Source of the DNA: Roseateles hydrophilus
GTDB taxonomy: Bacteria; Pseudomonadota; Gammaproteobacteria; Burkholderiales; Burkholderiaceae_C
Assembly: GCF_026712245.1 (NCBI RefSeq)
Contig: NZ_JAPPUY010000005.1
Span: forward strand, 62,001 to 126,000
DNA: 64,000 nt
Direction: 5' to 3'
The notes under the pieces were generated by a model. The model had not been told where the DNA came from, ran no database searches, and saw only the letters and a list, made by a program, of their open reading frames with translations. The translations under genes were made by a program, and so were the position numbers. Shown piece by piece: positions 1-64,000 of this stretch (position 1 is its first letter; each line of letters opens with the position of its first letter).

Positions 1-152
1 GCCGCCCAGGGCAGGCCGGCCTGGGCCACGTTGGCCCGGAAGCGGCGCCGGTAGGTGGGCGAGGCGGCATAGACCAGCCAGCCCAGCCAGGCGCCCAAAG
101 CGTGCAATAGCGCCAGGGGCACCCGGGACATGCTGCGAAAGAACCAGCCCAT
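1..152 (-). CDS. lpxL: Lipid A biosynthesis acyltransferase (LpxL/HtrB family), 5' end only
   Basis: The leftward frame starts at the ATG at 152 and is open to the window edge, giving the first 50 residues. It begins [20 protein letters not shown], followed by a hydrophobic stretch and a basic [13 protein letters not shown] segment. This is the usual N-terminus of membrane-bound LpxL/HtrB acyltransferases, which transfer a secondary acyl chain onto lipid A precursors at the inner membrane. The catalytic HxxxxD region lies outside the window. Divergent pairing with metK is common in Burkholderiales, which supports the call. LpxL, LpxM and related acyltransferases cannot be told apart from this fragment. 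Confidence 0.8.
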
Positions 153-158
153 GTTTTC

Positions 159-281
159 TATACTTGGCACATCGCCGAGTTAATGAACTACTTGCGGGGC
201 GATTCACAAATCCTGCTAAAGCGTTCGCCGCACCTCCTGAGGTCAGGCAACGCCGACCGACCAACAAACAGGAGTTTAAAA
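159..281 (+). promoter_or_regulatory. metK promoter and structured leader (candidate)
   Basis: A possible -10 element, TATACT, lies at 159-164, giving a leader of about 110 nt before the GTG start at 282. In the leader, GCGTT (221-225) can pair with AACGC (249-253), enclosing an inner hairpin CCTG/CAGG (236-239 with 244-247). The ribosome binding site AGGAG follows at 270-274. I could not match it to the SAM-I, SAM-II or SAH riboswitch consensus I know, so any regulatory role is inference. Confidence 0.35.
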
Positions 282-1466
282 GTGGCCACCAACGATTTCC
301 TCTTCACGTCTGAATCCGTTTCTGAAGGGCACCCCGACAAGGTGGCCGACCAGATCTCGGACGCCATCCTCGACGCCATCTTCGAGCAAGACCCGCTCTC
401 CCGCGTGGCTGCCGAAACCCTGTGCAACACCGGTCTGGTGGTGCTGGCCGGCGAAATCACGACGCAGGCCAACGTCGACTACATCCAGGTCGCGCGCGAC
501 ACCATCAAGCGCATCGGCTACGACAACACCGAATACGGCATCGACTACAAGGGCTGCGCGGTGCTGGTGGCCTACGACAAGCAAAGCAACGACATCGCCC
601 AGGGCGTGGACCGCGCCAGCGACGACTACCTGAACCTCGGCGCCGGTGACCAGGGCCTGATGTTCGGCTACGCCTGCGACGAGACGCCCGAGCTGATGCC
701 CGCGCCGATCTACTACGCGCACCGCCTCGTGGAGCGCCAGGCCCAGCTGCGCAAGGACGGCCGCCTGCCGTTCCTGCGCCCGGACGCCAAGAGCCAGGTC
801 ACGATGCGCTACGTGGACGGCAAGCCCCACAGCATCGACACCGTCGTGCTGTCCACCCAGCACGCGCCCGAGTATTCGCTGGGCGACCGCATGACGGACG
901 AGTTCTACGAGGCCATCCGCGAAGAGCTCATCAAGCCCGTGCTGCCCAAGGACTGGCTGACGGCCGACACCAAGTACCTGATCAACCCGACCGGCCGCTT
1001 CGTCATCGGCGGCCCGCAGGGCGACTGCGGCCTGACCGGCCGCAAGATCATCGTCGACACCTACGGCGGCGCCTGCCCGCACGGCGGCGGCGCGTTCTCG
1101 GGCAAGGACCCGTCCAAGGTCGACCGCTCCGCCGCCTACGCGGCGCGTTATGTCGCCAAGAACGTTGTGGCTGCCGGCCTAGCGCGCCAGTGCCAGGTTC
1201 AGGTGGCCTACGCCATCGGCGTGGCCCGCCCGATGAACGTGACGATCTACACCGAAGGCACGGGCGTCATCCCCGACGACCAGATCGCCAAGCTGGTGAA
1301 CGAGCACTTCGATCTGCGCCCCAAGGGCATCATCCAGATGCTGGACCTGCTGCGCCCGATCTACTCCAAGACGGCGGCCTACGGCCACTTCGGCCGCGAG
1401 GAGCCCGAGTTCACGTGGGAACGCACCGATAAAGCTGCAGCCCTCAAGGCTGCTGCCGGCCTGTAA
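282..1466 (+). CDS. metK: S-adenosylmethionine synthase
   Basis: MetK makes S-adenosylmethionine from methionine and ATP as a cytoplasmic tetramer. The 394-residue product begins [20 protein letters not shown], with the GHPDK ATP-binding motif at residues 16-20. The [12 protein letters not shown] nucleotide motif and the [19 protein letters not shown] loop follow. I chose the GTG at 282 because AGGAG lies at the right distance and family members start here; the frame is open further upstream, but that part is not conserved. The C-terminus [15 protein letters not shown] matches the native tail of the family (E. coli ends in a similar DKAQLLRDAAGL). That tail is repeated twice downstream. Confidence 0.98.
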
Positions 1467-1775
1467 GGCCGCCGCGCGAAGCGCGCTTCGGTGCGTGGGC
1501 GAAGTTCTTATCGCGCAGCGATGTGAACGGAGACCAAAGGACGGACAAGGCGGCGGCGCTGCGCGCTGCCGCGGGCCTGTAAGGCCCCGAGCGAAGCGAG
1601 CGGGGCCGGTTTTCGGCGCAGGCTCGCTTCGCGCAGCGAAGTGAAGGGCCGTAGCCATCGCACGGACAACGCTGCCGCGCTGCGTGCGGCAGCCGCCCTG
1701 TAAGCGCCACCGCGCCAGGCGCGGCTCAACATCCGGGCGACGCTCACCTGGCGCAGCGCCGTGAACGCGGGGCCC
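1422..1775 (+). repeat. Three-copy tandem array of the metK 3' end plus a hairpin spacer
   Basis: The last 45 nt of metK (1422-1466, stop included) recur at 1538-1582 and 1659-1703, each ending in TAA. Read in the same frame they give [28 protein letters not shown] and [14 protein letters not shown]. Copies 1 and 2 differ in 10 codons synonymously and in one conservatively (Lys/Arg). Copies 1 and 3 differ in 7 synonymous and 3 replacement codons. Spacers of 71-76 nt each end in a conserved GCGCAGCG..GTGAA block. The hairpin ATCGC-GCA-GCGAT in spacer 1 becomes TTCGC-GCA-GCGAA in spacer 2. Spacer 2 also holds an 11-bp arm pair (GCGAAGCGAGC with GCTCGCTTCGC). Apart from the array, 1467-1974 shows no gene. 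Copies 2 and 3 have no visible start of their own. Confidence 0.85.
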
Positions 1776-1974
1776 GGCCATGCATGCGTGGTAGCTGCGC
1801 GCCATCGTGGTGCAACATGCCTTGCCACGCCCGAAGTCGCGCGATATGTTGAAAACTGCCGCGCCAAGGTCGTGTGGCGCGCCAATCGATTCAATCAAAT
1901 TTGCAGAATTTGCGTACAGTCGTGTCAGTTCGTTAGCACCGTCATTCGCGGCCGCGCCGCAGCAAGGATCCTCC

Positions 1975-3516
1975 ATGAAGCTGGTTTCACTCCGCATCGG
2001 TACCCGTTTGGCCACGGGGTTCGGCGTGGTCCTGATGTTGCTGGCGCTGGCCGTGGGCCTGAGCTACCGGGAGGTGGGCCAGGTGGCACCGCACCTGGAC
2101 CTGCTGCTGGAGCTGGAAAAGCGCCAGCAGATTGCGCAGGACTGGCGATCGCTGACGCAGCTCAATGTGACGCGCACCGACGCCGTGGCCCGGGCCGGCG
2201 GCACGGGGCCGGTGGCGGAGTTCTTCTCGCCACTCATCAAGGCCACCAGTGCCAAGATCAACGAGCTGCAGGAGCAGCTTTCCAAGGCGGTCGACAGCGA
2301 TGAGGGCAAGGCCTTGATGGCGGATATCGCCCAGGCCCGCAAGGCTTACGTCGACGTCCGCAATCAGGTCTTCGCCCAGCTCAAGGAGGGCAATGCCGAG
2401 TCGGCCGTGAAGATGCTGGACGGCACCATGCGCCCGGCGTCCGACGCCTACATCGCCAAGCTGACGGCCATGGCCGACTACCAGTCCAAGCGCGTTCACC
2501 AGGAGACCGAGGTGGTGCGCGCCGAGGCGCGGCGCACGCAGCTGATCATGGTGTTCATGGCGGCGGGCTGCCTGGCGATGGGCATCGCGGCGGCGTGGTT
2601 GATCACGCGCTCGGTGGTGCGGCCGCTGGCGACCGCGGTCGAGGAGGCACGGTTGGTGGGCGAGGGCGATCTGTCGCGCTCCATCCATTCCGAGGGCCAG
2701 GACGAAACGGCCGACCTCACGCAGGCCCTGGGCCAGATGCAGCAGGCGCTGCGCAACCTGGTGGGCTCCGTGCGGGCCAATGCCAACGAGGTGTCAACGG
2801 CCAGCGCCGAGATTGCGACGGGCAGCAACGACCTGTCCGCCCGCACCGAGCAGCAGGCCAGCGCCATTCAGCAGACGGCCGCCTCCATGGAGCAGCTGTC
2901 CGCAACCGTGCGCTTGAATGCGGACAACGCCAGCCAGGCCGACCGGCTGGCCCAGGATGCCAGCGCGGTGGCGCGCCAGAGCGGTGAGGTGGTGGGCGAG
3001 GCCGTGCAGCGCATGCGTGGCATCGAGGAAAGCTCGCGCCGCATCGCCGACATCATCACCACCATCGATGGCATTGCGTTCCAGACCAACATCCTGGCGC
3101 TGAACGCGGCCGTCGAGGCGGCGCGCGCGGGCGAGCAGGGTCGGGGCTTCGCGGTCGTGGCCGGCGAGGTGCGCACGCTGGCGCAGCGCTCGGCCGAGGC
3201 AGCCAAGGAGATCAAGGTGCTGATCGGCGACAGCGTAGAGCGCGTGGAGCAGGGCGCGTCCCTCGTCAACCGTGCGGGCGAGACCATGGGCCAGGTGGTC
3301 GGTGCCATCGGCCGCGTGGCGCAGATCGTGCGCGAGATCAGCTCGGCCAGCCAGGAGCAGAGCTCCGGCGTCAGCCAGGTCGGTGAAGCCATCGCGCTGA
3401 TGGACCAAGCCACGCAGCAGAACGCCGCCCTCGTCGAGGAAAGCGCCGCCGCGGCCGAGAGCCTGCGTCACCAGGCCGATGAGCTGGTGAAGCTGGTGTC
3501 GACCTTCAAGACCTGA
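1975..3516 (+). CDS. Methyl-accepting chemotaxis protein (4-helix-bundle sensor)
   Basis: This is a transmembrane chemoreceptor of 513 residues. TM1 spans about residues 11-30, a periplasmic four-helix-bundle ligand domain about 31-186, TM2 about 188-210, HAMP about 214-266, and then the cytoplasmic signalling coiled coil. The hairpin tip is the canonical [20 protein letters not shown] block followed by [20 protein letters not shown]. The start is the ATG at 1975; the frame is open upstream, but that part is low-complexity and follows the metK-tail array. There is no C-terminal NWETF-type tether for CheR/CheB (it ends STFKT). The ligand cannot be inferred. The gene is monocistronic. Confidence 0.95.
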
Positions 3517-3523
3517 CACGCCG

Positions 3524-3545
3524 GCACGCGCTGGCCGGCGCGTGC
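3524..3545. terminator. Hairpin between convergent genes
   Basis: GCACGCGC and GCGCGTGC form an 8-bp stem around a 6-nt loop. It lies between the stop of the chemoreceptor and the stop of the convergent glcF. It has no U-tract, so it could be a weak bidirectional terminator or a transcript-end stabiliser. Confidence 0.4.
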
Positions 3546-3548
3546 GGG

Positions 3549-4796
3549 TCAGACGCCGCGCAGCGCGTCGTCCAGCACTTCCACCCAGTGCCGCACCGGC
3601 GTGTCGGTGCCGCTCTGCAGGTGCTGGATGCAGCCCACATTGGCTGACACGATCTGCCCAGCCTGCAGCGGCGCCAACGCCGCGAGCTTGCGGTCGCGCA
3701 GCTGCTTGGACAGCGCGGGCTGCAGCACCGAGTAGGTGCCGGCCGAGCCGCAGCACAGGTGGCTGTCGCTGGGCGCGCAATCGATCCGGAAGCCCAGCTC
3801 GCGCATCGCCGCCTCCACGCCGCCCTTGAGCTTTTGCCCATGCTGCAGCGTGCAGGGCGGGTGGTAGGCCAGGTGCTGGCCGGCGCCCGCGTGATGCAGC
3901 CGGGGCTTGAGCGCCGGCACCAGCTCGGGCAGCAGCTCGCTGAGGTCCTTGGTGACCTCGCTGATGCGCCGGGCCTTGTCGGCGTAGGCCGGGTCATCGC
4001 GCAGCGCGTGGGCATAGCCCTTGACCGCGACGCCGCAGCCCGACGCGTTCATCACCAGCGCCTCCACGCGCTCGCCTGGCCCCGCCACCAGCGGCCACCA
4101 GGCGTCGATGTTGCGGCGCATGTCGTCCAGCGCGCGGGCGCGGTCGCCCAGGTGCTCGCGGATGGCGCCGCAGCAGCCGGCGCCGTCGGCCACCACGGTC
4201 TGGATGCCGGCGGCGTCCAGCACGCGCGAGGTGGCGCTGTTGATGTTGGGCGCCATGGCCGGCTGCACGCAGCCCAGCAGCAGCCCCACCTTGCGGTTCA
4301 GCTGGCGCGTGGGCCAGTCATGCGCCGTGGCCGGCGGTCGTACCGGCACCTTGTCCTTCAGCGCGGCCGGCACCAGCGGCCGCAACGCCTGGCCCAGCCG
4401 CAGCGCCGGCTTGAACAGCGGCGAGGTCAGCCCTTCCTTCAGCAGCCAGCGCTTGCGCCGCTCGGCGGCGGGGCGCTCGACCTTGGCGTCCACCACGCGC
4501 CGGCCGATGTCCAGCAGGTGGCCGTACTCGACGCCCGAGGGGCAGGTGGTCTCGCAGTTGCGGCAGGTCAGGCAGCGGTCCAGGTGCGTCTGTGTTTCGC
4601 GCGTCGGCGTCTCGCCTTCCAGCACCTGCTTGATCAGGTAGATGCGGCCACGCGGGCCGTCCAGCTCGTCACCCAGCAGCTGGTAGGTCGGGCAGGTGGC
4701 GGTGCAGAAGCCGCAGTGCACGCAGCGGCGCAGGATGGCCTCGGCCTCGGCGCCCTCGGGCGTGCCGGCGAATTCGGGGGCGAGCGTGGTCTGCAT
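3549..4796 (-). CDS. glcF: Glycolate oxidase iron-sulfur subunit
   Basis: This is the electron-transfer subunit of the membrane-associated glycolate oxidase complex GlcDEF, which oxidises glycolate to glyoxylate. The 415-residue protein starts MQTTLAPEFAGTPEGAEAEA. It has two 4Fe-4S motifs, CVHCGFCTATCP near residues 25-36 and CLTCRNCETTCP near residues 75-86, and two cysteine-rich CCG repeats (GAGCCGA and LCCGSAG). The ATG at 4796 is chosen because it shares one base with the TGA of glcE (TGATG), a sign of translational coupling; the longer upstream frame overlaps glcE. It is the last gene of the leftward glcDEF operon. Confidence 0.96.
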   Translation of the reverse strand: MQTTLAPEFAGTPEGAEAEAILRRCVHCGFCTATCPTYQLLGDELDGPRGRIYLIKQVLEGETPTRETQTHLDRCLTCRNCETTCPSGVEYGHLLDIGRRVVDAKVERPAAERRKRWLLKEGLTSPLFKPALRLGQALRPLVPAALKDKVPVRPPATAHDWPTRQLNRKVGLLLGCVQPAMAPNINSATSRVLDAAGIQTVVADGAGCCGAIREHLGDRARALDDMRRNIDAWWPLVAGPGERVEALVMNASGCGVAVKGYAHALRDDPAYADKARRISEVTKDLSELLPELVPALKPRLHHAGAGQHLAYHPPCTLQHGQKLKGGVEAAMRELGFRIDCAPSDSHLCCGSAGTYSVLQPALSKQLRDRKLAALAPLQAGQIVSANVGCIQHLQSGTDTPVRHWVEVLDDALRGV

Positions 4797-5878
4797 CAGA
4801 GGTCGGGGTAGAGGCGGCCGGGGTTGAAGACGCCGTTCGGATCGAAGCTCGCCTTCAGGCGCTGATGGATGGCCGCCAGCGGTGGGCTCAGTGGCGCGAA
4901 CACGCCGCAGGTTTTGTCCAGTGCGCGGAACAGCGTGGCGTGGCCGCCCACGGCCGCCACGGCCTCGCGCAGCGCCGCTGGCTCCATGGGCGTGACCACC
5001 CAGCGCTGGGCGCCGCCCCAGTCCACCAGCTGTTCGCCGTGCAGCCGGAGCTCCGGCGCCGTGCTGGGCAGGCTGAGCCGCCACAGCCGCGCACCGCCGG
5101 CCACCGCGCGTTCGGCGCCGACGAAGAATTCGTCGCGCTGGTCGCGCAAGCCCAGCCAGAAGGCGCCAGCCAGCTCGGGCGGGATCACGTCGCCGCCCAG
5201 CTTGGCGCACGCGGCCTCGACCGCGGCCTGCGCACCGGCCAGCCGCAGCAGCAGCGCGCCGTCCCACCAGGCGCTGGCCTCGATGGGCAGCGGCTCGCCG
5301 CCCCAGCGGTTCATCGCCATCAACGCGGCGGCCTGGTCGAACTCGAAGCGCAGCGTGGTGACGGCCGCCGGCAGCGGCATCACCTTCAGCGTGACCTCGG
5401 TGATGAGGCCGAGTTGCCCCATCGACCCGGCCAGCACGCGGCTCACGTCGAAGCCGGCCACGTTCTTCATGACCGTGCCGCCAAAGCTCAGCAGCTCACC
5501 GGCGCCGTTGATGAGCACGGCGCCCAGCAGGTGGTCGCGCACCGAGCCCAGCGCCGCGCGGGCCGGGCCGGACAGGCCGGCCGCCACCATGCCGCCGACG
5601 GTGCCGGTGCCCCCCGGCCCGCCGGAATACCGCGGCGGCTCGAAGGCGAAGCGCTGCCGGTGCTGCGCCAGCAGCGCCTCCACATCGAACAGCGGTGTGC
5701 CGGCCAGCACGCTGATGTAGAGCTCGCTGGGCTCGTAGGCCGTCACGCCGTTGAGTTCGAGCGTGGACAGCGGCTCACCCTGCGGCGCCTCGCCGTAGAA
5801 GTCCTTGCTGCCGTGGCCGGTGATGCGCAGCGGTGTGCGGGCCTCGCGGATGCGCGCTTGCAGGTCGGCGAAGTTCAA
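4796..5878 (-). CDS. glcE: Glycolate oxidase FAD-binding subunit
   Basis: GlcE is the second flavin-binding subunit of glycolate oxidase. The 360-residue product has the FAD_binding_4 fold signature YSGGPGGTGTVGGMVAAGLSGP followed by FGGTVMKNVAGFDVSRVLAGS, then a C-terminal FAD-linked oxidase segment ending FDPNGVFNPGRLYPDL. The start appears to be a TTG at 5878 that overlaps the TGA of glcD, giving MNFADLQARIREARTPLRIT. No ATG or GTG in frame gives a sensible N-terminus. Overlaps with glcD and glcF imply one transcript and balanced synthesis. Confidence 0.94.
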   Translation of the reverse strand: MNFADLQARIREARTPLRITGHGSKDFYGEAPQGEPLSTLELNGVTAYEPSELYISVLAGTPLFDVEALLAQHRQRFAFEPPRYSGGPGGTGTVGGMVAAGLSGPARAALGSVRDHLLGAVLINGAGELLSFGGTVMKNVAGFDVSRVLAGSMGQLGLITEVTLKVMPLPAAVTTLRFEFDQAAALMAMNRWGGEPLPIEASAWWDGALLLRLAGAQAAVEAACAKLGGDVIPPELAGAFWLGLRDQRDEFFVGAERAVAGGARLWRLSLPSTAPELRLHGEQLVDWGGAQRWVVTPMEPAALREAVAAVGGHATLFRALDKTCGVFAPLSPPLAAIHQRLKASFDPNGVFNPGRLYPDL

Positions 5879-7353
5879 AACCGCTCCAGTTCGGGAAACG
5901 CCAGCAGGCCGCGCTTCACATGCATGCGGCCGTACTCGGCGCAGCGGCTCAGGGACGGGATCTGCTTGCCGGGGTTCAAGGTGCCGGCGGGGTCGAAGGC
6001 GGCTTTCAGCGCCAGCATCTGCTCGCGCTCCTCGGCGCTGAACTGCACGCACATGGAGTTGAGCTTCTCGACGCCCACGCCGTGCTCGCCCGTCACGGTG
6101 CCACCCAGGGCCACGCTGCGCTCCAGGATCTCGGCGCCGAACAGCTCGCAGCGGTGCAGCTGGTCGGGGTCGTTCGCGTCGAACAGGATCAGCGGGTGCA
6201 GGTTGCCGTCGCCCGCGTGGAAGACGTTGGCGCAGCGCAGGCCGTACTTCTTCTCCATCTGCTGGATGTCCAGCAGGATGGTGGCCAGGTGCTTGCGCGG
6301 GATGGTGGAGTCCATGCACATGTAGTCGGGGCTGATGCGGCCGCTCGCCGGGAAGGCGTTCTTGCGGCCGCTCCAGAACTTCAGGCGCTGGGCTTCGTCG
6401 GCGCTGACCTGCACGGCCGTGGCGCCGCTGGCGCGCAGCACGGCTTCCATGCGGGCGACCTCCTCGGCCACCTCCTCGGGCGTGCCGTCGCTCTCGCACA
6501 GCAGGATGGCCTCTGCGTCCAGGTCGTAGCCAGCGTGCACGAAGTCCTCGACAGCCGCCGTCATGGGCTTGTCCATCATCTCCAGCCCGGCCGGGATGAT
6601 GCCGGCCGCAATGATGGCGGCCACCGCGTCGCCGGCCTTGCGCATGTCGTCGAAGCTGGCCATCAGGCAGCGCGCCAGTTGCGGCCGGGGCACCAGCTTG
6701 ACGGTGACTTCGGTGACGACGGCCAGCATGCCCTCGCTGCCGACGACGAGCGCCAGCAGGTCCAGCCCCGGCGCGTCCAGCGCCTCCGAGCCGAACTCGA
6801 CGGCCTCGCCCTCGGCCGTGAAGCCGCGCACGCGCAGCACGTTGTGCAGCGTGAGGCCGTACTTCAGGCAGTGCACGCCGCCGGAGTTCTCGGCGATGTT
6901 GCCGCCGATGGTGCAGGCGATCTGGCTGCTGGGGTCGGGTGCGTAGTACAGGCCGTGCGCGGCCGCGGCCTCGGAGATCGCCAGGTTGCGCACGCCGCAC
7001 TGCACGCGCGCCGTGCGGGCCAGCTTGTCGATGGCCAGGATCTGGTTGAACTTGGCCAGCGCCAGCGTCACGCCGGCCTCATGCGGCATCGCGCCGCCGG
7101 AGAGCCCGGTGCCCGCGCCGCGCGCGACGACCGGCACGCCCAGCCGGTGGCAGGCCTTCAGCACGGCGCCCACCTGCGCCTCGGTCTCGGGCAGCGCCAC
7201 GGCCAGCGGGCGCTGGCGGTAGGCGGTCAGGCCGTCGCACTCGTAGGGGCGGGTCTGCTCCGTCTGGCACAGCAGTGCATGCGCCGGCAGCAGGGGCGCG
7301 AGGGCGTCGATCAGGGCGGCGCGACGGGCGTTCAGGTCCAGCGGGGCATTCAT
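5875..7353 (-). CDS. glcD: Glycolate oxidase catalytic subunit
   Basis: GlcD is the FAD-dependent catalytic subunit that oxidises glycolate (and D-lactate) to glyoxylate, feeding electrons to the respiratory chain. The 492 residues include the FAD-binding segment VVARGAGTGLSGGAMP, the PDPSSQIACTIGGNIAENSGG loop, and the C-terminal NVFHAGDGNLHPLILFD and GTVTGEHGVGVEK motifs with a family-typical FDPAGTLNPGK close to the end. It is the first gene of glcDEF, starting at the ATG at 7353, only 12 nt downstream of the stop of the preceding binding-protein gene, so the two may be co-transcribed. No GlcC regulator gene is visible in the window. Confidence 0.97.
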   Translation of the reverse strand: MNAPLDLNARRAALIDALAPLLPAHALLCQTEQTRPYECDGLTAYRQRPLAVALPETEAQVGAVLKACHRLGVPVVARGAGTGLSGGAMPHEAGVTLALAKFNQILAIDKLARTARVQCGVRNLAISEAAAAHGLYYAPDPSSQIACTIGGNIAENSGGVHCLKYGLTLHNVLRVRGFTAEGEAVEFGSEALDAPGLDLLALVVGSEGMLAVVTEVTVKLVPRPQLARCLMASFDDMRKAGDAVAAIIAAGIIPAGLEMMDKPMTAAVEDFVHAGYDLDAEAILLCESDGTPEEVAEEVARMEAVLRASGATAVQVSADEAQRLKFWSGRKNAFPASGRISPDYMCMDSTIPRKHLATILLDIQQMEKKYGLRCANVFHAGDGNLHPLILFDANDPDQLHRCELFGAEILERSVALGGTVTGEHGVGVEKLNSMCVQFSAEEREQMLALKAAFDPAGTLNPGKQIPSLSRCAEYGRMHVKRGLLAFPELERF

Positions 7354-7365
7354 GGCGGGCTGACT

Positions 7366-8217
7366 TTAGCCGCCCATCACCAGCCAATAGGCGGGTTTGT
7401 CCAGCGGCGTGGCTGGGGGCAGCAGGGGGTTGTTCAGGCGCAGCTGCACGCGCTTGGCCACCTGGTGGCGCTGCAGCAGGTCGCCGAAGCGTTTGTCGAA
7501 CAGCCGCTTCAGGCTCCCATCGGCCACGGCGGCCTCCAGGCCGCGCTGCAGGTCGGCCGCCAGCGCGGGCTGGTCGGGTCGCACGAACAGGTAGGACGCC
7601 GCCGGGTAGCGCAGCAGCACGTGGGGTTCGATGACGAGATCCTGGGCCAGGCCGGAGGCCGCCTCGTCGTCGATCTCGAACAGCGCGCGCGGGAAGTAGT
7701 CGGCGCGCCCCAGGCGCAGCATGTCCAGCAGCGCCTCGTAGCGGTTGCCCTCGCGCACCGGCAGGCCGTTGGTGCGCAGGATCTCGGTGTCGGGCCAGTC
7801 ATGGCCCTGCACGGCCACGTAGCGGCGCAGATCGTCCAGGCTGCCCACCCCGGCCCAGCGCTGCGCGTCGGCCGAGCGCACGAAGGCGATGCGCCAGCCG
7901 ATCAGCCCGCGGTCCAGCGGCACGCGTACCGGCAACAGTTGCGCCTCGCGCTCGATGCTGGTCATGGTCCAGCCCAGGTCGAGCCGGCCGCTGGCATCGG
8001 CCAGCTCGCGCACCACGCGGGCCTGGGTCATGAATTCGCGCGACTCCACCAGCTCGTAGGCCACGCCGCTGCGCTCGATGGCGAGCTGCAGCACCTGCTG
8101 CAGATAGTTCCAGATCGGCGTGCGGCCGGCGTCGTGCTGCGGGTAGACGATGCGGCGGCGCGCCTGGGCCAGGGCCGGCGCGGCCAGGGCGGTGAGCAGC
8201 AGGGGGCGGCGTTTCAT
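7366..8217 (-). CDS. Periplasmic solute-binding protein, amino-acid-binding family (SBP_bac_3-like)
   Basis: This is a 283-residue exported protein. A short signal peptide (MKRRPLLLTALAAPALAQA) precedes a type-II binding-protein fold resembling the polar amino acid-binding family: YVAVQGHDWPDTEILRTNGL and EALLDMLRLGRADYFPRALFEID are typical lobe-two segments. No ABC permease or ATPase lies beside it, so it may be an orphan sensor-type binding protein as is common in Burkholderiales. It precedes glcD by 12 nt on the same strand. The ligand is unknown; a link to glycolate is only positional. Confidence 0.75.
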   Translation of the reverse strand: MKRRPLLLTALAAPALAQARRRIVYPQHDAGRTPIWNYLQQVLQLAIERSGVAYELVESREFMTQARVVRELADASGRLDLGWTMTSIEREAQLLPVRVPLDRGLIGWRIAFVRSADAQRWAGVGSLDDLRRYVAVQGHDWPDTEILRTNGLPVREGNRYEALLDMLRLGRADYFPRALFEIDDEAASGLAQDLVIEPHVLLRYPAASYLFVRPDQPALAADLQRGLEAAVADGSLKRLFDKRFGDLLQRHQVAKRVQLRLNNPLLPPATPLDKPAYWLVMGG

Positions 8218-8251
8218 GGCGATGCGGCGTGCACAGGTCGCCGGCCGGGGG

Positions 8252-9007
8252 TCAGGCCTTGCGGCGTGCCGGTGCGCGGCGGGGGCGCGCGGCCGGGGCA
8301 GGCGCCGGCGCCTCGGCGCTGCCGGTCAGGCCCTTGGTCACGCTGCCGACGACGCTGGCCGGCACCGCAGCGGCACGGCGCAGCGTGTCGCTGGCGGCGT
8401 CGAAGCTCTGCTTGACCAGCGTGCCGGCGAGGTTCTTGGCCGCGTCGGTGGCCGTGTCCTTCATGGCGGTGGTGGCCAGCTGCGTGAACTGCTGGCTCAG
8501 CGCCGTCCACCACTGCGTGGGGTCGATGGCAGCGGCCGGGTTGGCGGCGGCGTCCTGCGCGGCTTTGGCTGCCACGCGGGCTGATTTGGCTGCGCCGCGT
8601 GCCACGGTCTTGGCCGCCGACTTCGCCGCCGTCTTGGCTGCCGGCATCGCTGCTGCCGCGGCTGCGGCGATCTCGGGCGGCACGCCCGGCCAGGCGGGCG
8701 CCTCGGCACCGGTGGGCAGCTTGAGGCTGTCGCGCAGTTGGGCCAGCGGCACATTCATGGTCTGCAGCGTGGACAGCGTCATGCGCTGCACCTCCAGAGC
8801 CTGGATGGTGGCGGCCAGCATGCGCGCGTTCTGCTCCAGCCAGAACTGCACGGTGCGCAGCTCCTCGATGCGCTTGCCCAGCTCCTCGGGGTTGAGCGTG
8901 GGCGCCACCCACTGGCCGATGCCCGGCAGCGCGGAGCCGGCGTTCTTGACCAGGCCTTGCAGGAAATCGAATCCGGGCACGAACTTGGTGAAGCTGTTGT
9001 CGGTCAT
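8252..9007 (-). CDS. phaM: PhaM-family PHA granule multifunctional regulatory protein
   Basis: PhaM activates PHA synthase and tethers polyhydroxybutyrate granules to the nucleoid in Cupriavidus. The 251-residue product shows the conserved N-terminal block: FVPGFDFLQGLVKNAGSALPG, then QWVAPTLNPEELGKRIEELR and TVQFWLEQNARMLAATIQ, with LEVQRMTLSTLQTMNV after it. The second half is Ala/Lys-rich and ends in a basic Pro-Ala-Arg tail (RPRRAPARRKA), like the DNA-binding tail of PhaM. No PHA synthase is adjacent, but PHA- and lipid-storage genes occur at 59.7-62 kb. Confidence 0.88.
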   Translation of the reverse strand: MTDNSFTKFVPGFDFLQGLVKNAGSALPGIGQWVAPTLNPEELGKRIEELRTVQFWLEQNARMLAATIQALEVQRMTLSTLQTMNVPLAQLRDSLKLPTGAEAPAWPGVPPEIAAAAAAAMPAAKTAAKSAAKTVARGAAKSARVAAKAAQDAAANPAAAIDPTQWWTALSQQFTQLATTAMKDTATDAAKNLAGTLVKQSFDAASDTLRRAAAVPASVVGSVTKGLTGSAEAPAPAPAARPRRAPARRKA

Positions 9008-9035
9008 CGCGGTCTCCTGGGCGTGGTCCCTGATC

Positions 9036-9950
9036 CTACTTGGCGGGCACGATGGCTTCCACGTGAAAACCGCGTTTGGCCAGCAGCCGGGGCAGGGCCT
9101 GCGGCCCGCTCATGTGCAGCGCGCCCACGGCCACCAGCACGCGCTGGCCCTGGGCGTGCAGCGCGGTGATGCGTTCGGCCAGCGGGCCGTTGCGGTCGTC
9201 ATTGAGGCGGGTCAGCCAGGCGCGCTCGGCCGGCGTCTCGGCGCACTGGCACCAGGTGGGGTAGTCGGCCAGCGCCTGCATGTCGCCGCGCGCCCAGGCG
9301 TCGGCCAGGCGGCGCAGCGGGCCGCGCACCTGGCCGCGCTGCAGCTGGGTCAGCGCGCCGTCGACGATGTCGGGCAGCTCGTCGGCGGCGGGTTCCAGCG
9401 CGGCCAGCTGCTCGGCCGCGCTCTCCAGCGCCCGCACGGGCCGGCCTTCGGCGCGGGCGCGGGCCATCAGGGCCATGTCCTGGCCGAAGCTGGCGTCGAA
9501 GCCGTCGCGGCGCGCCTCCAGCAGGGTCAGCGTGCTGAGCTGCAGCACCGGCGGGAAGACCGTCAGCACGCCCGGCGGCAGGCAGGCCTTGGTAGCCTGG
9601 GCGGCCATGCGCTGGGCCAGCGGCGCGGGCAGCGGCGCTGCGGGCGGCCGGGCGGCCAGTACGGGCATCAGGTCGGCCGGGTCCAGCTCGACGGCCAGCA
9701 CCTCGGTCTCCGCCCAGGCGCGGCGCAGCGCCGGGCCGGCGTAGGGCCAGTCGGCCTTGCCCAGGTGCAGCGTGCCGTAGAGCCAGCTGCTGCGGCCGTC
9801 GCGCGTGATGCGCCACAGCGGCCCGCGGTCGGGCGCCTGGGCGGCCCAGGCGGCGGCCTGCGCGGCGTTGGGCGGCACCGGGGTGGGTGGGCAGTCGGCA
9901 CGGGCGCTGCCGACGAACAGGGCCAGCAGCAGCAGGGTGGTGCGGATCAT
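9036..9950 (-). CDS. TraB/GumN family protein
   Basis: This is an exported protein of 304 residues with a signal peptide (MIRTTLLLLALFVGSARA). It has the two GxxH motifs of the TraB/GumN/Tiki superfamily: LYGTLHLGK near residue 60 and VGALHMSGPQ near the C-terminus. The family includes metalloprotease-like folds, but most bacterial members have no tested activity. The ATG at 9950 is chosen because it overlaps the TGA of the upstream retropepsin gene and begins a clean signal peptide; the frame is open much further upstream. The pair is probably translationally coupled. Confidence 0.88.
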   Translation of the reverse strand: MIRTTLLLLALFVGSARADCPPTPVPPNAAQAAAWAAQAPDRGPLWRITRDGRSSWLYGTLHLGKADWPYAGPALRRAWAETEVLAVELDPADLMPVLAARPPAAPLPAPLAQRMAAQATKACLPPGVLTVFPPVLQLSTLTLLEARRDGFDASFGQDMALMARARAEGRPVRALESAAEQLAALEPAADELPDIVDGALTQLQRGQVRGPLRRLADAWARGDMQALADYPTWCQCAETPAERAWLTRLNDDRNGPLAERITALHAQGQRVLVAVGALHMSGPQALPRLLAKRGFHVEAIVPAK

Positions 9951-10453
9951 GGTTGCGGTTGGATGCGAAGCTCGCCGGGCTTCTGGGTGAAGTGCAGCCG
10001 GCCCAGCACGTCCATGCCGAGCAGCGGCGCGTGCAACTGCGGCAGCACGGCCACCGGCAGGCGGTTCGCACGCACGCCGCCGTCCAGCGCGATGTCGGCC
10101 CGCGCGGCAAAGCCCTGGGCGGGGCCGCCGGCCGTGCGGGTGCTCAGCGTGCCCAGCGGCTGCAGGCCGGCGCGCTCGGCCAGGGCCTGGGGCAGCGCGG
10201 TGGTGGTGGCGCCGGTGTCGACGAGGAAGTCCACCTCCACATCGCCCACGCGGCCGGGCCAGTGGAAGTGGCCGTCGGGCGAGCGCGTCAGCACGATGAC
10301 GTTGCCGGCCAGCTGGAAGCGGCTGGCCTCGCGCTCGCGCTCCCAGTACTTGAAGCCCAGGAAGACCACGAGCGTGACCACCAGCCAGACGGTCATCAGC
10401 TTGAAGGTGTGGGGCAGGTCCGGGCGAGACACGGGCAGGGGCAAACGTTGCAA
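9947..10453 (-). CDS. Membrane-anchored retropepsin-like aspartic protease (TIGR02281-type)
   Basis: This is a 168-residue protein with one N-terminal transmembrane segment (about residues 19-34, TVWLVVTLVVFLGF). Its periplasmic aspartyl-protease domain has the catalytic triad FLVDTGATTTALP (Asp79-Thr80-Gly81) and the downstream LLGMDVLGRLHF flap motif. It fits the single-domain, clan AA bacterial family, which presumably works as a homodimer like retroviral protease. Its substrate is unknown. Its stop overlaps the start of the TraB/GumN gene, so the two putative hydrolases are made together. Confidence 0.85.
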   Translation of the reverse strand: MQRLPLPVSRPDLPHTFKLMTVWLVVTLVVFLGFKYWEREREASRFQLAGNVIVLTRSPDGHFHWPGRVGDVEVDFLVDTGATTTALPQALAERAGLQPLGTLSTRTAGGPAQGFAARADIALDGGVRANRLPVAVLPQLHAPLLGMDVLGRLHFTQKPGELRIQPQP

Positions 10454-10526
10454 TGGGGCCCAACGATAACCGTGCCCCTCAGAATGGGGCCCTGCGCGTG
10501 GGCACAGGGCGTGCCGGGGCTTTCAG

Positions 10527-11354
10527 ATGCATGCACTTCGCCGATTTGCCGCGTTGATCTCGCTGGGCCTGCTGCTGGTGCTGGCGGGCTGCTCCGGCCT
10601 GACGCTGCTCTATCAGCAACTGCCGCTGGCCGCGAGCCTGTGGGCCGACCGCTACCTGGACCTGGACGGCCCGCAGCGCCAGCGGCTGCGCGAGCACCTG
10701 CGCCAGTGGCAGGCCTGGCACCGCCGCGAGGAGTTGCCGCAGTGGCTGGCGTTGTTGCGCGAGGCGCACCAGGCGCTGGAGGGCGGCGTCACGCGCGAGG
10801 AGCTGCTGGCGCTGGAGCAGGGCGCCCTGGCCAGCGCCGAGCGCAGCCTGCAGCAGGCGGCGCCGCTCGCCGCGCCGGTGCTGGCGTCACTGCGCCCGGC
10901 GCAGTGGCAGCACCTGCAGCAGACCCTGGACGCGCGGCTGACGCAATGGCGCGAGCGCGAGGCCGGCGCCGATGCAGCGCAGGCGCGCGGCGAGCGCTGG
11001 GCGGCCGGCCTGGCGCGCTGGTTGGGCGATCTGGACCGGCCCGTGCGTCGCGCCGCCCAGGCCGAAGCCGCCCGCTGGCAGGTCGACCTGCCAGCGCAGG
11101 CCCAGGTGCGTGCGGCCCGCCAAGCGCGCACGCTCGAGGCCTTGCGGGCCTGGGCGCAGCAGGAGCACGGTGCGGGCGTTGCGCTGCTGATGCGCAACCT
11201 GCAGCCACAGCCGGCCGAACTGGCCTACCGGGAGCAGGCGTTGGCCGCCGTGCTGCGCCTGCTCAACGGGCTGGATGCCGGCCAGCGCGAGGCTGTGCAC
11301 CGCCACTGGCGTGCCTGGGAGCGTGAGCTGGGGCGGCTGCAGTCCGGCGGCTGA
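10527..11354 (+). CDS. DUF6279-family lipoprotein
   Basis: This is a 275-residue predicted lipoprotein. Its signal peptide ends in a lipobox-like LVLAGC with the lipidated cysteine at residue 22. The body is almost wholly alpha-helical and rich in Arg, Gln and Leu. The conserved opening LYQQLPLAASLWADRYLDLD and the following QAWHRREELPQWLALL are what I recognise as DUF6279. The function is unknown. The gene is transcribed divergently from the retropepsin gene and convergently with the alpha/beta hydrolase, with 5 nt between stops. Confidence 0.8.
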   Translation: MHALRRFAALISLGLLLVLAGCSGLTLLYQQLPLAASLWADRYLDLDGPQRQRLREHLRQWQAWHRREELPQWLALLREAHQALEGGVTREELLALEQGALASAERSLQQAAPLAAPVLASLRPAQWQHLQQTLDARLTQWREREAGADAAQARGERWAAGLARWLGDLDRPVRRAAQAEAARWQVDLPAQAQVRAARQARTLEALRAWAQQEHGAGVALLMRNLQPQPAELAYREQALAAVLRLLNGLDAGQREAVHRHWRAWERELGRLQSGG

Positions 11355-11359
11355 GCACG

Positions 11360-12214
11360 TCACAGCCCGAACAGGGCTTGCAACGCCTCGCGGTACTGGC
11401 CTTGCCCCACCGCGTTGGTGTTGTGGTGCGAGCCGCCCTCCACCAGCACGAAGCGCTTGGGCTCGCGGGCGCGCTCGTAGAGCTGCTGGCCGAGCCGGGG
11501 CGGGATCAGGCTGTCGCGGCTGCCGTGCACCACCAGCAGCGGCGAGCCGATGTCGGCCACGCGCGAGGCGGCATCGAAGCGCTGCGTGATCAGCGGCGAC
11601 ACCGGCAGCCAGCCCCAGCGGAAGGTGGAGACCACGTCGGGGATGGACGTGAAGCTGCCCTCGACGATGAGGCCGGCCTCGTCGCCCACCTGGCTGGCCA
11701 GGTCCACGCCGATGGCACCGCCCAGCGAGTGGCCGAAGATGAAGCGGCGCGCGCCCGGGTGGCGCTGCGCCATCCAGTCCCACGCAGCGCGCGCGTCCTC
11801 GGCCGCCATGGCCTCGGACGGCAGGCCGGGCGTGCTCTTGCCGAAGCCGCGGTAGTCCACGCCCAGCACCGAGAAGCCCAGGGCATGCAGGCGGCGCATG
11901 CGTGGCGCGCTGCCGCGCACGTCGTAGCGGGCGCCGTGCAGGTACAGCAGCACGGGCGCCTGGGCGTCGGGCTGCGGCAGCCACAGGCCGTGCAGGCGCA
12001 CATCGCTGCCGTCGGCCGTGCTCTTGAAGCTGATCCAGACATCCTCCATGCCCTCGGCTGCCGCCAGGCCGCCGGCCCAGGTGCGGTCGCTGGGCTGGAA
12101 GATCCAGCCGCGCTGGCGCTCGTCCAGCGAGGCGCAGCCAGCCTGCAGGCCCAGGGCCAGCAGCGCCAGCACGGCGATGCCGGCGAGCCGGCGCGGGGAT
12201 GCGGTGCGCGTCAT
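11360..12214 (-). CDS. Lipid-anchored alpha/beta hydrolase
   Basis: This is a 284-residue protein of the serine aminopeptidase-like alpha/beta hydrolase family. A lipobox ending LGLQAGC near residue 27 suggests membrane anchoring. The nucleophile elbow is FGHSLGG, and the acid and His candidates are in HGSRDSLIPP and GGSHHNT. YLHGARYDVRG and VDYRGFGKSTPG are the oxyanion-side segments. I chose the ATG at 12214 (MTRTASPRR) over the ATG 24 nt upstream, as it gives a normal lipoprotein signal; no strong ribosome site separates them. The substrate is not predictable. Confidence 0.85.
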   Translation of the reverse strand: MTRTASPRRLAGIAVLALLALGLQAGCASLDERQRGWIFQPSDRTWAGGLAAAEGMEDVWISFKSTADGSDVRLHGLWLPQPDAQAPVLLYLHGARYDVRGSAPRMRRLHALGFSVLGVDYRGFGKSTPGLPSEAMAAEDARAAWDWMAQRHPGARRFIFGHSLGGAIGVDLASQVGDEAGLIVEGSFTSIPDVVSTFRWGWLPVSPLITQRFDAASRVADIGSPLLVVHGSRDSLIPPRLGQQLYERAREPKRFVLVEGGSHHNTNAVGQGQYREALQALFGL

Positions 12215-12284
12215 GCGCCCATGGTGCCAGCGCCGCAAAGACCTGGCCCGTGCCGGGAGTCAGCCCGGCGCGCTGCTCAGCTGC

Positions 12285-13508
12285 TCAGCTGCGCAGCGCC
12301 GCCACCGGCGACAGCCGCGCGGCGCGGCGTGCCGGCGCCCACACGGCGGCCTGGCCCAGCGCCCACAGCGTCAGCGCGCCGGCCGGCAGGTAGAGCCAGG
12401 GCAGGCGCGGCAGCTCGTAGGCTTGCATCAGCAGCTGGCTCAGGCCCCAGGCGCCGCCCAGGCCGAGGGCGATGCCGGCCGTGGTCAGCAGCAGGTTCTC
12501 CAGCTGGAAGTAGCGCAAGACCTGGCCCTCGGTGGCGCCCAGGGCGCGGCGCGTGCCGATCATGCGGGTGCGCTGCTGCACCCAGAAGCAGGCCAGGCCG
12601 ACGATGCCCATGGCCGTGACCAGCAGCAGGGCCACGCAGACGCCGCCCATCAGCCAGGCCATCGCGCGGTCCTGGGCGTAGAACTGAGCGCGCATTTCGG
12701 TCAGCGTCTCGGCCTGGGTGACGACGCGGGTGCGGTCGTCGGCCTCCAGCGCGGCCGTGGCGGCCTTGAGCTGGGCGTCGCGCTGGGCTGGGTCCACGCG
12801 CAGCACGTAGCTGCCGCCGCCGCGCAGCGGGAAGATCATGGCCGGGCCGGCGTCGGTGCGCATGGCGCGGTGCAGCTGCGGGTGCGTCAGCGTGTCCACC
12901 ACGCCGATGATGGTGGACGGCGTGCCGCCGAACACGTAGATCACCTTCCCGACCGCCGCGCCATCCGGGAAGAGCTTGCGGGCCATGAGCTGGTTGACGA
13001 TGACCTGGCCGATGCGCGGCTCGGGTGCGCTGAAGACCTTGGCGGCGTCCAGCACCTCGTCGGGCTGGAAGTTGCGCCCGGCCACCAGCCGCAGGCCCAG
13101 GGCCGGGATGAACTGCTCGTCACCCTCGTACTGCGCGGCGACGAACAGGCGGTTGTTGCTGTCCGGGCTCAGCGAGACGCCGCTGTTGTTGCTGTTGTGG
13201 CCGTAGGCGATCTGGTTGGTCGCGGTGGCGGCCTGCACGCCTGGCAGGGCCCGCAGCCGCGCGAGGTCGGCGGCCACGACGCCGGCCACCTGCTCCCGCG
13301 GCAGCGGCTTGGCGCCGCGCAGGTTCAGCACGATGAGCTCGGACTCGGCCAGGCCGCTGTCCGTGGCGAGCGCCTCGACGCGGGTCTGGATCAGGTGCAG
13401 TGCATTGGTGACGATGGCGCAGGTCAGCGCCACTTCCAGCACGATGAGGCCGGCCGCGATCTTGTGGCGGCGCAGCGTGGAGAGGATGGGCATCAGGTCC
13501 TTGAACAT
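12285..13508 (-). CDS. ABC transporter permease, MacB/FtsX type (second copy)
   Basis: This is a 407-residue MacB/FtsX permease. One N-terminal TM helix (IAAGLIVLEVALTCAIVTNA) is followed by a large periplasmic MacB_PCD-like domain (about residues 40-270) and three C-terminal TM helices, with the conserved IGTRRALGATEGQVLRYF cytoplasmic segment. It ends ARRAARLSPVAALRS, typical of the family. It starts at the ATG at 13508, two nt after the stop of the paired permease, in a five-gene export operon. Members of this family power trans-envelope export by mechanotransmission rather than moving substrate across the inner membrane. Confidence 0.9.
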   Translation of the reverse strand: MFKDLMPILSTLRRHKIAAGLIVLEVALTCAIVTNALHLIQTRVEALATDSGLAESELIVLNLRGAKPLPREQVAGVVAADLARLRALPGVQAATATNQIAYGHNSNNSGVSLSPDSNNRLFVAAQYEGDEQFIPALGLRLVAGRNFQPDEVLDAAKVFSAPEPRIGQVIVNQLMARKLFPDGAAVGKVIYVFGGTPSTIIGVVDTLTHPQLHRAMRTDAGPAMIFPLRGGGSYVLRVDPAQRDAQLKAATAALEADDRTRVVTQAETLTEMRAQFYAQDRAMAWLMGGVCVALLLVTAMGIVGLACFWVQQRTRMIGTRRALGATEGQVLRYFQLENLLLTTAGIALGLGGAWGLSQLLMQAYELPRLPWLYLPAGALTLWALGQAAVWAPARRAARLSPVAALRS

Positions 13509-13510
13509 GA

Positions 13511-14818
13511 TCACTGCACTTTCAGCTGAACCGCGGGGGTCACCAGCGCCGCGCGCCAGGCCGGCAGCAAGCCCGCGATGAGGCTGGCCAACAGCGCCAG
13601 GCCCAGGGTCAGCGCGAGCATGGCGGCGTCCAGCTCGGCCAGCGGCGCGTAGTCGTTGGGGCTCTGGCGCACCAGCCACAGGCCGCCTTGCGCGAACAGC
13701 AGGCCCAGCAGCGCACCCGCCCCGCCTAACAGTGCCGCCTCGACGAGGAACTGCCGGAAGATGTCGGCGCGCGTGGCGCCCAAGGCGCGGCGCACGCCGA
13801 TCTCGCCGCTGCGGCGCAGCGTCTTGGCCAGCAGCAGGCCCACCATGTTGACCACGCACACCGCCAGGAAGCCGAAGGCCAGCCAGGTCTGCAGCCGCAC
13901 GTCGGCCGGCAGCACCTGCTGCGCGCTCAGCCAGTCCATCACGTTGCGCAGCCGCACGTTGGCGGGACGCTCGAAACGCCCGGCCGCGCGCTGGGCCTCG
14001 GAGTAGGCGACCAGGTAGTCGCGGTAGGCGGCGGCGTCCTCGGGCTTGTCGAACTCCACCCAGTACTGCACCCAGGCGCAGGAGGCCGTCAAGTCCAGCG
14101 GGCTGCCGCCGTTGGCGCCGCGGCCCCAGCAGTCCATGTTGCCCCAGTGGCCCATCTTCAGCGCCATCGCGGTGGAGAAGGGCAGGAACAGGTCCTCCGT
14201 GTCGGTGTAGCTGCCCAGCGTCAGGTCCCAATAGTGCGGCTTGACGCGCCAGGGTTTGAGCACGCCGATGACGCGCAGCGGCTGGCCGCGCACGATGAGC
14301 TCGCGGCCCACGCTGTTGGCGCCGCCGAACAGCTGGTCGTTGAGGCTGGCCGAGAGGACGGCCACGCGGGCCTCGGCCGCGTCGTCGGCGGCGTTCCAGC
14401 CGCTGCCGTACTGCCAGGGCGCGTCGAACATCGCGAAGAAGTCGGCCGAGGTGTAGCGCGTGGGCGCGAACACCGGCTTGCTGGTCGCATCGGGCAGGCC
14501 GACTGCGGTGTTGAAGGCGCTGGACATGACCTGGCGCTTGGCCTTGGCGTCGCGCAGCAGCGCGGTCGCGTCGAAGCGGGTCAGGTCGAAGGTGGGCTCG
14601 CTGCCGGCCTTCCAGCCGACCTTGTCGCCCGCGTCCAGCTGCACGTTGAACAGCCGCTCGCTCTTGTGCGGAATGGGGTCGCCGGCCAGCACGTGGTAGA
14701 CGGTCAGCGTGGTCATGCAGGCGCCGATGCCCAGGGCCAGCGCCAGCACCATCAGCGCCGACAGGCCCTTGCTGGCGAGCACGTTGCGCCAGGCGAGTTC
14801 GAGGTAGTGCAGCAGCAT
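13511..14818 (-). CDS. ABC transporter permease, MacB/FtsX type (first copy)
   Basis: This is a 435-residue permease paralogous to its downstream neighbour. The N-terminal TM helix is in [20 protein letters not shown], the periplasmic domain covers about residues 45-300, and three C-terminal TM helices flank [21 protein letters not shown]. It resembles the peptide- or macrolide-export ABC systems with two different half-permeases. Its start shares the ATGA overlap with the stop of the TolC-family gene. The pairing suggests a heterodimeric membrane domain driven by the ATPase at 16.1-16.8 kb. Confidence 0.9.
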
Positions 14819-16109
14819 CAGCGGGTCTCCAGCAAGGCGTTGACGGCGGCCAGCTCGGTGTCGCCCAGCGAGCCGGCGGCCTGGTGCAGCGCCAGCAGCG
14901 CGAGCACGTGGTGGTGGCGGGCCTGGGTCTGCGCGTTCTGCGCGGCGGCCAGGGTCTGGATGGCGAGCAGCAGGTCGGTCGTCGAGCGCGTGCCCAGCGT
15001 GAGGCCGGTGCGGGTGGCGTCCAGCGCGCGCTGTGCGGCGGCCACGGCGGCCTGCGTGGCGCGCAGCTGGGCCTCGCCCTGGCCGACGGCCAGGTGGCGG
15101 GCGCGCACCTCGCGCAGCACGGCGCGACGGCCGGCTTCCAACTGTTCACGCGCCGCCTCGCGCTGGAAGCCGGCGCGGTCGGCCGCCGCGGCGGTCGCGC
15201 CGCCGGCAAACAGCGGCACGGTCAGCCGCAGGGCCAGCTGCGTGGGCGTGCGGCCGGCGTCCGCCAGCGGCACGCCGTCACCGCGCTGGCGCTGCGTGTC
15301 CAGCCCCAGGCTCAGCGTGGGCAGGTGGCCGGCACGGGCCGCGGCCACGCGCTGCTCGCTGGCCTGCACGGCCAGGCGCAGCGCCTGCAGCTCGGGGTTG
15401 GCGTGCAGCGCGCGCGCGGCCCAGGCGTCGGCGCTGTCGGGCAGCGGCTGCGCGGCCAGCGTGGCGCGCAGCGGTTGCAGCGCGGGCGGCGCGGCGCCGG
15501 TCAGTTGGGCCAGCGCTTCTTGGGCATCGGCCAGCTGCGCTTCGGCGGCGAGTGTGCTGGTGCGGGCCAGCTCGCGGTAGGCGCGGGACTGGTCGGTCTC
15601 CACCTGCGCCGACAGGCCGGACTGGAAGCGCGCGTCCGCGTCGCTTACCTGGCGGGCAAAGGCGTCTTCGTTGGCGCGCGCGGTGGCCAGCTGGGCCTGG
15701 GCCGACAGCAGGGCGAAGTAGGCCTCGGCCACGCGGGCCCGCGCGCTCTGCTCGGCCGCGACGAGGCGGGCGGCCTGCGCCGACGCGAGGCTGCGGCTGG
15801 CATCCCAGTCGCGCAGCGCGGCGAGGTCGACCAGGGCCTGGCTGACGTGGCTGGTGGTGACGTTCCAGCGCGCGCCGCCCTGCTCGCGCTGCTCGCTGCG
15901 CGCCAGCTGCCATTGGGGCAGCAGTGCGGCGCGGGCCTCGCGGGCGCTGGCGTCCTGCGCGCCGCTCAGCGCGGCGGCCTGGCGCAGCAGCGGGTCGGCA
16001 GCGCGGGCCAGGGCCCAGACCTGCAGCAGATCGTCGGCACGGGCCGTGCCTGCAGCCAGCAGTGCGAGCGTGAGCGAGAGCTTCAGGGCGGCGAAGCGCA
16101 GCGGCGTCT

Positions 16110-16113
<4 letters not shown>
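14818..16113 (-). CDS. TolC-family outer-membrane efflux protein
   Basis: This is a 431-residue outer membrane channel. A signal peptide (cleavage near TARA at residue 26) precedes two OEP repeats, about residues 30-210 and 225-425, with the usual Ala/Gln/Leu-rich coiled-coil helices. It should complete the envelope-spanning export path with the adaptor and ABC components of this operon. It overlaps the ATPase gene by four nt and the permease by one. Having the OMF between the ATPase and permease genes is less common than the adaptor-ATPase-permease order, but the overlaps show a single operon. Confidence 0.92.
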
Positions 16114-16787
<674 letters not shown>

Positions 16788-16803
16788 GGGGTGTCCTTGT
16801 CTC

Positions 16804-18093
16804 TCAATCAGCAATCAGGACGCGGTCCGCGCCCTTGAAGTTATCGGCGCCGGAGATGACGACGCGGTCGCCGGCCTTCAGGCCCGACAGCACCTCGACC
16901 CGCTCCAGCGAACGCGCGCCCAGCCGGATGGCGACCTTCTCGGCCACGCCGTCGCGCACCACGTAGGCATGGCTGCCGCCGCCTTCGTCCACAAAGCTGC
17001 CGCGCGCCACGCCCAGCACCTGGTCGCGCCGATCCAGCAGCACGCGCACCGACAGGCGTTGGTTCTGGCGCAGCTGCTCCGGCTGAGCGCCGGCAAAGCG
17101 CAACCGTGCGGCCACCTCGCCGTTGACGACCTCGGGTGACACCGAGCTGACCTGGCCCGCCCAGCGCTGGCCGGCGGCCGAGCCGCCGGAGATCTCGCCC
17201 GGCATGCCCGGCTGCAGCTCGCGCGCAAAGCTCTCGGCCACCTGCATCTGCACCTCCAGCGCCGACAGGTCGATGACCGACAGCAGCCGCGCGTCGCGCG
17301 TGACGTTGGTGCGGTCGGCCACGAAGAGCTGGCCCACCTGGCCGTCCACCGGCGAGCGCACCTGCAGCTCGGCCACCTGGCGCTCCAGGTCGGCCACCAG
17401 CAGCTGCTGGCGCGCCAGCGCGCTGTGCTTGGCCTGCACGTCCAGCTTCAGGCTGTCGGTCTTCAGGCCGCGCAGGCTGGCGGCCTGGTCCAGCGCCAGC
17501 TTGGCTTTGGCGAGCGCGTCCTGCGCGCGATCCACCTGCATGCGGGCGGTGGCGCCGGCCTCGAAGGCCTGGGTCTGGCGGGCCAGGTCGTTCTGCGCGG
17601 TCTGGTGGTCGATGCGGGCGTTCTCGTACGCGCTGTGCAGGGCCGCCGTCTGCTGGCGCGCGTCGACCTCGGCGCGGGCCAGGTCGGCGCGCAGCGCGTC
17701 GACGTTGCTGCGCTCCTGCGCGAGGCGGTTGGTGAGCTCCGGCGAGTCCACGCGCGCCAGCACCTGGCCCTGGCGCACCGGGTCGCCGGCCTTGACCAGC
17801 AGCGTCGCTGTGCCGCCGCCCTGGGCGTACAGCGTCGGGCTTTGCGCGGCGACCACGCGGCCCTCGCCGGCCACGTCGCGCGTCAGCGGCCCGACGCGGA
17901 CGGTGGCAATGCCCAGGCGCGCAGCGCTGACGGCGGCGTCGGCGGACAGCGCCTGACGCAGGCGACCGCCGGTCCCCAGCGCGATGGCGGTGATGACGAT
18001 CAGCGCACCGCCGCCCAGCAGCAGCGGCCAGCGGCGGGCGCGGGGGGCGAGCGGGCGGTCCTGCTCGGAGGTGTCACGGAAGCGCGAGTTCAT
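16804..18093 (-). CDS. Periplasmic adaptor (membrane fusion) protein, HlyD/MacA type
   Basis: This is a 429-residue adaptor. A cytoplasmic N-terminus is followed by one TM helix (LLLGGGALIVITAIALGT), a barrel-sandwich hybrid half (LVKAGDPVRQGQVLARVDSP), a long alpha-hairpin coiled coil (about residues 105-230), the second lipoyl half (VRSPVDGQVGQLFVADRTNV) and beta-barrel and membrane-proximal domains. It should link the inner-membrane ABC part to the TolC-like channel. The ATG at 18093 is chosen because it gives MNSRFRD plus a normal anchor. First gene of the operon; palindromic sites lie 70-100 nt upstream. Confidence 0.93.
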   Translation of the reverse strand: MNSRFRDTSEQDRPLAPRARRWPLLLGGGALIVITAIALGTGGRLRQALSADAAVSAARLGIATVRVGPLTRDVAGEGRVVAAQSPTLYAQGGGTATLLVKAGDPVRQGQVLARVDSPELTNRLAQERSNVDALRADLARAEVDARQQTAALHSAYENARIDHQTAQNDLARQTQAFEAGATARMQVDRAQDALAKAKLALDQAASLRGLKTDSLKLDVQAKHSALARQQLLVADLERQVAELQVRSPVDGQVGQLFVADRTNVTRDARLLSVIDLSALEVQMQVAESFARELQPGMPGEISGGSAAGQRWAGQVSSVSPEVVNGEVAARLRFAGAQPEQLRQNQRLSVRVLLDRRDQVLGVARGSFVDEGGGSHAYVVRDGVAEKVAIRLGARSLERVEVLSGLKAGDRVVISGADNFKGADRVLIAD

Positions 18094-18161
18094 GCGTCGC
18101 TTACCGCAAGCCCCATGCCCGGCCCGGCACTGTGCTGCATCAAGCACTTGCGCGCGTGGCC

Positions 18162-18194
18162 GCTGTCCGCGGACAGCGTGCGGACAGTCCGCAC
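18162..18194. promoter_or_regulatory. Two adjacent palindromes upstream of the export operon
   Basis: GCTGTCCGCGGACAGC (18162-18177) is a perfect 16-bp palindrome. It is followed without a gap by GTGCGGACAGTCCGCAC (18178-18194), 8-bp arms about one central base. Both are built from the same half-site, CGGAC/GTCCG. They lie about 70 nt upstream of the adaptor gene and 145 nt upstream of the divergent chemoreceptor, and look like operators for a dimeric regulator not encoded next to them. Confidence 0.55.
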
Positions 18195-18269
18195 GGCATG
18201 CGGCCGGCGTGCGCCGGTGCGGCCCAAGTGCGGCAAATGTCTCGGTAGCGGAGCTGGGGCTCGCGGCGT

Positions 18270-18283
18270 TTGATGCAGGTCAA
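18270..18283. promoter_or_regulatory. FNR/CRP-family box (candidate)
   Basis: TTGATGCAGGTCAA matches the FNR/ANR consensus TTGAT-N4-ATCAA with one mismatch. It lies 56 nt upstream of the Cache-CZB chemoreceptor start, a spacing that fits activation. This suggests expression under low oxygen. It is inferred from sequence only. Confidence 0.45.
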
Positions 18284-18338
18284 ACGCTATCGCTGTCGGG
18301 CTCCCTAGGATGAACCCGTTCTGGTTCCCTAGCCTGCC

Positions 18339-20393
18339 ATGTCGAATCTCGCTGCAGCCCGCCCGGGGCTGCCTGTGCCTGTCCGTTCGCCCCGTTCATC
18401 GCTCGCGCCAGCGGCTGGCGGTTTCTTCTCCCACCACGGTTTCTGGGCGCCCGGCGTGCGGCTGTTCCGCAGCCTGCGTTTCGGTGCCAAGGCGATGATC
18501 ATCTCGGCGGCGTTTCTGGTGCCGCTGCTCGGCTTGGTGGCCTGGCTCATCCAGGACGAGGCCGAGACCCGCCTGCAGGAGCGCCAGGCGGCGCTGCGCC
18601 AGCATGTCGAGATCGCGCACCAGGTGCTGAGCTGGGCCCACGGCCTGGAAGCCGGCGGGCTGTCGCGCGAGGAGGCCCAGGCCCAGGCGCGCCAGGCCAT
18701 CTCCAAGCTGCGCTACGGCGGCCAGGAGTACTTCTGGATCAATGACATGCAGGCCCGCATCGTCATGCACCCGTTCAAGCCCGAGCTCGACGGCAAGGAC
18801 GGCAGCGGCATCAAGGACCCCAACGGCGTCGCGCTGTTCAGCGCCTTCGTCGCCCAGGTGCGGCGCAACGGCCAGGGTTTCGTGAGCTACCAGTGGCCCA
18901 AGCCGGGCCAGGCCGAGCCGGCCGACAAGATCGCCTTTGTGAAGGGCCTGGACGCCTGGGGCTGGGTGGTGGGCTCGGGCCTGTATGTGGACGATCTGCG
19001 TGCGGCGCAGCAGCACATCCTGGTGGAGACCGGCGTGGTGCTGGCGCTCATGCTGTGCGTGGCGGGCTACCTGTTCCTGAGCTTCTACAAGGTGATGGAT
19101 GGTGGCCTGGACGAGACGCGCCGCCACCTGCGCGCGATGACGGCCGGCGACCTGACCACCACGCCCGCGCCCTGGGGCCGCGACGAGGCGGCCGACCTGA
19201 TGCGCGAGCTGGCCACCATGCAGGACTCGCTGCGCCACATGGTGCAGCGTGTGCGCCGCTCCAGTGATCAGATCCTGCACTCCAGTGCCGAGATCGCCAG
19301 CGGCGCGCTGGACCTGTCGGCCCGCACTGAGCAGGCGGCGGCCAACCTGGAGGAGTCGGCCGCGTCGATGGAGGAGATCTCGGCCACCGTGCGGCACAGC
19401 GCCGAGCACACGGCCGAGGCCTCGCAGCTGGCACGCCAGAACGCCGACATCGCCGCTGATGGCGGCCGCGTGATGGAGGAGGTGGTGCAGACCATGCAGG
19501 ACATCCGCGCCTCGTCCACGCGCATCGCCGACATCATCGGCACCATCGACGGCATCGCCTTCCAGACCAACATCCTGGCGCTGAACGCCGCGGTCGAGGC
19601 CGCGCGCGCCGGTGAGCAGGGCCGCGGCTTTGCCGTGGTGGCCAGCGAGGTGCGCATGCTGGCGCAGCGCAGCGCCGAGGCGGCCAAGGAGATCAAGACG
19701 CTGATCAGCCGCAGCGTGGAGCAGGTGGAGTCCGGCACGGCCATCGTGGGCCGCGCGGGCGAGACCATCGCGCAAATCGTCGACGGCTCGCAGCGCGTGG
19801 ACCAGCTGCTCGGCGACGTGGCCCAGGCCTCGCGCGAGCAGGCCCAGGGCATCGCCCAGATCGGCCAGGCCGTGCAGGAGCTGGACCGCGCCACGCAGCA
19901 GAACGCCGCGCTGGTGGAGGAGACGGCCGCGGCCGCCGCGTCCATGCAGACGCAGGCCAACACGCTGGTGGGCGAGGTGTCGCGCTTCGAGATGCCGGCG
20001 GGGCTGTCGCTGGACGTCGAGGACGAGCCCGCCGAGCGCGCGGACTTCGATTTCGACAGTGCCATCAACGCCCACCGCGACTGGAAGGTGCGCCTGCGCC
20101 AGGCCATCGCCGACCGCGCCAAGCTGGATGCCGACACCATCTGCCGTGACGACCAGTGCCCGCTGGGCCGCTGGTTGCACGGCGATGGTCAGCGCCGCTG
20201 GGGCGCGCGCCCCACCTTCGTGGCGCTGCTGGACAAGCATGCCCAGTTCCACGCGGCAGCCGGCGATGTGGCGCGCCGCATCAACGGCGGGCAGTACGAG
20301 CAGGCCGAACGCCTGATCGGCGCCGGCTCGGTGTTTGCGAGCCGCTCCACCGAGGTGTCGACGCTGCTGACCCAGGCCAAGCGCGGCCTGTGA
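18339..20393 (+). CDS. Chemoreceptor with Cache sensor and C-terminal CZB zinc-binding domain
   Basis: This is a 684-residue methyl-accepting chemotaxis protein. An unusual cytoplasmic leader ([20 protein letters not shown]) precedes TM1. A periplasmic single-Cache domain (about residues 65-225) carries the small-molecule signature [20 protein letters not shown] and [15 protein letters not shown]2, HAMP and the signalling hairpin ([19 protein letters not shown]) follow. The C-terminus is a chemoreceptor zinc-binding (CZB) domain: His in NAHRDWK, Cys in CPLGRWLHG, and two His in DKHAQFH. CZB domains bind zinc and are linked to redox or hypochlorous acid sensing in other bacteria. An FNR-like box lies upstream. 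Confidence 0.94.
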
Positions 20394-20406
20394 GGCGCGG
20401 TGCCGC

Positions 20407-20490
20407 TCAGGCGGCCAGCACGAGCACGCAGTAGGCCAGCACCGCGCCGCACAGGCACAGGCCGAACAGGGGCGATGTGGTGCGGCGCAT
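20407..20490 (-). CDS. Possible 27-residue hydrophobic peptide
   Basis: A short frame begins ATG nine nt after the stop of the DUF1501 gene and would encode a basic N-terminus (MRRTTS) followed by about 20 hydrophobic residues with two cysteines (GLCLCGAVLAYCVLVL). A weak AGGCGG precedes the start. It resembles small single-TM proteins that are often left out of annotations. Coding status rests on position and composition only. Confidence 0.35.
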   Translation of the reverse strand: MRRTTSPLFGLCLCGAVLAYCVLVLAA

Positions 20491-20499
20491 GCCGGCCGC

Positions 20500-21741
20500 C
20501 TAGCTGCGGACGAGCTCGCCCGCCTGCCGCCATGCGGCGCCGGGCTGCGGGAACACGCTGGCCAGTGCGCTGTCCGGCAGGCCCAGGTGGCGCTGCAGCA
20601 CGGCGGCCAGCACCTGGCGGAAGTCGGTGGTCACGGCCAGGTCGCGGCCGTCGGCCAGTGCGGCGCGGTCCAGCCCCGGCCATTCGCCCAGCACACGCCC
20701 GCCGGCCACCGGGCCGCCCAGCAGCCACATGACATTGCCGCGGCCGTGGTCGGTGCCGCCGTTGCCGTTCTGGCGCACGGTGCGGCCGAACTCGCTGGCC
20801 ACGACGATGACGGTGTCCCGGTAGGCGTCGCCCAGGCCCGTGGCCAGTGCGTCCAGCCCCTGGCCCAGGCTGGCCAGGCGGTTGGCCAGCTGGCCGCGCG
20901 CGGCGCCCTGGTTGACATGCGTGTCCCAGCCGCCCACGGCCGTGAACGCGAGCTGGGTGTGCGGGTCCTTGCGGATCAGCGTGCCCAGCCGCAGCGCATC
21001 GGCGGCGAAGCTGCGGGCCGACGGCGCGCCGGCATCGGCCGTCGGGTCCATGCTGCGTTCGCCCGGCGCCATGCCCGAGGCCATGCTGCGCGCCATCTCG
21101 CCGCGGCCCTCGGTGGTGTCGCGCAGCGTGGCGCTGAGCGCCGGGTCCTGCGCGTACAGCTTGGCCAGGCCGGCCTGCATCTGCGGGTTGTCGATGCTGC
21201 GGCGCTGCAGCGCGTTGGGCCCCAGGCCCAGGTTGGCGACGCTGGCCGTGCCGGCAAAGATGCGCGGCGGCGTGCTTCCCTGACTGACGCCGCGCGTGGG
21301 CGCTGGCTCGCCGGGCAGCGCGGCCAGCAGGCGGTTCATCCAGCCGTCGGGCGTGGACTTGCGGCCCGGCGTGCCGGACTCGAAGTAGTCCTGCGCGTCG
21401 AAGTGCGAGCGCGTCGCGTCGGGCGAGCCGCTGGCATGCACGAAGGCCAGCTGGCCGCCGTCCCAGTGGCGCTTGAGCATGGACAGCGACGGGTGCAGGC
21501 CGAACAGCGAGTCCAGCTTGAGCAGGCCGTCCTCGGCGCCGGGCGCGGGCAGCGCGATCTGCGGGCGGCCGGCCGCATAGTCGCGCTCGCCATAGGGCGC
21601 GACGACGGACAGGCCGTCCACCGCGCCGCGCAGCATGACGACGACGAGCTTCTTCGGCGCGGCGGTCTGCGCGCGCAGCAGGGACACGGGCAGGCCACCC
21701 AGCGCGAGCGCGCTGGCCTGCAGGAGTTGGCGGCGGTGCAT
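20500..21741 (-). CDS. DUF1501 protein, Tat-exported
   Basis: This is a 413-residue DUF1501 protein of unknown function, distantly related to sulfatase/alkaline-phosphatase folds. It starts MHRRQLLQASALALGG, a twin-arginine-like signal. Family motifs include VVVMLRGAVDGLSVVAPYG, GSPDATRSHFDAQDYFE, VGGWDTHVNQG and EFGRTVRQNGNGGTDHGRGN. I chose the ATG at 21741, which follows GGAG, over one 33 nt upstream with no ribosome site. It pairs with DUF1800 next door, a linkage seen widely in Proteobacteria and Planctomycetes and suggestive of a joint periplasmic role. Confidence 0.9.
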   Translation of the reverse strand: MHRRQLLQASALALGGLPVSLLRAQTAAPKKLVVVMLRGAVDGLSVVAPYGERDYAAGRPQIALPAPGAEDGLLKLDSLFGLHPSLSMLKRHWDGGQLAFVHASGSPDATRSHFDAQDYFESGTPGRKSTPDGWMNRLLAALPGEPAPTRGVSQGSTPPRIFAGTASVANLGLGPNALQRRSIDNPQMQAGLAKLYAQDPALSATLRDTTEGRGEMARSMASGMAPGERSMDPTADAGAPSARSFAADALRLGTLIRKDPHTQLAFTAVGGWDTHVNQGAARGQLANRLASLGQGLDALATGLGDAYRDTVIVVASEFGRTVRQNGNGGTDHGRGNVMWLLGGPVAGGRVLGEWPGLDRAALADGRDLAVTTDFRQVLAAVLQRHLGLPDSALASVFPQPGAAWRQAGELVRS

Positions 21742-21779
21742 GGACGGCTCCGGGTGACGAGGGTGCATGGACATGGGCG

Positions 21780-23300
21780 TCAGCGCTTCATGAAGTCGGG
21801 CGATGCGAGCAGCAAGGCGACTTGCTGGCCGGCGGGCTCGCTGGCCAGCGTGCGGCGCGTGGCCGCGCTGACCGAGGCGCCCAGCGTGTTGCCCAGCCGC
21901 TCGGCGCTGACGCCGCTGCGCTGGCCCAGTGTGGCGGCGAGCTGCACGCGCTGCGTCAGCGCCTCGGGGTTGCGCCAGGCGGCGGCGATGGTCTTGTAGC
22001 CGTCCGGCGTCTGCGCGCCGTACAGCGGCTGGCCGGCCTGGGCCAGTGCCTGCAGCAGCGGCTGCGGGTTGGCCAGCGGCAGGTCCAGCGCGCGCAGGCT
22101 GGACAGCAGGTACTGGTAGGGCGTCTTGAACTTGGCCTGGAAGGCCTCGCGCTGCCAGAACTCGTCGGCGCGCATCAGCACGCGCGTGAACTCGCGCAGG
22201 TCGCCGCCGCTGGCCAGGAAGCTGTCGGCCAGCTTCTGCACCAGGCTGGCCGGCGGCTCGTCGGCCACAAAGGCCTGGGCGAACTTGTGGGCCAGTCGAC
22301 GCGCGGTGGCCGGGTGGGCGGCCAGCACGTCCAGCGCCCGCTCGCCCTCGGCCTGGCCGGCGCCCGCGATGCTCTGGCCCAGCCAGGTCTTGGCGCCGTT
22401 GTCGTGGCGGCGCGGGTCGAACGCGAAGGCGTCGCCCGTCGCGCCGGCCAGCAGCTTGCGCGGCTCCAGCCCCCAGCCGGTCAGCATGCGGGCGAGCTCG
22501 GTCACATCGCGCTGCGTGTAGCCGCCGTCCACGCCCAGCGTGTGCAGCTCCATCAGCTCGCGGGCGTAGTTCTCGTTCAGGCCGCTGGCGCGCTGCGGGT
22601 TGGCGGCGGCGCGGCGCTGAGCGCGGTCGGCCGCCACGCTCTGCGCGTTGTCCAGGTAGATGAGCATGGCCGGATGCTTGGCCGTGGCGCCCAGCATGTC
22701 GCGGAAGCGCCCCAGCACATGCGGCCGGATGGCCTGCTGCTCGTAGTTCGCGATCAGCACGCCGACGGCGTTCTTGCCGGCGAACACGTTGAAGTGGTTG
22801 AACCAGAACTCGGTCAGCACTTCCTCCAGCTGGGCCGGGCTGTGCAGCGCACGGGCCAGCCGCGCGGTGGCGGCCTGAGCCACCAGCGGGCGCACCTGCT
22901 CGCGCACGGCGTTCAGCGCATCGGCCTCGGGCTTGCCGCCCTGGGCCTGCTCGCGGCGCGCCTCGCGGGCGGCCTTGACGGCCTCGCGGTAGCGGCCCAG
23001 CAGCTCGGCCTGGCCCAGCTGCAGCGCTTCCATGCCGGCCAGGCGCTCACTCAGCGCCGCCGGCGCGGCCAGGCGGCGCGGCGTCAGCTGCTCGGTCAGG
23101 AAGCGCTCCAGCCAGGCCTCGGCGCCCTGGGCGGCGATGGCGGCTGCGTCGGCCGGCCGCGGGCCGTAGCCCAGGCGGTTCAGTGCGTGTAGCGCACGCT
23201 CTTCGGCGCTCAGCGGTGCGGCGCTGCTGGCCTGCGCGGCCGGCAGGCGCAGGCCGGCCAGCGCGGCAGCACCCAGCATGAGGCGGCGTCGGGGGTTCAT
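21780..23300 (-). CDS. DUF1800 protein, exported
   Basis: This is a 506-residue DUF1800 protein with an N-terminal export signal (MNPRRRLMLGAAALAGLRLP, Tat-like). Recognisable family segments are ALNRLGYGPRPAD, EVLTEFWFNHFNVFAGK, GLNENYARELMELHTLGV, GGYTQRDVTELARMLTGWGL and the HPATARRLAHKFAQ block. It is the upstream partner of the DUF1501 gene, 38 nt apart, and likely co-transcribed. Biochemical function is unknown for both families. The ATG at 23300 is taken because the longer frame upstream has no signal peptide. Confidence 0.9.
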   Translation of the reverse strand: MNPRRRLMLGAAALAGLRLPAAQASSAAPLSAEERALHALNRLGYGPRPADAAAIAAQGAEAWLERFLTEQLTPRRLAAPAALSERLAGMEALQLGQAELLGRYREAVKAAREARREQAQGGKPEADALNAVREQVRPLVAQAATARLARALHSPAQLEEVLTEFWFNHFNVFAGKNAVGVLIANYEQQAIRPHVLGRFRDMLGATAKHPAMLIYLDNAQSVAADRAQRRAAANPQRASGLNENYARELMELHTLGVDGGYTQRDVTELARMLTGWGLEPRKLLAGATGDAFAFDPRRHDNGAKTWLGQSIAGAGQAEGERALDVLAAHPATARRLAHKFAQAFVADEPPASLVQKLADSFLASGGDLREFTRVLMRADEFWQREAFQAKFKTPYQYLLSSLRALDLPLANPQPLLQALAQAGQPLYGAQTPDGYKTIAAAWRNPEALTQRVQLAATLGQRSGVSAERLGNTLGASVSAATRRTLASEPAGQQVALLLASPDFMKR

Positions 23301-23379
23301 CGGCGGTCTCCGTCGTCGTGAGGGCCGCAGCATCCCGCGCTTTGCGCAAGCCGGTGTGGCCCCTGCGCAAAGATTTGTG

Positions 23380-23745
23380 TCAGTCCAGCCAGCGCTCCAG
23401 GCTGCGCAGCGTGGCCGCCACGTCCAGTGGCTTGGACCAGTAGCCGTCAAACCCGCCCCGGCGGGCCAGGTCGGCCGCCACGTCCTCGGGCTCAGCGGTC
23501 ACCAGCAGCGCCGGCGCGTTCGTTGCCAGGCCGGCGTCGCGCAGCTCCTGCAGCAGTTCGTCTCCGCTGACGTCCGGCAGTCGCAGGTCGCACAGCAGCA
23601 TGTCCACGCGCTGGCTGGCCACGAAGAGCCGCGCCTCGGCGCCGCTGCGGGCCACCTGCACGCGGCATCCCCCCTGCAACTCCACGATGCCCTGCATGAG
23701 CATCGCGTTGATCGGGTCATCCTCGACGTACAGGACCACCCGCAT
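23380..23745 (-). CDS. Single-domain response regulator (receiver only)
   Basis: This is a 121-residue stand-alone receiver domain. Acidic residues are in VEDDP (Asp9, Asp10), the phospho-acceptor is Asp53 in LLCDLRLPD, the switch Thr is in LLVTAEPED and the conserved Lys is in GYWSKPLDV. GGGAG-type spacing before the ATG at 23745 supports the start. It has no output domain, so it probably acts in a phosphorelay or by protein contact. It sits in a cluster of receiver proteins lacking a dedicated kinase gene. Confidence 0.9.
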   Translation of the reverse strand: MRVVLYVEDDPINAMLMQGIVELQGGCRVQVARSGAEARLFVASQRVDMLLCDLRLPDVSGDELLQELRDAGLATNAPALLVTAEPEDVAADLARRGGFDGYWSKPLDVAATLRSLERWLD

Positions 23746-23846
23746 CACCGCTCCCGGGCCTGGGCAGGCTGTATGGGCGGGACGGTCGGGCGCGGGGCGT
23801 CGTGCGGGCAGGCGGGCATCGTGTGGGCGAACGTTGATTGCCGCCA

Positions 23847-23865
23847 TTATCAAATTTATTGATAA
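23847..23865. promoter_or_regulatory. TTATCAA/TTGATAA inverted repeat in an AT-rich promoter region
   Basis: Seven-base arms TTATCAA and TTGATAA flank ATTTA in an AT-rich pocket of an otherwise very GC-rich window. It lies about 100 nt upstream of the receiver gene that starts at 23745. The same TTGATAA core recurs at 25330-25351 between two other genes of this signalling cluster. Confidence 0.4.
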
Positions 23866-23928
23866 GGTCGAACCGAGGAGTTCTGTAAAACTGGTGTAAA
23901 CCCGGGCCCTCACCCGCGGCGGCGGCGT

Positions 23929-24657
23929 TCAGTGGCGGGCGTTGCGCAGCGCCTGCAGGCTGCGGCGCAGCACGGTCCAACCGGTGGTGGGCAGCGTTGA
24001 GCTGTGGGCCGCGGCCTCCTCCAGCACCAGGGCCTGGATGGAGAGGTCGGGGTGGCCCAGCAGTTCCAGCACCGCCTTCAGGCCGTGGGCCACGCGGCGC
24101 AGCTCGTCGGCGTCGTCGGCAGCGACCGCCGCGTCGCCTTGGGCGATGTCGTCGGCGAAGCGCTCCAGGCAGCCGGCGCGGAAGTGCTCGAACAAGGCCC
24201 GGTCTCCGCCGAAATGGGTGTGCAGCGTGGCGGGCAGCGCGTGTTCTGCTGCCGCCGCCGGTGCGGGCGCCGGGCTGGCTGCCGAGGCCTGGCCGTGCAG
24301 CAGCTCGGTGACGGTGCTCAACAGTTCGGCCAGCGGCACGGGCTTGCGCAGCGTGCGCGTGACGCCCAGCGCCTGCAGCGCCAGCAGCCGCTCGGGCTGC
24401 AGCCCGGCACTGAACACCACCCAGGGGGGCGCGCCCGTAGCCTGGGCGCGGCCCTCGGCCAGCAAGCTTTCTGCCGAGCCGTCGGGCAGCATCAGATCGC
24501 TGATGACGAGGTGCCAGCGGCCGCTGGCCAGCGCCGTGCGGGCTTGCGACAGGCGGGTCGCCACGTGCAGCTCCACGCCAGGCAGGTCTTCCAGCGCCAT
24601 CTCCACAAACCTGGCAATCGAGGCATCGTCCTCAATGAGCAGCAGGCGTGCGGTCAT
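23929..24657 (-). CDS. Response regulator with C-terminal Hpt domain
   Basis: This is a 242-residue phosphorelay protein. The N-terminal receiver (about 1-120) has LLLIEDD, phospho-acceptor Asp54 in VISDLMLPDG and Lys in LRKPVPLAEL. An Ala/Pro-rich linker (about 125-142) leads to an Hpt domain with the phosphorylatable His191 in LRRVAHGLKAVLELLG. Receiver-Hpt fusions without a kinase pass phosphate between hybrid kinases and other regulators. The ATG at 24657 lies 5 nt after the stop of the HTH-receiver gene, so the two form an operon. Confidence 0.88.
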   Translation of the reverse strand: MTARLLLIEDDASIARFVEMALEDLPGVELHVATRLSQARTALASGRWHLVISDLMLPDGSAESLLAEGRAQATGAPPWVVFSAGLQPERLLALQALGVTRTLRKPVPLAELLSTVTELLHGQASAASPAPAPAAAAEHALPATLHTHFGGDRALFEHFRAGCLERFADDIAQGDAAVAADDADELRRVAHGLKAVLELLGHPDLSIQALVLEEAAAHSSTLPTTGWTVLRRSLQALRNARH

Positions 24658-24662
24658 GGCGG

Positions 24663-25283
24663 TCAGGCCGTTGCGGGCGCCTGGGCTTGGGCCAGCAGGC
24701 GCGGGAGTTCGTTCACCAGCCCGGTCTTGTGCACCAGTGGCACGCCGTCCAGCGCGAAGCGGTAGGGCTCGCGTTGGGCTTCGTCCAGCGCGGTGACCAC
24801 GATGAGCCGGCTGCGCGCGAACTGCGGGTGCGAGCGCAGGCTGGTGATCAGCGCGGCGCCGTCGATGCCTGGCAGCAGGATGTCGATCAGCAGCACGTCG
24901 GGCTCCAGCCGGCCGGCCAGCGCCAGGCCGGCGATGCCGTCGGAGGCGATGTGCAGTTCGGCCTCGGGCAGCTCGCGCTTGACGATGAGGCTGATGAGGT
25001 TCTGGAAGTGCACCGAGTCCTCGATCAGCAGCAGCGTGAGCGGCCGTGCAGCCGATGCCAGGGGCGCAGCCGGCGGCGAGCCGCTGGCCACGGCGGCACC
25101 GCCGCGCGAGGCCAGCCAGGCCTGCAGCGAACTGAGCAGGATGCGGCGGTGGCCGCCGGGCGTCTTCCAGGCCTGCAGCTCGCCACGGTCCACCATCAGT
25201 TGGACGGAGCGCACCGCCAAGCCCAGACGCTGGGCGGCTTCGGTGGTGGAGCAGGTGTCGGGGACGGCGGTTGGCGTGTTCAC
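24663..25283 (-). CDS. Excisionase/MerR-type HTH fused to a receiver domain
   Basis: This is a 206-residue protein with an unusual order. The N-terminal DNA-binding domain of the excisionase/MerR kind (CSTTEAAQRLGLAVRSVQLM, then GELQAWKTPGGHRR, residues 11-55) precedes a receiver (about 82-200) with phospho-acceptor Asp134 in VLLIDILLPGIDG. Most response regulators have the receiver first. I take the GTG at 25283; the frame extends to a TTG at 25355, but that would include the AT-rich promoter repeats and no ribosome site fits either start well. Likely a transcription factor of this cluster. Confidence 0.8.
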   Translation of the reverse strand: MNTPTAVPDTCSTTEAAQRLGLAVRSVQLMVDRGELQAWKTPGGHRRILLSSLQAWLASRGGAAVASGSPPAAPLASAARPLTLLLIEDSVHFQNLISLIVKRELPEAELHIASDGIAGLALAGRLEPDVLLIDILLPGIDGAALITSLRSHPQFARSRLIVVTALDEAQREPYRFALDGVPLVHKTGLVNELPRLLAQAQAPATA

Positions 25284-25329
25284 GCGACATATTTTGCCGT
25301 TTTTGCGCGGGGATGCGGTTGTGCAATAT

Positions 25330-25351
25330 TTGATAAAAACACTGTTGATAG
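25330..25351. promoter_or_regulatory. TTGATA direct repeats in a divergent promoter region
   Basis: TTGATAA (25330-25336) and TTGATAG (25345-25351) are direct repeats 15 bp apart, in an AT-rich stretch between the divergent HTH-receiver and HD-GYP genes. The same heptamer forms the arms of the inverted repeat at 23847-23865. A MerR/Xis-type binding site for the HTH-receiver protein is a reasonable guess. Confidence 0.4.
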
Positions 25352-25380
25352 ACAATTAGTTCAAATTTCGGAGGTCCCGC

Positions 25381-26001
25381 ATGTTGTTCCCCGCCCAGCC
25401 TGAACTGATCACTGCTGCAGGTGCCGCCACGGGCCATGCGGTGACGCCGGCGGAGATGGCTGCGCATCGGGTGCGCCTGGGGCGGCTGGCCGAGGCGCTC
25501 GCTGGTCGGCTGGGGCTGGATGCCGACGCGGCGCAGTTGTTGCGGCTGGCAGCGCCGCTGCACGATGTGGGCGAGTCCGACGCGGCGGCCGCCTTCGAGC
25601 CCGCCTGGCCGCTGACGGCGGCCGAGGCTCAGCGCCGTCGCCAGACCCCGCCGGAGCGCGGCGCCGCGCTGCTGAGCCAGTCGCGCCTGCCGCTGTTTGC
25701 GCTGGCGGCCGAGATCGCGCTGCATCACCGCGAGCGCTGGGACGGCAGTGGCTACCCGCGCGGCCTGAAGGGCCGGGAGATTCCGCTGTCGGCCCGCATC
25801 GTGGCGGTGGTGGACTGTTTCGATGCCTTGACGATGCGCCGCGACTTCCGCCCGGCGCGCGCCGACGACGTGGCGCTGGCCATGCTGGCTGAGCAGGCGG
25901 GCACGGCCTTCGACCCCGAGGTCGTCGAGACCTTCCTGGCACATGCGCCGGCGCTGATCGCGCTGCGCGACCAGGTGCCGGTGGGCGCGCCACCGCGCTG
26001 A
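25381..26001 (+). CDS. HD-GYP domain protein (cyclic-di-GMP phosphodiesterase-like, partly degenerate)
   Basis: This is a 206-residue protein that is almost all HD-GYP domain. It keeps the HD pair in PLHDVGESD, the HHRERWDGSGYPRGLKG signature with an intact GYP, and the RIVAVVDCFDALT block. Active HD-GYP enzymes hydrolyse cyclic-di-GMP. Two changes stand out: the Lys after HDxG is Glu, and the His expected in the following HPxxG motif is replaced (QTPPERGAALL). Activity is therefore uncertain. GGAGG precedes the ATG. It is transcribed divergently from the HTH-receiver gene. Confidence 0.85.
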   Translation: MLFPAQPELITAAGAATGHAVTPAEMAAHRVRLGRLAEALAGRLGLDADAAQLLRLAAPLHDVGESDAAAAFEPAWPLTAAEAQRRRQTPPERGAALLSQSRLPLFALAAEIALHHRERWDGSGYPRGLKGREIPLSARIVAVVDCFDALTMRRDFRPARADDVALAMLAEQAGTAFDPEVVETFLAHAPALIALRDQVPVGAPPR

Positions 26002-26040
26002 GCGCCGCACAATGCGGCGCACGCCACCTCCGTGCCCGCC

Positions 26041-26706
26041 ATGCGCCTGCTGCTTGTTGAAGACGACCCCATGATCGGTGAGAGCCTGCGCGAGGCGCTG
26101 CGCCGCCAGGGCTTTGCGGCCGACTGGGTGCGCGACGGCCAGGCCGCCGAGGCCGTGCTGGCCAGCGGCGAGCGCTTCGACACGGTGCTGCTGGACCTGG
26201 GCCTGCCCAAGCGCGGCGGGCTGGAGGTGCTGAGCGCGCTGCGGGCCCGGGGCGACGCCACGCCGGTCATCGTGCTGACCGCGCGCGACGCGACGTCCGA
26301 CAAGGTGGCCGGGCTGGACGCCGGTGCCGACGACTACCTCGTCAAGCCCTTCGAACTGGACGAGCTGCTGGCGCGGCTGCGCGTGGTCGCGCGCCGTCAG
26401 AGCGGCCGCACCGACACGGCGCTGGCCGTGGCCGACCTGCGGCTGGACCCGGCCACCCGCGAGGTGACCCGTGCGGGCCGTCCCATCCTGCTGTCGGCGC
26501 GCGAGTTCGCGCTGCTGCAGGCGCTGCTGGAGCGGCCCGGCGCCATCGTGTCGCGCGCGCAGCTGGAGGACCGCCTCTACGGCTGGGGCGAGGAGCTGGA
26601 GAGCAACGCGATCAGCGTCTACATGCACCAGCTGCGCAAGAAGCTGGGCGCGGACCTGCTGCACACGGTGCGCGGCCTGGGCTACTACGCGGGGCCTCAG
26701 AAGTGA
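26041..26706 (+). CDS. OmpR-family response regulator, QseB/PmrA-like
   Basis: This is a 221-residue two-component regulator. The receiver has VEDDP at 7-10 and phospho-acceptor Asp52 in VLLDLGLPKRGG. The winged-helix DNA-binding domain (about 125-221) contains LLQALLERPGAIVSRAQLED and NAISVYMHQLRKKLG. The YGWGEELESN segment is typical of the QseB/PmrA branch. I prefer the ATG at 26041 to a GTG nine nt earlier. It pairs with the histidine kinase at 26842, though a repeat element separates them. The signal is unknown. Confidence 0.92.
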   Translation: MRLLLVEDDPMIGESLREALRRQGFAADWVRDGQAAEAVLASGERFDTVLLDLGLPKRGGLEVLSALRARGDATPVIVLTARDATSDKVAGLDAGADDYLVKPFELDELLARLRVVARRQSGRTDTALAVADLRLDPATREVTRAGRPILLSAREFALLQALLERPGAIVSRAQLEDRLYGWGEELESNAISVYMHQLRKKLGADLLHTVRGLGYYAGPQK

Positions 26707-26825
26707 CGCCCCTCGTCCAAGGAATACCTTGGCCGGCCCCCCGAGGGGGCGGCGATGCTTGCGGCATCGAGCCGCAAGCACATCGCCTGCCGGGCCGGCT
26801 TGGGGGCGGCCCGGCGCTCGGCCCG
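26707..26825 (+). repeat. Four-hairpin interspersed element, copy A
   Basis: The element contains four successive hairpins: CCAAGG/CCTTGG (26717-26732), GCCCCC-CGA-GGGGGC (26736-26750), TGCTTGCGG/CCGCAAGCA (26756-26780) and GCCGGGCCG/CGGCCCGGC (26789-26815). It ends in GGCGCTCGGCCC. A second copy lies in the opposite orientation at 60043-60176. The stems differ between copies but mostly keep pairing, while linkers such as AAGCACATCGCC and GGCTTGGG are conserved. It occupies the gap between the response regulator and its kinase. Confidence 0.8.
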
Positions 26826-26841
26826 ATCAAGACACGACGCC

Positions 26842-28164
26842 ATGGCTAGGCGGCTCCTTTCCACGCTGCGCGGCCGACTGTTCGCGCTGCTCGCGGTGCT
26901 GGGCGCCGTGACGGCGCTGGCCGTGGCCGGCGCCACCTACGTCAGCGTGCGCGCCGAGGCCGACCAGCTGTTCGACTACCAGCTGCGCCAGACCGCGCTG
27001 TCGCTGCGCGACCAGGGCCAGGTCGCGCCCGACGAAGCCGCCGCGCTGGCCGACCCGGGGCTGGATTACGTGGTGCAGATCTGGTCGTTGCAGGGCCTGG
27101 AGCTGTATTCCAGCCGGCCGCAGGGCATGACCGAGCCGCTGCCGGCGCGTGCCGTGCTGGGCTACTCCCACCTGCGCCTGGGCGGGCAGGACTGGCGCGT
27201 GTTCAGCGCGGCCACGCCGCTGCGCGTGGTGCAGGTGGCGCAGCCGCTGGCAGTGCGGCAGAGGCTGGCCGCGCTGGCCGCGCTGCGCAGCGTGGTGCCG
27301 GTGGCCGTGGCGCTGCCGCTGGTGGGCGCGGCGATGTGGTGGCTGATTGGCGTGTCGCTGGCGCCGCTGGCGCGCGTGACGCATGCGGCCCAGGCGCGCG
27401 GCGCGACGGCGCTGGAGGCGCTGCCCATGGCCGGCCTGCCCGGCGAGGTGGCGCCGCTGGTGGACGCCTTCAACGGCCTGCTGGCCCGGCTGGCCGATGC
27501 CTTCGACGCGCAGCGCAGCTTCGTCGCCGACGCGGCGCACGAGTTGCGCTCGCCGCTGACGGCGCTGAAGCTGCAGCTGGGCCTGCTGCGCGACTCGGCC
27601 CCCGGCGAACAGCAGGACGCGGCGATCGCGCGGCTGCGCAGCGGCATCGACCGCGCGGTGCGCCTGGTGGAGCAGCTGCTGGCGCTGGCCCGCGCCGAGC
27701 CTGGTGCGGGCGCGCCCGCGCTGCCGCTGGACCTGGCCGAGCTGGCCCGCGAGGCGGTGGCCGATGTGCAGCCGCTGGCCGAGCGGGCCGGCGTGGCGCT
27801 GTCGCTGACGGCGCCCGACCCGCTGCCGCTGACCGGCGACCCGCAGGCGCTGCGCGGGGCGTTGCGCAACCTCATCGACAACGCGGTGAAGTACGGCGCC
27901 ACCACGGTTCAAGTCAGCGCCCTGCGCGGCCCGCGCGGCGCGCCGCTGCTGCGCGTCGACGACGACGGCCCGGGCATCCCGCCCGATCAGCGCGAGCGCG
28001 TGTTCGACCGATTCCAGCGCGGCGAGGACCATGCCGACGTGCAGGGCAGCGGCCTGGGCCTGGCCATCGTGCGCGCGGCGGCGCGCCAGCAGGGGGCGGC
28101 CGTGCGGCTGGCCGATGCGCCGCTGGGCGGCTTGCGCGCCGAGCTGGCCTGGCCCGCCGCGTGA
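26842..28164 (+). CDS. Sensor histidine kinase, QseC-like
   Basis: This is a 440-residue membrane kinase. TM1 is near residues 11-30, a short periplasmic sensor covers about 31-150, TM2 is near 155-175 and a HAMP-like linker follows. The DHp domain has phospho-acceptor His233 in FVADAAHELRSPLTALKLQ. The ATPase domain has N-box LRNLIDNAVKYG, G1 DDDGPGIP and G2 GSGLGLAIVRA. It should phosphorylate the regulator ending at 26706. QseBC-type pairs normally overlap; here 135 nt of repeat element intervene, and the ATG has no clear ribosome site. Confidence 0.9.
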   Translation: MARRLLSTLRGRLFALLAVLGAVTALAVAGATYVSVRAEADQLFDYQLRQTALSLRDQGQVAPDEAAALADPGLDYVVQIWSLQGLELYSSRPQGMTEPLPARAVLGYSHLRLGGQDWRVFSAATPLRVVQVAQPLAVRQRLAALAALRSVVPVAVALPLVGAAMWWLIGVSLAPLARVTHAAQARGATALEALPMAGLPGEVAPLVDAFNGLLARLADAFDAQRSFVADAAHELRSPLTALKLQLGLLRDSAPGEQQDAAIARLRSGIDRAVRLVEQLLALARAEPGAGAPALPLDLAELAREAVADVQPLAERAGVALSLTAPDPLPLTGDPQALRGALRNLIDNAVKYGATTVQVSALRGPRGAPLLRVDDDGPGIPPDQRERVFDRFQRGEDHADVQGSGLGLAIVRAAARQQGAAVRLADAPLGGLRAELAWPAA

Positions 28165-28191
28165 CGGGCGGGCCGAGCGGCCGTCAGGTCG

Positions 28192-29742
28192 TCAGGCCTG
28201 CAGCGGGGTCGCGGCCAGCTGGGCCACGCTGGCCTGGCGGTAGGGCGCGCAGAGCTGCTCCACGTAGGCCTGGTGCTGGGGCAGGGCGCCCACGATGCGC
28301 GCGACCTTGAGGTGGATGTCGCCCAGGAAGCGGGCCAGCTCCTCGCGGTTCATCTGGTCGGCCACCGGGTGGTAGCGCTGCGGCAGGATGCCCTGGCCCA
28401 TCATGACCTGCACCCAGGAGATCTCGGCGAACAGCTCGTCGCTGGGGCGGAACACGCGCGCTGTCTCGCGGAACAGGTCGATGCGGTGGCGCAGCGTGGG
28501 CAGGATGTCCATCTCGCGCACGTGCTGCCACAGCGCGGAGTCGGTGCGCTCGTTGACGTGGTAGTGCAGCACGATGAAGTCGCGGATGTGCTCCAGCTCG
28601 CGCTTGGACTGGCGGTTGAACTCGTCCACGTCCGACTGCTGGATGCCGCCGGCCGGGAACAGCTGCATGAGGCGGATGGCCGAACGCTGGATCAGGTGGA
28701 TGCTGGTGGACTCCAGCGGCTCGACGAAGCCGCTGGCCAGGCCCACGGCCACGCAGTTGCGTTCCCAGACCTTGTCGCGCTGGCCGGGCGTGAAGCGGAT
28801 GACGCGCGGCGTCGTCAGCAGCTCGCCCTCGACATTGCGCTTGAGTACCTCGGGCGCATCGGCGTCGCTGAGCTCCTTGCTGCTGTAGACCAGGCCATTG
28901 CCCACGCGGTGCTGCAGCGGGATGCGCCATTGCCAGCCGAAGGGGTGGGCGATGGAGCGGGTGTAGGGCCAGGCCTCGCGCACCGACGCGGTCTGCACGG
29001 CCACCGCGCGGTCGCAGGGCAGCCAGTAGGACCAGTCCTCGTAGCCCACGCCCAGCGCCTCGCCCAGCAGCAGCGAGCGAAAGCCCGTGCAGTCGATGAA
29101 GAAGTCGCCGTCGATGCGGCTGCCGTCGTCCATCTGCAGCGCCGCGATGTCGCCCGCGCGGGCGGCGCCGGCATCGGCCTCGTGCTTGAGCACGCGGGCG
29201 ATCTTGCCCTCGATGCGCTGCACGCCGTGGCCCTCGCTCATCGCGCGCAGGAACTTGGCGTAGCGCCCGGCGTCCAGGTGGTAGGCGTAGTTCAGGCCGT
29301 TGCGCGGCAGGTGGGCGAAGCGGTTGGCGAAGGCGGCCACCGTCTCGGGGTTGTAGTCGGTGTAGGTCTTGGACAGGCCCTCGGCCAGCCCCTTGAGCCA
29401 GAAGTGCTGGAAGCCGGCACTCCAGTGGTCGTTGCCGGTCGCGCCGAAGGAGTGGAAGTAGTCCTGGCCGATGTTCTTCCAGCCCTCGAAGTTGATGCCG
29501 AGCTTGAAGGTCGCGTTGGTCGCGGCCATGAACTCGGCTTCGTTGATGCCCAGCAGGTTGTGGAAGGTGTGCAGCGCGGGGATGGTGGCCTCGCCGACGC
29601 CGACGGTGCCGATCTCCTCGGACTCGACGAGCTTGATGTCCAGCTGCTTGCCCAGCAGCTTGCTCATGAGCGCGGCCATCATCCAGCCGGCGGTGCCGCC
29701 GCCGGCGATGACGACGCGGTTGAAGGGCTTGGTGGTGTTCAT
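28192..29742 (-). CDS. FAD-dependent (tryptophan-type) halogenase 1
   Basis: This is a 516-residue flavin-dependent halogenase-family protein. It has the FAD site VVIAGGGTAGWMMAAL, the GVGEATIP loop, the halogenase Lys (Lys80 in ATFKLGINF) and the diagnostic WxWxIP motif (Trp270-Trp272-Ile274-Pro275). GLASGFVEPLESTSIHLI holds the candidate catalytic Glu. Characterised relatives chlorinate or brominate tryptophan or free indoles using reduced FAD. No indole biosynthetic or flavin reductase gene is nearby; instead it overlaps a cupin gene in a module behind a TonB receptor. The substrate is unknown. Confidence 0.9.
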   Translation of the reverse strand: MNTTKPFNRVVIAGGGTAGWMMAALMSKLLGKQLDIKLVESEEIGTVGVGEATIPALHTFHNLLGINEAEFMAATNATFKLGINFEGWKNIGQDYFHSFGATGNDHWSAGFQHFWLKGLAEGLSKTYTDYNPETVAAFANRFAHLPRNGLNYAYHLDAGRYAKFLRAMSEGHGVQRIEGKIARVLKHEADAGAARAGDIAALQMDDGSRIDGDFFIDCTGFRSLLLGEALGVGYEDWSYWLPCDRAVAVQTASVREAWPYTRSIAHPFGWQWRIPLQHRVGNGLVYSSKELSDADAPEVLKRNVEGELLTTPRVIRFTPGQRDKVWERNCVAVGLASGFVEPLESTSIHLIQRSAIRLMQLFPAGGIQQSDVDEFNRQSKRELEHIRDFIVLHYHVNERTDSALWQHVREMDILPTLRHRIDLFRETARVFRPSDELFAEISWVQVMMGQGILPQRYHPVADQMNREELARFLGDIHLKVARIVGALPQHQAYVEQLCAPYRQASVAQLAATPLQA

Positions 29743-30755
29743 CGTTTCAGCTGGTTGAGGAGTTGGGTGCGGGCCTGGCGGGACAGGGTCTCGTCGATGG
29801 GCCCGAGCAGGCCGCGCGCGGCGGGGGGGATGTGGTCCCAGGTGTGCGCGTCGGCGCCGAACACGAAGTGCTGGAAGTGGTGCTGCCAGATGCGGCGCTC
29901 CTTCTCCGGCAGGTCGCGCAGCGTCATCAGCGCCAGGCGCAGCGTGGTCAGCGGGGAGTCCACGTGTTCGGGCGTCTGGCGCCACCAGGCGTTGATGAGC
30001 AGGTTGACCGGCGCCAGGCCCTCGACGTGGTGGAACCACATGCTGGGGATGAACAGCGCGTCGCCCGGCTCCAGCTCGACGACTTCGGCCGCGGCCAGCG
30101 CCTGCGCGAAGCGCGGGAAGCGGGCGAAGTCGGGCTGGGCGAAGTCCACCAGGCTGACGGGCTGGCCGGCGGGCGTCGGGTCCAGCGGGCCGAGGTAGAG
30201 GTTGTGGATCTGCTCCGGCGGGAACAGCGTGAAGCGGCGCCGCCCGGCAGCCACGACGGCGAGGTTGTCGGGCAGGTCGTAGTGGGCGGCGATGCGGGTG
30301 CGGTTGCCCAGCCACAGGCTGATGAGCGCCTGATCGGCGAAGGGCTCACCCAGGCCCATGACGTTGGCGTCCAGGAAGCCCGGCAGCACGGCCTCCACCG
30401 TCGTGGAGCCGACGTACAGCGCCGGCGGCTCGGGGCTGTGCGCCACGCCCAGCAGGCCGGACAGCACCTGGTCCAGCGTGGCGGCGTAGCGCTCGAAGTT
30501 GAAGCTGCTGAGCGTTTCGTCGGCGTAGAACACGCGGCCACGCGCCTCGGGGGCGAGCTGGAACAGGCCGATGCGGGTGCCGTTGTACAGGCCTATCAGG
30601 TAGCGGGCCAGCGCCTCGTCGGACTGGCGCGCGGCCTGCACCACCGGCCAGTGTGCAAAGCCGCCGCGCACGACGCAGGGGCGCGCGGCCGTCAGCAGTT
30701 CGGCCGGCAGCGCGGCCGGGTCGAAGGGGCCGGTCCAGTCGGGGACAGCTCGCAT
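29739..30755 (-). CDS. Cupin-8/JmjC-like Fe(II), 2-oxoglutarate-dependent oxygenase
   Basis: This is a 338-residue protein of the cupin_8 (JmjC-like) family. The iron-binding facial triad is visible as His158-x-Asp160 in RIAAHYDLPDN and His242/His243 in PSMWFHHVEGL. RRRFTLFPPEQIHNLYLGP is the conserved segment between them. Family members hydroxylate protein or small-molecule substrates. The stop overlaps the halogenase 1 start (ATGA), so they are translated together. With two halogenases and SapC it suggests oxidative tailoring of a common substrate, which is inference. Confidence 0.88.
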   Translation of the reverse strand: MRAVPDWTGPFDPAALPAELLTAARPCVVRGGFAHWPVVQAARQSDEALARYLIGLYNGTRIGLFQLAPEARGRVFYADETLSSFNFERYAATLDQVLSGLLGVAHSPEPPALYVGSTTVEAVLPGFLDANVMGLGEPFADQALISLWLGNRTRIAAHYDLPDNLAVVAAGRRRFTLFPPEQIHNLYLGPLDPTPAGQPVSLVDFAQPDFARFPRFAQALAAAEVVELEPGDALFIPSMWFHHVEGLAPVNLLINAWWRQTPEHVDSPLTTLRLALMTLRDLPEKERRIWQHHFQHFVFGADAHTWDHIPPAARGLLGPIDETLSRQARTQLLNQLKR

Positions 30756-30780
30756 CGTCGGTGCCTCAGTGGCCGTCGAT

Positions 30781-31491
30781 TCAGCGCCGGGTGGCGCGGT
30801 TCAGCAGCACGGGCAGCTGCGCGAGCGACGCGATCTGCATGTAGGCGGGCAGCAGGTGGCCGTCGCGGGCCAGCGCTTCCAGCGCGGCACCGGGCAGCGC
30901 GGCGAGGCGCTCCTCGTGGATGGTGAACAGGCCCGACAGCCGGCCCTGCTGGCCGTCGGTGGTTTCGATGTCCATGACGAAGGGTTCCAGCAGCTGGTGG
31001 CGCGTCAGCGCCTCGATGAAGGCGGGCAGCTGCTGCGCCTGTGCGTGCAGCGCCTCCATCAGTTGCACGGCGTTGTCCAGGTAGTCGCTGAAGCCGCCGT
31101 GCGGCAGGAACAGCGCCATGCCGACCTCGCCCTCCTCGGGGCGCACGATGCGGGGGCTGTCCAGGTCGATGTGCAGCTTCAGCGTGCCTTCGCTGTCACG
31201 GCCGATCATGAAGGGGTCGCGCTGCAGCGCCATGGGCAGCGCGGGCGCGTCCCAGCCGGCGTCGGTGAGGAACAGGTTCTGGCCTTCCTCCAGGCCGAAC
31301 AGGGCCACCGGCTGGAAGCCGGCGTCGCCGTCGACGAGCTGGAACACGATGGGGAAGTGGGCCTGCAGCTGGCGGAATTCGGCCGGCAGGGCCAGGCAGT
31401 ACTGGCGCGCGTCGCCCAGGTGGGCGGCGCGCTCGGTGTGGACGCGCAGGTGGCGGTGGGTGACGTTGTCGAGCAGGGCAGGGCGGGTCAT
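30781..31491 (-). CDS. SapC family protein
   Basis: This is a 236-residue SapC-family protein with no signal peptide. It starts MTRPALLDNVTHRHLRVHTE. Family-typical segments are YCLALPAEFRQLQAHFPIVF, NLFLTDAGWDAPALPMALQRDPFMIG and the DLDSPRI block. SapC was named from a Campylobacter S-layer locus, but its function is not established; it commonly accompanies TonB receptors, halogenases and cupins. The start overlaps the halogenase 2 stop, placing it second in the four-gene module. Confidence 0.88.
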   Translation of the reverse strand: MTRPALLDNVTHRHLRVHTERAAHLGDARQYCLALPAEFRQLQAHFPIVFQLVDGDAGFQPVALFGLEEGQNLFLTDAGWDAPALPMALQRDPFMIGRDSEGTLKLHIDLDSPRIVRPEEGEVGMALFLPHGGFSDYLDNAVQLMEALHAQAQQLPAFIEALTRHQLLEPFVMDIETTDGQQGRLSGLFTIHEERLAALPGAALEALARDGHLLPAYMQIASLAQLPVLLNRATRR

Positions 31492-33041
31492 CGGGCGGGG
31501 CTCTGGGCGTGGAGGTGATCGATCAGGCTGCGGTGGCCGGGCAGGGCGGGGATGAAGCGGCGGGCCAGGCGGGCGGCTTCGTCAAAGCAGGCCTGCGCCG
31601 CCTGCAGTTTGTCGGCGGACGGCGGGCGGGTGTCAGGGCGAAAACCCATGCCGTACAGCACGTACTGGTAGCTGGCCGACGGGAAGACCTCGTCGTTGCG
31701 GCCGAAGTCGTGCCGGGCCGGTGCGCGCAGCCGCCACTGCGGCAGCAGTTCGCGCAGGCGCTCGGGCCAGGAGGCGGGGTCGCGGTGGGCGCGCCAGTAG
31801 TCGCTGTCGTCGCGCTGCGTGAGCGCGTAGTGCAGCTTCAGGAAGTCGATGACGCGGGCCCAGCGGTAGGCGAAGTCGTCGTTGTAGCGCCGCGCGACGG
31901 CGGGCAGCGTGGCGTGCGTCATGGGCAGCTCTTCGCACAGCCGCTGCACGGACAGCTCCACCAGCGCCAGCGCCGAGGCCTCCAGCGGCTCGATGAAGCC
32001 GCTGGACAGGCCGATGGCCACGCAGTTGCGCACCCAGAACTGCTGGCGGTAGCCAGGGTCGTAGCGGATGGGGCGCGGCACGGGGCGCTCGGCCGGGGCG
32101 CCGGTGGCGTCGAGGTAGGCCTGCAGCGCGGCCTGGGCTGCGTCCTCGCTGGCATGAGCGCGCGAGAACACGCAGCCCACGCCGCGGCGGTGCGGCAGGC
32201 CGATGTCCCACAGCCAGCCCTTGGCCCAGGCGGTGGCGATGGTGACCGGGGCCAGCGGCACATCCGGCGTGGCATAGGGCACCTGCACAGCCAGGGCGGC
32301 GTCGTTGAACAGCACCTCGCGTTCGCTCTTCAGCGCCACGCCGAAGTGCTGGCCGATCAGCCGGGCCTGCAGGCCGGAGCAGTCGATGAAGAGGTCGGCG
32401 TCGAGGTCGCCGTGGGTGCGCGTGCGCAGCGCCGCGATGTCGCCGGCACGCGGGCCGCTGTCGTGCGAGAGCACGGCGTCCACATGGTCCACCACGTGGC
32501 GCACGCCCAGCCGCTGCACGGCATGCTCGCGCAGCAGCTGGCCGAACAGGCCGGCGTCGAAGTGGTAGGCGTAGTTGGCAACGGCGCCGAAGGCCGGCGT
32601 CTGCACCTGCTTGGGCGCGCGGCCGGCCTCGCACACCTGCACGCTGGGGCTGACGACGTCGGCGAACGGCCGCTGCGGCTGCAGCGCCAGCCAGGCCTGC
32701 ACCAGCTCGGCGTCTCCATGGCCCACGGGCAGCATGAAGGGGTGGTAGTAGCGGTCACCGGCCTCGCCGGCCGCGCCGCGGGCCCAGCCGTCGAAGCGCG
32801 AGCCCTGCTTGAAGCTGACCTGGCAGCGGCGGATGAACTCGGTCTCGTCCAGCCCGATGCGGCGCAGCGTGTCGCGCATGGACGGCCAGGTGCCTTCACC
32901 CACGCCGATGGTGGGCACGTCGCTGGACTCCACCAGCGTGATGCGAAGGGTGTCGCCATGTTCGGCAGCCAGCAGCCCGGCCACCAGCCAGCCCGCCGAG
33001 CCGCCGCCCAGCACGACGATGTTGCGAAGGGGTTCGTTCAT
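31488..33041 (-). CDS. FAD-dependent (tryptophan-type) halogenase 2, variant WxWxI motif
   Basis: This is a 517-residue paralogue of halogenase 1. It has FAD motif VVLGGGSAGWLVAGLLA, GVGEGTWP, Lys78 in VSFKQGSRF, and IGLSSGFIEPLEASALAL. The usual WxWxIP reads Trp276-Leu-Trp278-Asp-Ile280-Gly281, with Pro replaced by Gly, so its chemistry may differ. It is the first gene of the module, about 230 nt downstream of the TonB receptor and after an internal terminator. A half-site of the local LacI operator (CGCTTTCA, 33055-33062) lies just upstream of its start. Confidence 0.88.
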   Translation of the reverse strand: MNEPLRNIVVLGGGSAGWLVAGLLAAEHGDTLRITLVESSDVPTIGVGEGTWPSMRDTLRRIGLDETEFIRRCQVSFKQGSRFDGWARGAAGEAGDRYYHPFMLPVGHGDAELVQAWLALQPQRPFADVVSPSVQVCEAGRAPKQVQTPAFGAVANYAYHFDAGLFGQLLREHAVQRLGVRHVVDHVDAVLSHDSGPRAGDIAALRTRTHGDLDADLFIDCSGLQARLIGQHFGVALKSEREVLFNDAALAVQVPYATPDVPLAPVTIATAWAKGWLWDIGLPHRRGVGCVFSRAHASEDAAQAALQAYLDATGAPAERPVPRPIRYDPGYRQQFWVRNCVAIGLSSGFIEPLEASALALVELSVQRLCEELPMTHATLPAVARRYNDDFAYRWARVIDFLKLHYALTQRDDSDYWRAHRDPASWPERLRELLPQWRLRAPARHDFGRNDEVFPSASYQYVLYGMGFRPDTRPPSADKLQAAQACFDEAARLARRFIPALPGHRSLIDHLHAQSPAR

Positions 33042-33111
33042 GGCGCGTATTTGACGCTTTCACTCTCGCGGGCCGGGTGCAGCACCGACCCTGGTGAGAC
33101 GAGGGGCAAAC

Positions 33112-33134
33112 AAAAAAAGCCGCTCGCGCGGCTT
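33112..33134 (-). terminator. Rho-independent terminator after the TonB receptor gene
   Basis: AAGCCGC and GCGGCTT form a 7-bp stem around a four-base loop, followed on the leftward strand by a run of seven T residues. It lies 138 nt beyond the receptor stop and 70 nt before halogenase 2. It should end, or partly end, the receptor transcript, leaving lower or separate expression of the halogenase module. Confidence 0.75.
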
Positions 33135-33271
33135 CGCCACATGGCGAACAAGAGCGGCGCCCCAGGAGGCGAGCGCCGCCGAACCAGACGGTGTCTCGTA
33201 GGGGCCGGGCGCATGCGCCTGCCCCTGGAGGGTCTGCCCGGAGCCGGCTGAGCCGGCCCCGGGGTTCACGC

Positions 33272-36200
33272 TCAGAACTTGTAGCGCGCGCCGATCATCA
33301 CGCGGCGACCCAGCTGGGTCACGGCGCCGATCTGGTTCTCGTTGCGCAGGTGGGTGCGCGTGTACTCGTCGGTCAGGTTGATGGCTTCAAACTGGAAGCG
33401 CAGGTGCTTGTTGAAGTTGTAGCCCACGCTGAGGTCGAACTGGCCATAGGGCTCCACATACAGCGGCTGGGCGCCTTCCGAACCGCCGAAGTTGGCGGCC
33501 AGGAACTTGCCGCGCCAGTTGTAGGCCAGACGCGTCGTGAAGGTCTCGTTCTCGAAGAAGCCGACCAGGTTGCCCGAATCCCCCAGGCCCACCAGCACGT
33601 CGGTCTGGGCGCCCACCTTGGCGTTGTTGTAGCCCAGGTTGGACTTGACCTTGGTGAAGTTCGCCGACACGCCGAAGCCGCTGTTGCCGAACACGTGCTG
33701 CGCGTTCAGCTCGATGCCGTTGAGCTTGCTGGTGCGCTTGTTGTTGACGAAGGTGCCCAGCTTGAACATCAGCAGCGGATCGGTGGCTTGCGCGGTGATG
33801 CTGCCCAGCTGCGTGTTGGGCGTGCCGCTCACGCCCGGGGCGTTGCCGTACTTGGTGAAGATGTACTGGCGGATGCACCCGGAGTCGGCGCCGCAGCCGC
33901 CGGTGGTCTGTGCTTCCTTGTACATCGCGCTGCCGATGGGCGTGCGCAGGCCGAACAGGTTGGTCTCGGCAATGATGGCTTCGTTGTAGTCCTTCAGCGA
34001 CTTGCGGAAATAGCTGGCCGCGATGTAGCTGCTCTTGGCGTAGTAGTGCTCGGCCGAGAAGTCGATGTTGGTGGACTTCAGCGGCTTCAGGTCGGGGTTG
34101 CCCACCGAGCCGGAGCCACCGTCCACGCGGGCCAGCGGATCGATCTTCAAACCGCCTTGGATGGCGTTCCAGCCCGGGCGGCCGATGGTCGTGCCGAAGC
34201 TGGCGCGCAGCTTGGTGTCGCTGGTGACGTCGGCGCTGAAGTCGATGGAGGGCAGGAAGTAGCCGTACTTGCCGTCACGGCCGGCGGAGCGTGTGCCGCT
34301 GAAGGTGATGGGCACTTCGTTGTTGGCCACCCAGGCCACGGACACCGGGATCTTCTCGACCGACGGCGAGCTGACCTTGGTGCGCTCGTAGCGGGCGCCG
34401 ATGGAAGCGTCCATGGGCACGCCCCAGTCCCAGCTCAGGTTGTACTGGCCGAACACGGCCTGCGACTTTTCCGTCGTGCGGAAGTCGTCCTGCCAGTCGA
34501 ACGAGGCCTTCAGCAGCGTGTCGGAGCCCAACGTCTTGATGGCCGCGGCGCGCAGGTCCTCGAAGTTGAAATAGAAGAACTGGTTGAACAGCCGCGGGTC
34601 ATTGGAGCCCGGGATGCGGCTGAAGTACTTGCTGATGGAGTCAGCCTTCCAGATGTTGTCCGGCAGGGCAGCCGGGCCGCCGGCAGCGTTCGCGCCCCAG
34701 GTGTCGCGCTGCACGTTGGCAAAGGCCGAGCGGTTCTGCACTTCGGTCAGCGTCAGGCCGAAGTCCAGGCTGCTGGCGTCGTCGATGCGCCAGTTGCCGC
34801 GGGTCTGCAGCTGCGTGACTTCGTTCTTCTGGTAGCTGTTGCCGAACACCGAGCCCTGCAGCTCCTGCTTGGCGGGGTCCAGCGTCGTGCCCTTGATGCC
34901 CAGCACCGGGAACTTGTTGCTGAAGTCGACGAAGGTGTCGCCCCGGTTCATCGAGGCGGTGCCCAGCGTGACGGCGGTGCCCAGCGGGTCGTTGGCGCCC
35001 GAGGTGGCGGTGGAGTGGTGGGCGTCGATGTCGAAGTTCAGCGCATCGGTGGCCTTCCACTTCAGGTTCAGGCCGATCTGCTGGTTCTTGTTCTTGGTCT
35101 GGATGCGCGAGGCGCCCATGGCCAGGTCGGCGTTGCCCGCCGGGATGCTCTCGCCATAGATGATGGGCGAGGACGGCGTGCCGGTCTGGAACTCGCCGAA
35201 CTGGCCGCCGTAGTTGAACCAGGCCGAGATGTCGTTGCGGCGCTGGCGGAACTTCTGCTCGGACATCACGAAGTCCAGCGTGCCCACCAGGTCTTGCATG
35301 GGCTTGAACTGCAGCACCAGCTGGCCGTTCAGGCGCTCACGGTGCACGCCGGTGAACGAGTAGTTCATGTTCTGCGGCACGCTGTAGATCGAGCCGGCAG
35401 CCGGGCGGTTCTTGATGGTGCCTCCCGAGGCCGGCGGCAGGCCGCCCCAGACGGCGTTGGGGCCGTTCCAGTCGTTGTCCTTGATGCCGTCGAAGCTCTT
35501 CCAGCCGCTGCTGACGTTGGCCTGCGAGTAGCCGGAGTCGCGCACCTGGTAGGTACCCATCAGCGCGATGCCGAACATGCCGTCATTGCTCTGCGTGCTG
35601 TAGATGCCGCTGAGTTCGGGCGTCAGCTTCTTGCCCTGCTCCTCGCCGGGCAGGCGGCGGGCCGACTGGTCATTGACCAGCTTGACGCCGAACTGGGCCA
35701 CGGTTTCCTTGATGTCGAACGGGCGCTGCGTGCGCACGTTGACGGTGGCGCCCATGCCGCCGGTGGGGCTGCTGGCGCGGCTGGTCTTGTAGACCTCCAG
35801 CGCGGCGACGCCGTCGGCTGCGAGGTTGGAGAAGTCGAAGGAGCGCGAGCTGGGCGCGCCGCCGTCCACGCTGGAGCCGGGCATCTGGCGGCCGTTGAGC
35901 AGCACCAGGTTGAAGTCCGGGCCCATGCCGCGCACGGTGATGCGCGTGCCTTCGCCGTTGCTGCGGTCGATGGAGACGCCGGAGATGCGGCTCAGCGACT
36001 CGGCGAGGTTGGTGTCGGGGAACTTGCCGATGTCCTCGGCGACGATGCCGTCAACCAGGCCGGATGCCTGGCGCTTGAGGTTGACCGAGGTCTCCAGCGA
36101 GCGGCGGATGCCGGTGACGACGACAGTCTCCAGCTGCGTGGTGCTGGCCAGCGCCTGCGGCACGGACGTGCTGGGCGTGGGGCCGGCGTTCGGCACCTGG

Positions 36201-36283
36201 GCCTGCGCGGCCACGCCGACGAAAAGCAGGCCGCTGGCAGCGGCCAGGCGCGAAAGGCGAAGAGCGGGGCGGGGCTGTCTCAT
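33272..36283 (-). CDS. TonB-dependent receptor (Xanthomonas/Caulobacter carbohydrate type)
   Basis: This is a 1003-residue outer-membrane receptor. A signal peptide (about 1-29) is followed by a TonB-box-like ETVVVTG near residue 50, a plug domain (about 55-170, SRISGVSIDRSNGEGTRI and NVRTQRPFDIK), and a 22-strand barrel ending in the aromatic IGARYKF. It fits the TonB-Xanth-Caul family often linked to glycan uptake. The ATG at 36283 has GGAG upstream. Two LacI-type operators at 36332 and 36358 and a third at 36536 control it. It probably imports beta-glucan oligosaccharides released by the GH16 enzymes. Confidence 0.93.
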   Translation of the reverse strand: MRQPRPALRLSRLAAASGLLFVGVAAQAQVPNAGPTPSTSVPQALASTTQLETVVVTGIRRSLETSVNLKRQASGLVDGIVAEDIGKFPDTNLAESLSRISGVSIDRSNGEGTRITVRGMGPDFNLVLLNGRQMPGSSVDGGAPSSRSFDFSNLAADGVAALEVYKTSRASSPTGGMGATVNVRTQRPFDIKETVAQFGVKLVNDQSARRLPGEEQGKKLTPELSGIYSTQSNDGMFGIALMGTYQVRDSGYSQANVSSGWKSFDGIKDNDWNGPNAVWGGLPPASGGTIKNRPAAGSIYSVPQNMNYSFTGVHRERLNGQLVLQFKPMQDLVGTLDFVMSEQKFRQRRNDISAWFNYGGQFGEFQTGTPSSPIIYGESIPAGNADLAMGASRIQTKNKNQQIGLNLKWKATDALNFDIDAHHSTATSGANDPLGTAVTLGTASMNRGDTFVDFSNKFPVLGIKGTTLDPAKQELQGSVFGNSYQKNEVTQLQTRGNWRIDDASSLDFGLTLTEVQNRSAFANVQRDTWGANAAGGPAALPDNIWKADSISKYFSRIPGSNDPRLFNQFFYFNFEDLRAAAIKTLGSDTLLKASFDWQDDFRTTEKSQAVFGQYNLSWDWGVPMDASIGARYERTKVSSPSVEKIPVSVAWVANNEVPITFSGTRSAGRDGKYGYFLPSIDFSADVTSDTKLRASFGTTIGRPGWNAIQGGLKIDPLARVDGGSGSVGNPDLKPLKSTNIDFSAEHYYAKSSYIAASYFRKSLKDYNEAIIAETNLFGLRTPIGSAMYKEAQTTGGCGADSGCIRQYIFTKYGNAPGVSGTPNTQLGSITAQATDPLLMFKLGTFVNNKRTSKLNGIELNAQHVFGNSGFGVSANFTKVKSNLGYNNAKVGAQTDVLVGLGDSGNLVGFFENETFTTRLAYNWRGKFLAANFGGSEGAQPLYVEPYGQFDLSVGYNFNKHLRFQFEAINLTDEYTRTHLRNENQIGAVTQLGRRVMIGARYKF

Positions 36284-36331
36284 GCACTTGTCTCCAGAGT
36301 TGGTGATCTTCTCGTGATGTCCTGGATGGAC

Positions 36332-36345
36332 TGAAAGCGCTTTCA
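36332..36345. promoter_or_regulatory. LacI-type operator 1 (TonB receptor)
   Basis: TGAAAGCGCTTTCA is a perfect 14-bp palindrome with the central CG pair usual for LacI-family operators. It lies 49 nt upstream of the receptor start, where bound repressor would block the promoter or its transcript. The same 14-mer occurs at 36536, 39276 and 39450. Confidence 0.85.
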
Positions 36346-36357
36346 ACATTACTTGAT

Positions 36358-36371
36358 TGGCAGCGCTTTCA
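36358..36371. promoter_or_regulatory. Imperfect LacI-type operator 2 (TonB receptor)
   Basis: TGGCAGCGCTTTCA keeps an intact right half (GCGCTTTCA) and matches the perfect operator at 12 of 14 positions. It lies 26 bp (centre to centre) from operator 1, about 2.5 helical turns, so both may be bound together. Confidence 0.55.
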
Positions 36372-36373
36372 AC

Positions 36374-36484
36374 CTAGGCAACACCCTTGGTCTGCGGCGC
36401 GCCCACAACGGCAGCGGCGCCAGAAACAAGGGACGTCTTGACGCCCTGAAAGTACCGCGACGCCCTGGAGAAGGGCGTTCTTTT
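36374..36484 (+). ncRNA. Possible small RNA ending in a rho-independent terminator
   Basis: In the 346-nt gap between the LacI gene and the TonB receptor, on the strand opposite both, ACGCCCT (36460-36466) pairs with AGGGCGT (36472-36478), followed by TTCTTTT. This is a terminator without a gene upstream of it on that strand. A short transcript starting just after operator 2 would end here. I see no convincing promoter, so the call is tentative. Confidence 0.3.
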
Positions 36485-36535
36485 GCGGCGCTCTGGCGGG
36501 CGCGTCTGGTCGAAAGCCTGCTTGCAGAAATGGTC

Positions 36536-36549
36536 TGAAAGCGCTTTCA
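36536..36549. promoter_or_regulatory. LacI-type operator 3
   Basis: This is the perfect TGAAAGCGCTTTCA palindrome, extending to 18 bp (TCTGAAAGCGCTTTCAGA, 36534-36551). It lies 204 bp from operator 1 and 80 nt beyond the stop of the LacI gene. The distance would allow a repression loop over the receptor promoter. Confidence 0.8.
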
Positions 36550-36629
36550 GATGATGATGCGCCAGCGGCCGGTGTTCGGCCACATGGTTTTCCCGGGCCG
36601 CACCACAGCGGCGGCGGGTGGTGGGGAGG

Positions 36630-37679
36630 TCAGCGCGGCAGGCGCCGCGTGCTTTCGCGCACGATGAGTTCGGGGCCCGGCGGGCGGGCGTCGGGCTTGT
36701 CACCGCGCAGCATGGCCAGCATGGCCGTGGCGGCCTCGGTGCCGATCTCGTAGACCGACTGCCGCACGGTGGTCAGCGGCGGCATGGTGTAGCGGGCCAT
36801 GATGACGTCGTCGAAGCCCACCATGGAGACGTCGTCCGGCACACGCAGGTTGCGCCGGTGCAGCGCGAGGCGGGCGCCCATGGCCATTTCGTCGTTGGAC
36901 AGGAACAGCGCCGTGAACGACACCTGGCGCTCCAGCAGCCGGCTGACGGCCAGCATGCCGCCTGCGGCGGTGAAGTCGCTTTGCACGATGAGCTCGGGGT
37001 CGGCGCCCAGGCCGGCAGCGGCCATGGCGTCGAGGTAGCCGGCCTGGCGCTCGACCGCGTCGTCGTGCAGCAGGTCACCGGCCACGAAGGCGATGCGTCG
37101 GTGGCCCTGCTCGATCAGATGTTGCGTGGCCAGGCGGGCGCCGAGGCGGTTATCGAAGCCGAAGCTGTACAGCTTCGGCCCCTGCAGCTGGCGCCCCACC
37201 ACCACGGTCGGCAGGCCGCCGGCCAGGCTGACGAGCTGCTCGTCGGGCAGGCGGCCGGCCAGCACGATGATGCCGTCCACGCGGCGCGACAGCAGCGCCT
37301 CGATGGCTTTGCGCTCGTCGTCCTCGTGCCAGTTGCCAGATACGAACAGCGGCACGTAGCCGGCCCGCTCCAGCTCGCGCTCGATGCCCAGCAGCGCCTC
37401 GCCGTAGAAGGGGCTGGAGATGATCTGCGTGACGACGCCGATGGACATCGTGCGCCCGCCCGCCAGGCCGCGCGCCACCGGGTTGGGCCGGAAGCCCAGC
37501 TCGCGAATGGCGGCCTGCACGGCTTCTTTCTTGGCCTCACTGACCGAGGCCGTGCCGTTGAGGATGCGCGACACCGTGCTGGGCGACACGCCGGCCAGTT
37601 CGGCCACTTGTTCCAGCGTGACCGCCCCATCGGGGCGGCTTGAAGGCGCTTTCTTGGCGGGGGGCGTCTTGTTGTTCAT
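36630..37679 (-). CDS. LacI-family transcriptional regulator of the beta-glucan locus
   Basis: This is a 349-residue LacI-family regulator. The helix-turn-helix VTLEQVAELAGVSPSTVSRI lies at about 20-40, followed by the hinge helix (NPVARGLAGG) and a periplasmic-binding-type sensor domain (MSIGVVTQIISSPFYGEALL through VGFDDVIMARYTMPPLTTVRQ). A basic, Pro-rich 18-residue extension precedes the HTH. It lies between the TonB receptor and GH16 genes, and perfect palindromic sites occur upstream of the receptor, the GH16 gene and the ABC operon, so it is the likely local regulator. The inducer may be a gluco-oligosaccharide. Confidence 0.93.
   Translation of the reverse strand: MNNKTPPAKKAPSSRPDGAVTLEQVAELAGVSPSTVSRILNGTASVSEAKKEAVQAAIRELGFRPNPVARGLAGGRTMSIGVVTQIISSPFYGEALLGIERELERAGYVPLFVSGNWHEDDERKAIEALLSRRVDGIIVLAGRLPDEQLVSLAGGLPTVVVGRQLQGPKLYSFGFDNRLGARLATQHLIEQGHRRIAFVAGDLLHDDAVERQAGYLDAMAAAGLGADPELIVQSDFTAAGGMLAVSRLLERQVSFTALFLSNDEMAMGARLALHRRNLRVPDDVSMVGFDDVIMARYTMPPLTTVRQSVYEIGTEAATAMLAMLRGDKPDARPPGPELIVRESTRRLPR
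37641..37654. promoter_or_regulatory. Operator-like site within the LacI coding start
   Basis: TGAAGGCGCTTTCT matches the operator at 12 of 14 positions. It lies 26-39 nt inside the regulator's own reading frame. It could be an autorepression site acting as a roadblock, or a chance match to codons in a Lys/Ala-rich N-terminus. Confidence 0.35.
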
Positions 37680-37802
37680 CGGCGGTCTGAGCGGGGTGGC
37701 CGAGTGTAGGCGTCGATGCGAACGCGGCCCTTCCGGGTATTCCGCGCCGCCCCCGGGCCGGCTGGTGCGCTGCGGCGCCAGGCCGGCGCTGGGCTGTCGG
37801 CC

Positions 37803-39224
37803 TTACAGCTTGGTGAACCGGATCCAGTTCAGGTTCCAGCCGCCGCGCGGTGCGAACAGGCCGACGTTGTAGGTGCCGGCATTGATGTTCACGGTGTGGG
37901 AGATGGTGGTCCAGTTCTGCCAGCCGCCGGTGTTGGGCACGGCCAGCTGGCCCAGCGCCACGCTGCCGGCGTTCAGGTCCAGCGACAGCGTGCCGCCGCC
38001 CGGGCTGGCCACGCGGTACTCCACGCGGTAGGCACCGCTGCTGGGGAAGGTGATGCCGTTGTAGGCCATCCAGTCGTTGGCGTCGATCCAGCCCACGTTC
38101 TGCCCGCCTTCGCTGCAGGTCTCCAACTGCACGCCGGCCTGCGCGTTGAAGGCCTCGGCCTCGATCTGGCGCGTCCAGGCCGGGCTGGCCTTGGACACGA
38201 TGACCGAGGTGGCGCGGTCGTTGAAGCCCTGGTCCACGAGGCAGCCGCTGTCGGCGCTGCGGGTGACGCTGGCGCCGCTGAAGTTGTCGCCGTCGAACAG
38301 CTGCACCTGGTAGCCGGCATTCACGCGCAGCGAGGACAGGTCGTTGTCGGTGATGCCGCGGGCCTGCAGCTGCGCGCGGGTGTAGCTGCCTTCGGGCAGC
38401 GCAGCCGCGTAGCCGCCGTAGTTGCAGTGCTGGAAGACGGTGGCCACACCGCCAGAGGCCGGTGCGTACACGCGCACGTAGTCCACGTGCATCTTGGCCG
38501 GCAGCGCGGCGGTGTTGACGTTGAAGCCCGGCCAGTTGCCGCCGATGGCGAAGTTCAGCAGCAGGAAGAAGTCGTTGTGGAACTCGCTGGTGCCATTGAC
38601 GCCGTTGGCGATGCTGGCCTCGTGGTACTTCACGCCATCCACGTACCAGCGGATGGCGCTGGCGTCCCACTCGACGGCGTAGACATGCCAGTCGGTCACC
38701 GTGGTGGCGAGGTTGCCGCTGTACTGCGCGTACTGGTTGGTGTGGTCCTGCCAGTGGATGGTGCCGTAGACCTTCTGCTCGTCGTTGATCTTCTCCATCA
38801 CGTCGATCTCGCCCGACGCCGGCCAGCCCACCTGCGGCAGGTTGGCGCCCAGCATCCAGAACGCTGGCCACGCGCCGAGGAAGCTGGGCAGCTTCATGCG
38901 CGCCTCGATGCGGCCGTACTTGAAGGTCTTGAGGCCTTGCGTCTTCAGTCGCGCCGAGGTGTAGGCCATGCCGCCGAAGTTCTCGCGCCGCGCGGTGATG
39001 ACGAGCGCGTTGTTCTCGATCGTTGCGTTCTCGCGCCGGTAGTACTGCAGCTCGTTGTTGCCCCAGCCATTCGTGCCGGTGCCGGTCTCGAACACCCAGC
39101 TCGGGCCGATGCTGCCGTTGAACTCATCGCTCCACACCAGCTGCCATTGCGCGTGGGCCAGGCCCGTCGTGGCGCTCAGCAGGCCCACCAGGGCGGGTCG
39201 GATCAGGGATCTCAGCCAATTCAT
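37803..39224 (-). CDS. Secreted GH16 beta-glucanase with beta/gamma-crystallin and CBM6 domains
   Basis: This is a 473-residue secreted enzyme. The order is: signal peptide 1-25 (cleavage near AHAQ); a GH16 laminarinase-like domain about 26-255 with the catalytic ExDxxE (Glu139-Ile-Asp141-Val-Met-Glu144) and AWPAFWMLG; a beta/gamma-crystallin-like module about 262-345 (VFQHCNYGGYAAALPEGSYT, LFDGDNFSGASVTRS); and a CBM6-like module about 352-473 (AEAFNAQAGVQLETCSEGGQ, IDANDWMAY). It should cut beta-1,3- or mixed-linkage glucan outside the cell. GGAG precedes the ATG. An operator lies 52 nt upstream. Confidence 0.92.
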   Translation of the reverse strand: MNWLRSLIRPALVGLLSATTGLAHAQWQLVWSDEFNGSIGPSWVFETGTGTNGWGNNELQYYRRENATIENNALVITARRENFGGMAYTSARLKTQGLKTFKYGRIEARMKLPSFLGAWPAFWMLGANLPQVGWPASGEIDVMEKINDEQKVYGTIHWQDHTNQYAQYSGNLATTVTDWHVYAVEWDASAIRWYVDGVKYHEASIANGVNGTSEFHNDFFLLLNFAIGGNWPGFNVNTAALPAKMHVDYVRVYAPASGGVATVFQHCNYGGYAAALPEGSYTRAQLQARGITDNDLSSLRVNAGYQVQLFDGDNFSGASVTRSADSGCLVDQGFNDRATSVIVSKASPAWTRQIEAEAFNAQAGVQLETCSEGGQNVGWIDANDWMAYNGITFPSSGAYRVEYRVASPGGGTLSLDLNAGSVALGQLAVPNTGGWQNWTTISHTVNINAGTYNVGLFAPRGGWNLNWIRFTKL

Positions 39225-39275
39225 GCGGTGTCTCCAACAAAGGGTTTGGGGTGCCCGTCGCCTGTGTCGGCGACT

Positions 39276-39289
39276 TGAAAGCGCTTTCA
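39276..39289. promoter_or_regulatory. LacI-type operator 4 (GH16 gene)
   Basis: This is the perfect TGAAAGCGCTTTCA palindrome, 52 nt upstream of the leftward GH16 gene, the same placement as operator 1 before the TonB receptor. It is 174 bp from operator 5 across the divergent intergenic region. Confidence 0.85.
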
Positions 39290-39449
39290 GTTTGCGCGTT
39301 GAACCCGTGGCTCCGCAATCCGGGCCGTGTGGCCGAACTCAGGGACGGATAGACCCGCACCGCCATGGGGCGTCCCGGTGCTGAGCCTTCGTCTGCGCAG
39401 GGCCTAGGGTTTGTGCTGCTGGGGCCGCGGGCCCGTCCATGCACAATCT

Positions 39450-39463
39450 TGAAAGCGCTTTCA
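39450..39463. promoter_or_regulatory. LacI-type operator 5 (ABC transporter operon)
   Basis: A perfect palindrome, TTGAAAGCGCTTTCAA with its flanks (39449-39464), ends five nt before the ATG at 39469. Here a bound repressor would cover the ribosome-binding region of the DNA and act after the promoter. An alternative ATG at 39439 would place it inside the coding region. Confidence 0.8.
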
Positions 39464-39468
39464 AAACC

Positions 39469-40749
39469 ATGTCTGCATCCCACGCCTTCTCTCGTCGCCA
39501 CCTGCTGGCCGCCTCGTTGGGCGGTGCGGTGGGGGGCGTGGCCGGCCCGGTGTCGGCGGCCGGCTCGCGGCCGCTGACGGTGGCCGCCTTCCCGCTGGTG
39601 GACGTCATCGCCAAGGACGTGCTCAAGGGCTGGGCGCAGACCCGCCCGGACGTGCGCGTCGAGGTCATGAGCCGCCAGTACGACGACCACCACACCGCCA
39701 TGACGACGGCGCTGTCTACCTCCGGCCACCTGCCGGATGTCATCGCGCTGGAGACCAGCTACCTGGGCCGCTTTTCGCTGGGCACGGGGCTGGAGGATCT
39801 GTCCGCGCCGGCCTTCGGGGCCGAGCGCTTCAAGGATCGCTTCGTCAGCTTCGCCATCGACACCGCGCGCAACCGCGACGGCCGCCTCGTCGCCATGCCG
39901 ACCGACATCGGCCCGGGCTCGCTGTTCTACCGCGTCGATCTGCTGGCCCAGGCGGGCCTGAAGGAGGCCGACCTGACGCACTCGTGGGAGAGCTACGTGG
40001 CGGCCGGCGCGCAGCTCAAGGCCCGCACGGGCGCCTACCTGATCGGCGATGTGCGCCTGCTCAAGGACATGGTGGTGCGGGCCGGCACGCCTGCGGGCGA
40101 GGGCCAGTACTTCGATCGCCAGGGCCGTGCCCAGGTCACGTCGCCGCGCTTCGTGCGCGCGTTCGAGCTGGCCCGCCAGGTGCGCCAGCAGGGCCTGGAT
40201 GCGCGCGTGGAGGTGTGGTTCAACGACTGGGCCGAGATGCTCAAGCGCGGCCGTCTGGCCACCGAGATGTCGGGCTGCTGGATGGCCGGCCAGATGGCCA
40301 ACTGGGTGGCGCCCGGCACGGCCGGCAAGTGGCGCGTGGCGCAGCTGCCCGAGAACACCTTCTGCGCGTACGGCGGCACCTACTACGCCATCCCGCGCCG
40401 CTCGGCACCCGAGAAGAAGCAGCTCGCCTGGCAGCTCATCCAGGAGCTGACGCTGGACCGCCAGCGCCAGCTCGACGCCTTCCGCTCGCAGGATGCCTTC
40501 CCCGCGCTGCTGGCCGCGCAGGACGACGCCTTCTTCGACCAGCCCGTGCCCTTCCTCGGCGGTCAGCCCGCGCGCGTGCTGTGGCGCGAGGCGGCACGGC
40601 GCATCCCGGTCATGAAGATGCACAAGCAGCACAAGTTCGCCGAGGAGGTGGTCAACGCCGAACTCGACAACGTGCTGGAGTACGGCAAGCCGATCGCGAA
40701 GGCGCTGGCCGACGCGCAGGCGCTGCTGGTTCACAGGGCCAACCGATGA
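39469..40749 (+). CDS. ABC transporter sugar-binding protein, Tat-exported
   Basis: This is a 426-residue extracellular solute-binding protein of the carbohydrate (SBP_bac_1/MalE-like) kind. A twin-arginine signal (FSRRHLLAASLGGAVGG) precedes the binding fold; YDDHHTAMTTALSTSGHLPD, AMPTDIGPGSLFYRVDLL and EMSGCWMAGQMANW are typical segments. It has no lipobox. It starts the rightward operon SBP, two permeases, GH1, GH16 and shares an ATGA overlap with the first permease. The operator immediately upstream puts it under LacI control. The likely ligand is a gluco-oligosaccharide. Confidence 0.92.
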   Translation: MSASHAFSRRHLLAASLGGAVGGVAGPVSAAGSRPLTVAAFPLVDVIAKDVLKGWAQTRPDVRVEVMSRQYDDHHTAMTTALSTSGHLPDVIALETSYLGRFSLGTGLEDLSAPAFGAERFKDRFVSFAIDTARNRDGRLVAMPTDIGPGSLFYRVDLLAQAGLKEADLTHSWESYVAAGAQLKARTGAYLIGDVRLLKDMVVRAGTPAGEGQYFDRQGRAQVTSPRFVRAFELARQVRQQGLDARVEVWFNDWAEMLKRGRLATEMSGCWMAGQMANWVAPGTAGKWRVAQLPENTFCAYGGTYYAIPRRSAPEKKQLAWQLIQELTLDRQRQLDAFRSQDAFPALLAAQDDAFFDQPVPFLGGQPARVLWREAARRIPVMKMHKQHKFAEEVVNAELDNVLEYGKPIAKALADAQALLVHRANR

Positions 40750-41642
40750 AGTTCCGCATCCCGTCGCGCTGGGCGCCCTATGTGCTGGTCAGCCCCTTCC
40801 TGATCCTGTTCGCCGTGTTCGGGCTGTTCCCGCTGGCCTTCTCGGGCTGGCTCGCCTTCCAGTCCTGGGAGCCCACGAGCGGCATCGAGGCCATGACCTT
40901 CGTCGGCTTGGATAACTTCATCTTCGCGCTGACCGACCGCTGGTTCTGGAAGTCGCTGTGGAACACCTTGTGGCTGGCGCTGGCCTCGGGCCTGCCGCAG
41001 CACCTCGTCGCGCTGCCGCTGGCGGTGTTCCTGCACCAGGCCTTCGGCCGCTGGCGCGGGCTGTTCTCGGGCGCCTACTTCCTGCCCTACATCACGTCCA
41101 CCGTCGCCATCGCGATGCTGGCCGGCTCGCTGTTCTCCACCGACTACGGCCTCATCAACCAGGCGCTGCATGCGGCCTTCGGCATCGACAACATCCACTG
41201 GATGCGCTCGCCCGAGGCGATCAAGCCCGCCGTCGCAATGGTGGTGTTCTGGCGCTATGTGGGCTTCAACCTCGTGCTGTATCTCGCCGCGCTGCAGACC
41301 ATCCCGCACGACCTCTACCAGGCTGCGCGGCTGGACGGCGCCGGCCCCTGGCAGCAGTTCCTGCGCATCACGCTGCCGGGCCTCAAGCCCATGATCCTGT
41401 TCGGCGTCACGCTGTCCATCATCGGCGGGCTGCAACTGTTCGAGGAGCCCTTCATCCTCACCAACGGCAAGGGCGGCGCCGACCAGTCCGCGATGACCGT
41501 GGCCATGTACCTCTACCGCCTGGCCTTTGACTTCAGCGACTTCGGCGGCGCCAGCGCGCTGGCCTGGATCATGTTCGGCCTCATCGCGTTGCTGACCTGG
41601 CTGACGAACAAGGCCTTTGCCGACCGCCAGGGGGCCGCATGA
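40746..41642 (+). CDS. ABC sugar transporter permease (MalF-like)
   Basis: This is a 298-residue inner-membrane permease with six predicted TM helices. The cytoplasmic EAA loop reads DLYQAARLDGAGPWQQFLRITLPGLKP, the contact site for the ATPase. It belongs to the MalF/LacF branch (first helix VLVSPFLILFAVFGLFPLAF, and WNTLWLALASGLPQH). It overlaps the genes on both sides by four nt, so the operon is tightly coupled. No ATPase is encoded in this operon; the MalK-type protein at 47.2-48.3 kb is the probable partner. Confidence 0.95.
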   Translation: MKFRIPSRWAPYVLVSPFLILFAVFGLFPLAFSGWLAFQSWEPTSGIEAMTFVGLDNFIFALTDRWFWKSLWNTLWLALASGLPQHLVALPLAVFLHQAFGRWRGLFSGAYFLPYITSTVAIAMLAGSLFSTDYGLINQALHAAFGIDNIHWMRSPEAIKPAVAMVVFWRYVGFNLVLYLAALQTIPHDLYQAARLDGAGPWQQFLRITLPGLKPMILFGVTLSIIGGLQLFEEPFILTNGKGGADQSAMTVAMYLYRLAFDFSDFGGASALAWIMFGLIALLTWLTNKAFADRQGAA

Positions 41643-42457
41643 CCAAGACACCCAAGCTGCTGGCCTACGCCATCGTGGGCATCGGCGCGCTGTTCATGCT
41701 GGCGCCGTTCTACTTCATGTTCGTGTTCGCCACGCAGTCGCGCACCGACATCTTCAACGTGCCGCCGCCGCTGTTCTTCAGCGACCAGCTGCTCAACAAC
41801 CTGCAGGTGCTCACCACGCGGCTGCCGTTCTGGAAGAACGTGGGCTGGAGCCTGTATGTGGGGCTGATGTCCACGGCGCTGACGCTGCTGTTCTGCTCCA
41901 TGGCCGGCTACGCGTTCGCGCTGCTGGAGTTCCGCTTCAAGCAGGCGCTGTTCGCCCTCGTCATGGCCACGCTGATGGTGCCGTCGTTCATGAACATGAT
42001 CCCCAGCTTCATGGTCATGGACGCGCTGGGCTGGATCGACACGCACCGCGCGCTCTACCTGCCCGGCGCGGCCAGCGCCTTCGGCATCTTCCTGATGCGC
42101 CAGTTCGCCGCCAGCACCGTGCCCAAGGAACTGCTCAGCGCCGCGCGCATCGACGGCGCCAGTGAGCTGGGCATCTACTGGCGCATCGCGCTGCCGCTGA
42201 TGAAGCCGGCGCTCGGCACGCTGGGGCTCATCACCTTTATCAGTTCGTGGAACAACTTCATGAACCCGCTGATCGTCATGCGCACGGCCGAGAACTACAC
42301 GCTGCCGCTGGCCCTGCGCAGCCTGTTCAGCACCACCAGCACCGAGTGGGGCGCGCTGATGGCCGGGTCGGCCATCGCCACGCTGCCGCTCATCGTCCTC
42401 TTCGTCATCTCGTCGCGTCAGCTGATCGCGGGCCTCACGGCCGGCGCCGTCAAGTAA
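41639..42457 (+). CDS. ABC sugar transporter permease (MalG-like)
   Basis: This is a 272-residue permease of the MalG/LacG branch with six TM helices. The EAA loop is ELLSAARIDGASELGIYWRIALPLMKP, and SRTDIFNVPPPLFF is the typical first periplasmic loop. It would form a heterodimer with the preceding MalF-like protein for binding-protein-dependent import of oligosaccharides or glucose. It starts in an ATGA overlap and ends nine nt before GH1, so import and intracellular hydrolysis are encoded together. Confidence 0.95.
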   Translation: MTKTPKLLAYAIVGIGALFMLAPFYFMFVFATQSRTDIFNVPPPLFFSDQLLNNLQVLTTRLPFWKNVGWSLYVGLMSTALTLLFCSMAGYAFALLEFRFKQALFALVMATLMVPSFMNMIPSFMVMDALGWIDTHRALYLPGAASAFGIFLMRQFAASTVPKELLSAARIDGASELGIYWRIALPLMKPALGTLGLITFISSWNNFMNPLIVMRTAENYTLPLALRSLFSTTSTEWGALMAGSAIATLPLIVLFVISSRQLIAGLTAGAVK

Positions 42458-42466
42458 GTAGCTCCC

Positions 42467-43798
42467 ATGAATTCTCTGCACCGCCAGTTCCCGCCCGATT
42501 TCGTCTGGGGCGTCGCCACCAGCAGCTTCCAGATCGAGGGCGCCGCCACCGAGGGCGGCAAGGGTGAGTCCATCTGGGACCGCTTCTGCCGCCAGCCCGG
42601 CGCCATTGCCGATGCCAGCAACGGCGATGTGGCCTGCGACCACTTCCACCGCCTCGACGAAGACCTCGACCTGATCGCGTCGCTGGGCGTCAACGCCTAC
42701 CGCTTCTCCGTCGCCTGGCCGCGCGTGCAGGCCGACGGCCACGGCGCGTTCAACCCCCAGGGCCTGGACTTCTACGAGCGCCTCGTCGACGGGCTGAAGG
42801 CGCGCGGCATCCAGCCCTGGTTGACGCTCAACCACTGGGACCTGCCCCAGGGCCTGCAGGACCGTGGCGGCTGGTTCGACCGCGACACCGTGCACCGCTT
42901 CGTCGACTACGCCCGCCACGTGCAGGCGCGCCTGGGCGACCGCCTCGCCGGCCTCACCACGCACAACGAGCCCTGGGTCATCGCCACGCTGGGCCACGAC
43001 AAGGGCATCTTCGCGCCCGGCATCCAGAGCCGCCGCGTGGCCGCCCAGGTGTCGCACCACCTGCTGCTCAGCCACGGCCTGGCGCTGCAGGCGCTGCGGG
43101 CTGATGGTGCGCGCAGCGAACTGGGCATCGTGCTCAACCTGTCGTCCACCGTGCCGGCCACGGCCATGCCGGCCGATATCGCCGCGGCGAAGCTGGCCGA
43201 CGGCCATGGCCGCCGCTGGTACACCGACCCGCTGTTCAAGGGCAGCTACCCCGAGGACGCGCTCGCCGACCTCGGCGCGGACGCGCCGGTGGTGCAGGCC
43301 GGCGACATGGGCGTCATCGCCCAACCCATGGACTATCTGGGCGTCAACAACTACACCCGCTCCGTCATTGCCGCCAGCGGCGAGGACTGGAACGCCAAGG
43401 GCCGCGGCCTGCCCGTGTCCGACATGGACTGGGAGATCTACCCCCAGGGCCTGACCGACCTGCTGGTGCAGCTCAAGCACGACTATGCGCGCCTGCCCAA
43501 GGTCTACATCACCGAGAACGGCGGCGCCTTCCCCGACGCCGGCCTCGTGAACGGCCGCGTGCAGGATGACGACCGCATCGACTACCTGCGCACCCACATC
43601 GCCGCTGTCGCCAGCGCCCTGCAGCAGGGCGTGCCCATGGCCGGCTACATGGTCTGGAGCCTGCTCGACAACTTCGAATGGGCCAGCGGCTACCTCAAGC
43701 GCTTCGGCATCGTGCACGTGGACTACGACACCCAGGTGCGCACACCCAAGGCCAGCGCCGAGTGGTACCGCGAGTTCCTGCGCCAGTGGCGCGGCTGA
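42467..43798 (+). CDS. GH1 beta-glucosidase (cytoplasmic)
   Basis: This is a 443-residue family 1 glycosidase without a signal peptide. The acid/base is Glu167 in LTTHNEPWVIA and the nucleophile Glu350 in VYITENGGAF. The N-terminal FVWGVATSSFQIEGA and the C-terminal MVWSLLDNFEWASGYLKRFG segments are diagnostic. It should split cellobiose- or laminaribiose-type beta-glucosides to glucose after import. It is the fourth gene of the LacI-controlled ABC operon. The exact linkage preference cannot be read from sequence. Confidence 0.96.
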   Translation: MNSLHRQFPPDFVWGVATSSFQIEGAATEGGKGESIWDRFCRQPGAIADASNGDVACDHFHRLDEDLDLIASLGVNAYRFSVAWPRVQADGHGAFNPQGLDFYERLVDGLKARGIQPWLTLNHWDLPQGLQDRGGWFDRDTVHRFVDYARHVQARLGDRLAGLTTHNEPWVIATLGHDKGIFAPGIQSRRVAAQVSHHLLLSHGLALQALRADGARSELGIVLNLSSTVPATAMPADIAAAKLADGHGRRWYTDPLFKGSYPEDALADLGADAPVVQAGDMGVIAQPMDYLGVNNYTRSVIAASGEDWNAKGRGLPVSDMDWEIYPQGLTDLLVQLKHDYARLPKVYITENGGAFPDAGLVNGRVQDDDRIDYLRTHIAAVASALQQGVPMAGYMVWSLLDNFEWASGYLKRFGIVHVDYDTQVRTPKASAEWYREFLRQWRG

Positions 43799-43833
43799 TT
43801 TCCGACAACAACGACCCTGGAGACAAGCACCCC

Positions 43834-44742
43834 ATGCCCACGATCAACCGCGTGACGCGCCCCTGGCGCAGCGTCCTGTCTGCGGCCGCCATCGCCCTGA
43901 CCGCCTGCGGCGGCGGCGGTGGATCGGCCACTGCCGCCACCCCGGCGGCCACGCCCGCCACCCCCACCACACCCGCGCCGTCCAACAACTGGACGCTGGT
44001 GTGGAGTGACGAGTTCGACGACGCCGCCGGCACCGTGCCCAAGGCCGCGCACTGGAACTACGACCTCGGCAACGCCGAGAACAACGGCTGGGGCAACCGC
44101 GAGTACCAGTACTACACCAAGGACGCCCGCAACGCCCAGACCGACGGCAACGGCATGCTGGTCATCACCGCCGAGCGCGCCACCAACCCCGGCCCCTGCT
44201 GGAACGGCAAGCCCTGCGAATTCACGTCGGCCCGCATCCACACCAACAACAAGGTCAGCTTCACCTACGGCAAGGTCGAGGCCCGCATGAAGCTGCCCAC
44301 CGGCAAGGGCGTGTGGCCGGCCTTCTGGGCGCTGGGCACCGACATCGCCACCAACCCGTGGCCCAAGTCGGGCGAGATCGACATCATGGAGTTCGTGCCG
44401 CAGACGCCCAACTCGACCTACGGCACGCTGCACGGCCCCGGCTATTCGGGCGCGCAAGGCATCGGCAAGCCGGTCGACCTCGGCGCCCCGGTGGTCAACG
44501 ACTTCCACACCTACACCATCATCAAGCGGCCCAACGAGATCGTCTGGTACGTCGATGGCAAGGAGTTCCACCGCCTGACGCCGGCCCAGCTGCCGGCCGG
44601 CGGCACCTGGGTGTTCGAGAAGCCCTTCTTCGTCATCCTGAACCTTGCCATCGGCGGCGACTGGCCCGGCGCGCCCGACGCCACCACGCCGGCCACGTCG
44701 CGCATGCTGGTCGACTGGGTGCGCATCTACAAAGAGAACTGA
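43834..44742 (+). CDS. GH16 beta-glucanase, lipoprotein
   Basis: This is a 302-residue lipoprotein enzyme. Its signal peptide ends in a lipobox (ALTAC followed by a Gly stretch), and a Thr/Pro/Ala-rich linker (about 30-50) leads to a single GH16 domain. The catalytic motif is Glu181-Ile-Asp183-Ile-Met-Glu186, with VWPAFWALGTDI and NGWGNREYQYYT as further family segments. It is anchored, probably on the outer membrane, and would trim oligomers near the TonB receptor. GGAG lies 12 nt before the ATG. Unlike the GH16 at 37.8 kb it has no extra binding modules. Confidence 0.94.
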   Translation: MPTINRVTRPWRSVLSAAAIALTACGGGGGSATAATPAATPATPTTPAPSNNWTLVWSDEFDDAAGTVPKAAHWNYDLGNAENNGWGNREYQYYTKDARNAQTDGNGMLVITAERATNPGPCWNGKPCEFTSARIHTNNKVSFTYGKVEARMKLPTGKGVWPAFWALGTDIATNPWPKSGEIDIMEFVPQTPNSTYGTLHGPGYSGAQGIGKPVDLGAPVVNDFHTYTIIKRPNEIVWYVDGKEFHRLTPAQLPAGGTWVFEKPFFVILNLAIGGDWPGAPDATTPATSRMLVDWVRIYKEN

Positions 44743-44785
44743 TCTCCGCCCCCGCCGCGCGCCGGGCCACCGCAGGCCCCGGTGC

Positions 44786-44845
44786 GACGGCGTCACCGCG
44801 GTGGATCGCGACGAGAAGCCCGACAAGCCCGACAAGCCCGGTAGG
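44786..44845 (+). pseudogene. Short remnant resembling the following gene
   Basis: One frame reads DGVTAVDRDEKPD followed by KPDKPG, close to DGLQVLDRDDKPD inside the next gene (near residues 34-46). At DNA level GTGGATCGCGACGAGAAGCC resembles CTGGACCGTGACGACAAGCC. It may be a leftover of a partial duplication. The rest of 44743-44950 shows no gene. Confidence 0.3.
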
Positions 44846-44950
44846 CCGCCGCCCGGCACGCGGGCACCCCGACGCGGCCGCGGGCTCAGGGAATGCCCGG
44901 GCGTGGAGCAGGAGAGGGCGCGGGCATGATCGCCCGCTTTTTCCATCACC

Positions 44951-45499
44951 ATGCGCCGCCTGCTCGTCCCATTCGCCCTCCTCGCCTGCATGCTCCCTGC
45001 CCAAGCCGAGAGCGTGAAGACGCCGTGCGGCAGCTTCGCCGCACCGGACGGTCTGCAGGTGCTGGACCGTGACGACAAGCCCGACGCCAAGACCGGCAAG
45101 CCGTCGGGCATGGTGGTGTTCTCGCGCGCCAACGACCTGCCGCGCGCCGTCTTCATCGTCGTCTGCAGCTACACCGAGCCCGATGCCGCCAAGCCTTTCG
45201 ATGCGCAGGAAGCGGCCGTGCGCATGGGCAACCCCTTCGACCGCAAGCTGACCCGCGACGCCGCGAAGCCGCAGGCCGTCGGCGGCGTGGACGGCGCGCG
45301 CTTCGAGGGCACCTTGCCCAATGGCGTGCGCGCCATCAGCTACACGGCGGACAGGGGCGGCTATCGCCTCGTCGTGCTGCTCAAGGGGCCGGCCAGCAGT
45401 CCGTACAAAGAGCTGATGAACCAGTTCGCCCAAGGCATCGAGGGCTTCAGCTGGATGCTGCCGGCTGCAGCCGGCGCGGCAGCGGCTTCGGCGCCCTGA
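44951..45499 (+). CDS. Secreted protein of unknown function
   Basis: This is a 182-residue exported protein. A signal peptide (MRRLLVPFALLACMLPAQA) precedes a compact domain with two cysteines (CGSFAAPDGL and IVVCSYTEPD) that may form a disulfide. The C-terminus is an Ala-rich tail. I do not recognise the family. A short stretch upstream (44786-44845) looks like a decayed duplicate of residues 34-52. The gene follows the GH16 lipoprotein by 208 nt and ends at a strong terminator shared with the PEP-CTERM gene. Confidence 0.7.
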   Translation: MRRLLVPFALLACMLPAQAESVKTPCGSFAAPDGLQVLDRDDKPDAKTGKPSGMVVFSRANDLPRAVFIVVCSYTEPDAAKPFDAQEAAVRMGNPFDRKLTRDAAKPQAVGGVDGARFEGTLPNGVRAISYTADRGGYRLVVLLKGPASSPYKELMNQFAQGIEGFSWMLPAAAGAAAASAP

Positions 45500-45520
45500 G
45501 GTCATGCCGGCCACGCCATG

Positions 45521-45545
45521 AAAAAAGGGGGCCTCGGCCCCCTTT
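45521..45545. terminator. Bidirectional rho-independent terminator
   Basis: AAAGGGGGC-CTCG-GCCCCCTTT forms a 9-bp stem with a tetraloop. It has an A-run on one side and a T-rich side on the other. It lies between convergent genes and should end both transcripts, more strongly leftward, where six T residues follow. Confidence 0.8.
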
Positions 45546-45568
45546 GTCGTTGCAGCGTTGCCGGTTGG

Positions 45569-46297
45569 TCAAGCGCGGCGGCGGCGCACGGCGCCAGCAG
45601 CGGCCAGCAGACCCAGGCCCACCAGGCCCAGCGAGGCCGGCTCAGGCAGTTGCGTGCCGGTCGGGTTGTCCGGCGTGGCGGCCACGGCGATGCGGAACAC
45701 CAGCCACTCACCGGCGTCGCATCCGCCAAGGGTCGGGTTGGTGGCGTTGCAGTTGCCGCCGGCATACCAGACCCAGCGGGCGGCGGCGTCGATGCCGGCA
45801 CGGGCACCCCAAGGCGCAGTACCGTTGGTGCCGCCGGCCGTGAAGTTCTTCCAGCCGTTGGACTGGTTGCCGCCGCCATTGGCGTCCTGAATCTCGGTGG
45901 ACAGCAGATCGAGTGCGGCTTGCGTGCCGTCGTACGGCGCGTTGGAACCCAGGCCGGTGGCCATCACCTGCCATTGCGGGTCATGGCTGTAGAACTTGTA
46001 GCCGGCCGTCAGGTTCTCGAACTGGCCCAGGAAACCCTGCGCGGTGGACCGGTCAGACGCGGTCACCACGTAGAGGTAAGCGTCGCTCGTCAGGTTGAAG
46101 TTGTAGGTTTCCACCGTTTCCCAGACACCGGCAGCGCCGACGAACTGGGTGGCGCCGTTCACCGTGCCGGTGTACAGCGCGTAGGAGTTGTCCACCGTCA
46201 TGCTGACGCGGATGGCGTCGGCTTGGGCCAGGCCTGTGCTCAACAGGGCGGCAGTGGCTGCGGCAGCGGTGGCCCAGCGGGTGATCTTGTTCTTCAT
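45569..46297 (-). CDS. PEP-CTERM sorting-domain protein
   Basis: This is a 242-residue exported protein. A signal peptide (MKNKITRWATAAAATAALLSTGLAQA) precedes a Gly/Asn/Thr-rich beta-type domain. The C-terminus is the PEP-CTERM signal: PEPASLGLVGLGLLAAAGAV followed by RRRR. Such proteins are processed by exosortase and usually end up at the surface or in exopolysaccharide. No exosortase gene is in the window. AAGGA lies upstream of the ATG at 46297. The function of the main domain is not recognisable. Confidence 0.88.
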   Translation of the reverse strand: MKNKITRWATAAAATAALLSTGLAQADAIRVSMTVDNSYALYTGTVNGATQFVGAAGVWETVETYNFNLTSDAYLYVVTASDRSTAQGFLGQFENLTAGYKFYSHDPQWQVMATGLGSNAPYDGTQAALDLLSTEIQDANGGGNQSNGWKNFTAGGTNGTAPWGARAGIDAAARWVWYAGGNCNATNPTLGGCDAGEWLVFRIAVAATPDNPTGTQLPEPASLGLVGLGLLAAAGAVRRRRA

Positions 46298-46456
46298 GCG
46301 TTTTCCTTGGGGGCTTCGAGGTGAAGCGATGGCGATGCGGGGCTTAAGCAAGCTGCGGGCCACTCAGGAAAACCTATTCAAATCAATGGGTTGCGTTTCT
46401 GCTTGCGCCGGCATGTCAGGCTGATCGACACCCGCATCTGGTGGGGTGTCTGGGCC

Positions 46457-47179
46457 TCACTCGCGGCGCAGGGCCAGTTCCACGTCCACCGTGCGGGGCT
46501 GGGGCAGGGGCTCGAACTGCCACTGCAGCACCGCCTCGGTGGCCGGTCGCGCCAGCCGGGGCGGCACGTCGGCGGCGGCCTGGGCCTTGGTGACGGTGCC
46601 GTCGGCGGCCACCGTGAAGCGCACCGCGACGCGACGCACACCCGTGCCGAGCATGGCCTGCACCGAGGGCGCCAACACCGGCGCCACAAAATGGCGCAAC
46701 TGCAGCGCGACCTCTTCGGGGTCCTCGGTCTCCGCGTCTTCTTCGCCCATCGTCGGGCCCGGTGTGGCGGCTACTGCCGTTGCGGGCGCGAGGCCGGCGG
46801 GTGCCGCCGCCGGAGTGTCCGCCTGCGTGTCGGTCAGCGTGGCCGCAAGCACCGCGGCCGGCGGCGACTCCGTGGCCGCGGCGGGCAGGGGCGCGCTGGC
46901 GGGCGCCGCGGCGGCCACGGTCGCTGCAGCCGCGGCCGTCGAGGCCGCCGAGGCCGCGACAGGCGGGCGCGTGGTGGCGGTCGTCGCCGGGCGGCGCGGC
47001 TTGTCGGCCGGGCGCGGGCGCACCGCATGGAACTTGATGATGCTGAGCACCCGCTCGGCATCGCGCAGCGCGCGCTCGGGAACGTTGGACGGCGCGGGCG
47101 CGGTCTGCGCTGCAGCGAACAGGGGCAGTGCCAGGGCCAGCGCGGTCAGCAGGCGGGGCCGTGGGGCGATGTCGGGCAT
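46457..47179 (-). CDS. TonB-family energy-transducer-like protein
   Basis: This is a 240-residue protein with an N-terminal hydrophobic segment (LLTALALALPLFAAAQ), a long Ala/Pro/Thr-rich spacer (about 45-150), an acidic patch (GEEDAETEDPEEV), and a C-terminal TonB_C-like domain (VRRVAVRFTVAADGTVTKAQ, EAVLQWQFEPLPQPRTV). It could transduce energy to a receptor, but it has no ExbB/ExbD partners here, and the hydrophobic segment could be a cleaved signal rather than an anchor. I use the ATG at 47179 (MPDIAPRPRLL). Confidence 0.7.
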   Translation of the reverse strand: MPDIAPRPRLLTALALALPLFAAAQTAPAPSNVPERALRDAERVLSIIKFHAVRPRPADKPRRPATTATTRPPVAASAASTAAAAATVAAAAPASAPLPAAATESPPAAVLAATLTDTQADTPAAAPAGLAPATAVAATPGPTMGEEDAETEDPEEVALQLRHFVAPVLAPSVQAMLGTGVRRVAVRFTVAADGTVTKAQAAADVPPRLARPATEAVLQWQFEPLPQPRTVDVELALRRE

Positions 47180-47249
47180 GAACGAAAGGCGGGAAGTGGG
47201 AACGGCAAGCACGCAAGTCCCATTCCAGCAGAACTTCGTGACAGCGACG

Positions 47250-48307
<1,058 letters not shown>

Positions 48308-48311
<4 letters not shown>

Positions 48312-49531
48312 GGAGGTCTCCTGTCGGTCAAGATCTTGGCCAGCGTCTGCTGCGCGGCCTGTGCGGGGATGTCGCGGTTCCAGTAATCGCTGACGGCACG
48401 TTCGAGCGCCGTCAGCTGCTCGGGGGCCAGCAGCATCTCGGTGTTGCCGACCAGCCGGCGGGCGTCGCGCAGCGCGGCGGCGCCGGCCTGGGCGCAGACG
48501 TCCAGCGAGCGGGTGTCGAGGTCGGTGCGCACCGGGATGGAGCCCTTGCGCGCGCTGAAGGCCAGCTGTGTGGCCGGCGCCGTGGCCACGCGCGCCAGCA
48601 GCTCCTGGGCCGGCCGGGCGCTGCCGTCGCGGTCTTTGGGGAACACCAGCACGTCGCCGTCCACGATGTAGGGCGCACGCGGGCTCAGGCCCGGCGCGCA
48701 GCCGAAGTCGCGGCCCGGCAGCTGGCCGGCCTGTGTGAACTCGCCCTTGGCCCAGTCGCCCATGAAGCTCAGGCCCGCACGGCCGCTGACGAGCAGCGCC
48801 GTCGTGTCGCTCCAGCTGCGGCCCGGCGAGCCGGCGTCGACATAGCGGCGCAGCCGCTTGAAGTTGACGAGCACCTGCCGCAGCGCGTCGCCCTGCAGCG
48901 CGGCGGTGTCGCGGTCGCGGAACACGGCGAGGTAGAGGTCGCGCCCGCCCTGGTTGGCGAGCAGGGCGTTGAAGAGGTTCAGGTCCTGCCACGGCTGGCC
49001 GCCATGGGCCAGTGGGATCAGGCCGGCCGCCTGCAGCTTGTCCAGCGCGGCGAACAGCTCGTCCACGCTGCGCGGCTCGGCCTTGATGCCGGCCCGCGCC
49101 AGCGCTGCCTTGGAGCTCCACAGCCAGGCTGGCATGTGGATGGCCACCGGCGCGGCGTACAGGTGGCCGTCCACGCGCACGGCGTCCAGCAGCACGGCCG
49201 GCAGCAGCTCGGCCCAGCGGCCCCGGCGGGCGACGTCATCCAACGCATGCAGCCGGCCCTGGCGTGCCAGCTGGCGAAAGGGCTGGGACGGGTTGAACTG
49301 CGCCGCCGTCGGCGGGTGGCCGGCGTCCATGCGCGCCAGCACCACGGCCCGCGCCTGGGCCGAGGCCACCACCGCCACATCGCGCCACTGCCCGCCGGCG
49401 GCGCGGTAGGCATCGGCCAGCGCATGCATGGCGGCCGTCTCGCCCGGCGATGTCCACCAGTGCACCACGTCCACCTGCGGGCCCGCCTGGGCCGCAGCGG
49501 CGAACAGGGCAGGGAGCACGGCGCGAAGCAT
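48308..49531 (-). CDS. Sugar ABC transporter binding protein (GtsA-like)
   Basis: This is a 407-residue periplasmic sugar-binding protein. A signal peptide (MLRAVLPALFAAAAQA) precedes VDVVHWWTSPGETAAMHALA, the usual opening of glucose/mannose-type binding proteins. NPSQPFRQLARQGRLHALDD, GGQPWQDLNLFNALLA and SFMGDWAKGEF also fit. It is coupled to the MalK-type gene by a TTGA overlap and has no local permeases. It is divergent from a two-component system, resembling the arrangement in which a kinase/regulator controls a glucose-binding protein in pseudomonads. Confidence 0.88.
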
Positions 49532-49550
49532 GCACTGATCATTACCGATA

Positions 49551-49576
49551 GTTAATAAACTTAATATCGTATTAAC
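49551..49576. promoter_or_regulatory. GTTAATA/TATTAAC inverted repeat in a divergent promoter
   Basis: Seven-base arms GTTAATA (49551-49557) and TATTAAC (49570-49576) sit in a strongly AT-rich 77-nt gap between the sugar-binding protein gene and the response regulator gene. The position suits a site for the regulator that controls both directions. Confidence 0.45.
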
Positions 49577-49608
49577 CAGTAGGGCTGGCGCCGCTACAGT
49601 GCGCGGCC

Positions 49609-50274
49609 ATGAACCTGCTGCTTGCCGAAGACGATCCGGTGCTGGCCGATGCGCTGCAGCAGCAGCTGACGCGGGCCGGCTTCAAGCTGGACTGGGCCGA
49701 GAACGGCGCGGTGGCCGAGTACCTGCTGAAGAAGCAGGACTTCGACGTCGCCATCCTGGATCTGGGCCTGCCCCTGGTGGACGGCCTGACCGTGCTCAAG
49801 CGCGTGCGCGAGGCGGGCCGCACGCTGCCCATCCTGGTGCTGACGGCGCTGGACGCGCTGGAGCACCGCGTGGCCGGGCTGCAGGCCGGCGCGGACGACT
49901 ACCTCACCAAGCCCTTCGATTTCCCCGAGCTGGAGGCGCGCCTGCACGCGCTGCTGCGCCGCGGCCGCCCGGCCGGTGCGGCCCAGCAGCTGCGCGGCCT
50001 GACGCTGGACCGCACGGCCCGGCGCGCCAGCATCGGTGGTGAGCCGGTGGAGCTGAGCCCGCGCGAATGGACGCTGCTGGACCTGCTGGTCACCGAGCGC
50101 GACCGCGTCGTCACCAAGGCCCAGATCGCCGAGGCCTGGGGCAGCGAGGACAGCGCCAGCGGCGGCTCGCTGGAGGTCTACATCCACCGCCTGCGCAAGA
50201 AGCTCGAAGGCTCGGGCCTGGCCGTGCGCACCGTGCGCGGCCTGGGCTATCTGCTGGAAGCCACGGCGGCTTGA
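49609..50274 (+). CDS. OmpR-family response regulator, TctD-like
   Basis: This is a 221-residue response regulator. The receiver has AEDDP at 6-10 and phospho-acceptor Asp51 in VAILDLGLPLVDG, with Lys in DDYLTKPFDFPEL. The C-terminal winged helix includes LSPREWTLLDLLV and SLEVYIHRLRKKLEG. TctD-type regulators often control periplasmic-binding-protein transporters, and the divergent sugar-binding protein gene is the obvious target. Two nt separate it from the kinase gene. Confidence 0.92.
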   Translation: MNLLLAEDDPVLADALQQQLTRAGFKLDWAENGAVAEYLLKKQDFDVAILDLGLPLVDGLTVLKRVREAGRTLPILVLTALDALEHRVAGLQAGADDYLTKPFDFPELEARLHALLRRGRPAGAAQQLRGLTLDRTARRASIGGEPVELSPREWTLLDLLVTERDRVVTKAQIAEAWGSEDSASGGSLEVYIHRLRKKLEGSGLAVRTVRGLGYLLEATAA

Positions 50275-50276
50275 GC

Positions 50277-51665
50277 ATGCCGGCCGGCCGCTCGCTGCAC
50301 CGGCAACTGCTGCTGTGGCTGCTGCTGCCGCAGATCGTGCTGTGGGGCGTGGCCGCCTTTGGCGCCTACCGGGCCGCCACCCGCCATGCCGATGAGCTGG
50401 TGGACGCCTCGCTCGTGCAGGCCGCGCGGGCGCTGGCGCGGCAGATCCGGCCCACCGCCAGCGGCCTGTTCGTGGACCTGCCGCCCTCGGCGCAGGACAT
50501 CTTGGCTGCCGACCCGGCCAACCCCGACGACCGCGTCATCTACATGGTCAGCTCGCCGCCGGGCCAGCTGCTGCTGGGCGACGCCCGCATGCCGGCGCCG
50601 CCGCGCGCCGCCACGCTCAACGAGCCGGTGTTCTTCGACACCCGGGTGCCCGAGCCCATGCGCGTGGTCTCGCTGGACCTGCGCCTGAGCGCGCCCGGCG
50701 CGGTGGACGCGCCATTGCGCGTGCAGATTGCCCGCGCCAGCAAGCCGCGCGAGCTGCTGGCGCGGCGCATGTTGCTGGACACGGCGCTGCCGCTGTCGCT
50801 GCTGATCGCGCTGATGAGCATGGGCGTGTGGGCCGGCATCCGGCGCGGCCTGCGCCCGCTGGCTGAGCTGCAGCGCCAGATGGAAGGCCGCCGCGCCGAT
50901 GCGCTGGACCCGGTGCAGCTGCGCGCCGCGCCGCCCGAGGTGGGCGCGCTGGCCGGCGCCGTCAACGAGCTGCTCGGCCAGGTGCAGCACAGCCTGGCCA
51001 CGCAGCGCCGCTTCATCAGCGACGCCGCCCACCAGCTGCGCACGCCGCTGGCCGGCCTCAAGAGCCAGGCCGAGCTGGCGCTGGCCGAGGCCAGCGACCC
51101 CGCGCTGCGCCAGCGCCTGCAGCGCCTGCACGAGAGCGCCGTGCGCGGCGCGCGGCTGGTGTCGCAGCTGCTGGTGCTGGCCCGCGCCGAGCCCGAGGCC
51201 GCGGCCGTGCAGGGCTGGGCCACGGTGGATTGCGTGGCGCTGGCCCGCGAGGTGGCGGCCGAGCAGGTGCCGCGCGCGCTGGCCGCCGGCTGCGACCTGG
51301 GCGTGGAGCTGCCCGAGGCGCCGCTGCACGTGCACGCCGTGGCCCTGCTGCTGCGCGAGGCGCTGACCAACCTCATCGACAACGCGCTGCGCTACGCCGG
51401 CCCCAGCGCCACCATCACCGTGCGCCTGCGCCGCGCGGGTGACGATGTGTGGCTGGACGTGGAGGACAACGGCCCCGGCCTCGCGCCGGACCTGCGCGAG
51501 CGGGCCTTCGAGCGCTTCGTGCGCGGCGCGGCGCATGGCGAGGGCTGCGGCCTGGGGCTGGCCATCGTGCGTGAGATCGCCGAGCGGCATGGCGGCAGCG
51601 CCGAGCTGCTGGCGGCGGCGCCGCAGGGCTGCATCGCGCGGCTGACACTGCCGCTGGCCGCTTGA
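50277..51665 (+). CDS. Sensor histidine kinase, TctE-like
   Basis: This is a 462-residue membrane kinase. TM1 lies near residues 10-30, a 2CSK_N-type periplasmic domain about 31-160 (VIYMVSSPPGQLLLGDARMP and EPVFFDTRVPEPMR), TM2 near 165-188, then HAMP. The DHp domain has His252 in ISDAAHQLRTPLAGLKSQ, and the ATPase domain has LTNLIDNALRYAG, DNGPGLAP and GCGLGLAIVREI. It is the partner of the regulator ending at 50274. The 2CSK_N domain senses small carboxylates or sugars in relatives; here the ligand is unknown. Confidence 0.93.
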   Translation: MPAGRSLHRQLLLWLLLPQIVLWGVAAFGAYRAATRHADELVDASLVQAARALARQIRPTASGLFVDLPPSAQDILAADPANPDDRVIYMVSSPPGQLLLGDARMPAPPRAATLNEPVFFDTRVPEPMRVVSLDLRLSAPGAVDAPLRVQIARASKPRELLARRMLLDTALPLSLLIALMSMGVWAGIRRGLRPLAELQRQMEGRRADALDPVQLRAAPPEVGALAGAVNELLGQVQHSLATQRRFISDAAHQLRTPLAGLKSQAELALAEASDPALRQRLQRLHESAVRGARLVSQLLVLARAEPEAAAVQGWATVDCVALAREVAAEQVPRALAAGCDLGVELPEAPLHVHAVALLLREALTNLIDNALRYAGPSATITVRLRRAGDDVWLDVEDNGPGLAPDLRERAFERFVRGAAHGEGCGLGLAIVREIAERHGGSAELLAAAPQGCIARLTLPLAA

Positions 51666-51743
51666 GCGGCCGGCTGGGCGCCCGAGGCCGCCCAGCCCCC
51701 CGATTTGCGGCATAGGTGGCATGTCTTTTGCTGAAGTCTCGGC

Positions 51744-53714
51744 ATGCAAACCAGTGCCTCACCCTCTGTCTCGCAGGACGCCCGGCTGGGCGAGTTCTTC
51801 CGCTACCACGGCTGGCTGGCGCCCGGGGTGCGGCTGTTCCGCAAGCTCTCTTTTCCCGGCAAGGCGGCGTGGATCTGTGCCGCCTTCGTGCTGCCGCTGG
51901 CGCTGCTGCTGGCGCAGCTGTGGTCGCGGGCCGAGGCCACCATCGCCAGCACCCGCCACGAGCTGCAGGGCCTGCACTACGCCGCGCCGCTGCTGGACCT
52001 GATCGACGCCGCCCAGGCCGAGCGCGCCGCCGCGCTGGCCGGCGCGGCCGAGTTGCCCGCGCTGCAGGCCCGTGCCGATGCGGCCTGGGCGCGGATGGCG
52101 CAACGCCACGCCGAGGCCGGCGAGGGCCTGGCGGTCGAACCGGCCTGGACGGCGGCACGCGCGGCCCATGCCGCGCTGCGCCAGGCCAGCGCGGCCGGGC
52201 CGGACGAGACCTTCGAGCGCCATGCCCGCCACCTCGCCGCGCTGCTGGCCTGGATGGCCGACGTGGCCGACGGCTCCGAGCTCAGCCTGGACCCCGAGCT
52301 CGACACCTACCACCTGATGCTGGTGGGCGTGCAACATGGCCCCGTGGTGCTGGAGGAGCTGGCCCAGCTGCGTGACCTGGGCGCGCTGGTGCTGCAGTCG
52401 GGCGAGCTGTCGCGCGAGCGCCTGCGCAAGCTGACCGAGCACCTGGCCGTCGTGCCCGGCGTGGAGGCCGACCTGCAGCGCTCGCACCGCCAGGCCGTGG
52501 CCAGCATGCCCGACACCGCCGAGCGGCTGGACCGCGGCGCGCTGGACACCGCCCAGCGCGCGCTGCTGGCCGCCGCCCAGGTGCAGCTGATGGGCGCCGC
52601 ACCGCAGGGCGCGGCGGCCGACTTCCGCGCGCTGGGCGACGCCGCCGTGGCCGCGGCGCGCGACTATCACCAGCGCGTGCGCGCCCGGCTGGCCGAGCGG
52701 CTGGGCGAGCGCGTGGCGCAGATGCGGCTGGGCGAGGCCCGCGAGCTGGGCATCACCGGCCTGTGCCTGCTGCTGGCGCTGTACCTGATGCTGAGTTTCT
52801 ACAAGGTCATGATGGGCGGTCTGGCCGAGGTGGCCGGCCACCTGCAACAGATCACCCAGGGCAACCTCACCACCGCGCCCCGGCCCTGGGGCAGCGACGA
52901 GGCGGCCCGGCTGATGCTCACGCTGGGCGACATGCAGGCGGCGCTGCGCCGCATCGTCGGCGCGGTGCTGGACGGGTCGGCCCAGGTCAAGACCTCCAGC
53001 GGCGAGATCGCCGGGGCCGCGCAGGACTTGTCTGGCCGCACCGAGCAGACGGCGGCCAACCTGCAGCAGACGGCTGCCACGATGGAGCAGATGTCCGGCC
53101 AGGTGCAGCAGACCCACCACACGGTCAGCGGCGCCGCCCGCATCGTGCAGGACAACGCGGGCGCCGCCAGCAGCTGCGGCGGCGTGATCGGCGACGTGGT
53201 GCAGACCATGGACGGCATCCGCGCCTCGTCCACCCGCATCGGCGAGATCATCGGCACCATCGACGGCATCGCCTTCCAGACCAACATCCTGGCGCTGAAC
53301 GCGGCCGTCGAGGCGGCCCGGGCTGGCGAGCACGGCCGGGGCTTTGCCGTCGTGGCGGCCGAGGTGAGGGCGCTGGCGCAGCGCTCGGCCCAGGCCGCGC
53401 GCGAGATCAAGACGCTGATCAGCGCCAGCATCGAGCAGGTGGAGTCGGGCCATGCCGTCGTCGTGCAAGCCCGCGAGATGATGGCCGCCATCGTCAACAA
53501 CGCCAGCCAGATGGCTGTGATGATGAGCGAGATCACCGTCACCCAGCAGCAGCAGGGCCAGGGCGTCATCGAGGTGGGCCAGGCGGTGCGGGCGCTGGAC
53601 GAGTCCACGCAGCAGAACGCCGCGCTCGTGGAGCAGACGGCGGCCGCCGCTGCCGCGCTGGCCGAGCAGGCCGACCGGCTGAGTGCGGAGATCGGCTTCT
53701 TCCGCCTCGCCTGA
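51744..53714 (+). CDS. Methyl-accepting chemotaxis protein with a large helical sensor
   Basis: This is a 656-residue chemoreceptor. Its cytoplasmic N-terminus ([20 protein letters not shown]) matches that of the CZB chemoreceptor at 18.3 kb. TM1 (near 37-57), an all-helical Ala/Leu-rich periplasmic domain of about 275 residues, TM2 (near 335-353, [20 protein letters not shown]), HAMP and the signalling hairpin ([37 protein letters not shown]) follow. It has no CZB domain and no C-terminal pentapeptide. It comes 78 nt after the TctE-like gene. Confidence 0.93.
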
Positions 53715-53775
53715 GCGCGCGGCTGCGGCTGGCGACAATCGCGGTCTTGCCCCGAACCGCGATTGCCCGCTTGCC

Positions 53776-55779
53776 ATGACCACCCGTACCGTCCTCGGCG
53801 CCTGCCCCCACGACTGCCCCGACACCTGCGCGCTGCAGGTCACCGTCGAGAACGAGCGCGTCATCAAGGTGCAGGGCCGCGCCGAACATGCCAACACGCA
53901 TGGGGCGCTGTGCACCAAGGTGTCGCGCTACGCCGAGCGCACGTATCACGCCGAGCGCGTGCTGCACCCGCTCAAGCGCGTCAGCAGCAAGACCGAGGCG
54001 CCGGCCTTCGTGCAGGTCACGTGGGCCGAGGCGCTGGCCGACATCGCCGCCCGGCTGAACGCCATCGCCGCGCGTGACCCGCAGCGCATCCAGCCCTACA
54101 GCTATGCCGGCACCATGGGCTTGCTGCAGGGCGAGGCCATGGCCGGGCGCCTCTGGAACGCGCTGGGCGCCGCACGGCTGGACCGCACCATCTGCGCCAG
54201 CGCCGGCGGCGCGGGCCTGGCCGCCACCTACGGCCACAAGCTGGGCATGCACACGCGGCACTTCGCGGGTGCCAAGCTGATCGTCATCTGGGGCAGCAAC
54301 TCGATTGCGTCCAACCTGCATTTCTGGACCTACGCCAACCAGGCCAAGCGCGACGGCGCCAAGCTGATCTGCATCGACCCGCGCAAGACCGAGACGGCCG
54401 ACAAATGCCACCAGCACATCGCCGTGCTGCCCGGCACCGACGGCGCGCTGGCGCTGGGCGTCATGCACGAGCTGATCGCCCACGGCTGGCTGGACCAGGC
54501 CTACATCGACGCCCATGTCGACGGCTGGGACGAACTGCGCGAGAAGGCGCTGGCCTGGCCGCCGGAGCGCACCGCCGCCGTCTGCGGCATCACTGCCGAC
54601 GAGGTGCGCGGCCTGGCGCGCGACTACGGCACCACCACCCCCGCCGCCATCCGCCTGAACTACGGCATGCAGCGCGTGCGCGGCGGCGGCAATGCGGTGC
54701 GGCTGGTCGCCCTGCTGCCCTGCCTGACTGGTGCGTGGCGGCATGAAAGCGGCGGCCTGCTGCTGTCGGCCTCCGGCTGGTTTGCGCCGTACAAGAACCC
54801 GGCGCTGGAGCGGCCGGACCTGCTCGCCGGCCGTACGCCGCGCATGGTCAACATGAGCACCATCGGCGACGCGCTGCTGCAGGCCGACCCGCCCATCGAG
54901 GCGATCGTCGTCTACAACAGCAACCCGGTGGCCGTGGCGCCGGAGTCGCCCAAGGTCGTGGCCGGCTTCCAGCGCGAGGACCTGTTCACCGTGGTGCTGG
55001 AGCACTTCATGACCGACACGGCCGACCTGGCCGACTACGTGCTGCCCGCCACCACGCAGCTGGAGCACCTGGACGTGCACACCAGCTACGGCCACACCGA
55101 CGTGCTGATGAACCAGCCGGCCATTGCGCCGCTGGGCGAGGCCAAGCCCAACACCCAGATCTTCCGCGAGCTGGCCGCCGCGCTGGGCCTGACCGACCCC
55201 TGCTTTGCCGACACCGACGAGCAGCTCGCCGCCCAGGCCTTCACCACCGACATCGACGTGGAGCTGCTGCGCACGCAGGGCTGGCAGCCGCTGCCCATCG
55301 CCGACGCGCCGTTCGCGAACGGGGGCTTCCGCACGCCCAACGGCCGCGCCCAGGCGGCCGGCGCCGACTTCGTGCCCAACTACGAGAGTGCACTGACCGA
55401 TCCCGCGCTGGCCGCGCGCTACCCGCTGGCCATGATCTCGCCGCCGGCGCGCAACTTCCTGAACAGCAGCTTCGTCAACGTGAAGAGCCTGCGCGACATC
55501 GAGCGCGAGCCGCTGATCGAGATGCACGCCGACGACGCCGCCGCGCGCGGCCTGGCCGACGGCGCCCGTGTGGCCGCCTTCAACGACCGCGGCCGCTACG
55601 TCGCGACGCTCAAGGTCAGCCCGCGCGCCCGGCCCGGCGTCGTCAACGGCCTGGGCATCTGGTGGCGCAAGCTGGGCCTGGACGGCACCAACGTCAACGA
55701 GGTCACCCACCAGCGCCTGACCGACCTGGGCGAGGCGCCGGCCTTCTACGATTGCCTCGTCGAGGTCGAGGCCGCTTGA
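53776..55779 (+). CDS. Molybdopterin-dependent oxidoreductase with an N-terminal 4Fe-4S cluster
   Basis: This is a 667-residue enzyme of the DMSO reductase superfamily. Cys10, Cys14, Cys18 (CPHDCPDTC) and Cys46 (GALCTKV) bind a 4Fe-4S cluster. Molybdopterin-binding segments include IWGSNSIASNLHFWTYANQA, CIDPRKTETADKCHQHIAVL, YNSNPVAVAPES and YVLPATTQLEHLD, and the C-terminal molydop_binding domain is present. There is no signal peptide, so it is cytoplasmic. Such formate-dehydrogenase-like proteins of unknown substrate are frequent in Burkholderiales. The stop overlaps the next gene's TTG start. Confidence 0.9.
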   Translation: MTTRTVLGACPHDCPDTCALQVTVENERVIKVQGRAEHANTHGALCTKVSRYAERTYHAERVLHPLKRVSSKTEAPAFVQVTWAEALADIAARLNAIAARDPQRIQPYSYAGTMGLLQGEAMAGRLWNALGAARLDRTICASAGGAGLAATYGHKLGMHTRHFAGAKLIVIWGSNSIASNLHFWTYANQAKRDGAKLICIDPRKTETADKCHQHIAVLPGTDGALALGVMHELIAHGWLDQAYIDAHVDGWDELREKALAWPPERTAAVCGITADEVRGLARDYGTTTPAAIRLNYGMQRVRGGGNAVRLVALLPCLTGAWRHESGGLLLSASGWFAPYKNPALERPDLLAGRTPRMVNMSTIGDALLQADPPIEAIVVYNSNPVAVAPESPKVVAGFQREDLFTVVLEHFMTDTADLADYVLPATTQLEHLDVHTSYGHTDVLMNQPAIAPLGEAKPNTQIFRELAAALGLTDPCFADTDEQLAAQAFTTDIDVELLRTQGWQPLPIADAPFANGGFRTPNGRAQAAGADFVPNYESALTDPALAARYPLAMISPPARNFLNSSFVNVKSLRDIEREPLIEMHADDAAARGLADGARVAAFNDRGRYVATLKVSPRARPGVVNGLGIWWRKLGLDGTNVNEVTHQRLTDLGEAPAFYDCLVEVEAA

Positions 55780-56834
55780 TCCGGCGCCTGCTGCTCGCGG
55801 CCGCGCTGCTGGGCCTCGCGGGCTGCAGCACGCTGGGCCATTGGGGTCAGGCGGCTGGCGGCCACCTGGCCATCACCCGCGCCGCGCGGCCGGTGGACGA
55901 TTGGCTGGCCGATGCCCGCACGCCGGCCGACCTCGCCGAGCGCCTGCGTCTCGCGCAGCAGTTGCGCGACTTTGCCAGCCGGCAGCTCGCGCTGCCCGAC
56001 AACAACAGCTACCGCCGCTACGCCGACCTGGGCCGCGCGGCCGTGGTGTGGAACGTCGTGGCCGCGCCGCCGTTCGGCCTCACGCTCAAGACCTGGTGCT
56101 ACCCGCTGATGGGCTGCGCCGGCTACCAGGGCTGGTTCGACCTTGACGCCGCCCGCGCCAGCGCCCAGGCCCTGCAGGCTCAGGGCTGGGAGGCGCAGGT
56201 GCAGGCCATTCCCGCCTACTCCACGCTGGGCTGGAGCCGGCTGCTGGGCGGCGACCCGCTGCTGAACACCTTTATCCGCTACCCCGACGGCGAGCTGGCG
56301 GCCATGGTCTTCCACGAGCTGGCGCACCAGCGCGTCTACGTAGCCGACGACACCGGCTTCAACGAGGCCTACGCCAGTGCCGTGGAGCTGATCGGCGCGC
56401 GCCAGTGGCTGGCGGACAAGCCCGAAGCGGGTGCCGCCTTCGAGGCCGGCCGGGCGCGCCGCGCGGCCTTCCTGGCGCTGGCCCGCGAGGGGCGAGCGCG
56501 GCTGCTGCAGGTCTACGCCGGCCCGGCCGAGGCCCGCCCCACGGCCAAGGCTGCCGTCATGGCCGAGCTGCGCGAGCGTGCACCGCGCGAGGCCCCGGGC
56601 TATGAGGCCTGGTTCCAGCGCGCCAACAACGCGAGCTTCGCCATCCTGTCGGCCTACGACGAGCTGGTGCCGGCCTTCCTGCGGCTGTTCGATCAGCAGG
56701 GCCAGGACTGGGCGAAGTTCCATGCCGCCGTGGAGCGGCTGGCGGCGCTGCCGCCGGCGGAGCGCCGGGCTACATTGGCCGCTCTGACAGGAGTGCCCGA
56801 TGAGCTTGACCCTGCGACGCGTCAAACCCGCTGA
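55776..56834 (+). CDS. Lipoprotein aminopeptidase (zincin, PF10023-like)
   Basis: This is a 352-residue predicted lipoprotein metallopeptidase. The signal peptide ends in the lipobox LLGLAGC. The zinc motif is AAMVFHELAHQRVYV (HExxH), followed by NEAYASAVELIG as the likely third-ligand helix. The start is a TTG at 55776 that overlaps the upstream TGA; no ATG or GTG gives a lipoprotein signal. I recognise it as the putative aminopeptidase family common in Burkholderiales. Its 3' end overlaps the acetyltransferase gene by 35 nt. Confidence 0.85.
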   Translation: MIRRLLLAAALLGLAGCSTLGHWGQAAGGHLAITRAARPVDDWLADARTPADLAERLRLAQQLRDFASRQLALPDNNSYRRYADLGRAAVVWNVVAAPPFGLTLKTWCYPLMGCAGYQGWFDLDAARASAQALQAQGWEAQVQAIPAYSTLGWSRLLGGDPLLNTFIRYPDGELAAMVFHELAHQRVYVADDTGFNEAYASAVELIGARQWLADKPEAGAAFEAGRARRAAFLALAREGRARLLQVYAGPAEARPTAKAAVMAELRERAPREAPGYEAWFQRANNASFAILSAYDELVPAFLRLFDQQGQDWAKFHAAVERLAALPPAERRATLAALTGVPDELDPATRQTR

Positions 56835-57333
56835 TGCTGCCGCCATCGCCGAACAGTTTGCCGACCCGGAGGTGTTCGGCAACACGCTGCAGCTGCCCTA
56901 CGGCAGCGAGGAAATCTGGGCCCAGCGCCTGGCCGGTATGAACCCGCCCGCCGCCGGCTCCAACGAGATGGTGCTCGCCGCGCTGCTGGACGGCCGGCCC
57001 GTGGGCCTGGCGGGCCTGCACCCTGCCGGCCCGCAGGTTCGCCGCCGGCATGTGATGGGCCTGGGCATCACCGTCGCCAAGGCCGCGCAGGGCCAGGGTG
57101 TGGGCCACGCGCTGATGACGGCGCTGCTGGACTACGCCGACAACTGGGCGCAGATCCTGCGCATCGAGCTCACCGTGTTCCACGACAACGCGCGCGCCAT
57201 TCGGCTCTACGAGCGCCACGGCTTCGAGCATGAAGGCCGGCTCAGGGCCGATGCGCTGCGCAACGGCGTGTATGAGGACGTGCTGATGATGGGGAGGCTG
57301 CATCCGAGGCAGCCGGTGGTTGCGCGGGGCTAG
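56800..57333 (+). CDS. GNAT-family N-acetyltransferase
   Basis: This is a 177-residue GNAT acetyltransferase of the RimJ/RimL or PhnO-like type (Acetyltransf_1). The acetyl-CoA pyrophosphate-binding motif A reads VAKAAQGQGVGHALMTALLDYA (Q/RxxGxG/A), followed by ELTVFHDNARAIRLYERHGF, the motif B strand and helix. It starts with the ATG at 56800 inside the end of the peptidase gene, which implies translational coupling. The acceptor is unknown. Confidence 0.9.
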   Translation: MSLTLRRVKPADAAAIAEQFADPEVFGNTLQLPYGSEEIWAQRLAGMNPPAAGSNEMVLAALLDGRPVGLAGLHPAGPQVRRRHVMGLGITVAKAAQGQGVGHALMTALLDYADNWAQILRIELTVFHDNARAIRLYERHGFEHEGRLRADALRNGVYEDVLMMGRLHPRQPVVARG

Positions 57334-57773
57334 GCGCTACGTGATGCCGCGGCCCGGCGGAACAGCGGCCCCCACAGCAACCACGCCACGCCAACGGAAA
57401 GCGTCGACCAAATGAGCGCGAAGCTGTAGAAAACGACGGGCGATTCCGAGCGTGGTGTTCTGCAGTTCGTGGCCACGCGGGTGCTGCACAGCAGTTGCAC
57501 CGGCGCGTTGATCGGCGGCAGCTCGGTGGCCACCATCTCGCTGGTGAGCGTCAGCCGCTCGCCATCCGCGAGCCTGAATGTCGGAAGGTAGCGGGGGCGG
57601 CCCCGGGGCGGGGACACGAGGCCGGCATCGACAAGCACCGCGTCGACCACACGGGCCCGGCCGAACACGAAGTCAGCATGGTTCTGCCAGAAGGCCGCGG
57701 CGAACATGGCGGCGACCAAAAGGAACGGCAGGGGAATGAGCCTCTCACCGTAGCGAAGGCGCCGGCGAGTCAT
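57330..57773 (-). CDS. Membrane protein, DUF3592-like
   Basis: This is a 147-residue protein with two TM helices, one N-terminal (LIPLPFLLVAAMFAAAFW) and one C-terminal (FYSFALIWSTLSVGVAWLLW). The beta-type domain between them resembles DUF3592 (VVDAVLVDAGLVSP, YLPTFRLADGERLTLTSEMV). The ATG at 57773 is used. Its stop codon overlaps that of the convergent acetyltransferase. It lies 8 nt after the stop of the upstream aldo/keto reductase gene, so they may share a transcript. The function is unknown. Confidence 0.7.
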   Translation of the reverse strand: MTRRRLRYGERLIPLPFLLVAAMFAAAFWQNHADFVFGRARVVDAVLVDAGLVSPPRGRPRYLPTFRLADGERLTLTSEMVATELPPINAPVQLLCSTRVATNCRTPRSESPVVFYSFALIWSTLSVGVAWLLWGPLFRRAAASRSA

Positions 57774-57781
57774 GGCAGCCT

Positions 57782-58744
57782 TCAAGGCAACGCCTGCCCC
57801 CGCGCCGCCACGTACAGCCGGTACCACTCCTCCCGGCTCAGCTGAATCTTCACCGCGTCGTCGCACGCCCGAATGCGCTCCGCGTTGCCGCTGCCGATGA
57901 CCGGCTGGATGCCGGCCGGATGTCGCAGCAGCCAGGCCAGCAGCACGGCATTGGCCGTCGTGCGGTGCGTCTCGGCAATCTCGTGCACGACCTTCGCCGC
58001 CGCAGATGCCGCCGGATCGTTGAACCGCCCCTGCGCCAGCGACCCCCAGGCCTGCAGCTGCACGCCGTGCTGCTGCGCGTACTCCAGCGTGCCGGCCCAG
58101 GCCATCGCGCCGGGGCGGGTGGCCGCCTGCGGGTCGTTGAAGGTGGTGCCGGCGTCGATGAAGTCCAGCTTGGCCAGGCTCATCTCCAGCTGGTTGGCCA
58201 CCAGCGGCTCAGGCAGTGCCGACTGCAGCCAGCGCATCTGCCCGGCGTGCATGTTGGACACGCCCAGGTGGCCCACCTTGCCGGCGGCCTTCAGTCGGCC
58301 GAAGGCGCGGGCCACCTCGGCGGGCTGCATCAGCGGGTCGGGGCGGTGCAGCAGCAGGATCTCGATGTGCTCCACGCCCAGGCGCTGCAGGATGCCGTCC
58401 ACGCTGCGCTCGATGTGGTCGGCGCTGAAGTCGAAGCGGCCCGGCGCGGTGTCGTCGCCGAAGCGGATGCCGCACTTGCTCTGCAGCCGGACCTTGGCGC
58501 GCAGGCCGGCGTCGCGCTTGAGCAACTCGCCGAACACGGCCTCGGCCTTGCCGCGGCGGTAGATGTCGGCGTGGTCGAACAGCGTCACGCCGATGCTCAG
58601 CGCGGCCTCAATGGCGGCATGGGCCTGGGCGATGTCGGCCTCGGTCAGCGGGCCGCCGTTCCAGTCGCCGCCCAGGGCCATGCAGCCGTAGACGAGGGGA
58701 CCGACGTCGCGGAAGTGGGTGTGCAGGGGCAGGGCGAAGGACAT
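57782..58744 (-). CDS. Aldo/keto reductase (YdhF-like)
   Basis: This is a 320-residue NADPH-dependent aldo/keto reductase. The catalytic tetrad is in place: Asp and Tyr in TLFDHADIYRRG, Lys in VRLQSKCGIRFG, and His in EILLLHRPDPLMQP. The C-terminal cofactor-binding stretch is GIQPVIGSGNAERIRACDDA. The GCMALGGDWNGGPL N-terminus fits the YdhF subgroup, whose physiological substrates are poorly known. It follows the Sel1 gene by three nt on the same strand. Confidence 0.93.
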   Translation of the reverse strand: MSFALPLHTHFRDVGPLVYGCMALGGDWNGGPLTEADIAQAHAAIEAALSIGVTLFDHADIYRRGKAEAVFGELLKRDAGLRAKVRLQSKCGIRFGDDTAPGRFDFSADHIERSVDGILQRLGVEHIEILLLHRPDPLMQPAEVARAFGRLKAAGKVGHLGVSNMHAGQMRWLQSALPEPLVANQLEMSLAKLDFIDAGTTFNDPQAATRPGAMAWAGTLEYAQQHGVQLQAWGSLAQGRFNDPAASAAAKVVHEIAETHRTTANAVLLAWLLRHPAGIQPVIGSGNAERIRACDDAVKIQLSREEWYRLYVAARGQALP

Positions 58745-58747
58745 GGC

Positions 58748-59545
58748 TCAGGCAATGGACGTGGGGCCGGCATCATGCGGCACATCGTCGCGGCCGCGCC
58801 ACCCGATCAACCCGGCCAGCGCGCCGGCCACGCCGCCGATGACGGTAGCCAGCCGCGTCAGCTGGGCCAGCCCGGCGGCGCTGCCAGCAGCGGCATGCCG
58901 CGCCGCGCGGGCCCGGCGACGCTTGCGGGCGCGGCGCTGCGGCAGCTGCACCAGTTCCTGCATCAGGGCCAGTTCGTGCTGGCGCTCCTCGATGGCGCTG
59001 TCCAGCTCGCGATCGAGCTCGAAGCGCCGCGCCAGCTCGCGCACCGTGGGCAGCTCGCGCTCGCGGATGCGCAGGCCCGGCGCCTTGAGCCGGCAGCCCA
59101 GGCTGTGCGCGCGCAGGAACAGCGCCTTGGCGCCGACCCGGTCGGGCAGGCAGCCCCAGCCGGCCTCCAGGCAGGCGGCGAGGTGGAAGGTGGCGTCGGC
59201 ATGGCCCTGGCTGGCGGCGGCGGTGTAGAGCGCGATGCCGCGCGTGGCGTCGGCCGGGCCGCCCCAGCCGCCCACCAGCATGCGGCCGAGGTGGAACTTG
59301 GCCGTCAGGCTGCCGGCGGCGGACGCGCGCTCCAGCCCGGCGCGCGCCTGCACCGGGTCGCGCGGCAGGCCCAGGCCCTCGAGCTGGCAGTAGGCCAGCA
59401 TGGCCAGGCCCTCGGGGTTGCCAGCGTCGGACGAGACGCGGAACCAGTAGACCGCCTGCTCGTGGTCGGGCTCCTCCGCACGGAAGTACAGCAGGCCCGC
59501 GTCGAGCGGGTCTGTGCGGTGCGGGTCGGGGTCGACAAGGCGCAT
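58748..59545 (-). CDS. Sel1-repeat protein with a C-terminal membrane anchor
   Basis: This is a 265-residue protein of about four Sel1-like (TPR-related) repeats over residues 25-145, for example AVYWFRVSSDAGNPEGLAML and AKFHLGRMLVGGWGGPADA. A charged helical stretch and a very basic patch (RRARKRRRARAARH, about 205-218) follow, then a single TM helix (ATVIGGVAGALAGLIGW). Sel1 repeats mediate protein contacts. The TM near the C-terminus suggests tail anchoring with repeats in the cytoplasm. No partner is evident. Confidence 0.85.
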   Translation of the reverse strand: MRLVDPDPHRTDPLDAGLLYFRAEEPDHEQAVYWFRVSSDAGNPEGLAMLAYCQLEGLGLPRDPVQARAGLERASAAGSLTAKFHLGRMLVGGWGGPADATRGIALYTAAASQGHADATFHLAACLEAGWGCLPDRVGAKALFLRAHSLGCRLKAPGLRIRERELPTVRELARRFELDRELDSAIEERQHELALMQELVQLPQRRARKRRRARAARHAAAGSAAGLAQLTRLATVIGGVAGALAGLIGWRGRDDVPHDAGPTSIA

Positions 59546-59681
59546 GAATCCTCCCTGGGGCAGCGGGCGGGCTCGGCTGGCCCGCGCTCGCGGCGCCGGA
59601 GTATGCGTGCAAACGCGAAGTCAGGGTGTGACGCTTGGCTTCTGCCGTAGAGTGCGGCGCTGCACCAACGAGGAGAGCCGC

Positions 59682-60008
59682 GTGGCCGAGATCCGCATTC
59701 ACCGTGACCACGAGCTGGGCCTCAAGAAGGCCCGCGAGATTGCCTGGCAGTGGGCCGAGCAGGTCGAGCAGAAGTTCGACATGGACTGCACGGTGCACGA
59801 AGGCGAGGACGAGGACACCGTGAGCTTCACGCGTTCGGGCGTGAGCGGCGAGCTGACCGTCACGGCCAGCCGCTTCGAGCTGGTGGCGCAGCTGGGTTTC
59901 CTGCTGGGCGCGTTCAAGGCCACCATCGAGGCCGAGATCCAGAAGGAGCTCGACGCGCTGCTGGCCGGCAGCAAGAAGAAGGCGCCGGCCAAGAAAAAAC
60001 CGGCCTGA
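59682..60008 (+). CDS. Polyhydroxyalkanoic acid system protein (TIGR02610-like)
   Basis: This is a 108-residue cytoplasmic protein. I recognise the short PHA-system family from AEIRIHRDHELGLKKAREIA, the WAEQVEQKFDMDC segment, and a Lys/Ala-rich tail (KKKAPAKKKPA) like that of granule-binding proteins. The start is the GTG at 59682, preceded by AGGAG at 59671-59675; the longer open frame upstream is not conserved-looking. Function in PHA metabolism is by family association only. It fits with the PhaM gene at 8.3 kb and the storage-lipid genes just downstream. Confidence 0.85.
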   Translation: MAEIRIHRDHELGLKKAREIAWQWAEQVEQKFDMDCTVHEGEDEDTVSFTRSGVSGELTVTASRFELVAQLGFLLGAFKATIEAEIQKELDALLAGSKKKAPAKKKPA

Positions 60009-60042
60009 GCGGCCGGTTGTTTGCGGGGGGTGTTTTGGCGAG

Positions 60043-60176
60043 GGCCGAGCGCCGGGCCGGTCCCAAGCCGGCCCTCGGGCGATGTGCTTGGCGGTCAATC
60101 CGCCGAGCATCGCTGTCCCCTCGGGGGACCGACCAGGCTGACTCGCGTTCAGCGTCGTCAGCCTGGGCGAGGGGTC
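60043..60176 (-). repeat. Four-hairpin interspersed element, copy B
   Basis: This is the inverted second copy of the element at 26707-26825. Read leftward it has CCAGGCTGAC/GTCAGCCTGG, GTCCCC-CGA-GGGGAC, TGCTCGGCGG/CCGCCAAGCA (one mismatch) and GGGCCGG/CCGGCCC, and ends GGCCCGGCGCTCGGCCC. The linkers GCGATGCT, AAGCACATCGCC and GGCTTGGG match copy A. It lies between the convergent PHA-system and acyl-CoA-binding protein genes and abuts the stop of the latter. Confidence 0.8.
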
Positions 60177-60428
60177 TTACTTCAGGCTCTCGATCAGGTC
60201 GATGTACTGCTGCATGGCGTCATCGGCCGAGGTGCCCTTGAGTTCGTTCCAGGCATCCCACTTGGCGCGGCCCACCATGTCGGTGAAGCCGGGGCGCTTG
60301 TCCTGCACATCGCCGGCGCTGCCCTGCTTGTAGAGCGCGTAGAGCTTCAGCAGCGTCATGTTGTCCGGGCGCTCGGGCAGGTTCTTCGACTCGGCGACGG
60401 CGGCTTCGAATTGGTCTTTCAGGCTCAC
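60177..60428 (-). CDS. Acyl-CoA-binding protein
   Basis: This is an 83-residue ACBP, close to the usual 86. It has LKDQFEAAVAESKNLPERPD, the YALYKQGSAGDV segment and GRAKWDAWNELKG, which holds the conserved ligand-binding Lys and Trp residues. The GTG at 60428 follows GGAG and gives the family-length protein; the longer frame adds 14 unlike residues. ACBP buffers long-chain acyl-CoA esters. Its gene is divergent from the wax ester synthase gene, so acyl-CoA supply and use are encoded side by side. Confidence 0.92.
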   Translation of the reverse strand: MSLKDQFEAAVAESKNLPERPDNMTLLKLYALYKQGSAGDVQDKRPGFTDMVGRAKWDAWNELKGTSADDAMQQYIDLIESLK

Positions 60429-60526
60429 GGGGTTCTCCAGGCTGAATTCGGAATGCGATTCTCGTGACAATCGCTCAACGGGCTGCGCAGTTTAGGCCCG
60501 CATAACAAGGCATCGAGGAGACGCAT

Positions 60527-61972
60527 TTGGCCGCACACAGCGAACGCATGTCCAAGGTGGATACCGCCTGGCTGCGCATGGACACCGAGGCCAACCTGAT
60601 GATGATCGTCGGGGTGTGGTCCATCCGCCCCGGCATTGCACTGACGGCGCTGCGCGAGCGCGTGGCCGAGCGGCTGCTGAAGTACCCGCGCTTCCGCCAG
60701 AAGGTGGTGGAGGACTCGCTGCTGGGCGCGCAATGGGTAGCCGACCGCGATTTCGACATCGCCCGCCATGTGGTCGCCGAAGTGCCGCTGCCGCTGCGCG
60801 GCCAGAGCCGCGACGAGGTGCTGCGCGAACGCGTGGGCCAGCTCTGCAGCCAGCCGCTGGACCCGGCCCACCCGCTGTGGCAGATGCAGCTGATCGAGGA
60901 CATGGGCGATGGGTCGAGCGCGCTGATCTGCCGCGTGCACCACTGCATTGCCGACGGCATCGCGCTGATCGCGGTGATGCTGTCCATCACCGACGGCGGC
61001 AAGGCGCCGCCGCAGCGCCAGGCCCGCGAGGCCGAGGCCCCGCACGAGGCGGACTGGCTGCTCGACGCCTTCCTGCGCCCCATGAGCAACATGACGGTCA
61101 AGGCCATCGGCCTGGCTGGCAAGGGCATGTCCAAGGGCATGGACCTGGCGATGAGCGGCAGCACGCCGGTGGACTCTTCGCTGGAGATGGCGCGCATGGG
61201 CTACCAGGCGGTGTCCGACGTGGCGGCCTTCGCGCTGATGCCGGACGACTCGCCCACCCGCCTCAAGGGCAAGCCCGGCACGAAGAAGACGGTGGCCTGG
61301 GACGACCGCCTGGCGCTGGATGAGGTCAAGGCCGTCGGCCGCGCGTTGGGCGCGTCCATCAACGACGTGCTGCTGGCTTGCGCGGCCGGCGCCATCGGCA
61401 AGTACCTGGCCGACCGCGGCGAAGACCCGGCGGGCAAGGAGATCCGCGCGATGGTGCCCGTCAACCTGCGGCCGCTGGAGCAAGCCTGGCAGCTGGGCAA
61501 CCGCTTCGGGCTGGTGCCGCTGGTGCTGCCCATCGGCATTGCCAACCCGGTGGAGCGGCTGTTTGCGGTGCGGGCGCGCATGAACGAGCTCAAGGGCAGC
61601 TTCCAGCCGGTGATGGCCTTCGGGCTGCTGTCGGTGGCGGGGCTGCTGATCAAGCCGGTGCAGCATGCGATGCTGAACCTGTTCGCCAAGAAGGCCACGG
61701 CCGTGATGACCAACGTGCCGGGCCCGGCCGAGGCGCTGAAGTTCTGCGGCTCCACCGTGGAGAAGGTGATGTTCTGGGTGCCGCAGTCGGGCGACATCGG
61801 CCTGGGCCTGTCCATCCTGACCTACGCCGGCCGCGTGCAGTTCGGCCTGATCACCGACACCGGCCTGTGCCCCGATCCCGAGGCCGTGGTGGCCAACTTC
61901 GCGCCGGAGTTCGAGAAGCTGCTGATGCTGGCGATGATGATGCCCTGGCCCGGCGAGGTGGACGCAGGCTGA
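60527..61972 (+). CDS. Wax ester synthase/diacylglycerol acyltransferase (WS/DGAT)
   Basis: This is a 481-residue acyltransferase that joins acyl-CoA to fatty alcohols or diacylglycerol to make storage wax or triacylglycerol. The catalytic HHxxxDG motif is His138-His139-x3-Asp143-Gly144 (CRVHHCIADGIAL). Other family blocks are ASINDVLLACAAGAIGKYL, the MVPVNLRP segment and NVPGPAEALKFCG. The start is most likely a TTG at 60527, preceded by GAGGAG; the next in-frame ATG is 21 nt downstream. It suggests wax ester or TAG storage beside PHA. Confidence 0.93.
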   Translation: MAAHSERMSKVDTAWLRMDTEANLMMIVGVWSIRPGIALTALRERVAERLLKYPRFRQKVVEDSLLGAQWVADRDFDIARHVVAEVPLPLRGQSRDEVLRERVGQLCSQPLDPAHPLWQMQLIEDMGDGSSALICRVHHCIADGIALIAVMLSITDGGKAPPQRQAREAEAPHEADWLLDAFLRPMSNMTVKAIGLAGKGMSKGMDLAMSGSTPVDSSLEMARMGYQAVSDVAAFALMPDDSPTRLKGKPGTKKTVAWDDRLALDEVKAVGRALGASINDVLLACAAGAIGKYLADRGEDPAGKEIRAMVPVNLRPLEQAWQLGNRFGLVPLVLPIGIANPVERLFAVRARMNELKGSFQPVMAFGLLSVAGLLIKPVQHAMLNLFAKKATAVMTNVPGPAEALKFCGSTVEKVMFWVPQSGDIGLGLSILTYAGRVQFGLITDTGLCPDPEAVVANFAPEFEKLLMLAMMMPWPGEVDAG

Positions 61973-61990
61973 CCGCGCCGCCGGGTTCGG

Positions 61991-62029
61991 CCAAGAAAAA
62001 AGGCGCTCCGAGGAGCGCCTTATTCTTGG
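61991..62029. terminator. Bidirectional rho-independent terminator
   Basis: AAGGCGCTCC and GGAGCGCCTT (62000-62021) form a 10-bp stem, flanked by CCAAGAA and TTCTTGG arms. It lies between the convergent WS/DGAT gene and the small secreted protein gene. Confidence 0.8.
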
Positions 62030-62043
62030 CCAGGCCTGGGGGA

Positions 62044-62403
62044 TTACAGACGGAAGGGCTCAGCCTTGGGCTCGGCCTTCTTCTTGGTGGTGGGGCGGCC
62101 GGCGGCGGTCGGGTAGGCGGCCATCACCTTGGCCGGGTCGGCCTTGTTGTCCAGGTAGGCGGCGTACTGCTGCGAGGTGCAGGGCAGCAGCTTGCCGGGG
62201 CGGGCTTCGCCCTTGTACTTGCCGTTGGCGTACACGAACTGGTACTCGTTGGACGCGACCGGCGTGCCGATGCTGCTGGTATCGCTGTAGCTCTGGGCGC
62301 ACTCGGCACGCAGTTCGGACTGCACGGATTGCTCGGTCAACTGCTTGCCAGCCTGTGCGGAGAAGGCGGCAACGGCGGCGAGGGCGGGGATCAGAAACTT
62401 CAT
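62044..62403 (-). CDS. Small secreted protein of unknown function
   Basis: This is a 119-residue exported protein. A signal peptide (MKFLIPALAAVAAFSAQA) precedes a domain with two cysteines (RAECAQSYSD and LLPCTSQQYAA), likely bridged. The C-terminus is Lys/Pro/Ala-rich (TTKKKAEPKAEPFRL). I do not recognise the family. It ends at a terminator shared with the WS/DGAT gene; the 199-nt gap upstream, to 62602, shows no gene. Confidence 0.7.
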   Translation of the reverse strand: MKFLIPALAAVAAFSAQAGKQLTEQSVQSELRAECAQSYSDTSSIGTPVASNEYQFVYANGKYKGEARPGKLLPCTSQQYAAYLDNKADPAKVMAAYPTAAGRPTTKKKAEPKAEPFRL

Positions 62404-62602
62404 GGCGCTTGTCTCGTGAGAAGGGTGGGAGTGGCATGAAGCTTACGTGTCCGGCTCTTGACGCGCACCCCCGGAACTACGGGTAGGCCGGGTGTGAACT
62501 GCGTCACGGCTGCTTCGATGGGCTGTGAAAAAAGTCCGGTTCCGGCGCGGCCACCCGTCCCTGGCCTCAGGGTTCGCCCGAGGGGCGCCGGGCAGTGGGG
62601 AC

Positions 62603-63376
62603 TCAGTCTTCCAGCTCTTCGCGGGCCACTTCGATGTCCAGCAGCTCCATCGCGTCCATGGCTTCGCAGGCGGCGGCGGCAGCGTAGAGCTGTTCTGCCT
62701 CCTTCAGGCGCTTGTCGCCCTCCAGCATGACCAGCCCGTTGGCGCGCTCGATCATCGCGATGGCGCTGGTCGGGTTGAGCTTGAGGGCCTGCTCGAACAT
62801 CTTCAGCCCGGTGGCGGTGTCGGCGCCCTGCGTCTTGCCCAGCAGCTTGCCGACCTTGTCGATGACCTCGGCATGGAAGGCGCCCAGCGCGATGTGCGCG
62901 TCGGCGTGCTTGGGGGCGAGCTTGAGGGTGGTTTCCAGCGCGCCCTTGACCTTGGTGCCCAGGCCCTGCGCCAGCGCCTTGGCCACGCTGATGCCCTGGC
63001 CGTAGCGGCCCAGGGCGTAGGCTTGCCAGTAGTAGGCGTTGGCGTTCTTGGGATCTTCGGCCTGCTGGCCTTCCGCGCGCTCGGCGATCTCCAGGAACAT
63101 CTCCAGCTTCACCGCCTCTTTCTTTTCGAGGTAGTTGGCGTAGATGCCCTGGGCCTTGTTGGCTACCGTGAGGCCGGCGCCGCCCGCGGCCAGGCCGGCG
63201 TCGTAGGCGGCCTTGAAGTCCCCGGCGTGGAAGTGGATCCAGGCCTGCACGACGTCGGCGTCCTTGGGGAAGGGCTCGGCGTCGCCCGCATGCAGCCGGG
63301 CCCAGTGCTTCTTCAGCGTGGCCGGCGTGTAGACAAACGCGCTGTTGTCGTAGGGGAAGGCGGTCCACTTGGCCAT
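62603..63376 (-). CDS. TPR-repeat protein
   Basis: This is a 257-residue cytoplasmic protein of tetratricopeptide-like helices over most of its length. The clearest units are AYYWQAYALGRYGQGISVAK, LKLAPKHADAHIALGAFHAE and ALKLNPTSAIAMIERANGLV. It has no signal peptide. An acidic C-terminus (ELLDIEVAREELED) follows. Probably a scaffold or regulatory protein. Transcribed 10 nt downstream of the TetR-type regulator gene, so it may be in the same operon. Confidence 0.85.
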   Translation of the reverse strand: MAKWTAFPYDNSAFVYTPATLKKHWARLHAGDAEPFPKDADVVQAWIHFHAGDFKAAYDAGLAAGGAGLTVANKAQGIYANYLEKKEAVKLEMFLEIAERAEGQQAEDPKNANAYYWQAYALGRYGQGISVAKALAQGLGTKVKGALETTLKLAPKHADAHIALGAFHAEVIDKVGKLLGKTQGADTATGLKMFEQALKLNPTSAIAMIERANGLVMLEGDKRLKEAEQLYAAAAACEAMDAMELLDIEVAREELED

Positions 63377-63386
63377 GGCGTGTCTC

Positions 63387-64000
63387 CTAGGAGGGTTGTT
63401 GGTATTGACCGGCGAGCTGGAAGAGGTGGTCCCGCGAGGCGGGCTCCAGGTAGGGTAGCAGCAGGCTCAGCGCATGGAAGGCGCCGCGCAGCAGCGCCGC
63501 GCCGGCGCGCTCGGGCTCCAGCGCATGGCGCGGGTCGCGCACGTATTCATAGCTCAGCCAGTAGCTGACGACGACGACCATCGCATTGGCCGTCGGCGCC
63601 GCGTCGCGCAGCTCCATCTTCAGCCCGCCGCCCAGGTGCAGGCCCGACAGCACATGGCGCATGGCCTGTTCCTTGGCGGCCAGCAGGCTCTGGAAGTGCG
63701 TCTCCAGCTTGCGGTTCTTGAACAGCAGGTCGTTCAGGTCGCGGTACAGGAAGCGGTGCTTCCAGATCAGCTCGAACAGCATGTGGAAGAACAGCCAGGC
63801 GTCCTCCACGTTGCGCACGTTGTCGGCCGCGGCCAGCAGCTCGTTCAGCTCGGCCTCGTAGCGGCCGAACAGCGCGTTGACCAGCTCGTCCTTGGCCGGG
63901 TAGTGGTAGTACAGGTTGCCCGGGCTGATCTTGAGCTCGGCCGAGATCAGCGTGGTCGACACATTGGGTTCGCCGAAACGGTTGAAGAGGTCCAGCGTGA
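63387..64000 (-). CDS. TetR-family transcriptional regulator, N-terminus outside the window
   Basis: The leftward frame is open to the window edge and covers about 204 residues. The end of the TetR DNA-binding domain is visible (LDLFNRFGEPNVSTTLISAE followed by ISPGNLYYHYPAKDELVNAL), then an all-helical ligand domain resembling TetR_C of the type with a broad hydrophobic pocket (FHMLFELIWKHRFLYRDLND). An internal ATG at 63962 is not the start, since the helix-turn-helix runs across it. The target is unknown; fatty-acid-related genes nearby make lipid control possible. Confidence 0.88.
   Translation of the reverse strand, partial: TLDLFNRFGEPNVSTTLISAELKISPGNLYYHYPAKDELVNALFGRYEAELNELLAAADNVRNVEDAWLFFHMLFELIWKHRFLYRDLNDLLFKNRKLETHFQSLLAAKEQAMRHVLSGLHLGGGLKMELRDAAPTANAMVVVVSYWLSYEYVRDPRHALEPERAGAALLRGAFHALSLLLPYLEPASRDHLFQLAGQYQQPS

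Follow-up and report, generated by a model that had tools for sequence, protein, structure and literature searches.

Organization of the locus

The window, meaning the whole 64,000-nucleotide stretch of Roseateles hydrophilus DNA that was analysed, contains a TonB-dependent receptor gene followed on the same strand by genes for two putative halogenases, a SapC-family protein and a cupin, beside genes for glucan breakdown and sugar import. The features referred to below are as follows.

28192..29742, minus strand: HalB, flavin-dependent halogenase of the Xcc4156/BrvH type, WxWxIP motif (profile, motif)
29739..30755, minus strand: Cupin_8 Fe(II)/2OG hydroxylase-like protein, FIH-related (profile, HxD...H alignment)
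30781..31491, minus strand: SapC-family protein (PF07277), 236 aa, confident model with no solved fold match (profile, model)
31488..33041, minus strand: HalA, flavin-dependent halogenase, 2PYX/9LTB/9LU2-like, of the type preceding SapC, WxWDIG motif (profile, motif)
33116..33135, minus strand: terminator-like hairpin plus T run in the receptor-HalA gap (similar feature in 45/87 loci)
33272..36283, minus strand: TonB-dependent receptor (TIGR01782), 1003 aa, head of the cassette (profile matches, receptor fold)
36332..36345, no strand: LacI-type operator, exact palindrome, upstream of the receptor (motif search)
36358..36371, no strand: LacI-type operator, 2 mismatches, upstream of the receptor (motif search)
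36536..36549, no strand: LacI-type operator, exact palindrome, upstream of the receptor (motif search)
36630..37679, minus strand: LacI-family regulator (profile)
37803..39224, minus strand: GH16 glucanase with CBM6 (family assignment)
39276..39289, no strand: LacI-type operator, exact palindrome, between GH16 and importer (motif search)
39450..39463, no strand: LacI-type operator, exact palindrome, before the sugar-binding protein (motif search)
39469..40749, plus strand: ABC sugar-binding protein, start reassigned to the ATG past the operator (family assignment)
42467..43798, plus strand: GH1 family glycoside hydrolase (family assignment)
43828..44742, plus strand: second GH16 glucanase (family assignment)

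A preliminary description had named the families of the five-gene set (receptor, two halogenases, Cupin_8 and SapC), and profile scores above the cut-offs bore this out. The receptor scored 595.8 bits against TIGR01782 (cut-off 310), with plug and barrel matching PF07715 and PF00593; its predicted model has the TonB receptor fold, and no sequence of a solved structure matched the receptor profile at 1e-10. Its start was placed at 36283 because a longer frame, from 36349, runs over an operator. HalA and HalB scored 405.2 and 613.5 bits against PF04820 (Trp_halogenase, cut-off 21), and SapC 203 bits against PF07277 (cut-off 28.9). For the enzyme described as JmjC/cupin-8, the second half of the name holds (PF13621 Cupin_8, 219.1 bits, cut-off 27.4), while JmjC_2 (PF08007, 18.8 bits) falls below its cut-off of 22. 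The four downstream genes had been said to overlap; HalA/SapC and cupin/HalB each overlap by 4 nt, whereas SapC and the cupin are 25 nt apart. There is no flavin reductase inside the cassette.

Shared predicted operators link the receptor to sugar genes

Exact copies of the palindrome TGAAAGCGCTTTCA lie at 36332, 36536, 39276 and 39450, and copies with two mismatches at 36358 and 37641. Allowing up to three mismatches gave seven matches in total, a number reached in 0/100 shuffles. The sites lie 5′ of the receptor and in the region separating the divergent genes for GH16 and the ABC sugar-binding protein, in agreement with the earlier proposal that receptor, glucanase and sugar-import genes have LacI-type operators in common. 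An operator site with at most two mismatches was found around the receptor start in 26/87 cassette loci, compared with 43/1700 random 600-base windows from the same loci. By combining a receptor, a regulator, hydrolases and an importer under shared predicted operators, the window has the composition of a CUT locus, as judged from its sequence.

The enzymes recur with one clade of receptors

Halogenases adjoining such TonB receptors are known. Recurrence of the set was counted over 80 named loci selected by their cupin. The full order receptor-HalA-SapC-cupin-HalB was present in 46/80, and a receptor stood at the head of the cassette in 70/80. Among the ten loci lacking a head receptor, seven (all HSCH) begin no more than 1.8 kb from the locus end; the other three (L181, L183 and L212) have a cupin with upstream sequence present. 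In the receptor tree, all receptors followed by SapC or a cupin on their own strand (87/87) fell inside one clade of 89 rows (SH-aLRT 99), and 13 cassette-less TIGR01782 receptors of the same genome fell outside it. Four receptors with a divergent cupin-halogenase cluster (L133, L138, L141 and L156) also lay outside the clade, and thus cupin and halogenases accompany other receptors as well.

The Roseateles genome carries two full cassettes, that of the window and L014, in which all five genes group with different loci, showing inheritance as separate units. Two sets serving a common diffusible metabolite would not be expected to group separately. Clustering with a receptor was seen for 9/10 full-length halogenases of this genome, C6 being the exception. 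In a random sample of the phylum, a receptor was present in 29/32 regions fetched for halogenases and in 7/9 halogenase-bearing regions first fetched for SapC, leaving 5/41 sampled halogenase regions with none; our own receptor profile missed the divergent L149 receptor, which Pfam detected.

The neighbours of the cassettes were clustered using codon-position GC to choose frames. Ten of the 24 largest clusters could be named by Pfam (LacI, GH16, GH3, GH1, ABC transport, MFS transport, glucokinase, ROK, DPPIV-type peptidase and DUF6445), and a glucan setting is common among cassette loci. In many bacteria the four-gene set has travelled along with receptors of this type. A recurrent cassette, one receptor clade and separate sets for separate receptors uphold the original suggestion that the enzymes are linked to the receptor. 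Judged from sequence comparison, they look dedicated to it because of the recurrent order, the single receptor clade, the separately inherited cassettes and three features described below: type pairing, kept catalytic residues and a recurrent hairpin. A search of open-access papers found none that describes the cassette, and none that brings SapC together with a tryptophan halogenase and a TonB-dependent receptor; a description may still exist in subscription journals.

A recurrent hairpin separates the receptor from the enzymes

Between receptor and enzymes lie 230 nt containing the terminator-like hairpin, with its T run on the coding strand; receptor and enzymes are therefore probably not expressed equally. 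A hairpin with a T run 3′ of the receptor was found in 45/87 loci (20 dinucleotide shuffles gave a mean of 1.1 and at most 3), compared with 5/158 after SapC or cupin, a control that is mostly coding sequence and not well matched. The gap between receptor and next gene is mostly short, with a median of about 100-125 nt and a maximum of 804.

The gap was also considered as a place for a small precursor peptide. Within the 230 nt of the window there are chance frames of 58 and 69 aa, which were rejected as precursors since they are not conserved as proteins: the gap resembles 2/46 other receptor-halogenase gaps, and does so equally in all three frames. Thus a linked precursor, the mark of RiPP halogenases, was not found when this gap was compared with the 46 others. 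This bears on a quite improbable alternative, that the enzymes act on a ribosomal peptide or on some other exported protein whose gene lies elsewhere, and have just regulation and niche in common with the receptor. Such a peptide would have to persist in each host although unlinked to the cassette. Some precedent comes from MibH and SrpI, which act on ribosomal peptides according to PMC12615548, where MibH needs prior proline hydroxylation, resembling the hydroxylase-halogenase pair here. A DPPIV-type peptidase cluster in 9/91 loci, and one cluster of six loci that resembles an ABC permease by eye, would also suit a peptide substrate.

Two halogenase types keep their catalytic residues

The two halogenases hold distinct positions: those 5′ of SapC were HalA-type in 59/59 cases and those 3′ of the cupin HalB-type in 75/76. 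Both types show the GxGxxG motif and the catalytic Lys and Glu of flavin-dependent halogenases, at the positions known from PrnA; the pair is kept in 59/59 HalA and 76/76 HalB. The WxWxIP motif was found in 72/78 HalB and 0/61 HalA-type sequences, HalA having WxWDIG instead. HalB has Ser347 at the second halide-site position.

A very improbable reading is that no halogenation takes place in the cell, and that the flavin and Fe oxygenases instead hydroxylate or cross-link side chains, or serve in redox stress, with inherited motifs. The replacement of WxWxIP in HalA would fit this, as would a weak resemblance of HalA, below cut-off, to QhpG and LodB, flavin enzymes that act in protein maturation. 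The invariant Lys and Glu argue against it, as does bromination in vitro by Xcc4156 (PMC7336383), of which HalB is an orthologue.

By sequence, HalB is of the Xcc4156/BrvH type (672 bits to Xcc4156, 6Y1W; 442 bits to BrvH, 6FRL), and the HalB of a Xanthomonas arboricola cassette scores 1025 bits against 6Y1W, making it the evident orthologue of Xcc4156. The closest solved relatives of HalA are 2PYX (510 bits), 9LTB (473 bits) and 9LU2 (441 bits), entries named merely tryptophan halogenase for which no function was found.

Flavin halogenases (PF04820) of known function mostly act on small molecules. The main rival reading, somewhat unlikely, is accordingly that the enzymes halogenate and hydroxylate a small aromatic compound, either one taken up via the receptor or one attached to the glycan (such as an aromatic aglycone or an indole-type compound), for detoxification, tagging or salvage. 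A ligand of its own for each receptor type would also explain the separate enzyme sets. According to PMC7336383, relatives accept free indole and brominate indoles in vitro, 2PYX is given as unpublished structural-genomics work, and Xcc4156- and BrvH-type enzymes, whose structures are solved, are reported to have unknown native substrates. The same source states that Xcc4156 and BrvH reject free Trp and that the pocket of Xcc4156 is open, without the backbone-binding region for Trp; its authors consider a peptide substrate possible. The open site argues against a small ligand, as do the relatives of the cupin, described below, and the neighbour clusters, whose ten Pfam-named families include no aromatic catabolism.

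The cupin resembles protein hydroxylases and SapC belongs to a widespread family

The metal triad of the cupin (H158, D160 and H242; HxD...H) is invariant in eight aligned sequences. Its best solved relative is FIH, followed by JMJD5, C2orf60 (the tRNA enzyme TYW5) and JMJD7; these are mainly protein hydroxylases.

The presence of SapC had been read as a sign of a surface protein. This reading found no support: it rests on the family name, and no signal peptide is seen by eye at the N-terminus. SapC was found in 72/200 random Pseudomonadota genomes, and 70/80 fetched SapC regions had no receptor, halogenase or cupin by our own profiles. The predicted model is compact. A fold search against solved structures gave no match, and a sequence search returned nothing below E 0.37. 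Separately, a cluster of PPIC-type isomerases, one member of which was named by Pfam, was observed in 11/77 generic SapC loci, which is suggestive at most.

Receptor residues and the presence of the enzymes

Receptor residues were taken to track HalA or HalB if present in at least 85% of one group and at most 50% of the other (90% and 35% for the cupin). No aromatic receptor residue tracked the presence of HalA or HalB at these thresholds, which gives no support to the earlier suggestion that aromatic residues of the receptor may be the target. R602 and G671 tracked HalA, and Q613, G671 and I808 tracked HalB, all weakly; D150, Y308, P433, D600, N655 and F840 tracked the cupin. N655 was present in 94% of cupin-linked and 2/7 cupin-less receptors, but the latter include L219, which is cut by the locus end, and are otherwise mostly basal; nothing was therefore drawn from N655. 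The conserved Trp residues of the clade, W355 and W651, are kept in receptors without an adjacent halogenase (which does not mean that the genome has none), and thus may simply bind sugar. Linked receptors showed no enrichment of Trp (14.9 linked and 14.7 unlinked per 1000).

A proposed model for receptor maturation

Taken together, these results suggest, but do not prove, that chemical finishing of the receptor itself is the task of the enzymes. We put a probability of roughly 0.4 on the reading that the cassette is a tailoring set reserved for a single clade of TonB-dependent receptors for glucan/oligosaccharides, with the receptor polypeptide as the likeliest substrate. We infer the following order of steps. 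Glucan breakdown products would relieve LacI repression, giving strong transcription of the receptor, and the terminator 3′ of the receptor would let part of the polymerases read through, so that enzyme levels stay catalytic. While the receptor is still in the cytoplasm, aromatic side chains would be halogenated by HalB and HalA, with SapC as an adaptor or substrate-presenting partner of HalA, and another residue would be hydroxylated by the FIH-like protein. The finished receptor would then be exported and inserted in the outer membrane, where its modification may affect uptake. To our knowledge there is no precedent for the modification of an outer-membrane protein before export.

More tentatively, private, co-inherited sets of two halogenases and an FIH-type hydroxylase could each serve to mature one TonB-dependent receptor, perhaps by acting on conserved aromatic and Asn residues at the tips of extracellular hairpins (W355, W651, N655), tuning glycan capture or hiding the receptor from phages or bacteriocins. 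As to anti-phage defence by the enzymes themselves, the four gave no PADLOC match, and this role was rejected.

Through the cassette, the Xcc4156/BrvH branch and the separate HalA-SapC branch are both tied to a single clade of sugar receptors, which provides a concrete candidate substrate. Since the Xanthomonas HalB is orthologous to an enzyme whose native substrate is reported as unknown, the locus makes the substrate question testable. Halogenation of the receptor, if real, would add a new type of protein maturation, give grounds for looking again at receptor function in studies of phages and glycans, and provide SapC with a first role.

Comparison with known systems

The papers on Xcc4156 and BrvH deal with the enzymes singly: neither main text contains 'TonB', and that of the BrvH paper contains none of 'SapC', 'cupin' and 'receptor'. 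The RiPP halogenases MibH and SrpI are likewise flavin halogenases and act on Trp in peptides, MibH alongside hydroxylation (PMC12615548), but here the receptor-HalA gap yielded no precursor. The CUT loci of Xanthomonas and Caulobacter, for TonB-dependent carbohydrate utilisation, have the same combination of receptor, regulator, glycoside hydrolases and inner-membrane importer, whereas the main text of the paper describing them (PMC1790865) contains neither SapC nor cupin nor any halogen- term. Finally, among the protein hydroxylases FIH, JMJD5 and JMJD7, FIH was matched by the cupin profile at 6e-28, and the metal motif (HxD and H) aligned; in contrast to these enzymes, the cupin described here is bacterial and lies in an operon with a receptor.

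Organization of the cassette

The receptor, two halogenases, SapC and cupin lie together behind a LacI regulator.

Genes of the cassette and its regulator in the window (all clear profile matches)
37679..36630, - strand, LacI regulator
36283..33272, - strand, receptor
33041..31488, - strand, HalA
31491..30781, - strand, SapC
30755..29739, - strand, cupin
29742..28192, - strand, HalB

While all four genes downstream of the receptor had been described as overlapping, this holds for HalA/SapC and cupin/HalB (4 nt each); SapC and the cupin are 25 nt apart. A gap of 230 nt separates the receptor end from HalA. The proposal that the receptor shares LacI-type operators with glucanase and importer genes was borne out, with exact TGAAAGCGCTTTCA palindromes located upstream of the receptor and also between a GH16 glucanase and an ABC sugar-binding protein. 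A response regulator and histidine kinase pair (window 26032-28164) converges on the cassette end, 27 nt from HalB.

The cassette recurs among Pseudomonadota

SapC was detected in 72 of 200 evenly drawn Pseudomonadota genomes. Eighty SapC regions were fetched (the best from nearly every SapC genome and some second copies), and 70 of these contained no receptor, halogenase or cupin by our own profiles, indicating that SapC genes are not generally tied to receptors. Near SapC, a PPIC-type peptidyl-prolyl isomerase cluster was observed in 11/77 loci without the cassette (e.g. L074:8012-8944). SapC was also seen as the N-terminal domain of longer proteins with a long linker and, by eye, a membrane segment (L276:1031-2908, L277:5738-7588, L278:5534-7231, L279:5771-7462, L280:6754-8394).

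The same 200 genomes were searched for halogenases, with at most seven candidates scored per genome and counts that are lower bounds. A receptor was present in 28 of the 32 regions fetched for halogenases (L129-L160) by our own profile and in one more (L149) by Pfam. Among halogenase-bearing regions fetched for SapC the fraction was 7/9, giving 36/41 for both sets together.

Named-species genomes were scanned with a cupin alignment, and the best 80 of 587 confirmed stretches were kept; because the cupin was the query, the layout figures are conditional on it. With T for receptor, H halogenase, S SapC and C cupin, these 80 loci comprised 46 THSCH, 10 TSCH, 7 HSCH, 6 TC, 3 TSC, 3 C alone, 2 TCH and one each of TSCHH, THSC and TSHC. 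The receptor heads 70 of them, and 7 of the other 10 begin no more than 1.8 kb from where the locus ends. Hosts included Sphaerotilaceae, Oxalobacteraceae, Lysobacteraceae, Rhodanobacteraceae, Steroidobacteraceae, Cellvibrionaceae, Alteromonadaceae and Porticoccaceae. Neighbour clusters across 91 loci, named via one representative each (10 of the 24 largest named), included LacI (32), GH16 (27), GH3 (26), ABC ATPase (17), GH1 (17) and MFS (12). Thus a beta-glucan setting is common among these loci, not universal.

A second cassette in the same genome

The 4.77 Mb genome, in which the window lies on contig 9, encodes 19 TIGR01782 receptors above cut-off, three SapC genes and ten full-length PF04820 halogenases at six places, nine of them clustered with a receptor. 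A second full cassette of identical gene order (L014, C1:611-620 kb) has a DUF6445 gene preceding HalB. Three further receptor-halogenase loci of this genome (L013, L015, L016) carry receptors of other clades and no SapC. For a HalA-like halogenase at G000:C6:363837-365216 (L017), no receptor was found within ~9 kb; a transketolase is nearby. DUF6445 (PF20043) is a frequent additional gene of receptor-halogenase loci, found by profile in 20 (L014, L013, L016 and 17 others), the name resting on Pfam for two members; by eye, its HxD...H...R pattern looks like that of an Fe(II)/2OG oxygenase.

The spread of the cassette is patchy: a HalA relative at E 1e-100 occurred in 10/100 genomes of the family, the window genome counted. 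Among the matches listed, the nearest receptor, SapC and cupin were from Pelomonas sp. Root1217 (L166) and the nearest HalA and HalB from a Burkholderiales assembly (L167).

The enzymes are probably dedicated to one receptor clade

In a quick tree of 133 receptor rows, where some long branches meet outside the cassette clade and the deep order is not trustworthy, one clade of 89 rows (SH-aLRT 99) held all 87 receptors followed on the same strand by SapC or cupin, plus two others. Outside it fell the 13 TIGR01782 receptors of this genome without a cassette and the halogenase-only receptors. Receptors L133, L138, L141 and L156, each adjoining a divergent cupin-halogenase cluster, also lay outside, so the cupin-halogenase link to receptors extends beyond this clade.

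Across 48 complete cassettes, the distance matrices of the five genes correlated at 0.79-0.90, as expected from co-inheritance alone. In the window cassette each of the five genes clusters with its counterparts in L166-L170, and in the L014 cassette each clusters with those of L239, L209, L216 and L175. Judged by these groupings, one cell holds two full sets without exchange of parts, which is consistent with each enzyme set being matched to its own receptor or to the ligand of that receptor. In our judgement, dedication of the cassette to its receptor is well supported. Our leading hypothesis, not a finding, is the idea of the preliminary description that the receptor polypeptide may itself be the substrate (probability about 0.4). 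Action on a small aromatic ligand is the main rival and somewhat less likely, and action on another peptide or protein appears improbable.

Receptor residues typical of the clade include N319 (100% versus 2% outside), W355 (99%, versus 17% of outside rows having a residue there; 73% have none) and W651 (91%; position absent from 86% of outside rows). In the predicted receptor model (mean pLDDT 84), both tryptophans lie at the ends of long strands, probably extracellular tips. They are retained in receptors without an adjacent halogenase, and among the cassette-locus receptors compared no aromatic residue tracks the presence of HalA or HalB. At the level of sequence, this search is negative for the simplest version of the receptor-as-substrate idea.

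A terminator-like hairpin separates the receptor from the enzymes

On the coding strand, the receptor-HalA gap contains a terminator-like hairpin and T run. Because a scan of the region gave 5 such sites versus 4.5 expected, and a competing structure had the best energy in a 61-nt fold, this hairpin would be weak evidence taken alone, and the family comparison carries the point. Our detector found a terminator-like hairpin behind the receptor in 45/87 cassette loci, against a mean of 1.1 (maximum 3) when the same segments were dinucleotide-shuffled 20 times; after SapC or cupin, in mostly coding stretches, the figure was 5/158. This suggests that the receptor is abundant and the enzymes scarce, a ratio that may fit catalysis on the receptor and also other roles.

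Comparison with known proteins

The predicted SapC model (window 30781-31491; mean pLDDT 95) had no match in the PDB (best E 0.087), and a second comparison returned 0/1000 chains at Z 2. Against solved proteins, the cupin profile matched FIH best (6e-28), followed by JMJD5, C2orf60 and JMJD7; the metal motif lines up in these alignments.

HalA-type halogenases pair with SapC and HalB-type halogenases with the cupin. Of 61 directly 5′ of SapC, 59 were long enough and all were nearer the window HalA than HalB; of 78 after the cupin, 76 were scored and 75 were nearer HalB. Elsewhere (n=62), 56 were nearer HalB and 6 nearer HalA. The catalytic Lys and Glu were present in 59/59 HalA, 76/76 HalB and 56/62 others; chemistry other than halogenation is the least likely of the readings considered. 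HalA carries Gly (57/59) or Ala (2/59) in place of the WxWxIP Pro found in most HalB, and beside the catalytic Glu HalA has Ala versus Ser in HalB.

The HalB of an X. arboricola cassette matched 6Y1W (Xcc4156) at 1025 bits. At the second halide-site position HalB has Ser, like BrvH and two Xanthomonas brominases as described in PMC7336383.
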